Part shown: one piece after another, positions 1-64,000 of the stretch
Numbering within the stretch: the stretch's first letter is position 1
Layout of the letters: each line of letters opens with the position of its first letter
DNA from: Watersipora subatra
Lineage: Eukaryota; Bryozoa; Gymnolaemata; Cheilostomatida; Watersiporidae
DNA: 64,000 nucleotides
Reading direction: 5' to 3'
Assembly: GCF_963576615.1 (NCBI RefSeq)
Contig: NC_088715.1
Location: forward strand, 49,392,007 to 49,456,006
The notes under the pieces: model-generated
Database searches by the model: none
What the model saw: the letters and a program-made list of their open reading frames with translations, nothing else
What the model was told of the DNA's origin: nothing
Translations under genes and position numbers: made by a program

Positions 1-545
1 CCTAGCACCTCCCTCAATCTTGACCAATGTTCATTTGCGTCTCTTCCATATACTAGGACATCGTTCATTAAGCATACTACTCCTTTCATGTCGCCAATAA
101 CCTTTTCCATTGCTCTCTGGAAAAATTCAGGAGCCGACGAGATACCAAATGGCATCCGATTAAACCTATATCTTTTTCAAGGGGTGATAAAGGTTGTCAG
201 TGACCTTGACCCCTCCTCTACCCGAACTTGCCAAAACCCTGAATTCGCATCCAACTTCGAAAACATCGTTCCCTTAGACAATTCACTGAGCAGATCTGAA
301 CACTTGGCAAAGTGTAAACCTCTCGCTTGACAGATCTGTTCAGTCCAATTAAATCTACACACATCCTTATCTTCCCCCTGCCTTAGGCGCTATTGTTAGC
401 CCTGAGCACCACTCAGTAGGTTCTTCAACCTGCTCAATCACTTTATTTGCCAACATATTATCCAACTCCTGCTTAGCCTGCTCTCGTAAACCTGCTGCTA
501 TAGGTCGAGGCGAGTACAACCTTACTGGCTCTATACATTCCTTTA
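1..545 (-). pseudogene. Reverse transcriptase fragment (gypsy)
   Basis: The translation shows the RT approach region (EPVRLYSPRPIAAGLR, then PTEWCSGL), then SKLDANSGFWQ, and near base 60-160 MPFGISSAPEFFQRAME. These are strongly conserved Ty3/gypsy RT blocks. The catalytic box that should read xxDD reads LMND here, so the first catalytic aspartate is replaced by asparagine. A stop lies close to 385 and the frame shifts between the protease and RT, so the enzyme cannot be made. The gene continues past the left edge. Confidence 0.9.
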
Positions 546-574
546 ACTTAATCTTAAAAAACCTGGCATAGTGC

Positions 575-928
575 CTAGACTTTTAAAACTTCCTCAAACT
601 CTTTTACTGGGTCACACTCGCTGTTGCTCACCGCGTTGACTACAGCCAACAAATTCAACTGCCTCAACTTGGTTATACCCAACAAGTTTGCTTTAGATCC
701 CTCCATCACGTAAACTTCTGTTTCCATAAATCTATATTTACTTTCCAACTGAACACCTGCTTTGCCGACCATTCTTAGTTTGCGACTATCTATTCCCGTC
801 AAGACAGTAGATGACTCTTCTAGCCGTAGGTTCAACCTTTCGGCCGTCCCCTCGGTAACAATCGACACCTCTGCCCCAGTATCAAATGTAAACTCACCGT
901 TTTCCCTGTTAACTTTTAAAACCTGCAC
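575..928 (-). pseudogene. Retropepsin-like aspartic protease of the gypsy fragment
   Basis: This is an open stretch of about 117 codons with the active-site signature FDTGAEVSIV and the later hydrophobic block LLGI, as in retroviral-type proteases that cleave Gag-Pol. It lies between the zinc-knuckle block and RT, as expected. There is no convincing start of its own because it would be part of a polyprotein. It ends at a stop just before the RT frame begins one frame over. The protease fold signature is clear, but the element is dead. Confidence 0.85.
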
Positions 929-1137
929 AATTCTCTTTCCTAGTCAACTATTATCATCATATTTATCCCTAGAACCAGAGAATCTAACACTTCTGCCCTT
1001 ACTATTATTCCGGTACCCTCCGTTATACCGGATCGTCTCACGTCTCTCCTTATACCTATTCATACTGTTGTCCCTGTACCTACTTAACTTGTCTCGCAGG
1101 GGCTTTCTCGGCCCCTGTACTTCTCTCTGCTACCATA

Positions 1138-1395
1138 TCACTCATAGCTATTTTCACGACTACGTCCTGACCTCCTGCTGCTACCTCGTCTGTCGTAACC
1201 TACATCTCCCATACCCCTACAATAACGGGATACATGTCCTCGCCGTCCACACGAAAAACATTTAATGGAGGGACAACTCATGTCATGGCCACTACGCTTG
1301 CAATTGTAGCATACTCTATCTTCACTGCCTTCTCTTCTATTTGCTTTATATCTAGAGATATGCCTCTCAAAGCTACTGTCTTTATACTTCTTCAA
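1138..1395 (-). pseudogene. Gag nucleocapsid with two zinc knuckles
   Basis: A basic peptide of about 85 residues carries two CCHC knuckles. The second, CFSCGRRGHVSRYC, is canonical (CX2CX4HX4C). The first, CYNCKRSGHDMSC, is one residue short in its last spacing. Arg/Ser-rich flanks follow. This is the RNA-binding C-terminal end of Gag. The capsid part upstream on the minus strand (above 1398) is not recognisable. Confidence 0.85.
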
Positions 1396-1398
1396 GTC

Positions 1399-2432
1399 TA
1401 TAATTTGACAGCCTAAAATTACTGACTCAATGTATCTATATATTACGTTTTATGAGATTTATTTTATGTTAACCATTTATCGTTCTAAGATTTTCATGTT
1501 GCTACATGAATATTCAGAAACGTATTAATACCTTTATTTCATGATTAGTTGGTGACAAATGTTATCGTTTTTGTATTCGAAATATTTTATTGTAGTAACA
1601 GTTGACCCAATTATTGTTGCCAATCAACTTTGCCATTTCAACAATTTTGCCTTTGCTGGTGTGTTACTTCTTTGCACTGTGAGATATAACACCAATGAAG
1701 ATATGTTACAAGGGCTGTCATTTTCAGACTTTGAGGTGAATAGGGAGTTTCTGAGTATGATATATAATCAGATGCAGAATTCTGTGAGGATTCAGAATCA
1801 ATTTAGATTTTTAAAATCCGGCCATCCTACCTTTGTCAGCTGTGTTTTCTGACAGCGAATGTCAGTGGAATACATAATCCCTTGTTCTGAGAATAAAAGA
1901 GTTTACATCTGGAGAGTCGGCAAAGCGCTGACTTTTCTGTTTGGTCCCTAGCAATGGCATCATCAACTGCATCATTCAGAATAAAAATTTCAGCACAGAC
2001 TTAAGTTGACGATGCGAACCTGATCGATGGATTTTCTAAGGTCGTGACCTTAGTATTGACCTTGACCTTTAGTGCGGCTACATCAAACTCTATTCTCTCT
2101 CTATAGCCTGTGTTACTTGCACATTAGCAATAGCAAACACCCCAAAATTGATATGAATGACCATCATTGCTATCTCAATAAGACAAAATCAGCCCATATT
2201 GATAAAAATGATAAAATGGTTGTAATTAAATTTAAAAACATGTTGCGACCTGTTATGATAAGCATTCGCCCATGATTGCTCTCTTTCTATCAAATATAAC
2301 ATGCACACATTCAATGGGTTTTGAACTTACTTACACATGTCCAGGTATGTTACAATAGAGGAATAGGAGTATTTATTTCAATCCTTAGAGAACTAATGCT
2401 TAGTAGTAAGCAGATACTCCGAAAAACAGTTT
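1399..2432. other. No gene seen
   Basis: AT-rich sequence. A 97-codon open stretch on the plus strand (1559-1852) has no recognisable motif, no splice context and ordinary composition, so I do not call it. Nothing else is supported. Confidence 0.6.
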
Positions 2433-3240
2433 TCAGGGGAGATAACTTGGATGGTCATTTCTTTGAACGGGGCGCTTGGTAGGCTGGGGAGTGTACTCAT
2501 CACTCTCTCTTGCTTCCTTCCTCTTCTTGCTGGCTTGTTTGACTATACTTTTCTTCGCCGTAGACTTCTTAGTAACATCCACTGCAGACTTCGATTTCTT
2601 ACAATGTTTGGATGTAGATGGAATTGGCTCATCATCAGCAATAGACAAATCCATCAGCTTTTCAAATGTTCTGATCACAAGACAAAATCAAGCCCCCATA
2701 GCTTCAATACAAAAGAAGGCAAAGCGAGCCATTTAACAAACATGGAACAGGAGTAAACTCACACGAAAGACGTTCGAATAGCAAGGTTGAAACGATACCT
2801 ACCTGGAACCAGTGGGCAGACAAGGTCTCTCGTCTCTTCTGTACAAAACTCCCTAATGTCTTTGGCCAAATACACACGTCTGTCATAGTCCAAACCTGGT
2901 GGTTCGATCGTCTCTGCCATGCCTTCTGGTATAGCGGACCAGATCTGATGAGATGTTGTCTCCACTGAAGATTGGCGCAACTTTGTTGTGATGATACCTT
3001 CAAGAAGATCAGATACACCAATAATGTAGTTATTATCAAATGTATTCACACAGCAATGAACACAACATCGAAGTGAAGACCACTAATACCTGGATTAGTA
3101 ACAGACATGGTGAACTGGTGTTGCTTGAGTAGCTGTTTAATATCTTTGCTTTCAAGTTTAATATCTTTGCCGCCATTTTGAACCGGATATGGATCGTTTG
3201 ACTTTGGAAAAAAATAGAAGTTTCCGATTGATGCGGTGGA
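2433..3240 (-). CDS. Small three-exon gene model of unknown function
   Basis: Three minus-strand exons join in phase: 3240-3090, 2997-2763 and 2670-2433. Exon lengths are 151, 235 and 238 nt and the phases (1/2, 2/1) agree, giving 207 sense codons and a stop. Splice sites seen are acceptor tttatcaacag, donor CCAG/gtatta, acceptor cttgaag, donor TTCGT/gtgagt and acceptor ttgtgatcag. No start codon sits at the 5' end of the first exon, so the gene probably begins further upstream; an in-frame Met occurs about 43 codons in (FTMSVT). The middle is neutral and acidic (for example IWSAIPEGMAETIEPP); the last exon is Lys/Ser-rich (PIPSTSK, KKSTAKKS), like a nuclear tail. I do not recognise the family. 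A second frame is open over exons 1-2 and begins at a good ATGGCGGC, so the coding frame is not certain. Confidence 0.45.
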
Positions 3241-3604
3241 CTGTTGATAAAACAGAGGTCATGAGGTGAAAGAGCAGGTCGCAATTGACCAATGGGAAGA
3301 CAATCAAATATCCATGAGCACAGCAGACGACCGAAGATTCAACTTCACAGCTCTATACTGAACATATAGAGAACTACCGTGAAGTCAGAAAATCACGGCC
3401 ACTGTCACATATGGCGTTCTTTAACTATCGCTCTGCTTGATTTTCCTTGACAAGTAGCGTATTAAATTCTTGTCACTGCTTTTGACTTAAGCATTGTGAT
3501 ATCATCCAGTGTGTCATGGCTGCATAGATTAAAAGTGCTATTAGCCGAACACCAAGATATGTTGCCATTGGCTTCTTAGGGTGTAAAAGTTGGGAGAAGG
3601 AACC
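3241..3604. other. No gene seen
   Basis: No coding exon or repeat is recognised between the spliced model and the minisatellite. Further 5' exons of that model could lie here. Confidence 0.5.
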
Positions 3605-3681
3605 CATGAGTCAGTTTATCGGCTTGCCTTCAAGTTTGGTTGTTGTCTCACCATAGAGTCTGTTTATCAGGTCACCCATCT
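3605..3681 (+). repeat. Minisatellite, left half (about 22-25 bp unit)
   Basis: Degenerate copies of a unit like gagtctgtttatcggctcacc are seen (for example gagtcagtttatcggcttgcc and gagtctgtttatcaggtcacc). The array is interrupted by the retrotransposon at 3682 and resumes at 9422. The last four bases, ATCT, are the target-site duplication. Confidence 0.75.
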
Positions 3682-4433
3682 TGTAAAGATTTGCCCAAAA
3701 ATAGAGGCAATCTGTGTATTATTATGTAGGACCTGGTTCTTGGTGGTTGTCCTCTCTTGAGGTTGTTGATAATTGGTTTGCAAAGGGATCAATCAGCAAG
3801 TTATTTTATAAGGAAACCAAAACAAGAATGATTTATTAATTACACAAGGAAATACGCACAAGTTTAAGAGTTAATTAAAAAGTGAGACAATGGCTGAGAG
3901 AATATGAAACTAAAACACAGTAGGTAACTACCTGGCTTCGAGAGAGCGTGAGTAGTAGAATAATACAAGTGTCCAAAAAGTAGAATAAAATAAGAGTATA
4001 TGTGTCTCCAGAGGTTACTTCAACAAGCTGTGGATAACAAGGAAGGGGCCGTATATATAGAAAGAGTGAGGCCACGCCTTGTTCGGATTAGAAATGTTTG
4101 AGAAATAAGTAATGCTAAAAATATATCACGATGGTCACTGTGAAATAGCTTTATGGTTGCTTCAAACCATAAGCTCGGAAAACGGAGAGCCAAGATGGGT
4201 AGAGTTAATCTACTTCGGTTAGATAGATTTTACATAGTCATGCAACCCTAGGCAGAGTATTTCTATGTTCATTTGAATCGTTAATAGATTGTCTTTAAAA
4301 TGTCAGTTTGTTGGTGTAAGATGTATCATCTGGTTGAGTAAAGCTGTATAGATGTTAGGATGAATGTCATGTTGAAATCTGTTTCGATCGTGGGAATTCG
4401 GATCCGTGGGAATTGGTCTGTGGGAACCTTACA
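3682..4433 (-). repeat. 3' LTR of element 1
   Basis: 752-bp LTR, TGTAAAG...CCTTACA on the plus strand. On the transcribed minus strand it carries a TATA box (rc of 4051-4060, gtatatatag) and a polyadenylation signal AATAAA (rc of 3832-3837) in the expected U3-to-R order. It differs from the other LTR at only two positions that I could find (G/A near 3776, T/C near 4369). Confidence 0.93.
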
Positions 4434-4446
4434 CCTCCCCCATCCG
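4434..4446 (-). other. Polypurine tract of element 1
   Basis: On the minus strand the bases just before the 3' LTR read cggatgggggagg, a purine tract that abuts TGTAAGG of the LTR. This is the expected primer site for plus-strand DNA synthesis. Confidence 0.8.
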
Positions 4447-4845
4447 CCAGTCGAACGGCACGGGAGACGACTCCATAACAGGACATGGCAGTTCGTATCG
4501 GATATATATATATATATACGTATATGGACAATCCAACGATCGTTGGTGATATAAAGTTTCTCTGGTACATTCAGGGGTGGCTGGTAAATAAGCGCAGGGC
4601 TGCATGACTCCCAATTCGTCCACAATCACGAACTCTACCCGGGTTGGTTATCCGTCCTCCAGAGCAGACTGCCAGGCTAAAACAATATGCACAAACTACA
4701 GGAGAAAAAGTTCTCACAAAGTCAAAGCAAAAACTCTAACCAAATGTACGGAATACCAAAAAGAAAACCATATAAGAAGGAAAACCAAAAAAACATAGAA
4801 AGCCATAAAAAAACACAAAACCAACTTAGACAAACAAAGATTTCC
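4434..4845. other. Non-coding 3' end of element 1
   Basis: A-rich on the plus strand with a short (TA)n tract at 4501-4518. No conserved coding frame is seen apart from the RT scrap that follows. Confidence 0.5.
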
Positions 4846-4949
4846 TCCATACCGGATAAACTTGTCCAAAACATTGCCAATCCGCCTTTTATGCTCAGCA
4901 TAATTCGGGGGTGAAAAGATTAAGATATCATCTAGAAAACACTGATATG
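4846..4949 (-). pseudogene. RT scrap with FLDDILIFS box
   Basis: The minus strand gives CFLDDILIFS followed by a stretch matching the same region of element 2 (FLDDILIFSENN). It is about 35 codons of the RT palm domain with the catalytic DD intact but nothing around it. It is in the same orientation as the gag of element 1 and marks the 3' edge of the internal pol deletion. Confidence 0.8.
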
Positions 4950-4954
4950 TGGTA

Positions 4955-5149
4955 GGAGATACGCTCTATGTCTTAGTCCCTCGCACCCTACCTGGGAAAG
5001 TGAAGAAATTCACGTCTCAGTTCCACGGCCCTTATGTCTTGACTGGCTTGAGAGGATTAAATGCCCGGGTTAAAGCTATGAATGTAGACGGTAATCCTAC
5101 CGGAGTAGAGTTTGTTGTCCACTTAGAGCGCCTAACAAGGGCAGCTCGG
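4955..5149 (+). pseudogene. Inverted integrase C-terminus, copy 1
   Basis: The plus strand encodes the integrase tail (GDTLYVLVPRTLPGKVKKFTS, then GVEFVVHLERL), matching the tails in elements 2 and 3 (VKKFTS, GVEF.THLERL). It lies on the opposite strand to gag, env and the RT scrap of the same element, so this piece is inverted. It stops after HLERLTRAAR, where minus-strand env sequence begins. Confidence 0.85.
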
Positions 5150-5768
5150 AACATGGTAACTAGGTTATCTCTCATCCTCCACTCCACCGCTTGCAGGCGG
5201 GCATTCAGCTCCGAACTGACCACCAGACCCCCTTTAGTTGGCTCTGCCTCCCTTCGTCCTCTGGACTGGGGTCTCCTCACGGCGATCTGCTGGTCAGATA
5301 TTTCGAGCTGTCCGCCACACTGCGCACTCATGGAGAAGGTGGTGTTTCGGGTGAATGTCAGTGCCAATTCACCATCTTCCGAGAGCCACGTATTAGCTTG
5401 CGCTTGTCCGTCGTATTTCCTCTGAAACAGAAAGTCACATGTTTCATTTTCGTCCGGGGTCCACATTAGGAAAGACCCGTCCCTAAGGTTACATGTACCT
5501 TGCTCGTAAATACAGTGTGACACTACTCCAACCACGCTCTCCATAACCTCGCCATCCCCATGTCTCTTTAAGACTAGGGTCTCGTAGAGGTAGGCGTTCG
5601 AGGCCGTGAAGGAGTAGGTCTGACAGCATTTAAAGCCGGATATGTACCTGACGTCAACCTTATTGTCGGTCTTGTAGACTCCATTTGCTTCAGTCATTGC
5701 TCCAAAGTCGCTCGTTTTTTGGTCTCTCATTCTTACACATGAGTCAAAGGTCACAGGCTGTGTTTTGT
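4955..5768. repeat. 814-bp internal duplication, copy 1
   Basis: It matches 6302-7115 without gaps (constant offset 1347) and I found only three mismatches (two near 4963, one near 5080). It contains the C-terminal end of integrase on the plus strand joined tail-to-tail to the env-like sequence on the minus strand, so the duplication happened after that inverted junction formed. Confidence 0.92.
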
Positions 5769-5791
5769 AGTCCTGATGTGGCTGCACCTGT
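5150..5791 (-). pseudogene. Envelope-like ectodomain fragment, copy 1
   Basis: The minus strand carries the same ectodomain fragment as 6498-7115: many cysteines, a CC pair (GFKCCQTYSF), and a basic cleavage-type site RGRREAEP. The 5' end differs from the other copy. Before the shared part it begins at a good acceptor (tttgacag/GTGCAG at 5791), and a matching donor CATCAG/gttagt lies at about 6124, so this copy may keep the splice structure of an env mRNA. The fragment is cut after the NLVTMF block, so the membrane anchor is missing. Confidence 0.7.
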
Positions 5792-6301
5792 CAAACATGA
5801 AATTTATTATAACACTCTCGCCTCAGTTCATAAGGCGAGCGTAGGAACGTTCGCGCTTGGTTGATTTTGGCAATACTCCTTAGTAATTATCCTGACTAAC
5901 TATTCTAAACCAATCGATGTTGTAGCGCGATGGCGTACCCTATACAAGTAGGTTATCGCCACAGCCTGACCGTGTTTTAATTTAATCTGGTCCACGCATG
6001 TTATGCTCATCGGCTTACCCAGCGGGTGGGCCACTACAACCACTTTCTATGACCTTATACTTTATATTATGCCATATAATCCCTTGTCACATATACATGT
6101 AGAATATTTTAACAGTACTAACCTGATGAGGTGGTAAATGGGGGATCCGTAAGATCCCAGTAGCGTGGGTGTAGGGAGGTGATAGGTATCGTTGCAGGAA
6201 GTCGGAGGGTTCCTTTAAGACTGACAAGACAGAATGCTTCTAGCAAAGGATTTATTACATGCGACAAAGAAGATGTGGCACCCCGATAGGGCCCAGGTAC
6301 A
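5792..6301. other. Spacer between duplicated blocks; possible 334-nt intron
   Basis: No conserved coding sequence. On the minus strand a donor (gttagtac, 6123 downward) and an acceptor (gtttgacag, ending at 5792) bracket 5792-6123. The remaining 6124-6301 has no recognisable product. Confidence 0.4.
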
Positions 6302-6497
6302 GGAGATACAGTCTATGTCTTAGTCCCTCGCACCCTACCTGGGAAAGTGAAGAAATTCACGTCTCAGTTCCACGGCCCTTATGTCTTGACTGGCTTGAGA
6401 GGATTAAATGCCCGTGTTAAAGCTATGAATGTAGACGGTAATCCTACCGGAGTAGAGTTTGTTGTCCACTTAGAGCGCCTAACAAGGGCAGCTCGGA
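6302..6497 (+). pseudogene. Inverted integrase C-terminus, copy 2
   Basis: Same integrase tail as at 4955-5149 (GDTVYVLVPR, VKKFTSQFHGPYV), on the plus strand, antisense to the surrounding gag-env reading frame. The minus-strand ORF simply reads through it in antisense, so the last 40 or so residues of that ORF are not real Env sequence. Confidence 0.85.
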
Positions 6498-7115
6498 ACA
6501 TGGTAACTAGGTTATCTCTCATCCTCCACTCCACCGCTTGCAGGCGGGCATTCAGCTCCGAACTGACCACCAGACCCCCTTTAGTTGGCTCTGCCTCCCT
6601 TCGTCCTCTGGACTGGGGTCTCCTCACGGCGATCTGCTGGTCAGATATTTCGAGCTGTCCGCCACACTGCGCACTCATGGAGAAGGTGGTGTTTCGGGTG
6701 AATGTCAGTGCCAATTCACCATCTTCCGAGAGCCACGTATTAGCTTGCGCTTGTCCGTCGTATTTCCTCTGAAACAGAAAGTCACATGTTTCATTTTCGT
6801 CCGGGGTCCACATTAGGAAAGACCCGTCCCTAAGGTTACATGTACCTTGCTCGTAAATACAGTGTGACACTACTCCAACCACGCTCTCCATAACCTCGCC
6901 ATCCCCATGTCTCTTTAAGACTAGGGTCTCGTAGAGGTAGGCGTTCGAGGCCGTGAAGGAGTAGGTCTGACAGCATTTAAAGCCGGATATGTACCTGACG
7001 TCAACCTTATTGTCGGTCTTGTAGACTCCATTTGCTTCAGTCATTGCTCCAAAGTCGCTCGTTTTTTGGTCTCTCATTCTTACACATGAGTCAAAGGTCA
7101 CAGGCTGTGTTTTGT
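6302..7115. repeat. 814-bp internal duplication, copy 2
   Basis: Second copy of the 4955-5768 block, colinear and nearly identical. In this copy the env-like part runs directly into gag (7116 upward) in frame. Confidence 0.92.
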
Positions 7116-8139
7116 TGCCAAAAAGAGGCGGGGGCCCAGGAACCATGGCCTCCCGAGGGGGATAATACGCCGCCCCCTCAAAGTAGGAGTCAGGAGGCCG
7201 TACCTGGCGCGGATTCTCCCAATCAGGTTGGTAACCGCGAGGTGGCTCCCACTCCCTAGGAGAGTGATTAGTTAGCATACTGTTAGAAGGGTGTCGCCTC
7301 TCACCATGGTTAGGTTTTCGGGAAGGACATGTCTTACGGAAATGTTGCAAGCTACCACACTCAAAGCAACCCTTCTCCCTACGGAGATTTTGACTCTCCG
7401 CTCTTTTAGGGGTGAATCTCCGATTCTGGGGTATATCAGCCATACCCATGCTATCGGACGATTCATACCCTTCACCCCGACCGCGCAGGGTGCCTATAGC
7501 CCTCTGCCCAGTCTCTACACTGCAAGCCATCTTGACTATCTCATCGATAGCCTTGTCAGAGACAGTTAATAGGTTTTTGCGAATGTTATCTACCAGGTTA
7601 AGCTTGAAATGCAAAGATACAAAGGGGTCTGACAACGGGGTCCCACTAGCAGTAACAACTTTCCTAAACCGTTCGTAATACTCCTTTACAGACTCGCGGG
7701 GAAGTTGTTTGGTCATGGAAATCTCAAGAGCAGCTTGATCTGACCCTCTACTTGCCCCCAGCTTTATCTTCATCTCATTGCACAGCTCTTTGTAAGTAAT
7801 ATTTCTATCTTTCCGAATAATTTCGTCGTAGTATCCTTTTGGTATGCTCAATAGATAAAAACCCAATACTGCCGTTTTGCTTTTGTCTGGCACTCTATTG
7901 AAAATACAGCAGGTTTCAAATTTTGATAGGAATTCGGGCCAAGTCAGATCACCCGTCTCCCCCGCAAATCCCTTCAATGCAAATTTCAACCAATCTCTGG
8001 GATTGCCCCCTGTGTCGTCCGACCTCTGGGTAGTTTGCCGGGAGTTCCCAACACCAAAATCACCTCCACCAACATGCATCAATTCCCCTTCACCACCAGA
8101 CAAATTAGAACCTACTTCAGATGGCCCTCCTAGCTGCAC
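6379..8139 (-). CDS. Chimeric Gag-Env reading frame of element 1
   Basis: A 586-codon open frame. The first part, to about residue 340, is Gag: capsid blocks KFETC and YYERFRKVV shared with elements 2 and 4, then one canonical zinc knuckle CFECGSLQHFRKTC near residue 260 and a Pro-rich tail. At base 7115 it switches in frame to the envelope-like ectodomain, lacking the signal peptide: Cys-rich, with GFKCCQTYSF, CNLRDGSFLMW and the basic site RGRREAEP. It ends in antisense integrase sequence, with no membrane anchor. It has no ATG at its 5' end; it continues the Gag of 8144-8476 one frame over. The structure suggests a Gag carrier still able to package, with a non-functional Env remnant. Confidence 0.85.
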   Translation of the reverse strand: MQLGGPSEVGSNLSGGEGELMHVGGGDFGVGNSRQTTQRSDDTGGNPRDWLKFALKGFAGETGDLTWPEFLSKFETCCIFNRVPDKSKTAVLGFYLLSIPKGYYDEIIRKDRNITYKELCNEMKIKLGASRGSDQAALEISMTKQLPRESVKEYYERFRKVVTASGTPLSDPFVSLHFKLNLVDNIRKNLLTVSDKAIDEIVKMACSVETGQRAIGTLRGRGEGYESSDSMGMADIPQNRRFTPKRAESQNLRREKGCFECGSLQHFRKTCPSRKPNHGERRHPSNSMLTNHSPREWEPPRGYQPDWENPRQVRPPDSYFEGAAYYPPREAMVPGPPPLFGNKTQPVTFDSCVRMRDQKTSDFGAMTEANGVYKTDNKVDVRYISGFKCCQTYSFTASNAYLYETLVLKRHGDGEVMESVVGVVSHCIYEQGTCNLRDGSFLMWTPDENETCDFLFQRKYDGQAQANTWLSEDGELALTFTRNTTFSMSAQCGGQLEISDQQIAVRRPQSRGRREAEPTKGGLVVSSELNARLQAVEWRMRDNLVTMFRAALVRRSKWTTNSTPVGLPSTFIALTRAFNPLKPVKT

Positions 8140-8143
8140 GTCC

Positions 8144-8476
8144 TCATCCTTCGAGGCTTGTCAGATTCTCCCGTCGGCGGGACCTCCCCATCGGTGACTC
8201 CTCCTGATCGGTGCGGTGCAGGTCGCGAACCTGCCTTACCCGCTCGCGGATATCCCTTGACGTCTCGGTCACGACCCCTGCCAAGGAGTCCACCAGCTCC
8301 TTTGCTCTCTGGCTGGTCCTCTCCTCTGACGCCTGCAGGTCGGCCCTCAGCTCTGTCATCTGCTGTTCCTGTTGGGATGCGGCATGTTGCATCGCATCCC
8401 TAAGTGCTGTCATCATCTCCTCTCGAAAAGCCTGGATGCTCTTCACTACTGCCTGCTTTACTTGTTCCTCAGCCAT
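8144..8476 (-). CDS. N-terminal Gag of element 1
   Basis: A 110-codon ORF from an ATG at 8476. It is Gln/Glu/Arg-rich and reads like a coiled coil (QHAASQQEQQMTELRADLQ), as in the matrix-like N-terminus of Gag in element 2. Its stop overlaps the +1 frame that continues as capsid (8139 downward). The simplest reading is a single-base indel in the gag gene; a programmed +1 shift is possible but I see no slippery or rare-codon signal. The start lies about 175 nt inside the primer-binding site. Confidence 0.8.
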   Translation of the reverse strand: MAEEQVKQAVVKSIQAFREEMMTALRDAMQHAASQQEQQMTELRADLQASEERTSQRAKELVDSLAGVVTETSRDIRERVRQVRDLHRTDQEESPMGRSRRRENLTSLEG

Positions 8477-8650
8477 TGTGTGTATTTACCGTTACTGGCT
8501 TATTAAGATATTCTAGTTAAGTATCTGAATCACTTTTTAAGCAAGTTAATTATCTATTCATTCAACTTATTAACCCAACAATTTATGTTACTACTAACCC
8601 AAATTCTATTTAACTCAAAGGAATATTATTATTCTATTTACTTTTGTTAT

Positions 8651-8668
8651 TCCCGGGTTTCGGCACCA
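8651..8668 (-). other. Primer-binding site, tRNA-Phe(GAA)
   Basis: The plus strand reads tcccgggtttcggcacca, which is the 3' end of eukaryotic tRNA-Phe including CCA. The element's strand (minus) carries the complement one base after the 5' LTR. All 18 bases match the tRNA end as I know it. Confidence 0.88.
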
Positions 8669-8669
8669 A

Positions 8670-9421
8670 TGTAAAGATTTGCCCAAAAATAGAGGCAATC
8701 TGTGTATTATTATGTAGGACCTGGTTCTTGGTGGTTGTCCTCTCTTGAGGTTGTTGATAATTAGTTTGCAAAGGGATCAATCAGCAAGTTATTTTATAAG
8801 GAAACCAAAACAAGAATGATTTATTAATTACACAAGGAAATACGCACAAGTTTAAGAGTTAATTAAAAAGTGAGACAATGGCTGAGAGAATATGAAACTA
8901 AAACACAGTAGGTAACTACCTGGCTTCGAGAGAGCGTGAGTAGTAGAATAATACAAGTGTCCAAAAAGTAGAATAAAATAAGAGTATATGTGTCTCCAGA
9001 GGTTACTTCAACAAGCTGTGGATAACAAGGAAGGGGCCGTATATATAGAAAGAGTGAGGCCACGCCTTGTTCGGATTAGAAATGTTTGAGAAATAAGTAA
9101 TGCTAAAAATATATCACGATGGTCACTGTGAAATAGCTTTATGGTTGCTTCAAACCATAAGCTCGGAAAACGGAGAGCCAAGATGGGTAGAGTTAATCTA
9201 CTTCGGTTAGATAGATTTTACATAGTCATGCAACCCTAGGCAGAGTATTTCTATGTTCATTTGAATCGTTAATAGATTGTCTTTAAAATGTCAGTTTGTT
9301 GGTGTAAGATGTATCATCTGGTTGAGTAAAGCTGTATAGATGTTAGGATGAATGTCACGTTGAAATCTGTTTCGATCGTGGGAATTCGGATCCGTGGGAA
9401 TTGGTCTGTGGGAACCTTACA
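8670..9421 (-). repeat. 5' LTR of element 1
   Basis: 752-bp LTR, colinear with 3682-4433 (offset 4988). TATA box on the minus strand at 9039-9048 and AATAAA at 8820-8825. Followed by target duplication ATCT at 9422-9425. Confidence 0.93.
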
Positions 9422-9525
9422 ATCTAGTCTGTTTGTCTGCTCACCAATGAGCCTGTTTGTCGGCTCACCTCGAGTCCATTTATCGTCTCATCATCGAGTC
9501 TGTGTGGGCTTGCTCTTGCGTTCCA
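9422..9525 (+). repeat. Minisatellite, right half
   Basis: Continues the array broken at 3681: agtctgtttgtctgctcacc, gagcctgtttgtcggctcacc, gagtccatttatcgtctcatc, gagtctgtgtgggcttgctc. The period is about 22-25 bp and it decays to the right. Confidence 0.75.
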
Positions 9526-9566
9526 AGTTGCTTACCCTTGTCTAGTAGGGTTTACTTCACACTATT

Positions 9567-9931
9567 AGTGTTTTGTCAAGACAATTTATTTTCAAAAAAG
9601 CAGCCAAGCAATACTTCAAAACATAAATTACGTGTGAGATTCGTAATCGGTAATATAGTAATTCAACATTACTGATTACTACTAAAGGTGATAGATTCAG
9701 TATTTTATTAGTATTATTATTAGTATCAGTATTAGTACTGATTACTAGTAGTTTCTTTGTATGTTGAAAGCTTATTGATTTACACAAAGCTAGCCCACTG
9801 GTAACTTACTTTATCTTAACGGCTTGCTTTATGGCATTTAGAGATTTCAGTATTTTTTCATGTTACTATATTGACTTCTTTAGTTTACTGAGGGGGTCTG
9901 CTACCTCTTTTTCGACAGCTTCCATCCTTTG
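9567..9931. repeat. Repeat X, copy A left part
   Basis: Similar to 24040-24490 (shared tracts such as aatacttcaaaac and tagagatttcagtatt). The similarity breaks exactly at TTAA (9932) and resumes at 16196, so copy A was split by a TTAA-targeting insertion. Confidence 0.75.
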
Positions 9932-9959
9932 TTAACCCTTTAGCGACGGTCGGCTTACG

Positions 9960-10382
9960 GCTTGGAAAGTACCAGCGGACGGGGGCAATTACTAGGGCGA
10001 TTTGACCCTTCGACATGACTGCATAAAAACTGCAGTAACTTACATCACAACTGTGGTAGTGGCATAAATCAACATGCATGAGAAAGCTGAGAAATTATTC
10101 TACAAGCTCATTGTTTTTGCATGCAATTAGCTTGCAAATGCTTTCCAGCAAACGTGTCAATTTGTTGAAGAGATTATTTTTTTATTTTCATGTGCCAACT
10201 TCCATTGCATTTTCCAAATTGATACGAATAATTGACAATGTTGTACAAATACTACTTGCACGGATTCATAGGTTCACAACAGTTTGCAAAAACATTGGTC
10301 GTCTAAGGGCTTTGAAAGTAAAGTTATGAGCTCCGATACATTACGGGAGCGCCCCTCGAAATTCTCAGTGCGCGACCTATAA
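9960..10382. repeat. Satellite-like unit, copy 1
   Basis: A unit of about 370-420 bp ending in the block tacgggagcgcccctcgaa...gcgcgacctata. Related units follow the inner transposase at 13037-13780, in the same orientation. Its 3' half (10199-10382) is about 97 percent identical to 13040-13222. Confidence 0.8.
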
Positions 10383-10740
10383 CCATCTCAGTCCCCAAGC
10401 CATTAAGCAATTATCTAATTATTCTCCATTCTCATTGTTAGAGTGAATGTTTATGTCTCATTTTACAATATTGTCATTTAGACCATCTGGGAGTAACTTT
10501 TCTTATAAGAACACCTATATTCATTCAAATCAGAAATCTTTGGGCTTTCTAATGGTATAAGTAGCAAAATTGTAGCTCAATTACTGAAGAATGTATAGAA
10601 TGTCAAACTTGGTGAATATAAAAATTTGACAAAAACACAATGGTACATGATTTCAAAGACATTATTTTTATTATTATGACATGACTGAAAACAACAGAGG
10701 ATTGACGAAGTTGCAAAAAAAGAGGAAATGTTCGAGATTT

Positions 10741-12720
10741 TCACTTCCAATACTGAACTCTGGTATGGTACGCTTTCCAGCAGTCTGAACCGCGTTTGAT
10801 GCACAAGTACACGTTGCAGGTTTCACACCGAATTGAACTCTTGACTGATTTGTGTTGTAAGTCTTTGTAAGCCTTCTCTGGATTTTGCTGCGATTCTATC
10901 AGGTACTTTTTCTGGCAGACTGCACAGCGGTGATCTTTTGACCCATCAGTAGGCCACTCGGGACAGTGTAGTTTGCTCATGTCTAGACGTATCTCCGGAT
11001 TGTTGGGAGTGGCAGCTGGTGTGTTTGTCCTAGTTGACTGTCGAGAGAATGACTTTTCACCTATCCATGTCGTCAGTATCTGCAGGACAAAGTCTCTGAA
11101 TTCCATTGGCTTTTCCTGGCCATGCTTATAGAGCACATAAGCGTTGTACAGGGACCAGTGAAAGCATTTGCGGTCGATTCGCGTGTACCACTTATATGAC
11201 TTTCGAGAGCGATCGAGTCTTGCCATTTTATCATTGAGGTCCACACCACCCATCATCTGATTGTATACGATGACGGATGGTGTGGCCTTCACTGTCAGCT
11301 TCTCACCTTTCTTATTTCTACGGATTACAGTTGGTGGCTCAGACAGCTCAGCTCTGACATAGTTTGACAGGAAGTAGATCGGTTTCTTGTCATTCCAGCG
11401 GGTTGCTACAATTCCTGTTTTCGCACACTGGAGCCACTTAGAATCCCCTTGCTCCAACCTCCGAGCTTCCGCTTTGGTGGCTATTAGCTGTTTCGGGTAC
11501 TCCTTTCGGTTGGTCATACATGTACCAGTACCAGACATCTGAAGCTCACGTAGCCAGTGGAGAAGATAAGGTGACGTGTAGTAGCGATCAGTAACTACAT
11601 GGTAGCCTCGACCCCAGTAACTTTGAACTAGTTTCAGTACTACTGCGGCAGAGTTTTTCACTGTGGTCAAGTCCTCAAAGTCTCTGTCCTTCCCAGAATA
11701 GACATGTAGGTTTAGCGCATATCCACTGGAAGCACAACACGCCATCCAGACTTTCACTCCCCATTTGATTGGCTTTGAGGAGTCGTAACATTTCCCACTC
11801 CAGCGACCCCGAAAAGGAATCATGCACTCGTCTACTGACAGATCCTGGGAGGGAGAGTACTCTGCTGTGAATCGCTCTTTCATGTGGTTGATGAGGAACC
11901 TGATTTTGTAAAGTCTGTCGTATTCAGGATGGCTACGATCCTGAATTGACGTCTCTTGATTACAGTAATGCAGGTAACGTTTTATCTGGTCATACCGCCG
12001 TAATGACATGACAGTTGAAGCTTTAGGCATCTGGAGAAGCTCGTACTGCGGTCTCCAGATACTTCGCTGCCTATCCTTGCAGAACATTTCTATGAATGCT
12101 CGGAGCGCGTAGAACGCTCGGAGTTCGTCTGTCTCGAGTTTAGTCCACTTTCCATAACCGCTGTGGATAGTACTCTCGCTTATCTTTCGTCTGGCAGCAT
12201 TCTCGTTCGTGAAATCACATACTGATTGTAAAAGTTTCTCATTGTAGAACAGCATGAAGAAGTCAGCTGGCTTTGAATCAGCAGGCATTACTCTTGTTGG
12301 TCCATGTGGTGCAGCTGGGTCAAAGTTAGGGCTGCACATTACTTTCTCAGTAGGCTGCCAGTCGAACGTGGGTGTTGGGGTATTATCCAAGTCAGACAGG
12401 ATGAATCCCAGATAACCTGGTGCTGCCAGATTTCCTGAACTACCGTCATCACCAGAGGCTCCAGTAGAAATGTTGGTAGCAGTACTAGTACTAGCAGCTC
12501 CAGTATCAGTTGTACTAGTAGGTCTACTAGTAGTAGCAGTACTAGTAGAATTTGAGTCCAGCTGATCAAAATCTGAATCCGAGTCGAAATCAGCACCTAA
12601 TTGTGAGTCATCATCACCAGTATCAGCATCAAAAACAATGTCCCTTGTTCTAGGATGAGCTCCAGTAGCATTGTCCACAAAATCATCTGAATCATACTCA
12701 AAATCACTAGAAAAATCCAT
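10741..12720 (-). CDS. PiggyBac transposase, open full-length frame
   Basis: 659 codons from an ATG at 12720 to a stop at 10741, with no breaks. Order of parts: an Asp/Ser/Thr-rich acidic N-terminus (about 1-130); the DDE_Tnp_1_7 transposase core with VDECMIPFRGRW near residue 294, a second acidic site in VVTDRYYTSPYLL near 377, and MMGGVDLNDKM near 493; then a Cys-rich C-terminal domain (HRCAVCQ...CETC..YLC) at about 597-655 that normally binds the transposon ends. These positions are normal for the family, where the three aspartates cut at TTAA by a hairpin mechanism in the nucleus. All expected catalytic blocks are present, so it may be active or recently active, or a domesticated PGBD-type gene. 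It lies inside an older piggyBac block. Confidence 0.93.
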   Translation of the reverse strand: MDFSSDFEYDSDDFVDNATGAHPRTRDIVFDADTGDDDSQLGADFDSDSDFDQLDSNSTSTATTSRPTSTTDTGAASTSTATNISTGASGDDGSSGNLAAPGYLGFILSDLDNTPTPTFDWQPTEKVMCSPNFDPAAPHGPTRVMPADSKPADFFMLFYNEKLLQSVCDFTNENAARRKISESTIHSGYGKWTKLETDELRAFYALRAFIEMFCKDRQRSIWRPQYELLQMPKASTVMSLRRYDQIKRYLHYCNQETSIQDRSHPEYDRLYKIRFLINHMKERFTAEYSPSQDLSVDECMIPFRGRWSGKCYDSSKPIKWGVKVWMACCASSGYALNLHVYSGKDRDFEDLTTVKNSAAVVLKLVQSYWGRGYHVVTDRYYTSPYLLHWLRELQMSGTGTCMTNRKEYPKQLIATKAEARRLEQGDSKWLQCAKTGIVATRWNDKKPIYFLSNYVRAELSEPPTVIRRNKKGEKLTVKATPSVIVYNQMMGGVDLNDKMARLDRSRKSYKWYTRIDRKCFHWSLYNAYVLYKHGQEKPMEFRDFVLQILTTWIGEKSFSRQSTRTNTPAATPNNPEIRLDMSKLHCPEWPTDGSKDHRCAVCQKKYLIESQQNPEKAYKDLQHKSVKSSIRCETCNVYLCIKRGSDCWKAYHTRVQYWK

Positions 12721-13036
12721 AAATAAGCCAGCACTTCAAAATGTTACAACTTTCAACAATCAAAAATGGCTGCGTAGTTGTGAGTTTCCTTCCGTATATT
12801 TTCATTGGCCTTTACTCAGAAAACTCATTGTAACATTGTTCAATATTAGCCAATAAGGGAAGCTTAGCATCTCTTCTTATTGGTTGGCTACTCTAAGACC
12901 TCATTTGGATTGGACAAAGGCTGAAATTAGTCTATGCCAAATAGAGTTACACTAAAGCCTCTACAGAGGCTAGGAGGACTGTGTGCAGACAACTCCAAGC
13001 CTCCACAGAGGCTTGTATGACTGAAATGCAATTCAT

Positions 13037-13780
13037 TTCAATTCCATTGCATTTTCCAAATTGGTACGAATAATTGACAATGTTGTACAAATACTACTTG
13101 CACGGATTCATAGGTTCACAACAGTTTGCAAAAAAATTGGTCGTCTAAGGGCTCTGAAAGTAAAGTTATGAGCTCCGATACATTACGGGAGCGCCCCTCG
13201 AAATTCTCAATGCGCGACCTATAAGACAGGCAAAAATTGAAGGCCTGACATGGCCGCCTAAAAATCGCAATAACTTGCATGCAAATTGACATGGAGCTAT
13301 AAATTAATATGCATTGGACAGCTTAGAAATTTCTCAACAGGCAGCCAATAATTTCCTGGAAATAGTCTGTGATTATTTTTGACAAATTATTAAATTGTCC
13401 AAGTTTTCACTTCTTTTTCCATAAAATAACGATAACAAATACATTTTTAAAAGCAATAACTCTGTGAAAATGATTTATAATAAGCATCTGCACGGTGTCA
13501 TATGTTTGCAAGAGTTTGCAAAAAAAAAATGTTTAAGTGCATTAAAAGTAGAATTAGGAGCTTCGGTGCATTGCGGGTGAAGACCTTCAAAATGCTCATG
13601 ACGCCATGTCGATAACCATGCAACAGTCGCCCGACAAGGCAGCTCAAACCTTGCTATAACTCTCGTGCAATTTGGCATAAAGCTGCAAATGAATATGCAT
13701 CTGAAAGCTGAGATATTTTTCTACAGACTGAGATTGTTTCCTCCAGACAGCTTGTGAAAACTTAGCATCTTGAGATCTAT
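13037..13780. repeat. Satellite-like units, copies 2-4
   Basis: Copy 2 is a 3' half unit (13037-13222); copy 3 is a diverged unit (13223-13614) with the same landmarks (aatatgcat...agctta, gcaagagtttgcaaaaa, gcattgcgggtgaagac); copy 4 is a 5' half (13615-13780, atgaatatgcatctgaaagctgag). All are in direct orientation. Confidence 0.7.
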
Positions 13781-14097
13781 ATGTTTGCAGTAATGATTTT
13801 TTGCTGTCAAATTATTATTATGTATTTCTTGACGCTATATATGTATCAATTTTGCATATCAACTCATTGCACAGACTCATATGCGCTGCAGCAAAGATTA
13901 ACTGTTTGTGTACAAGAAGAGTTGAGTGGTGAGCCTGTATTCACACATTTGGTAAAGCAGCAACAGACAAGAAGCAACATTTATTATGAACAGACACAGC
14001 AAATCATGGAGAAATCAATCTGCTACATTGCAGAATATGTGAACTGAACTCTTTTGATTAGTTGGCTGCCCTGAAAAAGGCAATGGACAACAAATAC

Positions 14098-14157
14098 AAC
14101 ATATCAATGCAATGCAGAACAAATACAACATATCAATGCAATGCAGAACAAATGCAA
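14098..14157. repeat. Short tandem repeat, 29-bp unit
   Basis: aacaaatacaacatatcaat plus gcaatgcag repeated twice, with a third partial copy. Confidence 0.85.
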
Positions 14158-14257
14158 TAGACTAGATGACATTTCAGCAAATGTACGTACTAAAGCTAAA
14201 AATACCAAGCATTGAAACAGTTGCCAAAACTAAATAAATTACAATTTGTAAAGAAAT

Positions 14258-15948
14258 TTATCTAGCATGGTAAGGAATAAAACATGACTCGCACAAAGAT
14301 ACTCCACATGCTAGGCATCTAAATTTAGTTTCGCTTCGCTTATGGGTGCCATCATCATTTCGCCTTGAGCAGCACTTACAAACTCTATATTTTGGTTTTC
14401 TATTTTTTCCTGGACTATTTAGCACTAGTCGATGAAGGGAAGAAGTTGAAGCGCAGGAACTAGTGTATTTGCGGCAAGATCCAGTGTATTCAAATATCTG
14501 TTCAATTAATTTATTTCGAAACTCTAGGTCAGTTATTTTACAGCCGCTATGTACTCTATAAACTATGACTGCATTATACACGCAAATATCTAATAAGTGA
14601 AAAAATAATTTTTTGTACCATTTCATGGTTTTACGCGCAGCGTTATAATAATGCAAGTTTTGATCTGATTTGTCAACTCCCCCCATGTCTTTGTTGTAAT
14701 CCAAAATAGCAGCTGGTTTGCAAATTTTACCCCCTTTATAATTTACTTTACCTGTATCTACGACTTCCAAGTTTTTATGCATAGTTGAAATTACACAAAT
14801 AAATTTTTTATCTCTCCAACAGCCAACCATACTATCACCATTAGAAAAACTCGTTGTTTCACCTTTTTTAATAGTTTTTCCATTACATAATTTTAAATCT
14901 TTAGGAACACCTTTTCTGTTTGGACGCAGTTCCGCAAACATGAGTGTTATTTTTTATAAGTTCAGCAGCTAACTCTGGCGAATTATAATAATTGTCCATA
15001 TATAAGCAACGACCTGTATTCAGCAAACCATTCATTAATTTCATTACTATATTGTGGTTGACTCCTCTGCCGGTACCTTCAGCTTGCTCTCGCTCATCAC
15101 CTATGTACACAGACAGCTTGTGCACGTAGCCAGAGACAGCATCGCAGAGAGAAAATATCTTAATTCCAAATCTGGATCTTTTAGATGGAATATACTGTTT
15201 GAAGCTAAGCCGTCCTTTCCAAGCCAGCAAGCTTTCATCTAAAGATATAAATTTACTTGGCAGTAAAACAGAAGATAACCGCTCACATATCATGGATCAC
15301 ACATTTCCTAGCTTGAACAATTTATTGCCAGCAGGGTTTTCCGAGTTGTCAGTGAAATGTAAACAGTTTAAAATCGTTAAAAACCTGTCTCTTGAAATTA
15401 TTTTCCCAAATATTGACATAGATAAATGAGGACGGGTAGACCAGTAAGATTTTAGAGTAGGCTTTTTGACAATACCCATGAGCACAACTAAACCAAAAAC
15501 TCGCCAAATATCTTTGTCATCGACAGGCTCCCAGGCATCGCGATGTTTTTGAAGGCCATATCTATTTGTTTCGTTAACTATTACATTCATGATGGCCGAT
15601 GTGATAAAAAGTTTTAAATAATCAAGAATACTTATCTGTCCAGGAATTCGACTTTTTACTCCTGCCAAGCTTTCATCAAAATGCAAATCTTTGGGTTTTA
15701 AGTCGGCTCCTCTTTGAAAGGCGTAAATACTCCGTTTCATCGCCGGCCGTTTCACTCTCATTTTCGCTATCAGATTCACTCTGTTGATCTTCTATTTCAC
15801 ATGCATCGTCTTCCCCACTTTCTTCTGACCTGATATCCTCTTCCTCACTTTCGAACCAGTTGATGTCTTCATCTAAACGTACTTTTTTGGCTGAGCTGGA
15901 GCAATCACGTCCGTCCTTGTTGACTAGCTTTCCCAAAAGGAAGAGCAA
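14258..15948 (-). pseudogene. Broken piggyBac transposase
   Basis: Four minus-strand open pieces (15948-15676, 15779-15297, 15293-14901, 14941-14258) line up as one piggyBac transposase: acidic N-terminus (EEEDIRSEESGEDD), core blocks FISLDESLLAWKGRL, LYMDNYYNSPELA and DMGGVDKSDQNL, and a C-terminal Cys domain (CKCCSRR...CLACGVSLC). An in-frame stop follows KLGNV (15297), and there is a frameshift in the HVCG...LRPNRKG block (about 14930) and another near 15735. It belongs to a different lineage from the open copy at 10741 and probably made the outer TTAA insertion. Confidence 0.9.
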
Positions 15949-16195
15949 TTTTTTGCAACGTGTTCTTCATGCACATGCGTATTAGGGATTACTTTTCAGT
16001 CTCAAAACATTACTACAAAACCTACTGAAATTGATGAAATAATTAATTTTATTTTTAAACGCTATTTTCTTAAAAAATAAAATATTTTTAAAAAAGTCTA
16101 TCGTAGACTGAATTCTAACGGGCTTTCACGTGATTCGGCCTCTGAGACATTGCCCGTTTGACGGGCTTTCACGTGATTTGTCCCGAAAGTGTTAA

Positions 16196-16970
16196 TGTGA
16201 ATTAGATTGACCAATGCTAATTTGTCTGATATCTGTTGCTCTTAGAGCGTAGCTAGTTGAATCTTTCAAATATCAGACAATTTTTCAATTCACAGCCCCT
16301 TGGCAATTCTGTAGAACTCTTTCACGGTTTTATCTATTGTGTTTTACTTGGTGCAAAAATAACACTGCTGTTCCGGATGCTATCCAAAACAAAGTTACTA
16401 TTTTCACATTCTTGTCGCCGTGTATTAGCAGTTTTAGCACATTTGCTATCACCAGCTAGTACATTTGGTATGCATTGGCGTTAGCCCAAGCTACAGATAT
16501 TTGGCTAAAATATTTGTATCTATTTGTTGATGTTTTGGTTGAAGGCGGTCTCAAAACCTTTGGTTCCATATTTACATTTCTGCATGGCTCCTCTACAGAG
16601 AAGCAAAAGTTCGACCAGGCTAGTGTATGATCACTAACTGATGGTGCAGCTGAACTGCTCGCAATCATTGCACCGAGTCGACACGGGCCCAGCAAAGGTG
16701 CCAGTGTACTTGTCCACAGGTTGTAGATTGATGAAATGCAACCTGATGAATGCTCCTTATGCAGCCTCGCAGTCCTCGCATATGCGGCACTGGCTCTTCT
16801 AGTATGCGTTTTTTCCCGGAGTGTCAATCATTTCGATGACAGAGTAGCAGATGGCAAAGTCCAGTTGATCCTGTGCTTCATACAGACAGCTAGATTTATC
16901 TTTCTAGACTACAGACACCGTTCCCCACTAACCACTGAGAAGTAGAACCTGATGTAGAAACAGATGTGGG
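16196..16970. repeat. Repeat X, copy A right part
   Basis: Resumes the similarity to 24490-25250. On the minus strand a long frame is open here (16827-16456) and the equivalent frame is also open in copy B, with related residues (for example NLWTSTLAPLLGPCRLGA against SLYTSTLTPSLRPCPLSA). An alternative frame gives a CxxC-containing peptide (CNDCEQFSCTIS) that is also conserved in copy B (CTDCGQFSCTIC) but has a stop here. Either could be a relic of a coding exon; I do not know the family. Confidence 0.6.
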
Positions 16971-17111
16971 GTTATAAGGTTCATAGGTCATTCGCACCTA
17001 GTCCTTTACAACAAAACAAAGAAATCAGCAAAGATAGATAGGGGAGTAATATGTAATATATAACAGGCAATTAAGTTATGCTCCGCTGTACATTGAAAAG
17101 ACAAAGGGAAC

Positions 17112-17505
17112 TTACGACATCATGTCATGTTATTGAATGCTTCTTTGATGACTGACACAATTTCTGTTTGGTGGCATCCTTCCTCGATGATAGTGGACAA
17201 GGTACCTTTGCCTGAAGGTTTAAATACCAGGCATAAAACAGATAAGCCTGCACCGCGGGCAGCCTGTAAAAATGACCATAAACAATATTATAACAGTGTA
17301 TGATACATTCGTTCATACCGGGAGCTTACTACATCTTGTCATATCATTGAATGCTTCTTTGATGACTGACACAATTTCTGTTTGGTGGCATCCTTCCTCG
17401 ATGATAGTGGACAAAGTACCTTTGCCTAAAGGTTTGAATACTAGGCATGTAACAGATACGCCTAGACAATATTATAAGAGTGTATGATACATTAGTTCAT
17501 ACCAT
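17112..17505 (-). repeat. Tandemly duplicated exon-like units, 213-bp period
   Basis: Two copies (17112-17319 and 17325-17505) share long identical tracts. On the minus strand each holds a similar open stretch of about 45 codons (TCLVFKPLGKGTLSTIIEE and the like) bounded by splice-like sites: acceptors tttttacag and attgtctag, donors gtaagtt and gtaagc. The right-hand copy is open through the donor; the left copy has a TGA one codon before it. It may be a tandem exon duplication of an unknown gene, possibly downstream of the model at 18026-20790. Confidence 0.6.
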
Positions 17506-18025
17506 GAATTACAACAACAAATGAAAAGCAAATTTTCTGCTAGCTGACAAACCATTGTACTAGACATGAGCTGGTTCAGAGTTGTTGAAGTTGAAGCATT
17601 TGCACTGATTTCCAATAGCTATTTGGATTCTAAGTATTCCTAAAATCACTCTTTTGCAGGGGTTGTTGTTTTATTCATTTCATCTACTAAGGAAAGCTGT
17701 CCTATAGTCAGTTGAGCTTGTGCAACTATTACTGGCATGTTAAGGTTCAGGGGACCAATCAATAAGTGTTGTAGTCACTGCCATCACGAGGCTTCAAAAC
17801 CAATGTTACAAGGGATTTTTCACATTACCAAGTTTGTATCTATATCTACTATGCTTTGATATCTGCATATTTTCGGACATTTTCAAGGAAACAACCTAAA
17901 TTGCAGCCACAAAGGTAAGTTGTTTTAAAGATGAGCCTGAGAGTACTTTTGACTTTCTATTCGCAAAATTTGTCCTGTCAGTTTTATAGCTTGAAGTGAA
18001 GCAAAATATATTTTACTAAACTCAC

Positions 18026-20790
18026 AGCACACTCCAGTGCATCCAGTCTTTTGTTGTCTTCTCTCCAGCCCTCCTCCCTCCTTTTTTAAGTGTAGACATG
18101 CTTATCTGTGCCTTCAAATCACGAAAGATGTTAACTGTGAAATCAATAAATGGGTACAGATAAAAGTATCTCATACAGAATAAAATTTTGACATTTTCAC
18201 ATTTGCGGATGGCCTGGCACCGCAAAGCATGCTAAACCAACATCGCAATTTCGCATGAAGTGGAGTTCTGATGATCCAAAGCTGCTATTGAGAACAGTGA
18301 GATTCAGGCAAAACGAGGAAAGATTTCAATGCTATAAGACCATGTAAAGCAATCACTACTAATAGGATTAACACATAAGCTTTTTAGTGATGATTGTTTT
18401 AGACTTACGGCAAACGCTACACTTTGTGGCATTAATGGCCCCACACTGGCTCTTTATCTTGACAACTAGAAGTAAAAGCAAAAATGCAAATTCAAGTACA
18501 GCTTAATTTTATTTTGATGTGCTTAGGTGCTTTTCTTGTGAATTATAACAAATTGTTGGAAATATTGCAAAGAACTAAAAGGGCAGGGAGCTCACTTTAA
18601 AAAAATAGACCAGCTTACCACATGCATTGCATTTATTTTTAGATATATCTCCCGTGGTACCACAAATGCTATAATTTCTTTCCATAATGCTCCAAGCTAA
18701 AACACAGACAAAAGAACATCAGACAATAAAAGATGAGGTGGTGGTAGCATGATACCAGTAATATAAGTCATAACAAGGAGGCGCCCCAACAGTCTGACCG
18801 CTTCTCACATATTAAATGAGCTGTTAGATATGTTCATAAAACAAGCAACAAAATGAAAAGACATTGGAGAGTCTTTATTGCTTCAAGTCATATATTAGAT
18901 TTATGTGCGTGGTTCACTGAATATTCATGATGATAACTTTCTTTTTAATAAACTCAGCGTCGCTTCACATGGTACATGCCCAGCCTAGGAACCTGGTCTC
19001 CAGTCTCAAGAAAAAGTCGAAAATTTGTAAAGTTGAATAATTATGTACATGTACTAATTCATGTGCCATCTCTGCAAAGAAATCAGCCAAATCTGCAAAG
19101 GAGAAATCTGCAAAGGAGTCACCCGGATCACTCTCATTGTAAAGTTAAGGTATGGCTGAGTTCAAAATTTTCAATTACCAGTACAGTCATAGTAGGTAGT
19201 GATTATGAATTTTCAACCACAAGTGACCTTCAGCAAAGATGGTACAACCAACTCGCTAAATGAGTTTATGGATGTAGTTAATTAAGCCTGCGACCAACCA
19301 ATTCACTTGATTCTGTTGTACCTATGGGTACCTATACTGGGTCTTTATAAGGTGTGTGATTTGAGAAATGCATTTCAACTGAATTGTGATTGGATGGTTT
19401 TTAATCAGCAGGGTATGAAAACTAGGCTGTGAGTAAGACTAACGAGGTTGCTAGATAGTTTTCACGACCTTAAACTCATCGAATTGTGTTTGCTGTTCCT
19501 TATACGCGTGACCTGCCCTTCAACGTCACTAGTAGAAATAAAAACTCACTTGGCTCCTCAGTTCCTGATGAAACTCTAAGATCAATGACAAGAATCAAAT
19601 TAAAAAAAAGGAATGAAAAAGGCTTCCTCTTTGAATTACTACACAATAGCCCCACTTGGGAAATCTAGTAATAGAATGCGAATAATACAGTTTTACATCA
19701 AATTTTAAACACACAACATCATATTAAAAGCATTGGGTGCGTCCAAACATTACATATGCTGAATGGAGATAGTGCTTAGTAAGTTGAAGATTTGATGATA
19801 GGCATAACCCACTGTCCCAAAATGAAATTAAACCCATGTGTAATTGTTACTGACTGTAAACACAGAGAATGCAAAAAGCGGAATAGTTTTGCATTCCAAT
19901 CAATGGGAATCGCATGGGGTTTGTCCAAACATGTAGGGCAACTGAACATACTACCACCGGTAGGTTTAGATAAATAGTCTGTCTCTTTAATCCTCCATTC
20001 CGACATTGAATAGTTGAAAACATCTTGTTTGAGCATGAAACTCGAAACAACAACACAACACCTTTCAAAGCTAATGGAACATTCAAAGAAATGTCACAAA
20101 AGACTAGTTTTTTTGCTAATTGGTTCCTTGCTTAATGACAAATGCGGCATTGCGCAAGTTGGCCGACTATATAGCTCGACACTCGTGACGTTATATAATG
20201 ATGATATCACTAACATCCACTGTGAACATAAAGATCAGATGTAATACCTCGCCATCCAAGGATGGGATAAAGCTGCCTAAATCCAACAGACTTTTAAGGC
20301 TGAGAGATGGTAAGAAGTGCTGCAGGATTGAAGCACTTAGAAGAAAACTAAAGTTGAAGAAGGCTCTTCCCTCAACGTCAACAGGCCAAAGTCCATACTG
20401 GACCAGCTATTGAGGCTCCCGCCAAGAAGACCACGAACATGCTTTACAGACCATAACGTCTATTTTTTGGCTGGCCATCCCTGAAGAATTAGTTCAGTTT
20501 TTACAAACACTAAAAACATTAGCCTATTCTAGTACAACTAACCTAGAGTAGCCTATGTTAGTACAAGTAACTTAGGGTAGCCTATGTTAGTACAGCTAAC
20601 CTAGGGTAGCCGATACTAATACAGGTTACCTAGTGCAAATAGAGCGAACCTTTGCTAGTATAACTAATCAATTCAGTTGACAACATACCTTCAAAAGAAA
20701 TAATTCTAACCATCTCATATCTACCAGGTGGACAGAACACAGTTCCATTGCAGTCTGGGCAAACTTGATGAATGGCAGACTGACGATCAT
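18026..20790 (-). CDS. Partial spliced gene with repeated Cys pairs
   Basis: Four minus-strand exons join in phase: 20790-20689 (102 nt), 18696-18619 (78), 18465-18409 (57) and 18134-18026 (109), all with GT-AG borders (donors gtatgttg, gtaagctg, gtaagtct, gtgagttt; acceptors attttacag, ttttag, acttctag, tttcacag). The joined frame of about 115 codons has CPDC, FCPPG, ICGTTG, KCNAC, QCGAIN and KCSVC: repeated CxxC and CG pairs spaced like treble-clef or zinc-ribbon fingers. A basic segment (LKKGGRRAGEKTTKDW) follows. No start or stop is seen, so both ends are missing. A candidate upstream exon at 20912-21102 does not match in phase. Function unknown; the Cys pattern suggests zinc binding. Confidence 0.5.
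20517..20634. repeat. Minisatellite, 29-bp unit, four copies
   Basis: Unit like tagcctatgttagtacaact plus aacctaggg, in four consecutive degenerate copies. Confidence 0.85.
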
Positions 20791-20911
20791 CTGTAAAATT
20801 AAATGAAAAATGAAAAACATAATCGCCTTTCATTATCTTCTGAATTGGTTATCTATATGTTCGACATATTCTTTATCATCTTAAATAACGGAATAACACA
20901 GCTATGCTCAC

Positions 20912-21102
20912 CAACTCTCATTTTTTTGCACTCTCATTCCATTTGCAAACAATCTCCCAATCTCCTCTCTGTGTAGATCCCAATTCCCTTTCTGGGTCTG
21001 GATGTAAGTCTTTTTACGGTGTCTCAATGACTTCAGTGCGGTCAATATAGTTTTATCTACAATAGCACATTCGATAGTACAACCAGAGTACAACAAAAAC
21101 AA
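20912..21102 (-). other. Candidate coding exon
   Basis: An open stretch ending at a good donor (GAGTTG/gtgagc at 20912). Residues such as LTALKSLRHRKKTY and LHREEIGRLFANGMR look protein-like. The phase (2) does not fit the exon at 20790, so either an exon is missing between them or it belongs elsewhere. Confidence 0.3.
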
Positions 21103-21109
21103 AAGAGAT

Positions 21110-21209
21110 CAACTGGAATTTTATGCAAATCTGATCAAGGAGTTGAGAGACGATGAGGATTCAAGAAGACACATAAAATGCCTAAGAATATCACCTGAGA
21201 ACTTTGACT
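21110..21209 (+). pseudogene. PIF/Harbinger transposase scrap
   Basis: About 33 codons (FYANLIKELRDDEDSRR, then CLRISPENFD) resemble the conserved N-terminal block of Harbinger transposases (ELR..D...F..Y.RM....FD). It ends at a stop and no DDE core follows. It lies next to the MADF gene remnant, which fits the two-gene layout of PIF/Harbinger elements. Confidence 0.45.
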
Positions 21210-21723
21210 AAGAGGTGTGACTGCAGAGGCAGCAGGAATCAGAGACAGACTTGTGCAGTATCTTTCAAGCCCACAGGGCTCGGTCCCAAGGCAAGATGCC
21301 CATATTAACCAAAGGTAAACGAACCAATGTCAACCACTCTGCTCGGAACTCTACTAGTCATAGTTTGTTTTACGTTTTACAGAATTAACGGGGATTTGAT
21401 TTTTGATTTAAGATCAATGCTTTAAGTTCATGTAGATTAGAAATTTTAGTTCCAAATATTTTTTTCAACGCTATGTCCAAATGTATTTATTCTGATTGAT
21501 AAAATAAATTCTGATCGGCTAAACAAGATTGGCAAGTCAGCAAATATTATTTTTAGATTGTACAAAAATATCGAACTGATGAGAGATTCTGGATTGATTG
21601 TTCGCTCAAAAAAATTAATAAAAAATACACGCAGATAATATTATGATAAAAACACAGATAAGCAGGAATAAAATACAATATGTGTATTATGATGAAACAA
21701 ACAGAAAGATACTTGTAGCTAAT

Positions 21724-23152
21724 CTAGTGCCAGGAATCATCCCAGGAGGGCGACAACATCTCTGTGAACGTTGGTGTATCTCGTCTCTCGTTCGTGGGCC
21801 TGTCAGTACTCCGAGACGACACGGACGACATGGAGCTGGGAGGTCTGTCTGTGAGAGAGCTACTTGGTCGCGGGACAGGCTCTGTATACTCCAACTCAAA
21901 CAACATGTTATTAATTCTATTCTTGGCAACTGCGAATTGGTAGGGTGTGAGTCGCTCGAGTCCATGCACAATCGAGTCCGCAAACAGCTGACGTTCTGAT
22001 TTTGGGGCGGGTCTACTCAGTTCTCTGATCTGGTCATTTATGGACTCCAGCTTAATGTCTATGGAATGGTCTTCAATGATCTTTTTGCGCTTGATGCCTC
22101 GGGATGCCTTGGGATGCCTTTTTGCTCGTCTGTGGTTCAGTGGGTGGTAGTGTCGGTGGAGTTGGTGGGATAGCTGCTGGTGGTCGAGCAGGTGTAGACG
22201 CATGTGCATGGGCTTCAGCGGTTGGCCGGACGACCGGTGTGATGCATGCAGGAACTGGAGAAGATGGTCTAGCAGGTGACAATGGACAGGGTGCGCAGGC
22301 TTGTGAGGGAGGTGGTATGTTGGTGGAAAAAGTAGTTCTGAAAAAAAAACTGAAATGAATTATTTAATCTGTTCCACACACATACATAGATGTTTTCAAT
22401 TTTCTGGTAAAACTGCCAATGCCAACACCACAGCTATGAAGTCTAGTAGAATAAATTACTAGTAACTAACCAGTTAGTATTCCAACAAATCAGTATTTGT
22501 ATGCAAAAACATTTTAAAAGCCAACTTACGCCTGCTCTCGATGAGCTGTGAGTAGCCATTTAAAAAGTCGCCACCACTTCCACTGCGGCTCTTAGACTGC
22601 TGCTGCCCCACTTGCACAAGCTGCATCATACGCCCTTCTGTTGCTGTTAAAAGTGCCCCTAAGGTTGGTCCATTTCTTCATCGCCATATCGACTGCAAAC
22701 AAAGAACAAACTTAATTAACTTTATGTGTACATGTAGAGAGTAGCAGCAGTAGAATATGTGGAACAAGACAACATGACTGAGACTGAAGTAATTGATTGA
22801 TTGATACAATTGTTGAGATGATCTACTCTCTCTCAGATAAAAAAAAATTCAGTCCAAAACAAGCATGACCCGAAACCCAATGATATCAGTAGTACTAGCT
22901 ACCACACTACTAGCTAGCTACCAAACTACTAGCTAGCTACCAAACTACTAGCTAGCAACTACCTACTACTAGAAATAAATAAACATACCAGTAAACTGGA
23001 CTTTGGAAAAGCCTCTCCAATTCACTGACAATGTCCTTAAAATTGTTCAGTTTCACCCCTCTTGAGTCCTTATAGCCGTTCTCTCGTTTGCACCATAAAA
23101 CTTTTCTCTCCCTTACCAAGTCTATAAACAGTTCCAGAAGGTTGTCTCCCAT
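21724..23152 (-). pseudogene. MADF-BESS-type protein gene, three exons, frames broken
   Basis: Exon 1 (23152-22989) starts with ATG and encodes an MADF domain N-terminus (LFIDLVRERKVLWCKRENGY, then FKDIVSEL), ending at donor gtatgttta. Exon 2 (22692-22530) continues MADF (MAMKKWTNLRGTF) after acceptor gtttgcag but shifts frame before SKSRSGSGGDF. Exon 3 (22337-21724), after acceptor tttttttcag, is Pro-rich, then shifts frame into a BESS-like end (RQLFADSIVHGLERLTPYQ, NNMLFELEY). MADF-BESS proteins bind DNA and often accompany Harbinger transposases. The exon 1/2 phases do not match and there are at least two shifts, so I call it a pseudogene; missed small exons are an alternative. Confidence 0.65.
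22889..22972. repeat. Minisatellite, 19-bp unit
   Basis: ctagctagctaccaaacta repeated about four times with minor variants. Confidence 0.85.
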
Positions 23153-24039
23153 TTTAAACGCAAAATCAAATCTCTCTCTTCAAAACAGATGAAATCTTTC
23201 ACTCTTATTTTTTTCTGGATAGGCGCCAAAAAAAATGACATTCAACATTCAACTAACCTTTTCAACCGACCAATCAAACAACGATTCATAGGAATTTCTG
23301 ACGTTTCGTCCAATTCAGGATTCGTTCATCGTGCGCAACCAACGATGGACGAATTCGTCCGAATCGTTTCGTCCAAATTTCGCCGATTTCGTGAGAATTT
23401 TGTCTCGTGTGGCCCTACCTTAAGACAACACTCAAGTTACTTGAAATTAATCTAGATTTTGTCTGTTGTATGTGCTTCAATGATGAACCATGACACAATT
23501 TTCAGCTAAGTAGTTAAGTATTCTTTTAAGTGTTTATCATGAAGTTTATTTGAAGTGTGTCATTTGGTTGGTTTAGTTTTGTAATGTATAATACAAACGA
23601 TTACAATGCATTCATTGTTAAAGCTCTCTAAACAGCTCTATTGGCAAGCTGGCAGGTTCAAAGTTGGGGCACAGTGAGTATGGTTTTTGTGGTTCGTAAT
23701 AATTCATGCAAGTAAATGTGATGGTGTGAGCTTTAGAACCTCAAGTCATGTTTGCAACTGCATATTCAAATTCACAAAAACAATGCCTCTGAAAGAGAAA
23801 CCTTGTTATTTGACTAGAAATAATCACATAGAGTGAAATCCACAAAAAGAATCAGACAAGTCTAACAGAAATCGCGCTAGTTTTACGTAATAAAGTTTTG
23901 CGTAATTTTAAAGATAATACTTGAATTTTGCTTTTTGTTTGTAGAAGAAAATATAAAGTGATAAAAGTGCACAAGTTAGAAAATAAAGACAGTAGTGACA
24001 TAAAAATAGCTCCCAACGGCGCAACCTTAATAGGTTTTC
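23153..24039. other. No gene seen
   Basis: AT-rich with no supported gene. A plus-strand open stretch (23189-23455) covers sequence rich in ttcgtcc-like words (cgaattcgtccgaatcgtttcg) and has no protein motif. Confidence 0.5.
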
Positions 24040-25250
24040 ATTTTACTGTTAGGGTATTTTGTCAATAAAATGTATTTTCAAAATAACTAAGCAAACAATA
24101 CTTCAAAACCTAAATTATTTGTGAAAACAATCAGTAATACAGTAATTCGTAAAAGGTTTTTTAGTGTTTTATCAGGTTATTACATATATCGATTCATCTT
24201 ATAATTTTAGAATATTCATGTATTTGCCTATTTCACGTTAATAAACAACTCTTAATCTTAAAACGTTTTGAATAGCCTTTAAAATAAATGTCGGTAGTAG
24301 TTCCTTTGTATGTTGGAAGATTATTGATACGAATACAACTAGTCAACTGGTAACTTACTTCGACTTGACGGCTTGCTCTATAACATTCAGAGATTTTAGT
24401 ATCTCTTCACAGTGTGATACTAGTTTTTAGTTCAATAATGGAGTTTACTACCTCTTTTTTGCAACTTCCATCATTTGTCGAAGAGGATTGGATGACCCAA
24501 TGATACAATGTACTTTGGCTTCTCTAATAGAGCTTACGTAACTAGTTGGATCTTTAAATGATCAAACAATTTCTGTCAGTCACTGCTCAATGACAATTCT
24601 GTAGAACTCTTTAATGACTTCATCTTCTGTGTTTCATATCTGCTAGAGAAGTAGCACTTGTTCCACAAGACATCCAGTACAACAGTAGATAAAAAATTTT
24701 GTTGCCATGTAGCGGTTTTTTGCGCATTTGCTATCATCATCGAGTTCATGTGCTCCAGCTCGAGCTGAAAGTTTTCTTGCATCTATTTTTCAAAGCTTCT
24801 TGGTTAGACGTGCTCATCAAAACTTTGGTTCCAGATGTTCCTTTTTGCATGACTCCTCCGCAGATGGAGGGAGAGCATGACCAACCTAGTGTAAGGGCAC
24901 TGACAGATGGTACAACTAAACTGTCCACAATCTGTGCACTTAGTGGGCACGGTCGCAACGAAGGTGTCAGTGTACTTGTGTAAAGGCTGCAGATGGAATG
25001 ACAGAGATTTACACACTCATCACACACCTGGTAGCAAGAATATATGTAGCATTAGCCTTTTTATTATTTGTTAGTACCTAGAGTGCCAATCACTACGACG
25101 CCAGAGTAGCGAAAGACGAAGCCCAGACAGTCCTGCTCGTCACACACACAGCTACGTTTTTTCTGTTAGTCCACAGTCACTGCTCCCTGTCAGCCGCTAA
25201 GAAGTTAGCTCTGTGTTATCAACTCCCATATCAAGGAGGTTGGGATAAGA
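24040..25250. repeat. Repeat X, copy B (undivided)
   Basis: Matches 9567-9931 followed directly by 16196-16970, and so shows the site before the piggyBac insertion. It contains two overlapping minus-strand frames, 25027-24746 and 25016-24804; the second has CTDCGQFSCTICQC and HLRRSHAKRN, which resembles a Cys/His finger. Confidence 0.7.
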
Positions 25251-25582
25251 TATTTGATGTCGCTTCATAGATTTGTTGTAAGATCGTTATATTTGTGTAT
25301 CTTCTGTAGTGTAGGCCTATAGTAGTGTATGGATGTGTCTTGCTAATTAATGTAAGCATTTTTATTGCTTTACATCCAGAGCCCAACTGCCTCTATCTTT
25401 TAATTACAAATAAATTTCAGTAAAACACAAAGAGGTCAATTATTATAATAGTCGTGATATTTGCATTTTCTATTTATGTTCAGAATAACACGAAACAATA
25501 TGTCTTGTAAAAGATTTAAAAAACTATGCTAATAAATGTCATGGGCAATTAACTTATTAATAAGGCAACCTGACACCTTAAG

Positions 25583-26490
25583 ACCCTTTTTCGCTAAAAA
25601 TGGACATAGAGAGCTGAAATTTTGCACACTGTTTGGAAGCTAGGTACTTATTAACCACACAAAAAATCATTGTTTGATGCAGTAGTTTTAGAGATATGGC
25701 CATCAATAAAAAATTTTAAAGGTCTACCCATTCAGATTTTGTGAATCAGCTGCTACACCAAAATGCTTTTTCTTGGTGTCAAATTGAAGCTCGGAATGTG
25801 CTTCTAAAAGTCATCGAAACAGAATTTTGATATCGATTACAAAACTAATTTTTGAGCAAAAAAAATTATACCGATCGATATGACACAACTGCGACAGATG
25901 ATTTACAGAATAACAAGACGGGTAATGGTTTTAGCCAAAATCTGTTTCGACCACTTTTTTCTACACAAGATTTTAAATATGCAAGCAAAATCTCATGACA
26001 ATATATCATTTCTTCTTCTTTTTATCGTCTTGTGTAGCACCTGGAATCCCAGAAAAAGCCATTCTGAGAAAAACGACTTTGAAAGTCGGTCATCCAGTCT
26101 AAAGCCTCTTTTGGCTCAAAATGGACATAGAGAGCGGAAATTTTGCACACTGTTTAGAAGATAGGTACTTATTAACCACACAAAGAATCATTGTGTTTGA
26201 TGCAGTAGTTTTCAAGATTAACCACCTAAAAATCATTGTGTTTGATGCAGCAGTTTTAGAGATATGGCCATCAATAAAAAGTTTTAGAGCTCCACCCATT
26301 TAGATTTTGTGAATCAGCTGCTACACCAAAATGCTTGTTCTTGGTGTCAAATTGAAGCTCAGAATGTGCTTCTAAAAGTCATCGAAACAGAATTTTGATA
26401 TCGATTACAAAACTAATTTTTGAGCAAATAAAATGATACCGATCGATATGACAAAACTGCGACAGATGATTTACAGAATAACAAAAAGGT
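25583..26490. repeat. Direct repeat pair, about 350-bp unit
   Basis: 25583-25925 and 26098-26490 share long identical tracts (for example ctgctacaccaaaatgctt and attttgatatcgattacaaa). The second copy has an extra internal duplication of about 45 bp around 26170-26265 (atcattgtgtttgatgcag twice). No coding sequence. Confidence 0.85.
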
Positions 26491-26549
26491 ACTGATTTCA
26501 GGCAAGCAAGCAAAGTTTCTCAACTCTTTCTAGAGAATGTTCCCAACCA

Positions 26550-27135
26550 GCTGCAAGAGAAAGTCAACCTTACCAATCCTATCTTCAACTGCTTGTTTGT
26601 AGTTGCTGTTGACTTACTTCAGCAGTAAGCCAATTCGCTACTCAACCTTTTCAAGAGTATGAAACTGAGCCACTGTGAAAGAAAGTAAACCTTACCGATT
26701 CCCTCTTCAACTTCTGCTCTTTATGCCGCTGTCTCGGTTGCTCAGTAGTTCTGCGACATGCTGTTGACTTACTGCTACAAGCAATTGGCTTTTTCCTTGA
26801 ATCTTTCAAAAGGAAAAAGCTAATGACTTGCAGGAGAAAGTAAACTTTACCACGATCTTGACTTATTCTGTATTTACTGATGCTCCTCTTCAATCTCTGC
26901 TCATCTTGCATGCAACTATTTCTTCTTACCTACAACCAAACCAAAATATGTTTGCATTCTAAATACTTCTGTCTAACTACTATTGAATACTACTATGTAT
27001 AATACTCTAACTAGCATTTCGCTATACCTCTGAATTGGGCACCAAATCTTCCAGCCGCATAGGTTACCCCTTCTTTATGTCGCTGTCTTTGTTGTTCAGT
27101 AGTTCTGCGACGTACTGTCGACTTCCTCTGGCTGC
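26550..27135 (-). repeat. Repeated tail modules after the Mutator-like gene
   Basis: Three related modules near 27120-27065, 26765-26665 and 26620-26555. Each has SxKST, the first two followed by RRTTEQ..RQRHKE, and the last two ending at a donor-like ggtaaggttKactttc. A partner segment (DEDRLKRK at about 27165; DEQRLKRS at about 26895) also recurs. They look like duplicated 3' exons of the transposase gene. Confidence 0.6.
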
Positions 27136-28852
27136 TACTGACGATCTTTCTCTTCAATCTGTCCTCATCTTTGGCTTTTGCATGATGTAATGACTTCTCG
27201 CCTAAAAGCAAACCAAAATACTTTTGTACCCTAAATACTTCAGTTCTACCACCATTGAAGACCATCACAGCCATCGTCGCACCCACTGTCACAACACGTT
27301 TACCACACCACTGAGTCTTCGAGCAACGTCGCCAGATTTCTCCATTCAAGCATTCATTCGCATTCTGCGTAGTCACATTCGCACACCGCTCCAACAATCG
27401 CTCATCTGACAATCGCTCGTACACCGGCAAGATCATACTCAACATCGCATTCGGCAAGTCAGGTTTCGAAGGCAACATGCTGGGATTTTTAAAGCAGCAC
27501 CAGCTATCACGAGGGCAATAATCATGCTGCGGATGCGCGTCATCAGACGTGATGTGATACGGCGCGGCCAAAATTGCTTTTTTCATGGCTTCAATGTCGC
27601 CCGGATTCTGAGTAATGGCGTTGCGATAATAAAACTGCAAATCTCGCATCAAGGCTTCTGTAAGCTTGCCTTTACCGGAAATAGGCGTCGACGTCTTGCT
27701 ATAGGAAGCTTTGAGGTTGTTCAAGTGAGTCGTCAAACGCTTAGCAACATGATTTATACACTCTTCCTTCTTGACACTGACATCACCGTACACGTTCAGC
27801 CTACGCACCGCATCATACGCTACACTGTCACCATCACCAAGAAAAACAGTATATCATAAAGGCCCTGTTGTAGATCTCTGCCAGATGATCTTTGCTGCGT
27901 CTCTCTCCATAGCACCGCTCGAGCCGTCATGGTTCTTCTGGCAATCATCTTGGTGTTTCTTCCAGAACTCGTTGTAATCGCTGTCCTCTTTCTTTGGTCC
28001 TTTCTCACACACCTGGCAGTAGTTTGACATCACTTCAAAATCTACAACATATCCAGTAAGAACATCTATAGCAACAAATACACCATTGTGTGAACTATGT
28101 CCACGCTTCTGCCATGTACCGTCATAACTTACAGCTATATCTACAGTATCTACATTAACATCAGTCCTACGTTCCGCAAGCTTCAGGTGCTCTTCCTTTA
28201 CAATATTCCTAATGATTCTAAAGTGATCCTCTAAAGCTGTAGTGCATGCAGTAGCTAACTTATCTAACTTAGTGTAGTATGCACGAGAAGCAATAGGCTG
28301 AGGTATATTTAGATCTGCAATAAAACTACACGCCTGTTCGTATCCTACCCCGTTACTCTTACAGGAATAAACAAACCTATCATTGATATCGTAAGCCCTA
28401 CCATTTACCACACTCGGCGATGTGTGCTGCGACATAATCGTGGTCTCACAATCACGACAAACTACTTCAAATAAACTAGACATGCCATAGACATTAGCGC
28501 TCTCAACTAACCCTACATTCCTACTAGAACAGCCGTAACAAACTATACAAGATACTAAGCTATTTAAAAATTCCAAACTAACTACCCTATAGCTGCTTGC
28601 ACAGACATTGCTTGCGGCAGCATCACCAGAAGGAATGTCGGCACCAGCAAAGATAGGGTCGCTAGCAGAATACTTCCTGAATGTCTCCAGCTTGCGCTTG
28701 GACGCAGAAACTGGAACAGCAACATAATCTGTAGCAGCAGCAGAATCTGAAGCAGCAGCAGAATCTGCATCAGCACAAACTGAAGCATGAGATGTTGATG
28801 GTGCTGATGTAAGAAGATATGAGCTCGGCGGTGTTGTGGCAGCATCAATTTT
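27011..28852 (-). pseudogene. Mutator-like transposase with a single in-frame stop
   Basis: The frame opens after an acceptor (tatttgtag, 28852), runs through a Ser/Ala-rich leader (ADADSAAASDSAAA), then a Cys-rich start (CIVCYGC...CRDCETT) and the transposase core: VSYDGTWQKRGHSSHNGVF, DVLTGYVVDFEVMSNYC and FLGDGDSVAYDAV, with conserved acidic residues in YDGTW and DGDS. The rest includes VTTQNANECLNGEIW and the tail DEDRLKRK. One TGA at 27854-27856 interrupts an otherwise continuous frame, where CGA is the likely ancestral codon. It belongs to the Mutator-like transposase domain family found in invertebrates. A first exon near 29234-29313 is possible but its phase does not fit. Confidence 0.85.
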
Positions 28853-30239
28853 CTACAAATAAAAAATAATTTATGATGCTTAGGAATTATTGGTTACAGA
28901 TAATTATTTGCTGAGATTTCATATTTATCTTGGGTTCATATTCTGCGATGCATACAACATAAACAGCATACTGAAGCACCATAGCTAACTTTACCACTGA
29001 TAGAAGGGCTAATAGGAAATCCTCAACACGAATGCTTCGCAGCGAATAGCATAACACCAACTAGGTATTATGATACATGACCAACATTTTATAATTGATA
29101 CTGTTAAATTTTTTGGTTTAGCCTAATGAAATAAATAGAAGCTAAAAAGATATTTAGTAACTAATTAAAACTAGTCATAGCGACTAAAAATTGAATCGAA
29201 ATAAATCAAAAATAGCGAGACGATAATACTAACATCATCAGCAGTCTTTTTAGATTGAAAGAATCCTTTCTTTTCTTCTTGCCGTATGAACTGGGTGTAT
29301 ATCTCGTTGCCATCTTGTAATAATGTGAGAGTGAGTAATAAGTGAGTGAGAAGAGAGAGTGAATAATGTGTGAGAGTTTTCGAAACGCGTGTGGTTGAGT
29401 CTTCGGTCAGAGACAAAAGGAATGAGCTCAACAATGGCTTCGCAATGTTTACAATCGTTACTACGTCACCGCGGCATTTCATTGGTCAATTTCAATTATG
29501 CGTTGATTTCATTTGATAAGAAAAAAGCAGCTCCGACGCAAATCAAACCAGCAGGTTTTATTTGCTTCAAGGTTATCCTTTTGGCGGGAATAAAAAGGCT
29601 CTCACTCGTTATTGGTTGATTGAAAGTGAATATTATCAGTACGATTGAAAAGATCACGTGTTGAGCTTTCGCTTTGTATATAGATTTCAGTTGATATCGG
29701 CCGATAAGGAGCCATTTATTATGCAAATAAAGAGGTCGTAAGGGTTGCATTCTTGCGGTTTGATTTATTACAGGGTCGCAATAAAAGGCTCATTTGTATA
29801 GTTTACATTAGTTTCTGTCAATAAAAGCATACCTGTTGAAAGAGCACGTTCTACTGCTTACAGTGCTTCATAAATCTGCAATTTAGGAAAATTTGACAAA
29901 AATTCAAAATTTTTGTACATCATGGCCTCTAGTGTACATCATGGCTTCTAATGCATTTGTCACGTTGACCACACTTTGACAATCCCCAACCCGCCACATT
30001 TGAGCATAACTCAGGCAAGCCAACAGGAGAAACCCCGTCCAGCGGGCGAACCAACACTCCATCCCCCCCCCCCCCCAGCAAGTCACCAACAGCACCTCCC
30101 GTCACACAGGCACCCCATGTGATCAGTCCAAAGCGCCCATATGACTAATCCAAAGCAAGCCATTCAATCCCAGTATCAATGGACGACAGGTCGCTACCCT
30201 GCATGACTAGACAACTCATAACTTGAATCAAGGCTTAGG
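28853..30239. other. Mostly non-coding; possible first exon of the Mutator-like gene
   Basis: A minus-strand ATG at 29313 (MATRYTPSSYGKKKRKDSF) runs to a donor GAT/gttagt at 29234; the alternative frame over the same bases (EKKGFFQSKKTADD) joins the 28852 exon in phase but lacks a clear start. A C15 tract lies near 30063. No other gene is seen. Confidence 0.35.
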
Positions 30240-30480
30240 ACAAATCTGTCACAGTAAATTCAACTAATTATATCTTAATTACTTAGCCGCACGCATATTT
30301 TTAAACATTCATGCTGGCGAGCTAACCATACTACACAGCTCAGTATTCACATGCTTTTTCCTACTGCCTGTCCACAAGCTACTTTTTCTCTATGAAAAAC
30401 AAGATTTAGAAGTGTGTCCAATTCTACTAATATAAATGTTGACTACTTATGCAAACTAATAAATCGAGTACATTATAATA
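30240..30480. repeat. Repeat Y, copy 1
   Basis: Diverged direct match to 31815-32160 (shared cacagtaaattcaactaatt, ataaatgttgactac, caaactaataaatcgagtac). The right copy has about 100 extra bases. The pair flanks the BEL/Pao remnant, but the ends do not look like LTR termini. Confidence 0.7.
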
Positions 30481-31019
30481 ATGTTACGGCTTCACCCCCA
30501 GATATTCAAAGGAATTCAAATTGATGTCTGCTTATGAGATTTATTGAACAACATAAAATAAATGCATTAATAGTAACATTAGACTCGAGAGTAGTAAATG
30601 ATAAAACACAAAAATAATATGTGAAATAAAAGTAATCATTGTTACCTTGAACGACCTTCTGGGGATTCCGTAATAACTTGATTCCAAAACTTGTATTTGA
30701 TATGTATAGAGTATGTGTATGTAGATATAATAATAAAGCAGTAATTGATGCTTAGCAGACATATATATTCGAGGGTTCGACAATTTCACATGGTCATAAT
30801 GCACCAAAACTGAAGTGGTGAGGTTTCGCCAATGCTGATCCTACACTTCCACCTGAAATTTCACCCGGTGTCATCTTATACCAATCTACTAATCTTGCTA
30901 TGCTCTTACCAGTGTAACTAATTTTGATACAGGTCGAATCAGATATTGTATTTTGTTTTTATCTATAGGGTATTGTTTGCTGGCAACAAGAAGTTTTACG
31001 GACTGTACTTATTTATCAT

Positions 31020-31745
31020 GAGACTTGAAACATTCAGTAACACATGCCATTCTTCACATAATGACTATGTCACCTACATTGATTTCTGGAGTTTCGTTTG
31101 GCCATTTTTCACGTGATTGTAAGTCTAGAAGGTAATGCTTGCGCCAGCGTTTCCAAAATTCATTAGCCATATGCTGTACATCTCTCTAGCGCTTGCTAGA
31201 GTAGACATCAGCATATGAAAAGTCCCTAGGTGGTGGAAGCACCACATTTGACTTCATTGTTAGTAACATGTTTGGGGTTAGAGGAAGATGATCACTGCAC
31301 ACTGTGGTTAGTGGTCAGCAGTTAATGATAGCCATAATCTTATAGAAGATTATTTTGAGTAAGGCTGTACTAACCCTCCCACCATGCTGGCGCTCAAAGC
31401 CCTTTAGAATGTTTCTGATGGAGCGTATTGGGCGTTCCCAGACACCTACCATGTTGCTTGAATGAGGGTTAAATTTCATTGTGATGCTCATACTGCTCAG
31501 TAAGTTACCTTGAAGCTTTTTTGATGCACCAGTAAAGTTATTGCCCTGATCACACCGTATAGATTGGATTGGTTCTCGGATGGCAGTTATAGCTCGTATA
31601 GCGTTTATGAATTTGTCAGATGACATGTCTTCAAGTAGCTCAATATTGACCGCTCTTGAAGCCATATATGTAACAATCAAGCCATAGTGCTTTTGCTCTT
31701 TTCTATCATCCTTAACTAAAAAAGGACCAAAGCAATCTAAACCAC
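31020..31745 (-). pseudogene. BEL/Pao integrase fragment
   Basis: The minus strand gives DCFGPFLVK, then YMASRAVNIELLEDMSSDKFINA, IRCDQGNNFTGA and VGVWERPIRSIRNIL, and after a stop the C-terminal blocks LTPNMLLTMKS, LPPPRDFS and FWKRWRKHYLLDLQSR. This order is diagnostic of BEL/Pao integrases. Stops at about 31315 and in the KR-RDVQ block show that it is dead. No RT or gag of this element is seen nearby. Confidence 0.88.
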
Positions 31746-31814
31746 AGTGTGTAAAGGGGGTGCTTCGTTAACCCTAACAAGGTAATGTGGCCATCTGTGA
31801 ATTACATGGCTAAC

Positions 31815-32160
31815 CACGATCACAGTAAATTCAACTAATTGTATCTTAATTAACCACACACATCTTTTTTAAACATTCATGCTGGCTAGCTAGTATACTT
31901 CTAACCAATTAATTTAACTATTTAACCACACACATTTCCTTTGGTCCTACATGATGACGGCCTATTTTTATTTCATCAGTTGAGTTAACCTCATTCATAA
32001 ACATGATACACTATTCAGCATTCACATGCCTTATCCTACTGCCTATCTACAAGCTACTTATTCTCTATCAAAACAAGATTTACAAGTGTGTCCATTTCTA
32101 CAAATATAAATGTTGACTACCTATGCAAACTAATAAATCGAGTACATGATAATTTACATA
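31815..32160. repeat. Repeat Y, copy 2
   Basis: See 30240-30480. AT-rich, no coding sequence. Confidence 0.7.
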
Positions 32161-32459
32161 TAAGCATAATCAAACATAAGATAATTCCAAAGTCACTTCT
32201 CAGACACCATGCTTTCCAACATTCACCAAACATTGTCAAACAAGCATAATATGCTGCTACTACTAACTACTGTATCTACACTACTATCTAATCTACCTAA
32301 TTACCTACTATTTCCTACTCCCTTTCTCACGAAAAAAACTCAGCTATCAAAGAATTGAGAGTATTTTTTGCTGGCTCCCATGAGCGGTCACTAAAATATT
32401 TTCATTTTTTTAAACATCTCATACCCTTTTTTACAAAGGTATCTAAGAGCCGGTCAACT

Positions 32460-33360
32460 ATATATATAAGTTAGAGTCAGTTTGAGTTGCAGGGCTTCCT
32501 GCGACAACTGGTTTGGGAGTGTCAATAGCTGTGCTACTATCTGTAGCATCAGTCTGTAAAGTTGCCTCTCTAGTTCCCGGCTGTTCAGTGTCAAACTTTT
32601 CATAGTTTACTGGCCCATCCAAGTTTACACTTGGCACAAGACGGTCACCATCTTATCGCGTTAAGACGACATGCATTTAATCTATTCTGAGCAGTTTCCT
32701 TTCATTACACCTACGCAGCATGTATGTGTGATTTGTGTATGCAGTGTTTTTTCAGATAATCATGTATGATCCTATCATTTCTCACATAGTTTAGGGCTAA
32801 GTCCTGTTGCAGTTTTTGCACAGTACATCCATACACGATCACCTGGAGCAAATTTAGTCAAATCAGCTTTGTTTCTTTGATCAAAGTTAGACTTGTAAGA
32901 TTTTTGAGCAGAAACTAGGTTCGATTCTGCTATTTCATGAACACAGCCTAGGTCAGGCAAAGGACCATTCATGTATGCGGTGTAGTCTGGACAACGTGGT
33001 GAAACAGGAAGTAACTCATTGTAAACCGGAAAGTTCAAGTCTCTACCAAACATCAAGTAACCTGGAGAGAATAATATGGACGATGTTGCAGGAGTAGCCC
33101 AATAAGCAGCCATAATGCTAGGTAAGAGCCTTGGTCAGTTAGTCTGATTTGTATCGGCCATAGCCCTCAGTTGTGTGAGGATAGTCGAGTTCATCTTTTC
33201 ACAAGCAAAATTAGTTTGTGGATGATATGCTGATGTGTTGACATTTTTTATTTGAAAGTTTACAAAGCTGACTAATTTATGAAGACATAAAATTTTGGCC
33301 ATGATCTGTTACACGTGCTCTAGGTGCCCCGTATCTACGTATTATTTCATCGTAAAAAGT
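32460..33360 (-). pseudogene. Gypsy-type integrase, C-terminal half
   Basis: The minus strand shows the catalytic-domain piece FYDEIIRRYGAPRARVTDHGQNFMSS (33364-33277), stops, then the distal part YWATPATSSILFSPGYLMFGRDLNFP and the C-terminal domain FDQRNKADLTKFAPGDRVW (33113-32775), with an acidic tail to 32460. It is a different gypsy lineage from elements 1-4, whose integrase tail reads VKKFTS. Upstream of 33360 the sequence is joined to the end of a MULE protein, so one element inserted into or recombined with the other. Confidence 0.8.
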
Positions 33361-33364
33361 TTTA

Positions 33365-34720
33365 GCTGAACTTTGATGGCCACTCCCTTTCTTTGACCGT
33401 TTTTTCTTTGAAGAAGCTGTATCTAGGGAAGCACCTGTGAATTTCCCGAAGGTCGTCAGGGCACCAACAAGAGCAGCATTTGTTTTCAAAGGGTTGAACT
33501 GCTTCACAAGGGCTTCAACAGGTTCACCAAGTTCTTCTGGATTATGCCTGAGCATTTCAATCACCTAGCTTGTAAATTTGATTACAGCAACTTCCAAAAG
33601 GCTGGTTTATTAGTCTGGTTCACCTCCATCAGCGTTTGACTTTAACGAACCACTGCCCCTCAGATCAAATTTCTTCTGCAGCATCATTTGACCATTCAAA
33701 GACTTTACAGCCGCATTGGAGCTGGATGCAGCTGCAACTGAAGCAATGGAAGGGCACTCAAATTCAACAACATCATCTTTCAGATTCCCCATCTGGTCTT
33801 CTACCTCTTGTGGCAAGTTTTTAATTGGTAGACATGTGAACCAACCTGGTCTCACATTCTCCTGACCAGTTGTCAGAAGCGGCATGTGTTCCTGCAAGCG
33901 ACGGTTTCTCAGGGGCAAGAAATTGAGTGAAGTAGCATTGAAATGCCGCACAACAGCATACTGGTGCTTGCAAGGAGCGTCATACATTCCTGCAATGCAT
34001 GTGCAGACACCAATTTCAATATCCACATTGTTCTCTGTTTCCACTTTCATCTCACCCATCACCTCGCAGTTATGGGTGCCAGTCTTGGTGATGCTGGTGA
34101 CTGGAATTTTTGACCCACCAGGAAGGTACTTGAAACGTTGACATTCACGCGCCCATTGGCCAAGTCTGAGTCTACGCCCGTAGTAGCAGAGGTCGCGAGT
34201 AACAAGAAAGTCGAATAGTTGAACGATGTTGTAGGTTCTCACTTTTACCAAGATTTGGTCTTTAAAAACCCTTATCACCGCCTCAGCATAATTATTGGTG
34301 TTATTTCCCCGAGGGGGCCAATCGCGACGATAGCAAACAATGCATGTTTGATGGCGATTATGGAACTTCTCGACGTGCGCTAAGAAGTTTTGGTAGAGGC
34401 ATGCGACCTCACTATCGTGAAACTCTTCATCTGCTTCATCCAGAGCATCTTCAGACATGGCGAATGTCATCTCTTTAACAGCAAAGAGCAGCTGGGGTCT
34501 GTGCTCCTTCCCTATGTTATTCTTGCCTTCCTACAGGAATTTCCACACTGCCTGCAGCAAGTGGAACACATAAAATTAGTGGGGCTTCGGGAAACACAGC
34601 TGCCAGGCTCTGCCTCTACCCCTCACTGTCATCAGAAAAGAAAACACGAAGGCCAAGTTTGCCATGGCCAAAAAAAGCATCTTCTGGTATGATTTTTAGG
34701 TACAGATTCAATGCCAGAGT
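33365..34720 (-). pseudogene. MULE transposase with SWIM finger
   Basis: The minus strand reads FGHGKLGLRVFFSDDSEG, then LAAVFPEAPLILCV (the DDE acidic site and CxxH-type region of MULEs), then after a stop and frameshift a 286-codon frame (34470-33610) with NNTNNYAEAVIRVFKDQIL and a SWIM zinc finger CTCIAGMYDAPCKHQYAVVRHF (CxC...CxH). A Lys/Ser-rich tail continues to about 33370. MULE transposases carry the SWIM finger for DNA binding. At least one nonsense and one frameshift are present. Confidence 0.82.
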
Positions 34721-34944
34721 AATGCGCTCTTAGACTCAGAGGACATAATTAGGCATCCCAGGGGTAATCCGCCAGCAGGCATATCGATCCTATCCCCCGA
34801 AGCATTGATAAACACAAGTTTTCCGCTATATTCATGCTTCTGATTGCAAAGTTTCATGAGTAGTACATAGAGTGATGGCGATCTTGTTGTTGACCTGATC
34901 GATCTTGGCAGAGATTTCTCCCACCTCACTGTTGTACTCTGCAA

Positions 34945-34992
34945 TGTGACGGTGTGTTGACCTCTCACTTATGGGTTTGGTATAGTTTCTGG
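34945..34992 (-). repeat. Possible remnant of element 4 3' LTR edge
   Basis: About 30 bases (gttgacctctcacttatgggtttgg) resemble the start of the LTR-like sequence at 37049 (gttgacctcacactaatgggttcgg). The similarity stops after about 45 bp. If real, the rest of this LTR and most of pol were deleted. Confidence 0.3.
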
Positions 34993-34998
34993 TATTAC

Positions 34999-35440
34999 TT
35001 AGATATGCTGGCTTTGCGTGGCATATTGCTCGTTGGTTGCGGTGTCCATCTGCATGCATTTGTGATGCTGGCTGCAAACGCTCTTGTTTCTCATTTCAAA
35101 AGTACAAATTAGTAATAGTTCAAAAAATCGAGCTTCAACGGTTTGCTTCTCTACATGATTCTCATAAAGTTTCTCAATCATCGATTCAGAAGCAGTTGTG
35201 TCACGTAGTATACATGGCGACAATGACGGCAACAAGAACCTAGCAGTCGTATGGCCTGTTTTGCAGATCATTCGTGTTTGTGCATTTACAAATGCTATGA
35301 CACAATATGCCAATTAAACAAACTAGTGAGAGCTTTCTACTGGAAACTTTTGGATGAGCTTGGTACGCATGAATGAACTCTGTTGATTGCTTAGTTAGGG
35401 AATTCCCTTGCTTAAGGCATAGGGGTTTTTCCGTGCACAC
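34999..35440 (-). pseudogene. Envelope-like N-terminal fragment of element 4
   Basis: The minus strand carries a hydrophobic leader (LVCLIGILCHSICKC in one frame, MAYCVIAFVNA in another) followed by ICKTGHTTARFLLPSLSPCILRDTT. This matches the start of the env-like protein in element 2 after its signal peptide (LCRTGHTVAKFQLPKLPPCILPDTT region). Frames change around the leader, and the ectodomain is lost after about 60 residues. Confidence 0.7.
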
Positions 35441-35549
35441 TGATACAGCGACATACTCATGTTACAACATGCACACGGTTGAGAGCTTTGTCGTTATGAA
35501 AAACATTAAATGCTGTTGGCTCCTCAAGCTCTACATTGCTCTCCAGAAT

Positions 35550-36970
35550 TTAAACAACAAGTGGCTCAGCTGCCTCATGCGAGTTGCTTAGAGGGGTTTC
35601 AGCATTAGCAGCTTTCTCATCAATTACCATGTCAATGCTAAGCACCTCGCTATGAACCACTTCAACCATGACTGTTTCTGCAGCACTGAGGCCGTCAAAC
35701 TTGGGAAACTCAGGCATTGCTGTGTCTTCTGCATCCGCAAAACAAGTAATTTCGTATTGAGATTCTATTTCATTTTTACTGGCTTCAAATACGACGTGCG
35801 CAGAGGATGCAAAAATGGTACAATTATAGATATGTTCTGCTTTAATTTCAGCAGAAACCTCATCGGGATTATTACTGCTGGAAGCAACAAAAGAGACTTG
35901 GTTAGTGGAATGAAATTTGACCAGACATTTGTGGCTGTTGAACTGGATTTGAATGTGTCGGTAAGTTATTACCATGTTGTTGCCAATTAGCGCTGTCTGA
36001 TTTTTCTCATCAAATCTGTTTTCCGATCTAGTATTGGGACTGTCGTAAAAACCTCTTCGTTTCGCATTATGTCTTTTCCTGGGGCATGACACTGGAAAGA
36101 AATGTGATTTTCACTGCCACATCAAATGCACTGGCGTTTTGTCTCTCTTCGCCTGTCGAATCTATGATTTTTAGGTGGAACTCAGTCAGGCCCATGCTTT
36201 TGGTTACTGTTCGTGTTTAGTTGATAATTAGCGGCCACATCCCCTCTTACTGTTTCGCTGGAATACAGTCCTGATTCGAAACTAGTAGCGACTTGCAAAA
36301 GCTCAGCCAGAGATTTTCCTGCCAAATCTAGAACGCTTCTTCTGATTTTTGGCTTGAGGCCTTTTTGAAAATGAAGTAGCACAAAAGGGCTACTCTCAGA
36401 GGTATCGCCTTGGCCTACAATTTTACGAAACCTTTTGTAATAGTTTTTTACTGTCTCGCCATCGCCTTGTTTAATGGAGGAATTTTCCATAGAAATTTGT
36501 TCTGCTCCTCTATACGCACCAAGCCTTTCTTGGAGCAAATATTTCTACGTCTCATAACTCACATGGCCCCCTTCTTTTGCACAATTTCCCAATGATAGGT
36601 CACAGCCAAGTCTTTTAAAGATACTGGCAGGATTACAGTAAAATCTTTTGGAACTTTATTAAGCATGCAACGAGTTTCAAATTTTTGAATGAGCTTCTCA
36701 AAATGCTCATCAACAGAGATTTTCCTGTGAATGAAAGTCCAAAATTTACTCAATATTTTTATTTGTCACAGTAGAAAAGTTAGTTGTATAACCCAATGAC
36801 TTTTGGTACCTCCTCAAAGGTCAGCCCCTCATCGCTGGTTCCCTTCTGTCGACGTCATCCATTTTTGTCGCAAGCCTTTCCAGCAAATCCTCCCATCTGC
36901 GAGTCTTCTCCATTCTCTCAGAGAGCCGTCTATGTTTCATCAGCGTAATTGCGCCCAACATTGTCTTCCA
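35550..36970 (-). pseudogene. Gag and gag-env linker of element 4
   Basis: Minus-strand pieces line up with the Gag of elements 1 and 2: start near 36970 (EDNVGRNYADET), capsid blocks KFETRCMLNKVP and YYKRFRKIVGQG, then a zinc knuckle C-I-stop-CGSENHISFQC near 36110 with an in-frame TGA inside it. A 180-codon open frame (36092-35550) follows, acidic and Ala/Glu-rich, with HVVFEAS; a similar linker lies between Gag and Env in element 2. Order gag, linker, env is the same as in element 2. Confidence 0.75.
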
Positions 36971-37030
36971 TAATTACTCCATTTTATTCTTTCTAATGCC
37001 TCGATGGCGTCTAACTTCCAATTTCTTCCA

Positions 37031-37045
37031 CAACTTCTGACACGA
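37031..37045 (-). other. Primer-binding-site-like sequence of element 4
   Basis: The minus strand reads tcgtgtcagaagttg, close to the site in element 2 (cggtgtcagaagttt) and to the complement of a tRNA-Leu 3' end (TGGTGTCAGAAG). It lies between an LTR-like sequence and gag. Confidence 0.5.
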
Positions 37046-37048
37046 GAA

Positions 37049-37375
37049 TGTGAGTTTGTTGACCTCACACTAATGGGTTCGGCGTGAAACAAGATGTTCA
37101 CCCTAAGCGTTGAGCGAAGTTAGTGTTGGGTCGGTATATAATTTATTGGCGGATAGGATATCCTTGCAATTTTTTATTGGTTTTCCCAGTGTCAGTATCC
37201 TTGGAATTTACCATCTTCGGTATCCTTTGCCAACTAAGAAAGTTGGGTGTTGTCGGTATTGTTGTTCGGTATATGGTTTTCAGTGTGTGTTTAACTTCAC
37301 CTTACCTACTGCCCAGCCCTACTTCAGCTTACGTACTGCTTACCTCTTATATAACTCAGATCGGGGGGGGATAAT
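37049..37375 (-). repeat. 5' LTR of element 4, truncated
   Basis: Begins TGTGAG on the plus strand next to the primer site and contains a minus-strand TATA box (rc of cttatataactc, about 37344-37355). It ends at a run of eight or more G where the plus-strand pol of element 3 starts. Its true 5' end is missing. Confidence 0.5.
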
Positions 37376-39939
37376 GTTCCCAGGAACCCATTTGGGTACA
37401 TTACAGGAATTACCAGAAAAGAGAATGGTGGTTGTTAATTTGAATGACATTCTGACAAATGATCAATCGTCTGACCCGATCAGCAAAATTGATTTAATTA
37501 AAGATGCTCTTTCAGTAGCTGGTCAGCAGAAATTCAAAAAGTTTTTAAAAAGCAAGTACATGGCATTCGCTAAGCATGATTATGACCCTGGTAGGGTTTC
37601 GGGAGTTTCCGGTAGAGTCTGTGATACAGGGGAGGCACAACCAGTCCTTACCACACCTTACCGGGTGCCAGTGGCGCATAAACAACCATTAGATAAAAAA
37701 ATCTCTAAAATGTTGCCGGCTGAAGTGATTTTACTAGCCCAGACAGTGTGTGGGCATGTCCTGTAATCTTAGTTAAAAAACGCAATACAGATCAAATGAG
37801 AATCGTAAATGACTAGAAAGGTGAATTCAAGCGCGCACACAATTTCTTTTTTCTTGCCCCATCAAGACAGCATTAAAGAAATGTTTGATCAGGCACTTTA
37901 CACAACCCTAGACTTGCAAAAAGCCTACTGGCAAATTAGCCTTGATGAAGGGGATGACAGGCAAAAATCAGCCTTTGTAACATACAACGGCGTATATCGC
38001 TATAAGGTTCTACCATTTGGCTAGTCAAATTCACCACAAGTTTTTCAACGCGCAATTTCCACTATTCTGGCTGGTCTACAATGGAATACTCTTCAAGTAT
38101 TTCTACATGTAGATGACATTTTGATTTTCAGTCCTAACGATCTTGACGTTCACATAAGCCGTGTAGGAGCTGTTTTGGATAGGTTTATAGCTAATGGTAT
38201 CAAGATAAACTCAGAAAAATCTTCTTTTGCGAAAAGTGAGGTACAATATTTAGGAACTGTTTACAGCAAGTATGGCAGTAAACCAGCACCAGGACTAATC
38301 GAGAAAATTGTAAAGTTCCCAGCATCTCATGATTTGACTTCCCTTCAAAGAGCCATAGACATGTTGAACTTCTATAAAGCGTACATCCATGTTTTCTCAA
38401 ATCTTGCTGAACCGTGGTTAGATTTGCTTAAGGCAAACAAAAGTTTTAACCGGACAGAAGAATGCGAAACGAGCTTTCAAGCATTAGAAACAAAATTAAG
38501 TGACTTTCCCGTTTTAAGACATTCAGATTTCAGCAAAACTTTCTTTTTACACACAGATGCGAGTGGATTTGCGATAGGCGCGCAATTGTGCCAGAATTTT
38601 TGTGGCAAGCTACATCCTATCGGTTACCATAGTAGAGTTTTGAACAAAGCAGAGAAGAATTATAGCACCTATGAAAGGGAAGGTTTGGCTATTGTGAATG
38701 AGTGCAAACACTTTAGACATTTCATATTTGGGCATGAAATAGTATGCATAACAGATAATGTTCCTTTACGCTTGCTAATGTCATGTGATCATAGCAGCTC
38801 TAAGTTAGCCAAGTTTTAGTTGAAATTTCAAGAGTACAATCTCAAGGTGGTTTAAAGGCCTGGTCGAACTAATGTTGTTCTGGATGCCCTGTCAAGAGTT
38901 GAAATAAGCGAAGTTTGTGCCGTGGGCATTGTGAAACTCATCTATCATCGTCAGAACAAGATTTGCTGATTTCTAAAGAAATGCAGGAAAAAGATCTGTT
39001 TTTGTCTCAGTTGATAAAAAAATTACACGGAATAAAGCCTTTAAGAATAGTCTTTCTATGACCCAACAGCGGCACATACAGAATCAACTTCAGAACTATT
39101 TAGTTCGGGAGGATGTCCTGTATTACTGCCCGCCGGGCGCCATTAGACCGCTGCTTTGTGTGCCAGAAAAAAATGTCATTTGATTTGTTAGTGACTTACC
39201 ATTCTGGCCTGTTTTCAAGCCACGTCAGTATAACGAGGACGTATAAGCGACTGGCTCAAAAATACTTTTGGTCGGGTATGTCTAGAACTGTTGCCGACTT
39301 GGTGGCTGCATGCATCCCTTGCAATCAAATGAAAGGTTCTTATGTTAATCCAGTTTGCCCTCTGCAATCAATACTATGTGAGCGTGTGTAGGGTAGAATA
39401 GCCATGGATCTTCTTGGGCCTCTACCTGTAACAGCACAAGGAAACAAATATTTGTTTGCATTCCACTGTAGTTTTACGAAATATGTGATAGCTAAGCCAA
39501 TAAAAGACAAAACTATGAAAACAGTGGCAAAACTTTCATCGAACATATCATACTACCTACTGGGGTGCCTGATTCAATTTTGGCTGATGGTGGTTCTCAA
39601 TTTAGCTCTAATCTCGTGGCTGAATTAGCCTCCATTCGCCACATCAAGAAGTTGACAATTACCCCGTACCATGCAGCAAGTAAAGGCATGATAAGAACCT
39701 TTTTTCTACGTATTCCAGACTAATGTCAACAGTTATCAATGAGCAACAAACTAACTAGGATCTCATGACAAAATTCGTACTTCATGCTTACAATAACAGC
39801 GAGCACTGGTTTCACCCCGACCTACTTAGCATTCGGTAGGGAAATTGACATTCTGTATGATATCTGTGTGCCTCTGTCAATGCCACATTCCTTTTATGCA
39901 AGTGATAAGGACAGTCTGCAAGTCATGAAAGAATCAATG
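37376..39939 (+). pseudogene. Pol of element 3 (RT, RNase H, integrase)
   Basis: Blocks seen in order: the pre-RT region (DPISKIDLIKDALSV, RVSGVSGRVCDTGEA), RT palm (TLDLQKAYWQI, FLHVDDILIFS), RNase H (FFLHTDASGFAIGAQL, STYEREGLAIV, ITDN), and integrase zinc domain (YHSGLFSSHVS...ACIPCNQ, HHCC complete) with core MDLLGPLPV and ILADGGSQF. The third acidic residue is missing: the place of GGIEQFF in element 2 reads GMIRTFF. Several stops and frameshifts (near 37765, 37815, 38023, 38820, 39390, 39628) break it. Confidence 0.88.
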
Positions 39940-41996
39940 CTGCCCATATCTGACAAAACACTGTATCTGATAAATTGCAAACTTTCGGTAAATGAGCAAA
40001 ACGTGTTTAGCATCAGCCACGGCCTACGGTTGCTCGAGCCTAGTAAAGTTATATACCATTCTATCCAGAAGAGTGCACTATACTCACTGAGAATTCTTAA
40101 AATTTTGTCTAAACTCTTTTCCTGCAAAAAATAATGATAAAGTGTTTTGCCCGACAATCACTAATTGCTGTACTTTATCCCCATTGTTTGACATAACAAC
40201 GCATCACTCTGATGCAGTGTTTCTCCAGACAATTAGCTATTTATTAGATGATGAACATAAATGACACAACACTTTATATTTACATTTAATGGTTTGATGC
40301 AGCTTACTACAGACCAAATTCATGTACAACTATTTATTTTCAACAATTGCGATGTAACATGAAATAACTTGTAATAAAAATAATAATAAAACACAAAAAT
40401 AACTTGCAATTCTAGTTCTGCAGTTTGTCGTACAATGTGGTACAAAATTTAGTTTGTCATGCCACGTTGTGCACTTTTTTAAACTATGTTTTCAACAATC
40501 ATCTAATGCATGTAGATCACGGTGTGTCAGCAATAAGTCATCCCGTGAGATAAGATCGGGTACATCTGAAGCATTAAGGTTGGACCAAAATCTATGTTTA
40601 TTCGTTGGCATCAGTAGGCAGAGTTTTGCAACGATGTCAGTTTTCTTCTCAGCAGTAATGCCCTTTGCCTCTCTTTCATCATTAGTCGTTCGTCAGTTAG
40701 ACTGCTTTTTTTCAAGAAATCCAACTCTTGAAACTGAGATTGATCGTGCGATTTCTTGAGCAAAACTGATGAGCTGTTCTTTCGAAACTGAATCACTCTG
40801 TATTCAGCTAGGCGGGGGCGATCTTTACTTGACTTAGTCCTCCGACAAAGCAACGAAAATCTTCATTGACAGGAACCAGCACTGATGTTTTCGAAACCCT
40901 GCTCGCACCCTCTATGAAGTCATTAAAGTCGTATACATTTTTCACTGCCTTCACTTCTCTTTCTACACCAGCATGCACTGTGTCTGCTGACATGAAGGTG
41001 TGCCCAGCCTCAAGGTACTTGAAGGTGACTTTGTCAGCTTGCATCTTTCCAGAATTCATAAGAATTACCATCGCAGTTATTATATTCCAATTTTTGTTCT
41101 GCGCAGCACAATTGTCCATAAAATGAACAATAGAATCATAATCACCATGTGATTGACGGTAGAGCGATATGCAAGGATTGTATGACCGTATATGTGATTT
41201 TATGCGCTCAACATCGCTATCAGTCAAAGCATGGTGAGGAATGGTCTTGCCTCGCTTGTCGGGTGTTGGGGCCAACAGGTATGGATCTGATTTTAAGAGC
41301 TCTTGTATGACAGAGCTGGATGTAGGATAACCGAAAGTAGCTAAGAAAAAAGCTTTGCAAACTTGGACTTTACTTCCATTGTCGGCTATTAGGTTGTACT
41401 TCACATACCAAGATCTGGAGGTACCTGAACAGTTTGTAGGTTGACGATCTAGCAAGCTCCACAACACTCCTTTTCGGTCATTGTAGCATTTTGAGACACC
41501 ACTTTGGGCTGTATCACTCAAAGATCGTTTGTGGTTTACAGATATATTTGAATATACCATGTTCATGAAACTGTGTAGTTGACTACTCGAGCCACATTTA
41601 CCAGCTGACGTGGTAGAGGAAAACATAAAATATTAGTATTGCGTGTTTCTAACAAGCTTCAAATTGACACCTAAAAATCTCTTCATCACCAGGATTGGTG
41701 TCTGGAATCTTGTATCGAACCGGTACGGGTAATCTTATTAGTCCCTAACATGATAGTTCTAACTGAAAACAGTTAACACAATCATAGTGAGTGCGTTAAG
41801 ATGCATTGTTTTGTCAGACATAATGTCTTGACGCAACAGTGATGCATTGTTTCACCAGGGTTGAAACTACCCTAATGAATGATCTTTGAGCCAAATAATT
41901 TTAGGACAAGATAGGGAACAGTATTTAGATGTGAAATATGTTAAAAAGTTAAAATTGAAAATTTTTGAGATACAGTGTTTTGCCGGACATGGGCAG
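39940..41996. mobile_element. DNA transposon, 2057 bp, 4-bp TSD, about 29-bp TIRs
   Basis: Inverted ends CTGCCCATATCTGACAAAAC... and their complement (...gttttgccggacatgggcag) match over about 29 bp with four mismatches. Target duplication AATG at 39936-39939 and 41997-42000. Removing the insert restores the integrase frame (KESM then ATAWAIVRDNIE, against ESLVVA.AQARDNIE in element 2). A 4-bp duplication would suit Sola-type elements, but I cannot place the superfamily. Confidence 0.9.
40808..41626 (-). pseudogene. Transposon-encoded protein with DNCAAQNKN / GHTFMSAD blocks
   Basis: A 272-codon open frame from an ATG at 41626. It has a KAFFLATFGYPTSSSV block, then YNPCISLYRQSHGDYD, then MDNCAAQNKN, EAGHTFMSADTVHAGVE and a C-terminal part. 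This order (D-N-C-A-x-Q-N-K-N followed by GHTxMxxD) is seen in uncharacterised transposon-linked proteins with an RNase-H-like fold. The stretch between YRQ and DNCAAQ is shorter than in relatives as I remember them, suggesting an internal deletion, and the N-terminus is short. It lies wholly inside the TIR-bounded insert. Probably a defective transposase. Confidence 0.65.
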
Positions 41997-42438
41997 AATG
42001 GCTACGGCATGGGCAATAGTTAGGGATAATATTGAGGTGACTCAAGCAAATTACAAATTTTATCACGATGTACATACTAAGGGGCACCAATATCAAGTTA
42101 GTGACACAGTTTACGCTCTGGTGCTGAGACTGTCCGGGGTTGGTCAAGTTAAAAAGTTCACATCTATGTATCACAGGCCATACTGTATCACTAAGCTGTG
42201 AGGGCCCAATGCATATGTTAGAGCAATGGGAACCACAGGTCATCCAACTGGTGTAGAGTTCATTACTCATCTTGAACGCTTGAAAAAGGCCAAGTCTCCT
42301 CTTATCATGGACACTCCAGTGCCCAATTATGTTTCAAACAAACGAGACCATGACACAGCAGTGACTTTAGCAGACATCTCAAAGAAGCCCATAGTTTCTA
42401 AGCATAGTTACAACATGAGAAGCTCTGCTAAAAAGTAA
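41997..42438 (+). pseudogene. Integrase C-terminal end of element 3
   Basis: Continues the integrase after the DNA transposon: ATAWAIVRDNIEVTQANYKFYHD, VSDTVYALV, VKKFTSMYHRPYCITKL, a stop (TGA at 42199), then GHPTGVEFITHLERL and a Ser/Lys tail ending SYNMRSSAKK. Matches element 2 (51330-51800) throughout. Confidence 0.85.
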
Positions 42439-42541
42439 ATAACCAATTGAAACATTAAAATAAAACTTGTATTTACCTTTAATTACATTGATTTTTTAAA
42501 AAAAGGAAACGAATGGTTGTATATTGATGCTAATCAAATAG

Positions 42542-43353
42542 TTAAATTTCAAATTCGGAAACTGATGATAGATCATCGATCTGGTCTAAAAGGATCACGG
42601 TATTAATAGATGACGCAGGTCTACGATTAATAATAAGATGTCCAGTGCGTCGACGATAAAAAAATTGTATATCAACCAAAATAATAGCAAAATGACTAAT
42701 ATAGAGATCAGTGGGGCAAGCCATGTCCAGTAAGAATTAGTTTTTATGTTAAGTGGATAATCAGCTGTTAGGGAAATAGTGTTGTTGATAACGTTTGAAT
42801 TCCTGGATGCATCGTTGTATAGTGGAGTGTTGAGATGATCTGTTGTTAATTCTGGGTAATTGTAGTATTCTAAAACAAATATTAGTTAAATACTTGATGG
42901 TTTACTTACGTAAAACATATTATAGCTGGAATAACTGTAGATGCCAATAAAAAAAATAAGCGAAAGTTAGGTTTTAATTATTATAAACCATTCAAATAAA
43001 AAAACGTAATTTGTTTGCTTAACGAAATTCCTTTGTGGTTAGCGAGTCAAGTCAGGGTTTATGCTTTAGGAATAATCGGTCGAAGTTGTGCGCTCTTGTC
43101 AGTAATTGAGAGTGACTATTTGAAGGAGAATACAACTACTTACCGATTTGGACATCTGCGTCGTTGAACAACTTGAGTCCTATTGGAGCACGAAGTTTTA
43201 ATGTTGACGGGAAAAAACTATTACGGATATCGACAGTTTTATAATTTCCTTAAATTATAAACATTAAACATTCGTTAAATCACAATTATTCGAAGTAGTC
43301 AAATTTTTATGGGAGCAATCAATTTTAAAATTTATTGGCAAACATAAACAGAG
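42542..43353 (-). pseudogene. Antisense spliced membrane-protein gene of element 3
   Basis: Opposite strand to pol, directly after it. Exon 2 (42869-42542) follows acceptor tttgttttag and encodes a Tyr/Asn-rich ectodomain (YYNYPELTTDHL, NNT sequon), a membrane segment (WLAPLISILVILLLFWLIYNFF), then after a one-base slip in a T7 run, YRRRTGH and an acidic tail. Exon 1 (43353-43144, donor ATCG/gtaagtag) contains FKIDCSHKNLTT, matching FKIDCSNRNLTT in element 2. The first 18 nt of coding sequence lie at 54709-54726, beyond element 2. Intron 274 nt, phase 1, as in element 2. Broken by a stop after DLTNV and the T7 slip. Confidence 0.75.
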
Positions 43354-44026
43354 TGTAAGACACCTGTATCTTGACCATGACCTAATTTCATCTCACCTCT
43401 GCCTAGCTGCGGTTTCTACATACCGATGTCAGAACAGCTCTCATGTCAGAGCTACATATCTTTTATACATTAAGTTGTTATTATACATGTACTATACACA
43501 AAAGGGAAGAAAGTAACACATTTCTATAACATTTCATCATTTGACAATTACTACAAGACCAACATCTTTTGCTGCCAAGACTGTCTGTATCACCATTCGT
43601 GTCAGCCTCTATAAATATTCCAACTACGCTAATGATCTATCCGCATCCGCTTGCTTATCTTTGTCTGTGCGCCTGGAACAAAATTAATTGTGTAAATATT
43701 ATTCTGTATCCTTTTTGTATCTTGTGTTTGACTCATGCCACACATATTTTATGCAAGTCATAGTCTCCTATATAAGGGAACCCCATCTTGTTGGTGAGGA
43801 GTCATTCGCTCAAACATTCATACTAATACTCTTACGCTCATATTTTATTATACACTTTCGCTAGGTAATATAGATCATTGAATAAACTCTTCTTAAATAC
43901 GACCACTGTTTCGTTTTCGCAGTATTAAATCTCGTGGTAGAAAAACAGTTCTACAAACTGGCTGAAACAGATTAAGCCCCCTAAGGGTAACATTGCTAAG
44001 AAGGACATTAGCAACGGGTTATCGCA
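43354..44026 (+). repeat. 5' LTR of element 2
   Basis: TATA box tcctatataagg near 43768-43779 and polyadenylation signal aataaa near 43881, in U3-R order. It contains the blocks catctcacctctgcctagct and cattgctaagaaggacatta, shared with the 3' LTR. Confidence 0.92.
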
Positions 44027-44040
44027 CCGGTGTCAGAAGT
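44027..44040 (+). other. Primer-binding site of element 2 (tRNA-Leu-like)
   Basis: Sequence ccggtgtcagaagt directly after the LTR. The complement of a tRNA-Leu 3' end would read TGGTGTCAGAAG, so 11 of 12 bases agree (T to C at the first). Assignment to Leu is from memory of tRNA ends. Confidence 0.6.
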
Positions 44041-44051
44041 TTTTGTGTGCA

Positions 44052-45250
44052 ATGGGAGACAGTGAGGAAAACTCATTGGTGAGTCTTCGGGATCCAATGG
44101 AGCGGGTCGACCAGAAGTTTGCGCACAAGGGTGATATCGTGGACCAGCAGCAGAATGCACTAGACGCTGTGGACATGAAAACTGACAGTATTGAGCGTAT
44201 GATTCAAACTTTGACAGAGAGGGTGTCAGAGATAGCTGGCAGAGGACCGGCAATGAGGGGAGAGAGCCGTTTCCTTCCAGCGGAAGATCCAGAGATAAGT
44301 TTTGGTGGCAACCTATTAGATCGCAATGGCTGTGAGGTAAGGCAATCTCGTAGGAGTGATTGGGTGAGGTTTGGCTTAAGTTTTACTGGGAAAAGTGAAG
44401 AAGATTTTGATAGTTTCTCAATGCAATTTGAAACTTGTTTAATGAATGAGGTGCCCAAGTATTCTTATGTGCTGGTTTTGCAGCTATATTTTAAAAATCT
44501 TGTTGCGGCATATTTAAAGGAAATTGTTAGAGCAGAAGGCAGTTCGGTAACTTATGAAAAAGTATAAAGGCTCATGAAAACTAAGTTGAATGCATGCAAA
44601 GGTGATGAGCAAGTAGCGTTGGAAGTTTCAGCAGTAAGACAGGAAAGCACGGAAAGCGTGTTCAAGTATTATGAACGCTTCAGAAAAATTGTTGCGAGTG
44701 GAAGCGCTGGAAAAGACAGCCTTTATATTTTGCTTCACTTTAGAGCTGGTTTGCATTCAGCTATTAGAGACAAAATAATGGGCACGCCATGCAAAAACTT
44801 GTCAGATTATTTGAGAGCTGCGGTTGGTGTAGAAACTGCGCTACTAGCAGATAAAAATGTTTCTGACGTTTCCGCAAATTACCAGTGGCAGGCCTCATCC
44901 ATTTCCAAAAGAACGGTTTGACAAGACAGTTAGAAAATGTTTTTGTGTATCTCTGAGAAACATCTAGCTAGATTTTGTGACAAGAAGGCTGTGAGTAGTA
45001 GGAAAGGTCACCAAGGCCAGGGCAGGTTTCAGTTGTACCAACAACCTAGAACAAGCTTTAGCAATAGAGGCCAGCATAGAGTAAATAGCCAGCAAAACGA
45101 GATGCCGAAATGGTTCAAGGATTGGCTAGCGAGTCAAAAATCTCCAGTTACTGAGCAACCTGTCACGAAACCCCCCCCCCCCCCCGAGCAGCATATGCTT
45201 CGGTCAAAGTGCCCCTTGCAAATTCTACGAGGCAGCCAGCTAGTGTAGCG
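44052..45250 (+). pseudogene. Gag of element 2
   Basis: ATG at 44052 (MGDSEENS). N-terminal helical part (about 1-75), capsid blocks FETCLMNEVPK and YYERFRKIV, an in-frame TAA at 44565-44567, then a second open piece to 44921. The zinc knuckle survives in part (CISEKHLARFC, the HX4C half) but its first Cys is lost by a frameshift. A Gln/Pro-rich end with a C16 tract at about 45170 follows. Homologous to the Gag of elements 1 and 4. Confidence 0.82.
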
Positions 45251-45682
45251 CTCAACCAGGCACGAGATAATACAACCGTGGTTTTTGACAACATGGTTTT
45301 TGAATATGTTGAGGCACCAGTTGCACAGGAAGTTAAAGCAAAAGTAATGGGTCCAATAATTTTCCTTGTAGCCACGATGGTACCTGCAGTTGTTTTTGAA
45401 GTAGCACAGGTCTCGCAGGTAAATGTTGAGATGAGTAAGGTCGGCGGTAAGGCTAAGGTAGTTCCTACTGTGCCTGGCGAATGGGTAAGCTGGGGACAAG
45501 CCTACGAATTGATTTCACTTGATATTGCTGGAACTGAGCAAGTAATGACTAACCTTGAGGGTAGTGCAAGTCAAGTGAGTGCAAGTGGTTTGCAGAGGCA
45601 ATTGAATAGCGATAATGAGGCTAATTATCACCCTTCTAGACCACCTAATGTAACTAGAAGGAATGTTGGTAGTGGACTTGGA

Positions 45683-47217
45683 ATGTCATATGCCATGAGT
45701 TTTTTGTTTACATTCCTTGCGCTTTTGACTATGTGCCAAGCTCAGTCCCCAATGCTTTGCCGAACTGGGCATACTGTAGCAAAATTTCAACTGCCTAAAT
45801 TGCCTCCTTGCATACTGCCAGACACCACTGTCGCACATGACCCCTACGATTTGACATTGACTTTATATAAGCCCAATTTGGTCCAATACAAAAGCGGAGC
45901 ATTTCATTGCAAAATCATACAAACTAGGATTGTGACTCATTCAGGATTTTTTGATGAGGGACAGACGACTACTTAGACCAACTTGTTTCACGAGACATGT
46001 GTTATTCAATGTATAAATGGCATAGCTCCCCGCATGGTGATCTGGTACAAATTGGTTCAATCTACCAAACAGATAATGTGGCGGAACCGGAATTTCACAC
46101 TGGTTTTAAATGCTGCGCGGATTATGAGTTCACTGTTTTCAATGCTTGTTTGTATGAGACGAGCGTATTCAAGCGACATGGAGAAGTCGAGAATGTGGAA
46201 AGCTCCGCTGGTGTGGTAGACCACTGCACCTGCCTCGCTGGCTTCTGCAACCTGAAGGATGGCTCTGCTCTTCTCTGGGAACCAGACGAGAGGGAAGTGT
46301 GCAAGTACCTGCCACACCAGACTTTCCACGACCAGTTCCAAGATCGGTTTTTGGATGGCAGAAAGTGGTGAGTTAGCCTTAAGTTTCACTAAAAATGAGA
46401 TTGTGCGTCAAGATAGCGAATATGGGGGTGATGTAGAGTTGTCTGACCAAGGCATAGCTTGTAGCCGTGTAAACAATGTAACCCGAGGGAAACGAGATAT
46501 TGATGGACGACTAACGGATAGCAAAATAAATGTCAAGCTGCAAGCTCTTGAATTACGAATCCACCAAAACTACAATCACATGTTCAAAGCGTTCTTTCTG
46601 AATAATTGTCATGCCATGCAAGCACTAGTGCAATTGGTCACAAGTTCACTTGGGCAGAGCCCGACATTGGCTGCTAGGCACCTACTAAATAATACCTACG
46701 TTTATGCAATGCTGACTCACAACTTTTTATCTGTTTACCCATGCGAACCAATTGAGAACTACTCTATAATGTCGTGGAAACGTTCTCTAGCAGAATTATT
46801 TTGAATATTTATATTGCCAGCGCTAATCAAACTGTTTGGCGCGATACTCATACAAATATAGTATTTCATGACCGGGACTACGGTGAGTGCAATGAACCAA
46901 GAAATTCCTGTTTCGCTACAGAACAAGTTGTACTATTATCATCATAGCAGCGGTGACTTGACTCCTATTACTACGACTGACTCTCTTAACTTGATATTTC
47001 TAGACTATTCATTGTTTGGTATCGAACATGACAAGGTGGTAATCCATCAGCTATTACTATATATGACTGGGATACGTTTAGAGACAAGTTCTCACTAAAT
47101 GACTGGGCTAGTTCCTCTTCACACCAAGCGAAAATTCTGGAGCATTTAGGAGTATTTTCTAATTTCTACAGTGACCCTTTACTGCAATCCGGCAAACTGG
47201 CAAACAATATAGTCAAT
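45683..47217 (+). pseudogene. Envelope-like glycoprotein gene between gag and pol
   Basis: Begins with a signal peptide (MSYAMSFLFTFLALLTMCQA, ATG at 45683), then LCRTGHTVAKFQLP. After a frameshift near 45965 a Cys-rich ectodomain follows (FHTGFKCCADYEF, CNLKDGSALLWEPD), another shift near 46350, then GELALSFTKNE, a glycosylated furin-type site NVTRGKRDIDG and the helical block LQALELRIHQNYNHMF. Downstream frames continue to about 47217, and a hydrophobic run (WIFLCCLYITSNLVW, about 47268-47312) may be the anchor. An acidic linker upstream (45209-45682) joins it to Gag. This has the outline of a class of viral surface protein (signal, cleavage site, anchor) but I cannot assign a viral family. 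Its position before pol is unusual. Confidence 0.7.
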
Positions 47218-47309
47218 TAAGGAACATTTTCATTCCTGAGTGCCTGTGGTACATGGGATATAAAGCAGTTTTGGATATTCTTGTGTTGTCTATATATAAC
47301 CTCAAATTT

Positions 47310-47699
47310 AGTTTGGAGATGCATTCTCATGCGCACTGGACTGAAAGCATTTGCAAAAGATCTTAAGAAAAATTTGCGTGGATATTTCTTTGTTCTAAGG
47401 AAACTGATAAAAATACCAAAATATCTATCGCTTTGAACCAAACTACTGGGAATACCCAAATTCCATTGGGGCAAAATGAGCTTGAAGAGATTGAGGTCGA
47501 TGAATTGCCATCGAATAGCAATGACCTACTATCAGATAAAATGACTAACATAGAGGAAAACACTAGGGCTCCAGGAGAGCCAGCTTCTCTTCCGCTAGTA
47601 TCTTACAAAACACCTGAGCGAAATTTACCTAGGGAAACTGACCAACTTAAGACGCGAAACAGACAATCTGCTAGACAGACCACTAAGCATGTAGCCTCT
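47310..47699 (+). pseudogene. Acidic linker upstream of protease
   Basis: Open stretch (47433-47717) rich in Glu, Asn and Thr (ELEEIEVDELPSNSND, then NLPRETDQLKTRNRQS). No fold recognised. It could be the cytoplasmic tail of the env-like protein or the N-terminal part of the protease polyprotein. Confidence 0.4.
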
Positions 47700-47739
47700 C
47701 GGACAAAAGCAAGATGAGTATACACACGACAACATGCTC

Positions 47740-48111
47740 CCACCTTAGCAGATATTGTGTGCGATGTGTCGAATTTAGTTCATGAGTCTTTAATACGTAC
47801 CACAATTCTTGGTCAAGAACACGATGCTCTGATAGATACGGGTGCGCAGGCATCAACAATTAGCATGGACTTGTGTAGAAATTTGGCATTCAGTCTAAAA
47901 TAAAAGAAACTTCTCGAGCTGTAAGAGCGATGAGTGGACATGTAGTGTTAAAATTAGGTGAGGTTTTTGTACCAATACGATGCCATGGTAATATTCCTAT
48001 TGAAACAGTTCTTCCAGTAATAGATACGTGCAAATATTCGCTAATATTAGGAGTTGACAGTCTAAAACAACTGGGGAAATTTTGTGTTGACTACCATTTG
48101 GGAAGACTGAA
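47740..48111 (+). pseudogene. Retropepsin-like protease of element 2
   Basis: Active site ALIDTGAQASTIS at 47828-47866 and C-terminal block YSLILGVDSLKQLG near 48030-48075, with a stop and frameshift between them (about 47900). Cut at 48112 by a MITE-like insertion. Confidence 0.82.
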
Positions 48112-48486
48112 GCCCGGTTCCCATATAGGCCTACGCCGCAAAGCACCGGCGACAGCACCACAGGCTATTGCGGTAAAATGGGAACCTACACGCCCGCAGA
48201 TCGCAGTGCACCGCCGGTGGATTCCGGCGGTCAACGCAAGAGTTTGCGCATGTTCAAACTTTGCAAACGGGTGCAGGCAAAACATTTCTGAAATGCGCTG
48301 TACAGGTAAAGGTCACCATTATAGGAACAGCATAGCGAGCGAAAATTTTATTTGATTACGCAATTATGTTTACGATATTATTAACGATGTGGCTTTATGT
48401 GAACATATCCCGCAAAGCATAGCGTCGCAAGCATTTTACTGCGCATGTTACCGCCGGAGTCTAGCAATCGATATGGCTAACCAGGC
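48112..48486. mobile_element. MITE-like insertion in the protease region
   Basis: About 375 bp, more GC-rich than its surroundings. Ends GCCCGGTTCCCATAT and the complement of atatggctaaccaggc form short imperfect inverted repeats. TTAA follows on the right (48487-48490) and TGAA precedes on the left (48108-48111), compatible with a decayed TTAA duplication. The protease-to-RT sequence is otherwise continuous across it. Confidence 0.5.
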
Positions 48487-48501
48487 TTAAGAATACAGCC
48501 T

Positions 48502-51500
48502 GTGATGTATGGAAAGCAATTGCTCAATAACTGCGCTATGATTAAACATGCTGACAATAGAATGTACTGCAATGTGTTTGCTGACCGAGATTTAGTTTTT
48601 CCACCGTACAGTGATAATAACTTTTGCAACTCAAGCGGAACTAATAATAACGACCATGTGGTTTTTGAACCAACCATAGCACAAGAAGATTTATTATTTG
48701 CAAAGACACTCAATCCAAGCTACAGTAATTTGAGGTGCTGTATAGTAAATACTTCCGAAAATTACATTACCGTATTCAAAGGAACTCCGCTTGGAATTGC
48801 CTTTCCATTACCTGCAGATGACATGGATGTGGTTAATGTTAATGAAGTTTTCAAAGATGTTAACACCGAGCCAACTGACCCTGTAAGTAAAATTGACTTG
48901 ACAAAATCTGTATTAAATACACAGGATCAGAAACGATTTAAAATATTTCTAGAGTCTAAAAGAGATGTTTTTGCTTCTCACTCCTTTGATCTAGGCAGAG
49001 TATCTGGGTTGTCTGGTAGAGTCTGTGACACTAGGGATGCTGCCCCTATCCGGCACGCACCATATCGAATACCAGTAGTGCACAAAGCCCCCTTAGATGA
49101 GGAAATAGACAAGATGCTTAAGGCTGGGTTAATAGAGCCTGCCCAACAAAGCACATGGGCGTCACCAATTATTCTAGTGAAGAAGAATAGTACGAGAATG
49201 CGTATCGTTAATGACTATCGTAAAGTTAATGCATGCACACATACTCTTTCTTTCCCATTACCTCATCAAGACAGTGTCAAGGAAATGGTTGCAGGAAGCT
49301 CACTTTTCACAACGCTTGATTTGATGAAAGCTTATTGGCAGATTGGGCTAGATAGCGAAGAAGATAGAGAGCGAAGTGCCTTTGTGACATATAATGGCGT
49401 GTTTAGGTACAAGGTGATTTCTTTTGGTTGAAAAAATTCTCTGGTTTTTCAGAGAGCAATTTCCACCATCTTGGCAAATCTGAACTGGAAAAGCTGCCTT
49501 TCCTTTTTGGATGACATTTTAATATTTAGCGAGAACAACGTGGACACATACATTGAACGAGTGGGTGTTGTGTTGGACCATTTTATAGCGCATGGTATAA
49601 AGGTCAATCCAGAAAAATCATCATTTGCCAAAGATAAGGTTCAATATCTAGGGCATGTGTACACGAGTAAAGGCAGTCAACCTACCTTTGAGCTAGTTGA
49701 CAAAATATTGCTGTTTGACCGGTATGACCTCAATTCACTGCGTAGGACTATTGGGCTAGTTAATTACTATCAGACCTACATTCCAAATTACAGCGATTTT
49801 ATAAAGCCTATTTTAGAGCTTCTGAAACATGACCGAAAATTTGTTTGGACTGAATTGTGTGAAACAAGATTTAACTTGCTGAAAAGTAAATTGACTGAAT
49901 ATCCAGTACTGAGATATCCAGATTTCACAAGACCTTTCTTTGTGCATACTGACTGCAGTGGATTTGCCTTAGGAGCCCAGCTTTGTCAAGTGTTTGAGGA
50001 TGGATACCATCCCATTGCATATCATCGTAAGATGTTAAACACAGCTCAGCAGCGATATTCCACTTATGAACGTGAAGCTTTGGCAATCGTGGATGCATGT
50101 AAAACATTTCGTCATTTTATTCTTGGACATGAAACTACAGTCATTACAGACCACTCTCCACTAAAATGGCTGACGACTTGTCAACACAAGTGTTCGAGAT
50201 TAGCAAAATTTGCTCTAAAGTTACAAGAATACGACTTAAAGATAGTACACAAGCCTGGTAAATACAATATTGTGCCCGATGCTCTATCAAGAGTTTCTAA
50301 TTCAGACAATTGCATAGTAGGCTCTACGATAACACACCTGTCATTTACCAAAGAAGAACTGTTGGCATTCAAGAAATTTCAGCGAGAGGACGACTACCTA
50401 TCTAAAATCATATGTTTTCTTACTCATGGCGAAAAACCGACCGGCTGCAGTCCTACTCAGCACAGACACTTCAAAAACCAGAAGGATAACTATTTCTTGC
50501 AAGAGGAGGTTTTGTATTACAACCCATCCGACTCGGTAAGAGCCCTATTATGTGTACCTGAAGCTCTGCAGCTTGACCTGCTTGCAACATATCATTTGTG
50601 TCTCTTTGGGTGCCATGTGGGCAGATCGAGAACCTTCAAACGTTTATCTCAGCGGTACCATTGGCTTGGAATGTCTCGATGTGTAGCAGATTTCATATCC
50701 GCTTGTGTCACCCGCAATCAAAGGAAACGTGGTTACGTTAATCCAGTATACCCATTACAACCCATCGAATGCGAACGACCATTTTCTCGTGTAAGCATGG
50801 ACCTACTTGGACCCCTTCCTTTAACTGAGCGAGCCGCAAAATACCTTGTAGCTTTTCAATGCAGTTTCACAAAATTTGCGATAGCCGGTCCTATTCCGGA
50901 TAAGAAAATGCAAACAATTACTGAAAACTTGATTGAGTTTGTCATCCTACCACATGGCGTAATGAATGTTCTTTTAAGTGACAACGGCTTGGAATTTGCA
51001 TCCGATCTAATGAATGACTTGGCCAAAACGTTAGATATTGAAAAGAAAACGATTTCAAGATTTCAAGCTTCAACCAATGGTGGAATTGAACAATTTTTCA
51101 GTACTTTCAGTAATCTGATGTCGACCATAATTAATAAATCACAGACGAATTGGGATCAGATGACTAAATATGTACTTCACGCATACAACAACACTGTACA
51201 CAATTCGACCAAGTTCAGCCCTAGCTACATGTTATATGGCAGAGTTGGACATAACATTTGATTTGTGTATGCCAATAACTATCCCGAAAAGTTATGCCGA
51301 GGATAAGTCAAGTGTAGATATCATGAGAGAATCCCTAGTCGTTGCTTAGGCTCAAGCCCGTGACAATATCGAATGTGCTCAAGCCAGTTACAAGTATTAC
51401 CATGATATGCATGTGAAAGGTCATGACTATGCTGTTAACGATTGCGTGTATACCCTGGTACCTCGAGTAACTACCGGACAAGTGAAAAAGTTTACGAGTC

Positions 51501-51600
51501 AGTATTACAGACCTTATGTGATTACGAAACTGCGAGGTCTAAACGCATACATCCGAGCAATGGGTGCTGCTGGAAGGCCAGTAGGAGTGTAATTCGTCAC
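48502..51600 (+). pseudogene. Pol of element 2 (RT, RNase H, integrase)
   Basis: One frame runs from 48502 to 51261 with a single TGA (49429-49431) inside the RT block KVISFG. RT: TWASPIILVKKN, TTLDLMKAYWQI, FLDDILIFS. RNase H: FFVHTDCSGFALGAQL, STYEREALAIV, VITDHSPLKW. Integrase: a zinc domain altered at the last Cys (ACVTRNQ instead of CxxC), and an intact DDE set MDLLGPLP, LLSDNGLEF, GGIEQFFSTF. A frameshift near 51245, a TAG near 51347 and a TAA at 51590 break the end; the tail VKKFTSQYYRPYVITKL is clear. It is the best-preserved pol in the window. Confidence 0.92.
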
Positions 51601-52168
51601 TCATCTGCAGCGACTTGAAAAGTGCAAACCGCCTCTGCTCCCTGGTAGTGATACTCCGCAGTACGTATCAGTCAAGCGTGCTACTGATTCTACAAGTACT
51701 AGCGATGTACCAGATCACAACCAAACTAACACTGATTCAGACTCGAGTAATTCTCAACCCCGTCATACATACAACCTACGACCCCACGCCTAGTTGCTAC
51801 GTACCAACAATACTTCATGCTTTTCCTTGTTAGTTTTGTGAATAGACAATCTTGTACTCGAAATTGTGCGTCAGAAAAAAATATTGTATTAGTCAGTGCA
51901 TGGAACTAGAGAACACTATTGTTCACCCCTTTGCTCAATAGTGTTAACTCCTAAATATCGATGGTAATAACTTTAATGTAATTATATTAGTAAATATACA
52001 GTTCCAGTTATACACAGCACTAATTAACTGTGAGTAAAACATGTATATAATAAATTCGTAATCTGATTGTGGAAGAAATTAAATCAACAGTAAATATGCA
52101 GACTGTAATGATGGCTGACAGGATAGAAAATTAGTAAATAGTAAGTAATAAGAAATGTAGTAGAAGAA

Positions 52169-53080
52169 TCAAACAGGAGAATTAATAGTTTGGTTACTAA
52201 TTGAAGCTGCGTCAAACAAAGAGTCTTCACTTTCATCGTCAATTGTTGCCAAGTTGCTCATTTCGCCTAAATTAATCAGTTCGGCAATAGTGGAAAGTTG
52301 ATTGTCTCTTCGGCGCCTTAAGTAAATAAATTTGTAAAGTAAGAAAATAGTAATTAAAATTAATAAAATACTGATGGGTAGAATCGTTGATAATAAAATA
52401 ATGGAAAGTATATTGAGATCGTCCGTTGCAGAATCAGTTGAATGGATGTAGACAGGAGAAGTGATGTTGGTAGAGTTAGGATCAAGATAATCAGTAGTGG
52501 AAACGTTCGTAATAACGGCAGTTTGATCAGTTGGGAAGTAATCATTCGGTGAACCAGCTGCAAGAAAAACTGGAGTGATTAGTAATTGGTAGTTTACCTG
52601 TCATTAAAATTCCGAAACAACTCAGCTAGTTGGTAACTTTCATTAAACCAATGTGATTGAATGTAAATAGTCCTTGCGCAGGTATGATACAGTTATCAGA
52701 GTCTTAGTCATGAACTTGGGCTAGGGTGAAGCAACTCCTTAATTAGTGACTGTTCACGAGTTGATAGTAGTTATGTTGTGGATATTACAAGCAATCATGT
52801 CAAACTCGTTTAGTTTATAAGTGTACATACCTCTCTGGATCAATAGATGCGGATTGTCAGTAAATACTTGGAGACGATGAGGTACAATTAGCAATAATAA
52901 ATTTGGATTTTCGGTTATTTCTAGTAAATTGAAAGGCGAGTACAAGTCAGGAGAATCAATTTTGGATAATTCATTGGTGGTTAAATTACGGTTAGAACAA
53001 TCAATTTTAAATAAAGTGATGGAACAAAAGCAAACGGTGATTAATAAGCAAAACATGATTGGGAAATAGTAAGGATGCAT
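52169..53080 (-). CDS. Intact antisense two-exon gene for a single-pass membrane protein
   Basis: Exon 1 53080-52831 (250 nt, ATG at 53080, donor CAGAGAG/gtatgtac), intron 273 nt, exon 2 52557-52169 (389 nt, acceptor tttttcttgcag, stop TGA). Phases agree (1/2), giving 212 codons without a stop. Parts: signal peptide (about 1-20, MHPYYFPIMFCLLITVCFCS), a short ectodomain (21-132) with FKIDCSNRNLTT and four N-glycosylation sequons (NLT, NVS, NST, NIT), a long membrane segment (133-163), a stop-transfer RRRR (164-167) and an acidic tail (IDDESEDSLF). It lies after integrase inside the LTRs but on the opposite strand. The frame is intact although gag, env and pol of the same element are broken. 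The layout suggests a type I surface protein; I recognise no family. Confidence 0.7.
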
Positions 53081-53555
53081 GAGTACGAAATTGATAAATT
53101 GTACTATACAGTCTGCTAGAAAATATTGAGTTCTTATCAATATCCGGTTATTTCATAGAGTATGCGATTTGGCTAAACAGGAATTGGCTTACCCTTTTTA
53201 AATTGGTCCTCAAAATTAGCATGCATTAGCGAGCATGCAACTCTTGTTGAATGCTGAATTAGCATTCAAAATTCGTTTTTCCCTTGCATCAACTAGAGAA
53301 GCCAGCCTACTACAACCTTGACACCGACTCGGGTTTCCCACTGCATCTAGGAGATGCCATCAACGATTCGCTGCCCGGAGACTATGCTCACTAATTTCCA
53401 CAAAGTTAAGTAGTTTCATACAAAAAAAAGAGAAAAACGCAATTTCTGTGTTCCTGCAAATGTATCGTGGCATATATTACACCTTTTCTTAGTGCTGAAC
53501 TTTTGCTTTTGAGTGTTAGGTGCACTCTCTCCCTTAATATTTTTCTTTACTGCAC

Positions 53556-53915
53556 CTAAAGTTTTCTCGAGCGAAAGGGAGAGGGGCAACATATGCAACC
53601 TATTTGCCATTGTATTTTATCATGTAAATTTTTTTTAAATATTTTACAGTTTATGTTCCTTTTCTTTTGATACAACTTTGCTGAGATTTTGCTTTTTGTT
53701 GTTAGGAGTAGTAACCACATATGCTGATGGATGGCGGGTACTGCAAATTGGGAGTCATCGACAAGATACATGAAGGTGCAGCTTTGGTTGTGATATATTC
53801 GGTAGCAGCGATCCGCTCCAGGCCACATTCGGGACTCGTAAGCGCAGATGACAAAAACAAAGACATTACCAAAACATGGAATGATGGTAGCTATACAAAG
53901 AAGAACTCCTCGTCA
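53556..53915 (-). other. Further antisense open stretch in element 2
   Basis: About 120 open codons without an ATG at the start. A hydrophobic run (CIATIIPCFGNVFVFVICA) is followed by a Cys/Trp/Tyr-containing part (MWPGADRCYRIYHNQSC). It could be another exon of the antisense gene, a second small membrane protein, or chance. No partner in element 3 can be checked because that region is missing. Confidence 0.3.
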
Positions 53916-54028
53916 CCAACACTCTACCCCCTTTCTCTTTTGCCTCGTTCAAGAAATAGACAGTCGAACCTCCAACCTCATCACCCTGTTCCTTTTCTCT
54001 TAAGAAGATTTACCGCCGTATCGTCGTC

Positions 54029-54040
54029 TAAGGAGGAAGG
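54029..54040 (+). other. Polypurine tract of element 2
   Basis: taaggaggaagg directly before TGTAAGA of the 3' LTR. Confidence 0.8.
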
Positions 54041-54704
54041 TGTAAGATACCTGTATCTTGACTATGACCTAGTTTCATCTCGCCTCTGCCTAGCTGCGGT
54101 TTCTACGTACCGATGTCAGAACAGCTCTCATGTCAGAGCTACATATCTTTTATACATTAAGTTGTTATACTATACACAAAAGATAAGAACGTAACACATT
54201 TCTATAACATTTCATCATTTGACAATTACTACAAGACCAACATCTTTTGCTGCCAATTTGTCTGTGTCACCATTCGTGTCAGCTCCATAAACATTCCAAC
54301 TACGCTAATGATCTATCCGCATCCGCTTGCTTATCTTTGTCTGTGCGCCTGGAACAAAATTAATTGTGTAAATATTATTCTGTATCCTTTTTGTATCTTG
54401 TGTTTGACTCATGCCACACATATTTTATGCAAGTCATACTCTCCTATATAAGGGAACCCCATCTTGTTTGTGATGAGTCATTCGTTCAAACATTCATACT
54501 GATACTCTTACGCTCATATTTTATTATACATTCTCGCTCAGTAATATAGATCGTTAAATAAACTCTTCTTAAATACTACCTCTGTCTCGTTATCGCAGTA
54601 TTAAATCTTGTGGTAGAAAAACAGTTCTACAAACTTTGGCTTAAACAGATTAAGCCCCCTGAGGGTAACATTGCTAAGAAGGACATTAGCAACGGGTTAT
54701 CACA
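54041..54704 (+). repeat. 3' LTR of element 2
   Basis: 664 bp, with TATA box tcctatataagg near 54442-54453 and aataaa near 54557. Several substitutions and short indels relative to the 5' LTR (for example one ttat missing near 54165). Followed by AGAG. Confidence 0.92.
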
Positions 54705-54708
54705 AGAG

Positions 54709-54726
54709 AGCCAAGATGCATGCCAT
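54709..54726 (-). pseudogene. Start of the antisense gene of element 3, cut off by element 2
   Basis: The minus strand gives ATGGCATGCATCTTGGCT. With one copy of the AGAG duplication it continues into 43349 and below as MACILALCLCLPINFKIDC, a signal-peptide-like start running into FKIDCS. The frame is unbroken over the reconstructed empty site. Confidence 0.7.
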
Positions 54727-55941
54727 AGTAGATGATGTGGATATAATGTAGGTACTTAATAAATTAATCACTTCTGCTAAGAGACGATTTTTGAATACCC
54801 CAAAATACATATTGTTGTTTCAATATTCTCTTTGATAAAAACAAATAGATAAAATAAAAAAAAGATTAAAAGCATTTTGCTTGCTGTGAGCCAGTATTGT
54901 GAGTACATAATTATGTGAAAGCAGCCAAGTCTCGGCGTTCTAAGTTCTCTTCTAGTTGATCAGGAGTTGTCCTTATATGTGCGGAACTACCTGTTTTAAT
55001 GTCTCCATGACAACGGACACAAGATGTGATTGAATGCCGTGCCACACAATGCCATGAATGCCCTCTACCAACACCGTACAAGAAATCCATTCATCTAGAA
55101 GCCTTCCAACCAAACAACTTCTTAGTTAAGTTATCCTTCTTTGATATTTTTTCCTTAGAAAGTTTCATGCATTAGTTGTTGCTTCTTTGTCACTCTAATG
55201 CAATCTTGCTGAAACCCAACAACCTTTCACTACTCCTATAGCAATGAGTTGGGCGTGTAGCAGTCATACATTTTTTTTTCAAACTACTTTATGGGGAAAG
55301 GCAAGTGGCAGTAAATAAGAACTAGTTTAGATTTGTGAAACTTGTAGTTTTTTATATACTTGATGTAATTAGTTTGAGGCCTGATCAGTAGTAAGGGTCT
55401 CTGATTTTTGCTTTTCTTATGCCATTTTTTTTATTATATTTTATGTATGAAGTCTTTGCTAGTTGCATCAGCTTACGAGTCATTATTCTTGTGATTTCAG
55501 ATTATGAAGTCTTTCGATTATCAGCCTAAATACCAGTCTACAAGTCCCAGAAGCGAATTGCTACGTGGTAGAATAAATAAAATTATACGCGAGTTTGAAC
55601 ATTACGCGAAGTGAGACGCAAAGGGTACGAATTACCGATACTCCACTGGCTAAATATGACAGAACATTACTTCATTCAAATTGACCAAAGATCAACTTCT
55701 TCACCGTCAGCCATCTGGTTTCCTTAGCAAGTCAACATCACTGCAAGCATCACAAGAGTTGTCTACAATCACAAAATTTCACCTGGAAGCCTTCTTAATT
55801 GAGGAGGTATAAGATAGAGGACGTAATCTAATAACACTTAATTTTCTATCTTACGACATTCATTTAGTTTATAAAAAAGCTTAGATTCAATTACGAGATC
55901 CGGTTGGTTTTCACCACACCACTGATACGTCTGAGACATTG
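54727..55941. other. Probable remains of element 3 3' end; no gene seen
   Basis: Should contain the 3' LTR of element 3, but with no second copy in the window I cannot mark it. AT-rich, no coding signal. Confidence 0.4.
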
Positions 55942-55950
55942 GGTTAGACT

Positions 55951-56095
55951 TAGCCTGTCTTGACAAACTGTTGTTTTTGCGGAGTTGTTCCCCCGTCGAG
56001 CGGGCGAGCAACAGAACAGCAACACAACGTTGTGTTGCTCGCCCGCTTGATGGGGGGACATCTCCGCAAAAGCAACAGTTTGTCAAGACAGGCTA
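55951..56095. mobile_element. Fold-back MITE, 145 bp, 9-bp TSD
   Basis: Almost entirely an inverted repeat: tagcctgtcttgacaaactg at the left pairs with cagtttgtcaagacaggcta at the right, arms about 62 bp with a few mismatches, then the small palindrome aacacaacgttgtgtt. Flanked by GGTTAGACT on both sides (55942-55950 and 56096-56104). Long terminal inverted repeats with a 9-bp duplication are typical of Mutator-like MITEs. Confidence 0.85.
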
Positions 56096-56104
56096 GGTTA
56101 GACT

Positions 56105-57666
56105 GTCACCATCTAATTGATGGAATAGATATTTTTGCCAGTAGAACAATAATTACGTGGCATGTTTATGGAGCCAGCTGAAGAAGTCGACAATATTTTC
56201 CTTTTCATACGGTTATCATCGAATCTGCTATCTGACATGTTGGTTCTGGTTTGCCATTGACATTCTCCTGAGTCATTCAGTGTCATTGTGTTTTGCAACC
56301 TTTATAAACATAAATGTTTTCCTATTTAATTAATTGTTAATGTAGCAATACGATTTTGGGATTCCAATGGTTTTTATGAATGATATATATAAGAGCTGCA
56401 TCTTTAGAATCTAGTGTTTGTGCAGAATACGAAGTGCGTGGGATGAACATATTACCAGATTACTAAGTCGAGATTATAATACAATAAAGTTTTGCTACAA
56501 CCTGCCAGTTCACTTATTCGATTTGAAGATATATGGTAATTTAACTACGCCGCACTCCACCATCACATATTGATAAAAAATTGTAGAGCAAATCGTTAGA
56601 CATCAATGTTGCTAAATCTAAATAGCCTAGGTTTTATGGCAAACATACGGTTTAATAGTGATCTGTTTCATTGTTGCTAACTTTGTATGATGATGAGGGC
56701 TCACAACTAGTAAACAAAGGGAAAACGACCAGTAAAAAAATTAAACCACTACTTTTATTGAAAAAGATGGAGGAAAACAGGAGATTTTGTGCAAAAGGGA
56801 GACTGACTTAAAAAACTGGAGGGTCCTGGACAAACCGGGAAACTTGGCAAGTATGGAAAATAGTCATAGGAGTTTTAAAAATTGCCATTAAGCAGTGAGC
56901 AGTTTCAAGTTCTTCAAAATTTTAATTTTGTTCTGGCTAAGAGAAAATACACAAATGAAAATTAAAAACGTATGGTAAAATAAAACAACATGTGCAATAG
57001 TGTGGAGAAACGTTAAATAGCTTATCTTACTAATAACTAAGTTTACTGAATACTTGTTCACCACGGGTACTCCGAGCGTTGCGATAGACGACGGTGAGAA
57101 GAAAGAGAGAAAGGTATACTACAAAAAAGCTCACCGTCTCATTCACTTTTAGAAACGCTTTCATTTGAAAATATACCTCAAAAAATCAAATACTTTCCCA
57201 ATTAAAACACTCACCTCTTCTAACGATATACAACTTTCAAAAGACACTTTTGGATGTAAATGAACGTTTAAAAATGTGATTGCGTCAAAAAATTCAATTT
57301 AATGAAATTAAGACCCATAAAACGCTAAAACATCAGCTACAATTTGATGCCATTTTTGTTTTTGTAGACCAACCCTGTCCCGAGATATATGCGTTTGAAT
57401 GAGGCCCTCTTTTAAAAAGCTCACATTCCAGCGGGTGCTTGTTTCGTGACATCACAAGCAAGATATCTGAAATGAAACCACGAGCGATAAATATGAGGTC
57501 GCTTTGTTCGCCAATCATGAGCGCGAAATTTTTATATAGGCCGTAATAAATGTTATCACTCGTAAAACGCGTTGTCTGTGATCTCGAAGATTCTCATCGT
57601 TGGAGAATTCTCACCATTACTGTTTCAACGCGTTTCAACAATTGCTAAGTTATACATAGTTTTAAA
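56105..57666. other. No gene seen
   Basis: AT-rich; no supported coding exon or repeat. Confidence 0.5.
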
Positions 57667-57798
57667 ATGGCTTCAAGTTCGAGCGACTGCGACTCAGAGT
57701 TATCTGAGCAACTTTTAGTAAAAGATTGGAGTAGACAGCCTATGGTCAAAGCTGACAGGCGTCAGCAGCGTTTTGCTGCAGAGGAAGACAGAATGGAG
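57667..57798 (+). CDS. Candidate first exon, unknown gene
   Basis: ATG in a good context (ttaaaATGGCT) opens 44 codons (MASSSSDCDSELSEQLLVKD, then WSRQP, then RRQQRFAAEEDRME) ending at donor GGAG/gtaaat in phase 0. An acidic Ser-rich start followed by a basic helix is typical of first exons of nuclear or transposase-type genes. It may belong to the gene whose exons appear at 60-64 kb. Confidence 0.4.
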
Positions 57799-60316
57799 GT
57801 AAATTAACTGTACTAATACTAATTCCATGTACTAATTAATAAAATTATAACTTTTTGCTATCACTAATCATCGTTTTATATTTTTTTATCAGTTCACCTA
57901 GCTACATTTGCTTCAAATTTTCTGTGGCATCTATATCTAGTAAATTAGATTTATGATTTGACATTAGATATTCACTTTTCACTTGTAGAAAGTGAAGAAA
58001 ATCGATTGATCAATGCAAATCTTTAACTTCCAGAACTAAAGCTTCGAATCGTTGGCTTGGCGTACTTTTGCCTTTGTTAAATGTTTATTCGTTTTTAAAA
58101 TTACACTCGCAATCTATTTAACTCTCAATTTGGAAGCTGTCAATAGATACGCTTTAGAATGACATATCTATGAATGACATATATTTATTGCATTTGTTTT
58201 ACTGATTACAGAATGTTTATGTCGTCCCACCAGCCGAAGAAGCTTTGTCAGTGTGGAAACAGTCATAGAGGGGAAAGAGAGACTTGAATGTGTGCTGCAT
58301 AAGCCATGATGTTTTGTTTGAGTTTGTTGCAGTAGATGAATTTGGCTTATTGTATCAGCTAATACTATGTGAGCGGCCACGACTTGATGAATATTTTTAA
58401 TAAAAGCTTTACGCCGAGATGAAAATATTTTTGCTAGTAAAATTATATAATAAAATAATATTGTTAAAGATAATGCAAAACATGATTTGCAGAATATTGT
58501 AGTGAATTGGATATAGCATATGGATGTCCGCAGAACTGGAGAATGTGAGTTCAAATCCAGTTTGCAGCAGACTTCTCATCCTTAAAACTCTATCCCTATC
58601 TATATTCTTTTCAAAGACGTGGCTTGCTTATTTCACTTCGGTAGTATTCGGTAAGGATACTACTAGTAAGAAACTAGTACGTAGACGGTGTAGGCAATGA
58701 TATACAGCCCCGCCCCAAGGATAGGCCACAAACATAATGTGGGCGGGACTTATGGGAGGCTGTATATCGTTAGTATGGGTAGCTGCAGAACTGTGCTGAT
58801 ACAAAGACCTCGTTCTACAATACATAGTTGACTTGACAGAATTACCGTAGACCTGTAGAATTGGTGGTCGGTACCCAAATGTTTACACAACATTTGGAGA
58901 AAGCGAGTAGAACAAATATTCAATTTTCGTTATTTGAGGCTTTTGAAACATTCATAATAATGCATCTGTAGCAGGATTTAAAATTTTATTCTAGCCAACA
59001 TGAGCAAATACAAAATAAGATATATGCCAATAGAGCCGCGTAAGACTAGACTTTTATCGCAAATAGCCGATGTGAATACGAGAGATAGAGACAGGTTGCC
59101 TAACGCGTGACATCATTTTGGGCAAGTCTGGGCACGTTTCTGTGGCCTGAGCGTTTTTACGGCGATCAGATTTTTTCGGTTTTAATCTTCAAATGTTTTG
59201 GCCATGCGATCGCCTAACACAACAAACAACATATCAACTGATAGAGAAAAAAAATGCTTTCTTTTAAGATCAACTTAAATTTGACGCAACCACATATTTA
59301 ATAAAACTAACAACAAACTGTCGGTATTCAATATATAACGGCTACAGGACAAGCTTATACAATGAACTTTTGACCTCGTCGTTAGATTGGCCACAAACAA
59401 GTATTTACCAAAATGCAAATGTTTTAGGGTTTCCCTTCAGCTCATCGACTCAGAGCTTTGTAGCCTCGTTGTGCTACATCTGTTCTGCATCGACAATAGT
59501 TATTAGCCAATAAGATTACATGGCCAAAATCGCAGGCGCGTTATTTGACATGTGCCGTACTGGTGGCTGCTGAGAAAAGTAGTTGCGCGCTCTAACGATT
59601 TTAGGCTGATAGTCAGCTGGTTGGGTTATATTTATTGTAATATCATAATGAATGAAGGAAGAAAACCAGCTAAATTTGCAGCCAAAAGATGGTAATTTAA
59701 TACGACCCTTAATATGACTCTTATTTAGATTAATTCTAATAGTTAAAAACTGATAGCTGATCGCTGTAAAACCTAACAGCTGTTCCTATGAGACAACATA
59801 CATTTGTGTGACCTGAGAAAAAACATTTGTAAACTCTTCTTGATGGCATTTACTTGCAACAAGTTTTTAGCGATCATTGTATAACCTTCCATGTGCACTT
59901 GGTCAGTCAAGCAAGTGAAAGGCAACTTGTCATTCCAATTTTATCCACCTTTTTAGTTTATATGCCAATATACATTGTACTACAAGGTATCATTTATAGA
60001 ACTGTTTATCAGCGTCAATTTTATAGCTTTTGCAAAATAATATATGCGCTGTAGCCATAGTTATCTCCTCCACATTGCCAAGTCCTATAGATTACTACTA
60101 TATACATGTATACTAGTTGAATGTCTTGCCTTGCACGGGTAATAGAATAATTGGAATTTTTTATCTGAAGGATGCACCAGGCATACTGTTTTACTACCTC
60201 TTTCGCGCATCACTGTTATTGGACCGGATGGTTGAAAGTACTATCGCGGGTAAATATGTGTGTGAGTTTTAGCACGGTTTATGTTTTTTGGGTGTATTTG
60301 CTGCCATAAAGCCAAC
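57799..60316. other. No clear gene; possible tiny exon and a hairpin
   Basis: A 14-codon ATG stretch (MNEGRKPAKFAAKR, 59648-59690) ending at g/gtaatt is a weak exon candidate. An imperfect inverted repeat gatatacagcc...ggctgtatatc lies at 58699-58768. Otherwise AT-rich. Confidence 0.35.
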
Positions 60317-61362
60317 ATGGCAGCAAACGATGAATTTGAGACATCAGTCTTTAAGGATTTTCTGAGGACCCATGAAGTGGAGAACAGAGTAAAGTTTATC
60401 AAGCATCATGGTAATAGTGTTAGCTTTACCAAAGCCTTGACAGAAAAAGGCTGTAGCAGACTTGGGGTCTCACTGAGAGTAAGCCATCACTGAATAAGCA
60501 ATTACATCAATTCACCCATGTGATTTTTGTGAGGAATCACATAGGCATGTGTAGTATTCTTATTAATTATATACCTTAGGCAACTTGGAGTATTATGTTT
60601 GGTCCAGTGCAGCCTCATTCCAAATCCATACATAAGCAGTCAATTTGGCCTATACCATCCATGTGTGGTTTTGTGTTTGGTTTGGTTAACACAACACAGG
60701 GACATTTTATAGTTGCTCTACCACCCCTACTTCGACCAATGGAGTGAGATACAGGGTTTAATTATCAACCTACCCCCACCCCCGGAATTCACTATATGGA
60801 CCAAACTAGGGTGGTAGAGAAACCATATGGATTCCTAGTGGTAAACATTTTCTGAGTAAAGTGAATTAATAATCATCTACATTGTCAACGTGATGTGATT
60901 TTGATTATCATGGAAATCACTAAGGTTTATAATTGCTTTAGAAATCATACATAAAAGGCTCAAGTTTGACCACGATCTGCCTTACAAAACTCTAGGATAC
61001 ATGACAGTGCAGTGTCAGCGTGGACCTGACAATCATCTATCTGCCAAGAGAAAATATAGCCAAGCCAAGATAGCACTAAGTGTCTGTTTTCACAACAGGG
61101 TCACACGCAACCTATTGATGCTTTCTAGCTTAATGTCGCTTAATAACCTTCAGACTCAAATTTTGAATTCCACCATTACATCAGCGCAATGTTATGTTGT
61201 TATTGCATGATGTATCATTATTTTACATGATCTGCTTAGGAAGAGGATAACAAAGACCACCCACCTCACATTAAGAGAATGTTATTGATTCAGGATACTT
61301 ACAAGCTTGACTGTAGAACCCAAGTAACAATCGAAAGACGCCTGGTCCTTGATCAATTCAAG
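60317..61362 (+). CDS. Candidate exons of a plus-strand gene
   Basis: Exon 60317-60478 starts with ATG (MAANDEFETSVFKDFLRTHE, then VKFIKHHGNSVSFTKALTEKG) and ends at CTGAGA/gtaagc in phase 0. Exon 61240-61362 (acceptor atctgcttag, donor TTCAAG/gtgatt, phase 0 both ends) encodes EEDNKDHPPHIKRMLLIQDT and IERRLVLDQFK. Between them, an open stretch from acceptor attgctttag (60942) encodes HKRLKFDHDLPYKTLGYMTV and SAKRKYSQAKIALSVCFHNR, but its phase does not fit exon 1, so an exon is missing or the copy is damaged. I do not recognise the family. Confidence 0.45.
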
Positions 61363-61775
61363 GTGATTATAATGGCATTTTGATTAAAATATAATAAATT
61401 AGGTATAACTTGTAGCATGTGGGGAGAATCCGCTAGTAGACACATCTTATAGCTTATTCTATCAGTGGCTAGTGTTTGGAGGTTTGGGTTTTCTCTCAGA
61501 CAATTAAACAAAAATGGGTGATCATTGTCTTGTTAGATTTAGAGCTTCATGATTAAAACTGTTTGTGGACAGAGTTTGGGGCTTTCAACTAGATTTAATC
61601 AATGGTATATCGTTGATATAATCCATTTTTATGCACCTTCTGGAGCTTTTTATGAACATATCATATGCTAAACTTTCAATTAGAGTGTGTGATACATGCA
61701 TACTACTCCTCATACATCCCCTTGCTACACTATTGACAGGTAGTCATATTCAAAAATTCTTTTTATAGAAAGCAA

Positions 61776-62110
61776 AGTTCTATTGTGTTGGTTCTATCGA
61801 GATCAGGCTTTGAATCGCTTCATTGTGAAAAAAGAAAATTGAATGTCCACAGATGATGCTTTTAAACTGAAAAGTCTTTATCTCAGACCACTGGCTGCTA
61901 GTCCTGATGTAGATACATTTCTCCAATGAAAACAAACGGTAATGAGCTCTGATATATGGCAAACCCACAAGAAGGTATCCAGCTACTTTAGAGGTGTATG
62001 GCTTACTGAAGATATTCCTGAGTTGAGAAAACATAGGTTTCTTTGGCCTTCTCTGAGTAGGGACATTTTTACTTGTTAATTCAGCATTCATGGTCATGAC
62101 TGAAGACTTA
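61776..62110 (+). pseudogene. Possible MULE-like segment with stops
   Basis: After a good acceptor (attctttttatag), one frame gives VLLCWFYRDQALNRFIVKKEN, a stop, LKSLYLRPLAASPDVDTFLQ, a stop, and DIWQTHKKVSSYFRGVWLTE. The CWFYRDQALNRF block resembles the C-x-FH...Q...R region of MULE transposases. The minus strand is open over the same bases, which weakens the call. Confidence 0.25.
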
Positions 62111-63285
62111 GAAGTACCATTTTTCATTAGCCCGGTCAGGCCCACAATCTCTGGCTACATATTTATCCTTGTAATAGTTTTAGGGACTGTTTTAATCCAT
62201 GCTCATCATAACATAGACATCATCATGTGACATAGCAAAGAATGCATGCACAAGGGTACCATCGGTTGAAATAAATTTGATTGAACTGAATATTTTCGAC
62301 ATGGGTGCAGTGTTACAGAAGATACCGTTTCTTAAATGATATTGATACGAATAATGGGATTGATAGTGTAAACAATGCTGTCAGATGAGCACTGGATGTA
62401 GGACCTAGCAACTGATGTCAAACCTTGCTCAACATGATAAAGAAGCTCTTTCTATTTCCTTCCTTTCACTACAAAAAGTATGCTTATGTATAACTTATAC
62501 CGGTGTTATAAAACAGTGGTATCAACCAGCAGAGAAACAGATAATGATATCCAGTGCACACCATACATGTCTATTGTAGATGGTATTCTTTGCTGCATGA
62601 AATTGTTTTGTATAGTGCCTTGCCATCACCTTAGACCCAAATCCCTAGCTCATGTTAATGATAATCTCATTCGCCTATGTTTGAAGGAGAAGAAAGCAGT
62701 TGAATACAGGAGGCATTGTGCTCATCATCAGCACTAATTCGGTGCTACATGTACTCAACATTCTACGATAAACTTCGCTCTATTGACAATAAAGGATATA
62801 TTTTAGGTACGAGCGTGAGAATTTCCAGATATCGCACCGGAGCAGAAGGTATAATAAACTATTACCAAAATGTCTACAATGTCTTCATTCTATGGTAAAG
62901 CATGTGATGGCACGCTTGAAAGATGCTAAATGGTTGGTTAGTACTGAGATCACATGTAACATTAAGCTTGAGAAAGACCCATGATGCTCTTGTGAGGGCT
63001 TTTATAGGCGAGTAGTATAACGCTTATTAATCTATAGCTTCATCATGACCCATTATTTTGCATGTTGCTTCCAGCTCACAAGCTGTGGGAAACCTAGACA
63101 TAATCGAATATAGTATGGTATGGTCTTTTTTACTAACCATGAGTAAACACAGCACTAACAGGATGATCATTGGTGCACTTATTAAAACTCCTGACACAAG
63201 CGAGATGTGAAGGGATTCTCATGCGAAAAACCACCTAACCATGAGATGACTGGGGTGTTCATATGAATGGTTTGTTTTTTTATAG

Positions 63286-64000
63286 AAATCACTACCAATG
63301 CAAACACCCCTTAAGCAAATGGATCGATAGCCATAGGGAGCTGCAACTACCTGAAATGTACAGCAACCAGTGGTGGACAATGGACATCAATATTACTGAT
63401 TCTGTTACCCATAACCCTGCTGAACCGGTACATATGCTACGCCTCAACCATACAGATAGTGTTCCTTCTGAGAGACAAATGGAGACTACAAGTGAGCCAG
63501 ATGCAATCCCTACAATGCCATTACCTAAAGTCCTTGATACAATCAGGACTTGTTTAGATAACCTCAGGTCATTGACATATAACATTACTGATGATAACAC
63601 TGCTGACAAACTTCTTCACATATTAAAAGAAGTTCAATCAGAAGTATAATCAATGTTGCCAAAAATAAGTTTTTCTCTGTTTTTCCATGCAGAAAAAAAG
63701 GTTCTTACTTCCTCACATTTTATGTTGCCTAAGAAGAAATAAACATGGAAATCTTATAGGTTTGTTGGAAGAGTTGGTAGGAGGGCACATGAAAGGATCA
63801 CAACCCTTGACCAGTGCAATCCTGCAGACACTGAGGCAGATAAACAAGACAACAGTAATGTTTTTTACTCAACTGGTTTTAGGTTTACTGCACCTGTCGC
63901 CAACCTGATGGTAGCAAGGACCGAGATATGATTGAATGCCATCACTGCAAGGAATGGTACCACCTTAGTTTTCATGCTATCCCAGCATCAGCATTCCACC
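63286..64000 (+). CDS. PHD-finger gene, last visible exons
   Basis: Exon 63286-63643 (acceptor gtttttttatag; donor TCAGAA/gtataa) encodes a polar stretch with NHYQCKHPLSKWIDSH and a helical end (LDTIRTCLDNLRSL, HILKEVQSE). A 239-nt intron in phase 0 leads to an exon from 63883 to the window edge encoding VYCTCRQPDGSKDRDMIECH, then HCKEWYHLSFHAI: a PHD finger (CxC..MIxCxxCxxWYH), with His where Asp usually sits in ICD. PHD fingers read histone H3 tails, and similar fingers end some transposase-derived proteins. The gene continues past the edge; its link to the exons at 57.7-61.4 kb is inferred from strand and order only. Confidence 0.6.

What the first reader, a model, noticed from the sequence alone, without database searches (positions are those of the whole stretch)
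52169..53080. Spliced, intact membrane-protein gene on the antisense strand inside an LTR retrotransposon
Element 2 is transcribed on the plus strand, as set by primer site, polypurine tract and LTR signals. Between integrase and the 3' LTR the minus strand holds a two-exon gene with consensus splice sites, matching phases and 212 uninterrupted codons. It encodes a signal peptide, a short ectodomain with four sequons, one membrane segment, RRRR and an acidic tail. The other genes of this copy are broken, yet this one is intact. Antisense genes are rare in LTR elements, and a spliced antisense surface protein would make this an ambisense retroelement.
Basis: partly seen in the sequence, partly recalled or inferred. 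Interest (0 to 1): 0.92.

Follow-up and report, generated by a model that had tools for sequence, protein, structure and literature searches.

The report
Reverse-strand membrane-protein gene in a retrotransposon
A virus-like jumping element in an unnamed, probably animal genome appears to carry an extra two-exon gene for a cell-surface protein on its opposite DNA strand, and a distantly related element next to it holds a decayed version of the same gene, which suggests a real component of this element family rather than a chance reading frame.

Summary
On the minus strand between integrase and 3' LTR of a Ty3/Gypsy element (43354-54704) lie two exons (53080-52831, 52557-52169) with GT-AG sites, phase 1, 212 codons, a signal-peptide-like start, four sequons, one membrane segment, RRRR and an acidic tail. 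New evidence: the element is inserted in a divergent relative (RT/RNase H pieces 49-58% identical) whose minus strand behind pol (43354-42440) holds a broken homologue. Each exon matches it separately (0 of 600 shuffles each), in order, with an intron of 274 against 273 nt. So an antisense, intron-bearing membrane-protein gene is probably an old part of this lineage; antisense placement lets an intron ride through the RNA stage unread. 'Intact while the rest is broken' is weak: at the pol lesion rate about one lesion is expected. Function is inferred: an accessory surface glycoprotein beside a weakly chuvirus-like Env. Antisense pol-3'LTR genes are known in plants, and HTLV/HIV have antisense proteins; a spliced antisense surface protein in an animal Ty3 element was not among the papers listed. 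Expression and dN/dS were not testable; the own-genome search did not complete.

The parts
52831..53080 (-). antisense gene, exon 1 (ATG at 53080; signal-peptide-like start, then FKIDC)
   Evidence: homologue in 43353-43144 minus
52558..52830 (-). intron, 273 nt, GTATGT...TTGCAG, phase 1
   Evidence: relative has 274 nt
52169..52557 (-). antisense gene, exon 2 (rest of ectodomain, membrane segment, RRRR, acidic tail, stop)
   Evidence: helix in model
43354..44026 (+). 5' LTR of element 2 (TG..CA)
54041..54704 (+). 3' LTR of element 2; K2P to 5' LTR 0.050, 5 gap events (measured on slices shifted by one base)
43350..43353 (.). target site duplication AGAG, left
   Evidence: read
54705..54708 (.). 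target site duplication AGAG, right
   Evidence: read
44028..44045 (+). primer binding site (GGTGTCAGAAGT type; tRNA-Leu assignment recalled)
   Evidence: read
44052..45248 (+). gag, broken (Retrotrans_gag E 0.0049, 17.5 bits, below cut-off 24.1)
45665..46804 (+). Env-like gene, recognised part, broken, between gag and pol; weak chuvirus-type fusion protein match (PF24664 E 1.9e-5, 23.3 bits, cut-off 27)
47879..51793 (+). pol, broken: RT, RNase H, integrase; protease-like start by eye only
54030..54040 (+). purine-rich stretch ahead of the 3' LTR (polypurine tract)
   Evidence: read
42013..42438 (+). integrase tail of relative element 1 (65% identical to element 2 over 81 positions)
42542..42869 (-). 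element 1 antisense gene, exon 2 homologue, broken
42870..43143 (-). element 1 intron, 274 nt, GTAAGT...TTTTAG
43144..43353 (-). element 1 antisense gene, remains of exon 1, cut by the insertion of element 2

Best explanation
The feature is a real second-strand gene, an old component of this Ty3/Gypsy lineage. Shown by sequence: two exons with splice sites, a type-I-like single-pass layout, and a diverged, broken homologue behind pol in a different element, with the same exon order and nearly the same intron size. Inferred: it is transcribed from its own or a 3'-LTR antisense promoter and spliced to a 212-residue glycoprotein. The intron persists because the element's RNA genome carries it in antisense, where its splice signals are not read. 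The protein would sit at the cell or particle surface, with the acidic tail directing trafficking, and help transmission as an accessory to the sense-strand Env-like protein.
For: Exon-by-exon match to the minus strand of element 1: scores 68 and 87; shuffle maxima 53 and 67, 0 of 600 each (Gumbel p 5.7e-5 and 1.5e-6); none of 64 other window stretches on both strands reaches them (maxima 55 and 52; stretches overlapping the two antisense genes were left out); the plus strand of the same DNA gives 28 and 33. With other gap costs: 68 and 62, 0 of 200 each. tblastx puts its two best pieces in the predicted minus frames, E 2.1e-6 against this 954-base target. Intron 274 versus 273 nt; 73 of 2000 shuffles hold any donor-acceptor pair of 270-276 nt. 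A further exon-1 block next to the donor matches, reached by 11 of 500 shuffles. Aligned codons differ at positions 1/2/3 in 56/40/71 of 123; protein-guided, no shuffle control. Shared membrane segment and RRR patch, and an acidic tail in both. Predicted helix at residues 42-101 of the exon-2 piece.
Against: Only two copies, one of them broken and cut; dN/dS could not be measured. I saw the homology by eye first and tested it afterwards. Plain tblastn over the window finds element 1 with exon 1 only (E 0.001-0.003); exon 2 does not find it at E up to 5, nor does the element 1 exon-2 piece find element 2: that match appears only when gaps and frameshifts are allowed, and its last part (LFD, ASI) lies past a stop in element 1. 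No homologue in three outside searches (44 and 2 candidates, none passing; viral contigs). Pfam, NCBIfam and PDB gave only sub-threshold hits, most overlapping the membrane segment; PHROGs none. No RNA data. Ectodomain poorly modelled (mean pLDDT 67.9). Upstream regions of the copies share only 14- and 11-base matches. Surface role, promoter and link to Env are inference.
Confidence: 0.6

Rival explanations
1. Antisense regulatory RNA: the minus-strand transcript matters (dsRNA, small RNA or interference with the sense RNA) and the reading frame is a passenger.
For: Antisense transcripts with RNA roles are described for HIV-1, HTLV and other elements (passages of PMC7264820 and PMC10186651).
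Against: Similarity between the two elements is in the protein reading, exon by exon, and intron size is kept; blastn over the same stretch found similarity in pol but none in the antisense gene.
Confidence: 0.12
2. A small cell-cell fusogen or transmission protein like the FAST-like sORF2 of MDG1-group elements, placed on the antisense strand, which works instead of Env rather than beside it.
For: Single membrane segment followed by a polybasic patch, in a Metaviridae-type element (passages of PMC11952523).
Against: 212 residues against 63-107, signal-peptide-like start, no MGxxxS/T start, sequons; all sORF2-like candidates in that paper are forward; this element also carries an Env-like gene.
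Confidence: 0.13
3. A host gene captured in antisense with its intron.
For: Intron retention is what DNA-level or antisense capture predicts; elements can transduce host genes (passages of PMC7264820).
Against: Present behind pol in two elements whose RT/RNase H pieces are only 49-58% identical, so a capture would be old; no cellular relative found.
Confidence: 0.1
4. Chance open frames in AT-rich DNA.
For: A longest frame of 143 aa or more arises in 7 of 1000 shuffles.
Against: Both long frames together 0 of 1000; the homologue in element 1; the similar intron.
Confidence: 0.05

Closest known systems
Antisense extra ORFs of plant Ty3/Gypsy elements (Grande gene23, RIRE2, Retand; aORF-3R)
   Same: Gene antisense to gag-pol, between pol and 3' LTR, kept across related families; Grande's is transcribed from its own upstream promoter (passages read)
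   Different: Described products are nuclear or carry DNA-linked domains (TRP28, SMC); here a signal-peptide-like start, sequons and a membrane segment, and no TRP28 match
Retroviral antisense genes: HTLV-1 HBZ and HIV-1 ASP
   Same: Minus-strand coding; HBZ RNA has spliced forms; ASP is a membrane protein found on the viral envelope (passages read)
   Different: HBZ is a nuclear bZIP protein; ASP is modelled with two membrane segments and overlaps env (recalled); no sequence comparison with ASP was run
Mytilus chilensis Steamer-like element MchSLE-1 antisense ORF
   Same: Animal LTR element with antisense RNA from the 3' LTR and an antisense ORF (abstract and passages)
   Different: 67 residues; the word transmembrane does not occur in the text; made as a protein only as a GFP fusion in HeLa cells
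sORF2 / FAST-like proteins of MDG1-group elements
   Same: Element-encoded single-pass membrane protein with polybasic patch (abstract and passages of PMC11952523)
   Different: Forward orientation, no evidence of splicing, 63-107 residues; those elements lack Env
Small membrane ORF3s of bdelloid rotifer LTR elements (Vesta)
   Same: Short element-encoded membrane proteins proposed to act like env (abstract and passages of PMC5408684)
   Different: No antisense ORF described in the passages seen; layout with two membrane regions in Vesta4
Chuvirus-derived Env of LTR elements (Anakin)
   Same: The sense-strand neighbour gene matches the chuvirus-type fusion family weakly; Anakin is named as such in one passage of PMC12440569
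   Different: It is the neighbour, not the antisense gene; here it lies between gag and pol

Membership tests
Ty3/Gypsy LTR retrotransposon (element 2) | paired LTRs with TG..CA, short target duplication | tested here: met
Ty3/Gypsy LTR retrotransposon (element 2) | pol order RT-RNase H-integrase | tested here: met
   (RNase H and H2C2 above cut-off; rve 28.5 bits, cut-off 32.6)
Plant-type antisense aORF-3R | antisense gene between pol and 3' LTR, shared by related families | tested here: met
   element 2 and element 1 both have it behind pol; the 3' LTR was seen only for element 2
Plant-type antisense aORF-3R | TRP28, SMC or other DNA-linked domain, nuclear product | tested here: not met
   no such Pfam match at E up to 10; cell location not testable
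HBZ/ASP antisense genes | bZIP domain (HBZ) | tested here: not met
   no bZIP match in Pfam
HBZ/ASP antisense genes | sequence relation to ASP | not tested
   no ASP sequence was fetched
HBZ/ASP antisense genes | transcription from a 3' LTR antisense promoter | not testable with these tools
   no RNA data
sORF2/FAST-like fusogen | 63-107 residues, forward strand, MGxxxS/T start in most | tested here: not met
   212 residues, MHPYYF start, antisense; criteria
sORF2/FAST-like fusogen | single membrane segment plus polybasic patch | tested here: met
Chuvirus-type Env (sense-strand neighbour) | match to PF24664 above curated cut-off | tested here: inconclusive
   23.3 bits against 27; element 0 piece 10.9 bits

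The most novel reading that the evidence does not exclude
An ambisense, env-bearing retrovirus-like lineage of animals: sense strand gag-env-pol, antisense strand a spliced second surface glycoprotein, whose intron has survived repeated reverse transcription because the genomic RNA carries it in antisense. To judge from the seven literature searches made here, it would be the first such surface protein on the minus strand of a Ty3-type element.
Probability: 0.45. Interest if true: 0.82.

Novelty: new variant of a known kind. Interest (0 to 1): 0.68.

Why it matters
If true, an endogenous retrovirus-like lineage uses both DNA strands for protein coding and carries a spliced gene through an RNA stage by placing it in antisense. 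That gives a testable rule for how introns can persist in retroelements, and a second surface protein would bear on how such elements pass between cells. Annotation that looks only at the sense strand would miss such genes.

Tried and rejected
Own-genome copies: the same search was sent ten times and never answered. Protein database: exon 2 and the unspliced exon-1 frame gave no match; as exon 2 lacks an early ATG, gene callers may miss relatives, so absence is weak. Viral contigs: none confirmed for pol, exon 2 or Env. Weak profile hits (Orf78, STEVOR, adenovirus E3A, LRRNT, PDGLE and others) fall below curated cut-offs and mostly overlap the membrane segment; rejected. Troyka was considered and rejected: it has CG..CG ends and 3-bp duplications (abstract). 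I first thought that element 0 (3682-9421) showed an antisense env behind pol; both genes are cut at the junction and the segment is duplicated, so I take it as a rearrangement. Divergent gag(-)/pol(+) at 35-38 kb is likewise read as two elements side by side, not proved. No fold search was run: the model's ectodomain is low-confidence. Intactness as evidence for selection was rejected.

Full report
What is there. Element 2 is a Ty3/Gypsy LTR element on the plus strand, 43354-54704: LTRs of 673 and 664 bp with TG..CA ends and AGAG duplications on both sides (read), K2P 0.050 with five gap events over 661 aligned sites (slices shifted by one base), gag, an Env-like gene, and pol with RT, RNase H and integrase. 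Gag, Env-like gene and pol are each spread over more than one open frame. Between the end of pol (51793) and the 3' LTR lie 2.2 kb. A plus frame of 159 aa, stop to stop, runs from 53715 into the LTR and was not searched. On the minus strand are the two frames of the finding: 52600-52169 (143 aa, stop to stop) and 53152-52754 (132 aa). A GTATGT donor at 52830 and a TTGCAG acceptor ending at 52558 link them in phase 1 and give 212 codons.

Protein features. The start is strongly hydrophobic (2.42 over 19 residues), four sequons lie in the short ectodomain, the membrane segment scores 2.85 and is followed by RRRR and a tail with an acidic run. A single-sequence model of the exon-2 part shows one helix at residues 42-101 and no confident structure elsewhere (mean pLDDT 67.9, pTM 0.40). 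The signal-peptide call rests on hydropathy only. An ATTAAA lies about 190 nt behind the stop on the minus strand (read); it may be chance.

Is it more than chance? In 1000 dinucleotide shuffles of 51810-54041 the longest frame reached 143 aa in 7, and no shuffle had both observed frame lengths. More telling, element 2 sits beside and inside the remains of another element. Directly left of it, 37308-42438 holds plus-strand pol pieces of a relative (49-58% identical over RT/RNase H, 33-45% over most of integrase, 65% in its tail), with unrelated sequence in between, followed by 0.9 kb up to the insertion point. On the minus strand of that stretch the same protein can be read in pieces: FKIDC..NLTT, then a block near a GTAAGT donor, then TTDHL, the membrane segment, YRRR and an acidic tail. 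The alignment of the tail runs on past a stop in element 1.

Tests of that homology, made after I had seen it by eye. A frameshift-tolerant local alignment of each exon, separately, to 43354-42440 minus scored 68 and 87. Of 600 shuffles none reached either (maxima 53 and 67; Gumbel p 5.7e-5 and 1.5e-6); 64 other window stretches on both strands gave at most 55 and 52 (stretches overlapping the two genes left out); the plus strand of the same stretch gave 28 and 33. A run with other gap costs gave 68 and 62, 0 of 200 each. tblastx between the two regions put its two best pieces in the predicted minus frames (E 2.1e-6); the third (E 0.11) was the reverse reading of the first. Against this, plain tblastn over the whole window finds element 1 only with exon 1 (E 0.001-0.003); exon 2 does not find it at E up to 5, nor does the element 1 exon-2 piece find element 2. 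The exon-2 match thus rests on the gapped alignment and its shuffle control.

Intron and codon pattern. The intron of element 1 would run 43143-42870, 274 nt, with the same phase if the block before the donor is accepted. That block scored 30, reached by 11 of 500 shuffles; a donor-acceptor pair of 270-276 nt occurs in 73 of 2000 shuffles. Codon positions 1, 2 and 3 differ in 56, 40 and 71 of 123 aligned codons, as in a protein gene, but the alignment was guided by protein scores and this count has no shuffle control. Plain blastn shows nucleotide similarity through pol but none in the antisense gene. Together these make a shared, spliced minus-strand gene the best reading.

Evidence that does not help. 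The finding stresses that this gene is intact while others are broken. The alignment of pol to a relative (630 of 1006 aligned residues identical, 48694-51727) met 3 stops and 2 frameshifts: about 1.05 expected in 639 nt, P(none) about 0.35. Reckoned from the LTR gaps (2.5 per LTR, about 2.4 in 639 nt) it would be about 0.09; still not decisive.

Outside relatives. Protein searches with exon 2 (44 candidates) and the exon-1 frame (2 candidates) gave no match; viral contigs gave none. Pol has close relatives in unnamed assemblies (P0001 at 64%; 288 proteins at E up to 1e-10, 120 listed), but their surroundings could not be fetched. The own-genome search did not complete (ten calls, listed under tried and rejected). 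So copy number, dN/dS and expression are open, and the host is not identified; 'animal' rests on the element type and is an inference.

How it most likely works. A gene antisense to the genomic RNA can keep an intron through reverse transcription, because the genomic RNA holds only the complement of its splice sites (sense introns can also persist in unspliced RNA, so this explains the intron without being the only way). A similar intron in two diverged elements fits common descent as an antisense gene and argues against repeated capture of processed copies. The mRNA must come from an antisense promoter; precedents are the own promoter of Grande gene23 (passages of PMC7264820), and the 3' LTRs of HTLV (passages of PMC10186651) and of the mussel element MchSLE-1 (PMC10974842). 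The product would be a surface glycoprotein. As the sense strand already has an Env-like gene with a weak match to the chuvirus-type fusion family (23.3 bits, cut-off 27), I think an accessory role in transmission more likely than a fusogen. That step is inference, about 0.35-0.4 on its own; that the gene is real I put at about 0.85.

Comparison and novelty. Antisense genes in this place are well described in plants (abstract and passages of PMC11963269 and PMC7264820), with nuclear or DNA-linked products where known. ASP of HIV-1 is a precedent for an antisense membrane protein (passages). FAST-like sORF2 proteins share the membrane segment and basic patch, but the authors found all of theirs forward (passages). 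Seven literature searches were answered (open-licence PMC only; three lists were cut, at 20 of 72, 20 of 71 and 15 of 44). I saw no title or abstract start there on a spliced antisense membrane protein in an animal Ty3 element; that is absence from those lists only. I rate it a new variant of a known kind.

Noticed in passing
window 45665-46804; also 36907-35188 minus and 8160-6379 minus: The Env-like gene follows gag directly; in element 2 it lies between gag and pol, which is unusual (env usually follows pol). The two minus-strand pieces show the same gag-then-env order.
   Followed up: partly
window 3682-9421: Minus-strand element with LTRs 99.7% identical (3682-4433, 8670-9421) and an 815-bp segment present twice (4954-5768, 6301-7115) in which an integrase tail (+) meets an env piece (-): a recent chimeric element.
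   Followed up: partly
window 35188-38000: Minus-strand gag/env remains with an apparent primer site near 37040 (by eye) lie head to head with plus-strand pol of element 1; probably two elements.
   Followed up: no
window 10741-12735 minus: 664-codon open frame that looks like a piggyBac-type transposase (label recalled, not searched).
   Followed up: no
window 53520-53590: Inverted repeat by eye ending in a strong purine run (AAGGGAGAGGGG) upstream of the antisense gene, which resembles a polypurine tract but is not next to the LTR.
   Followed up: no
window 53715-54194 plus: 159-aa stop-to-stop plus frame that runs into the 3' LTR.
   Followed up: no
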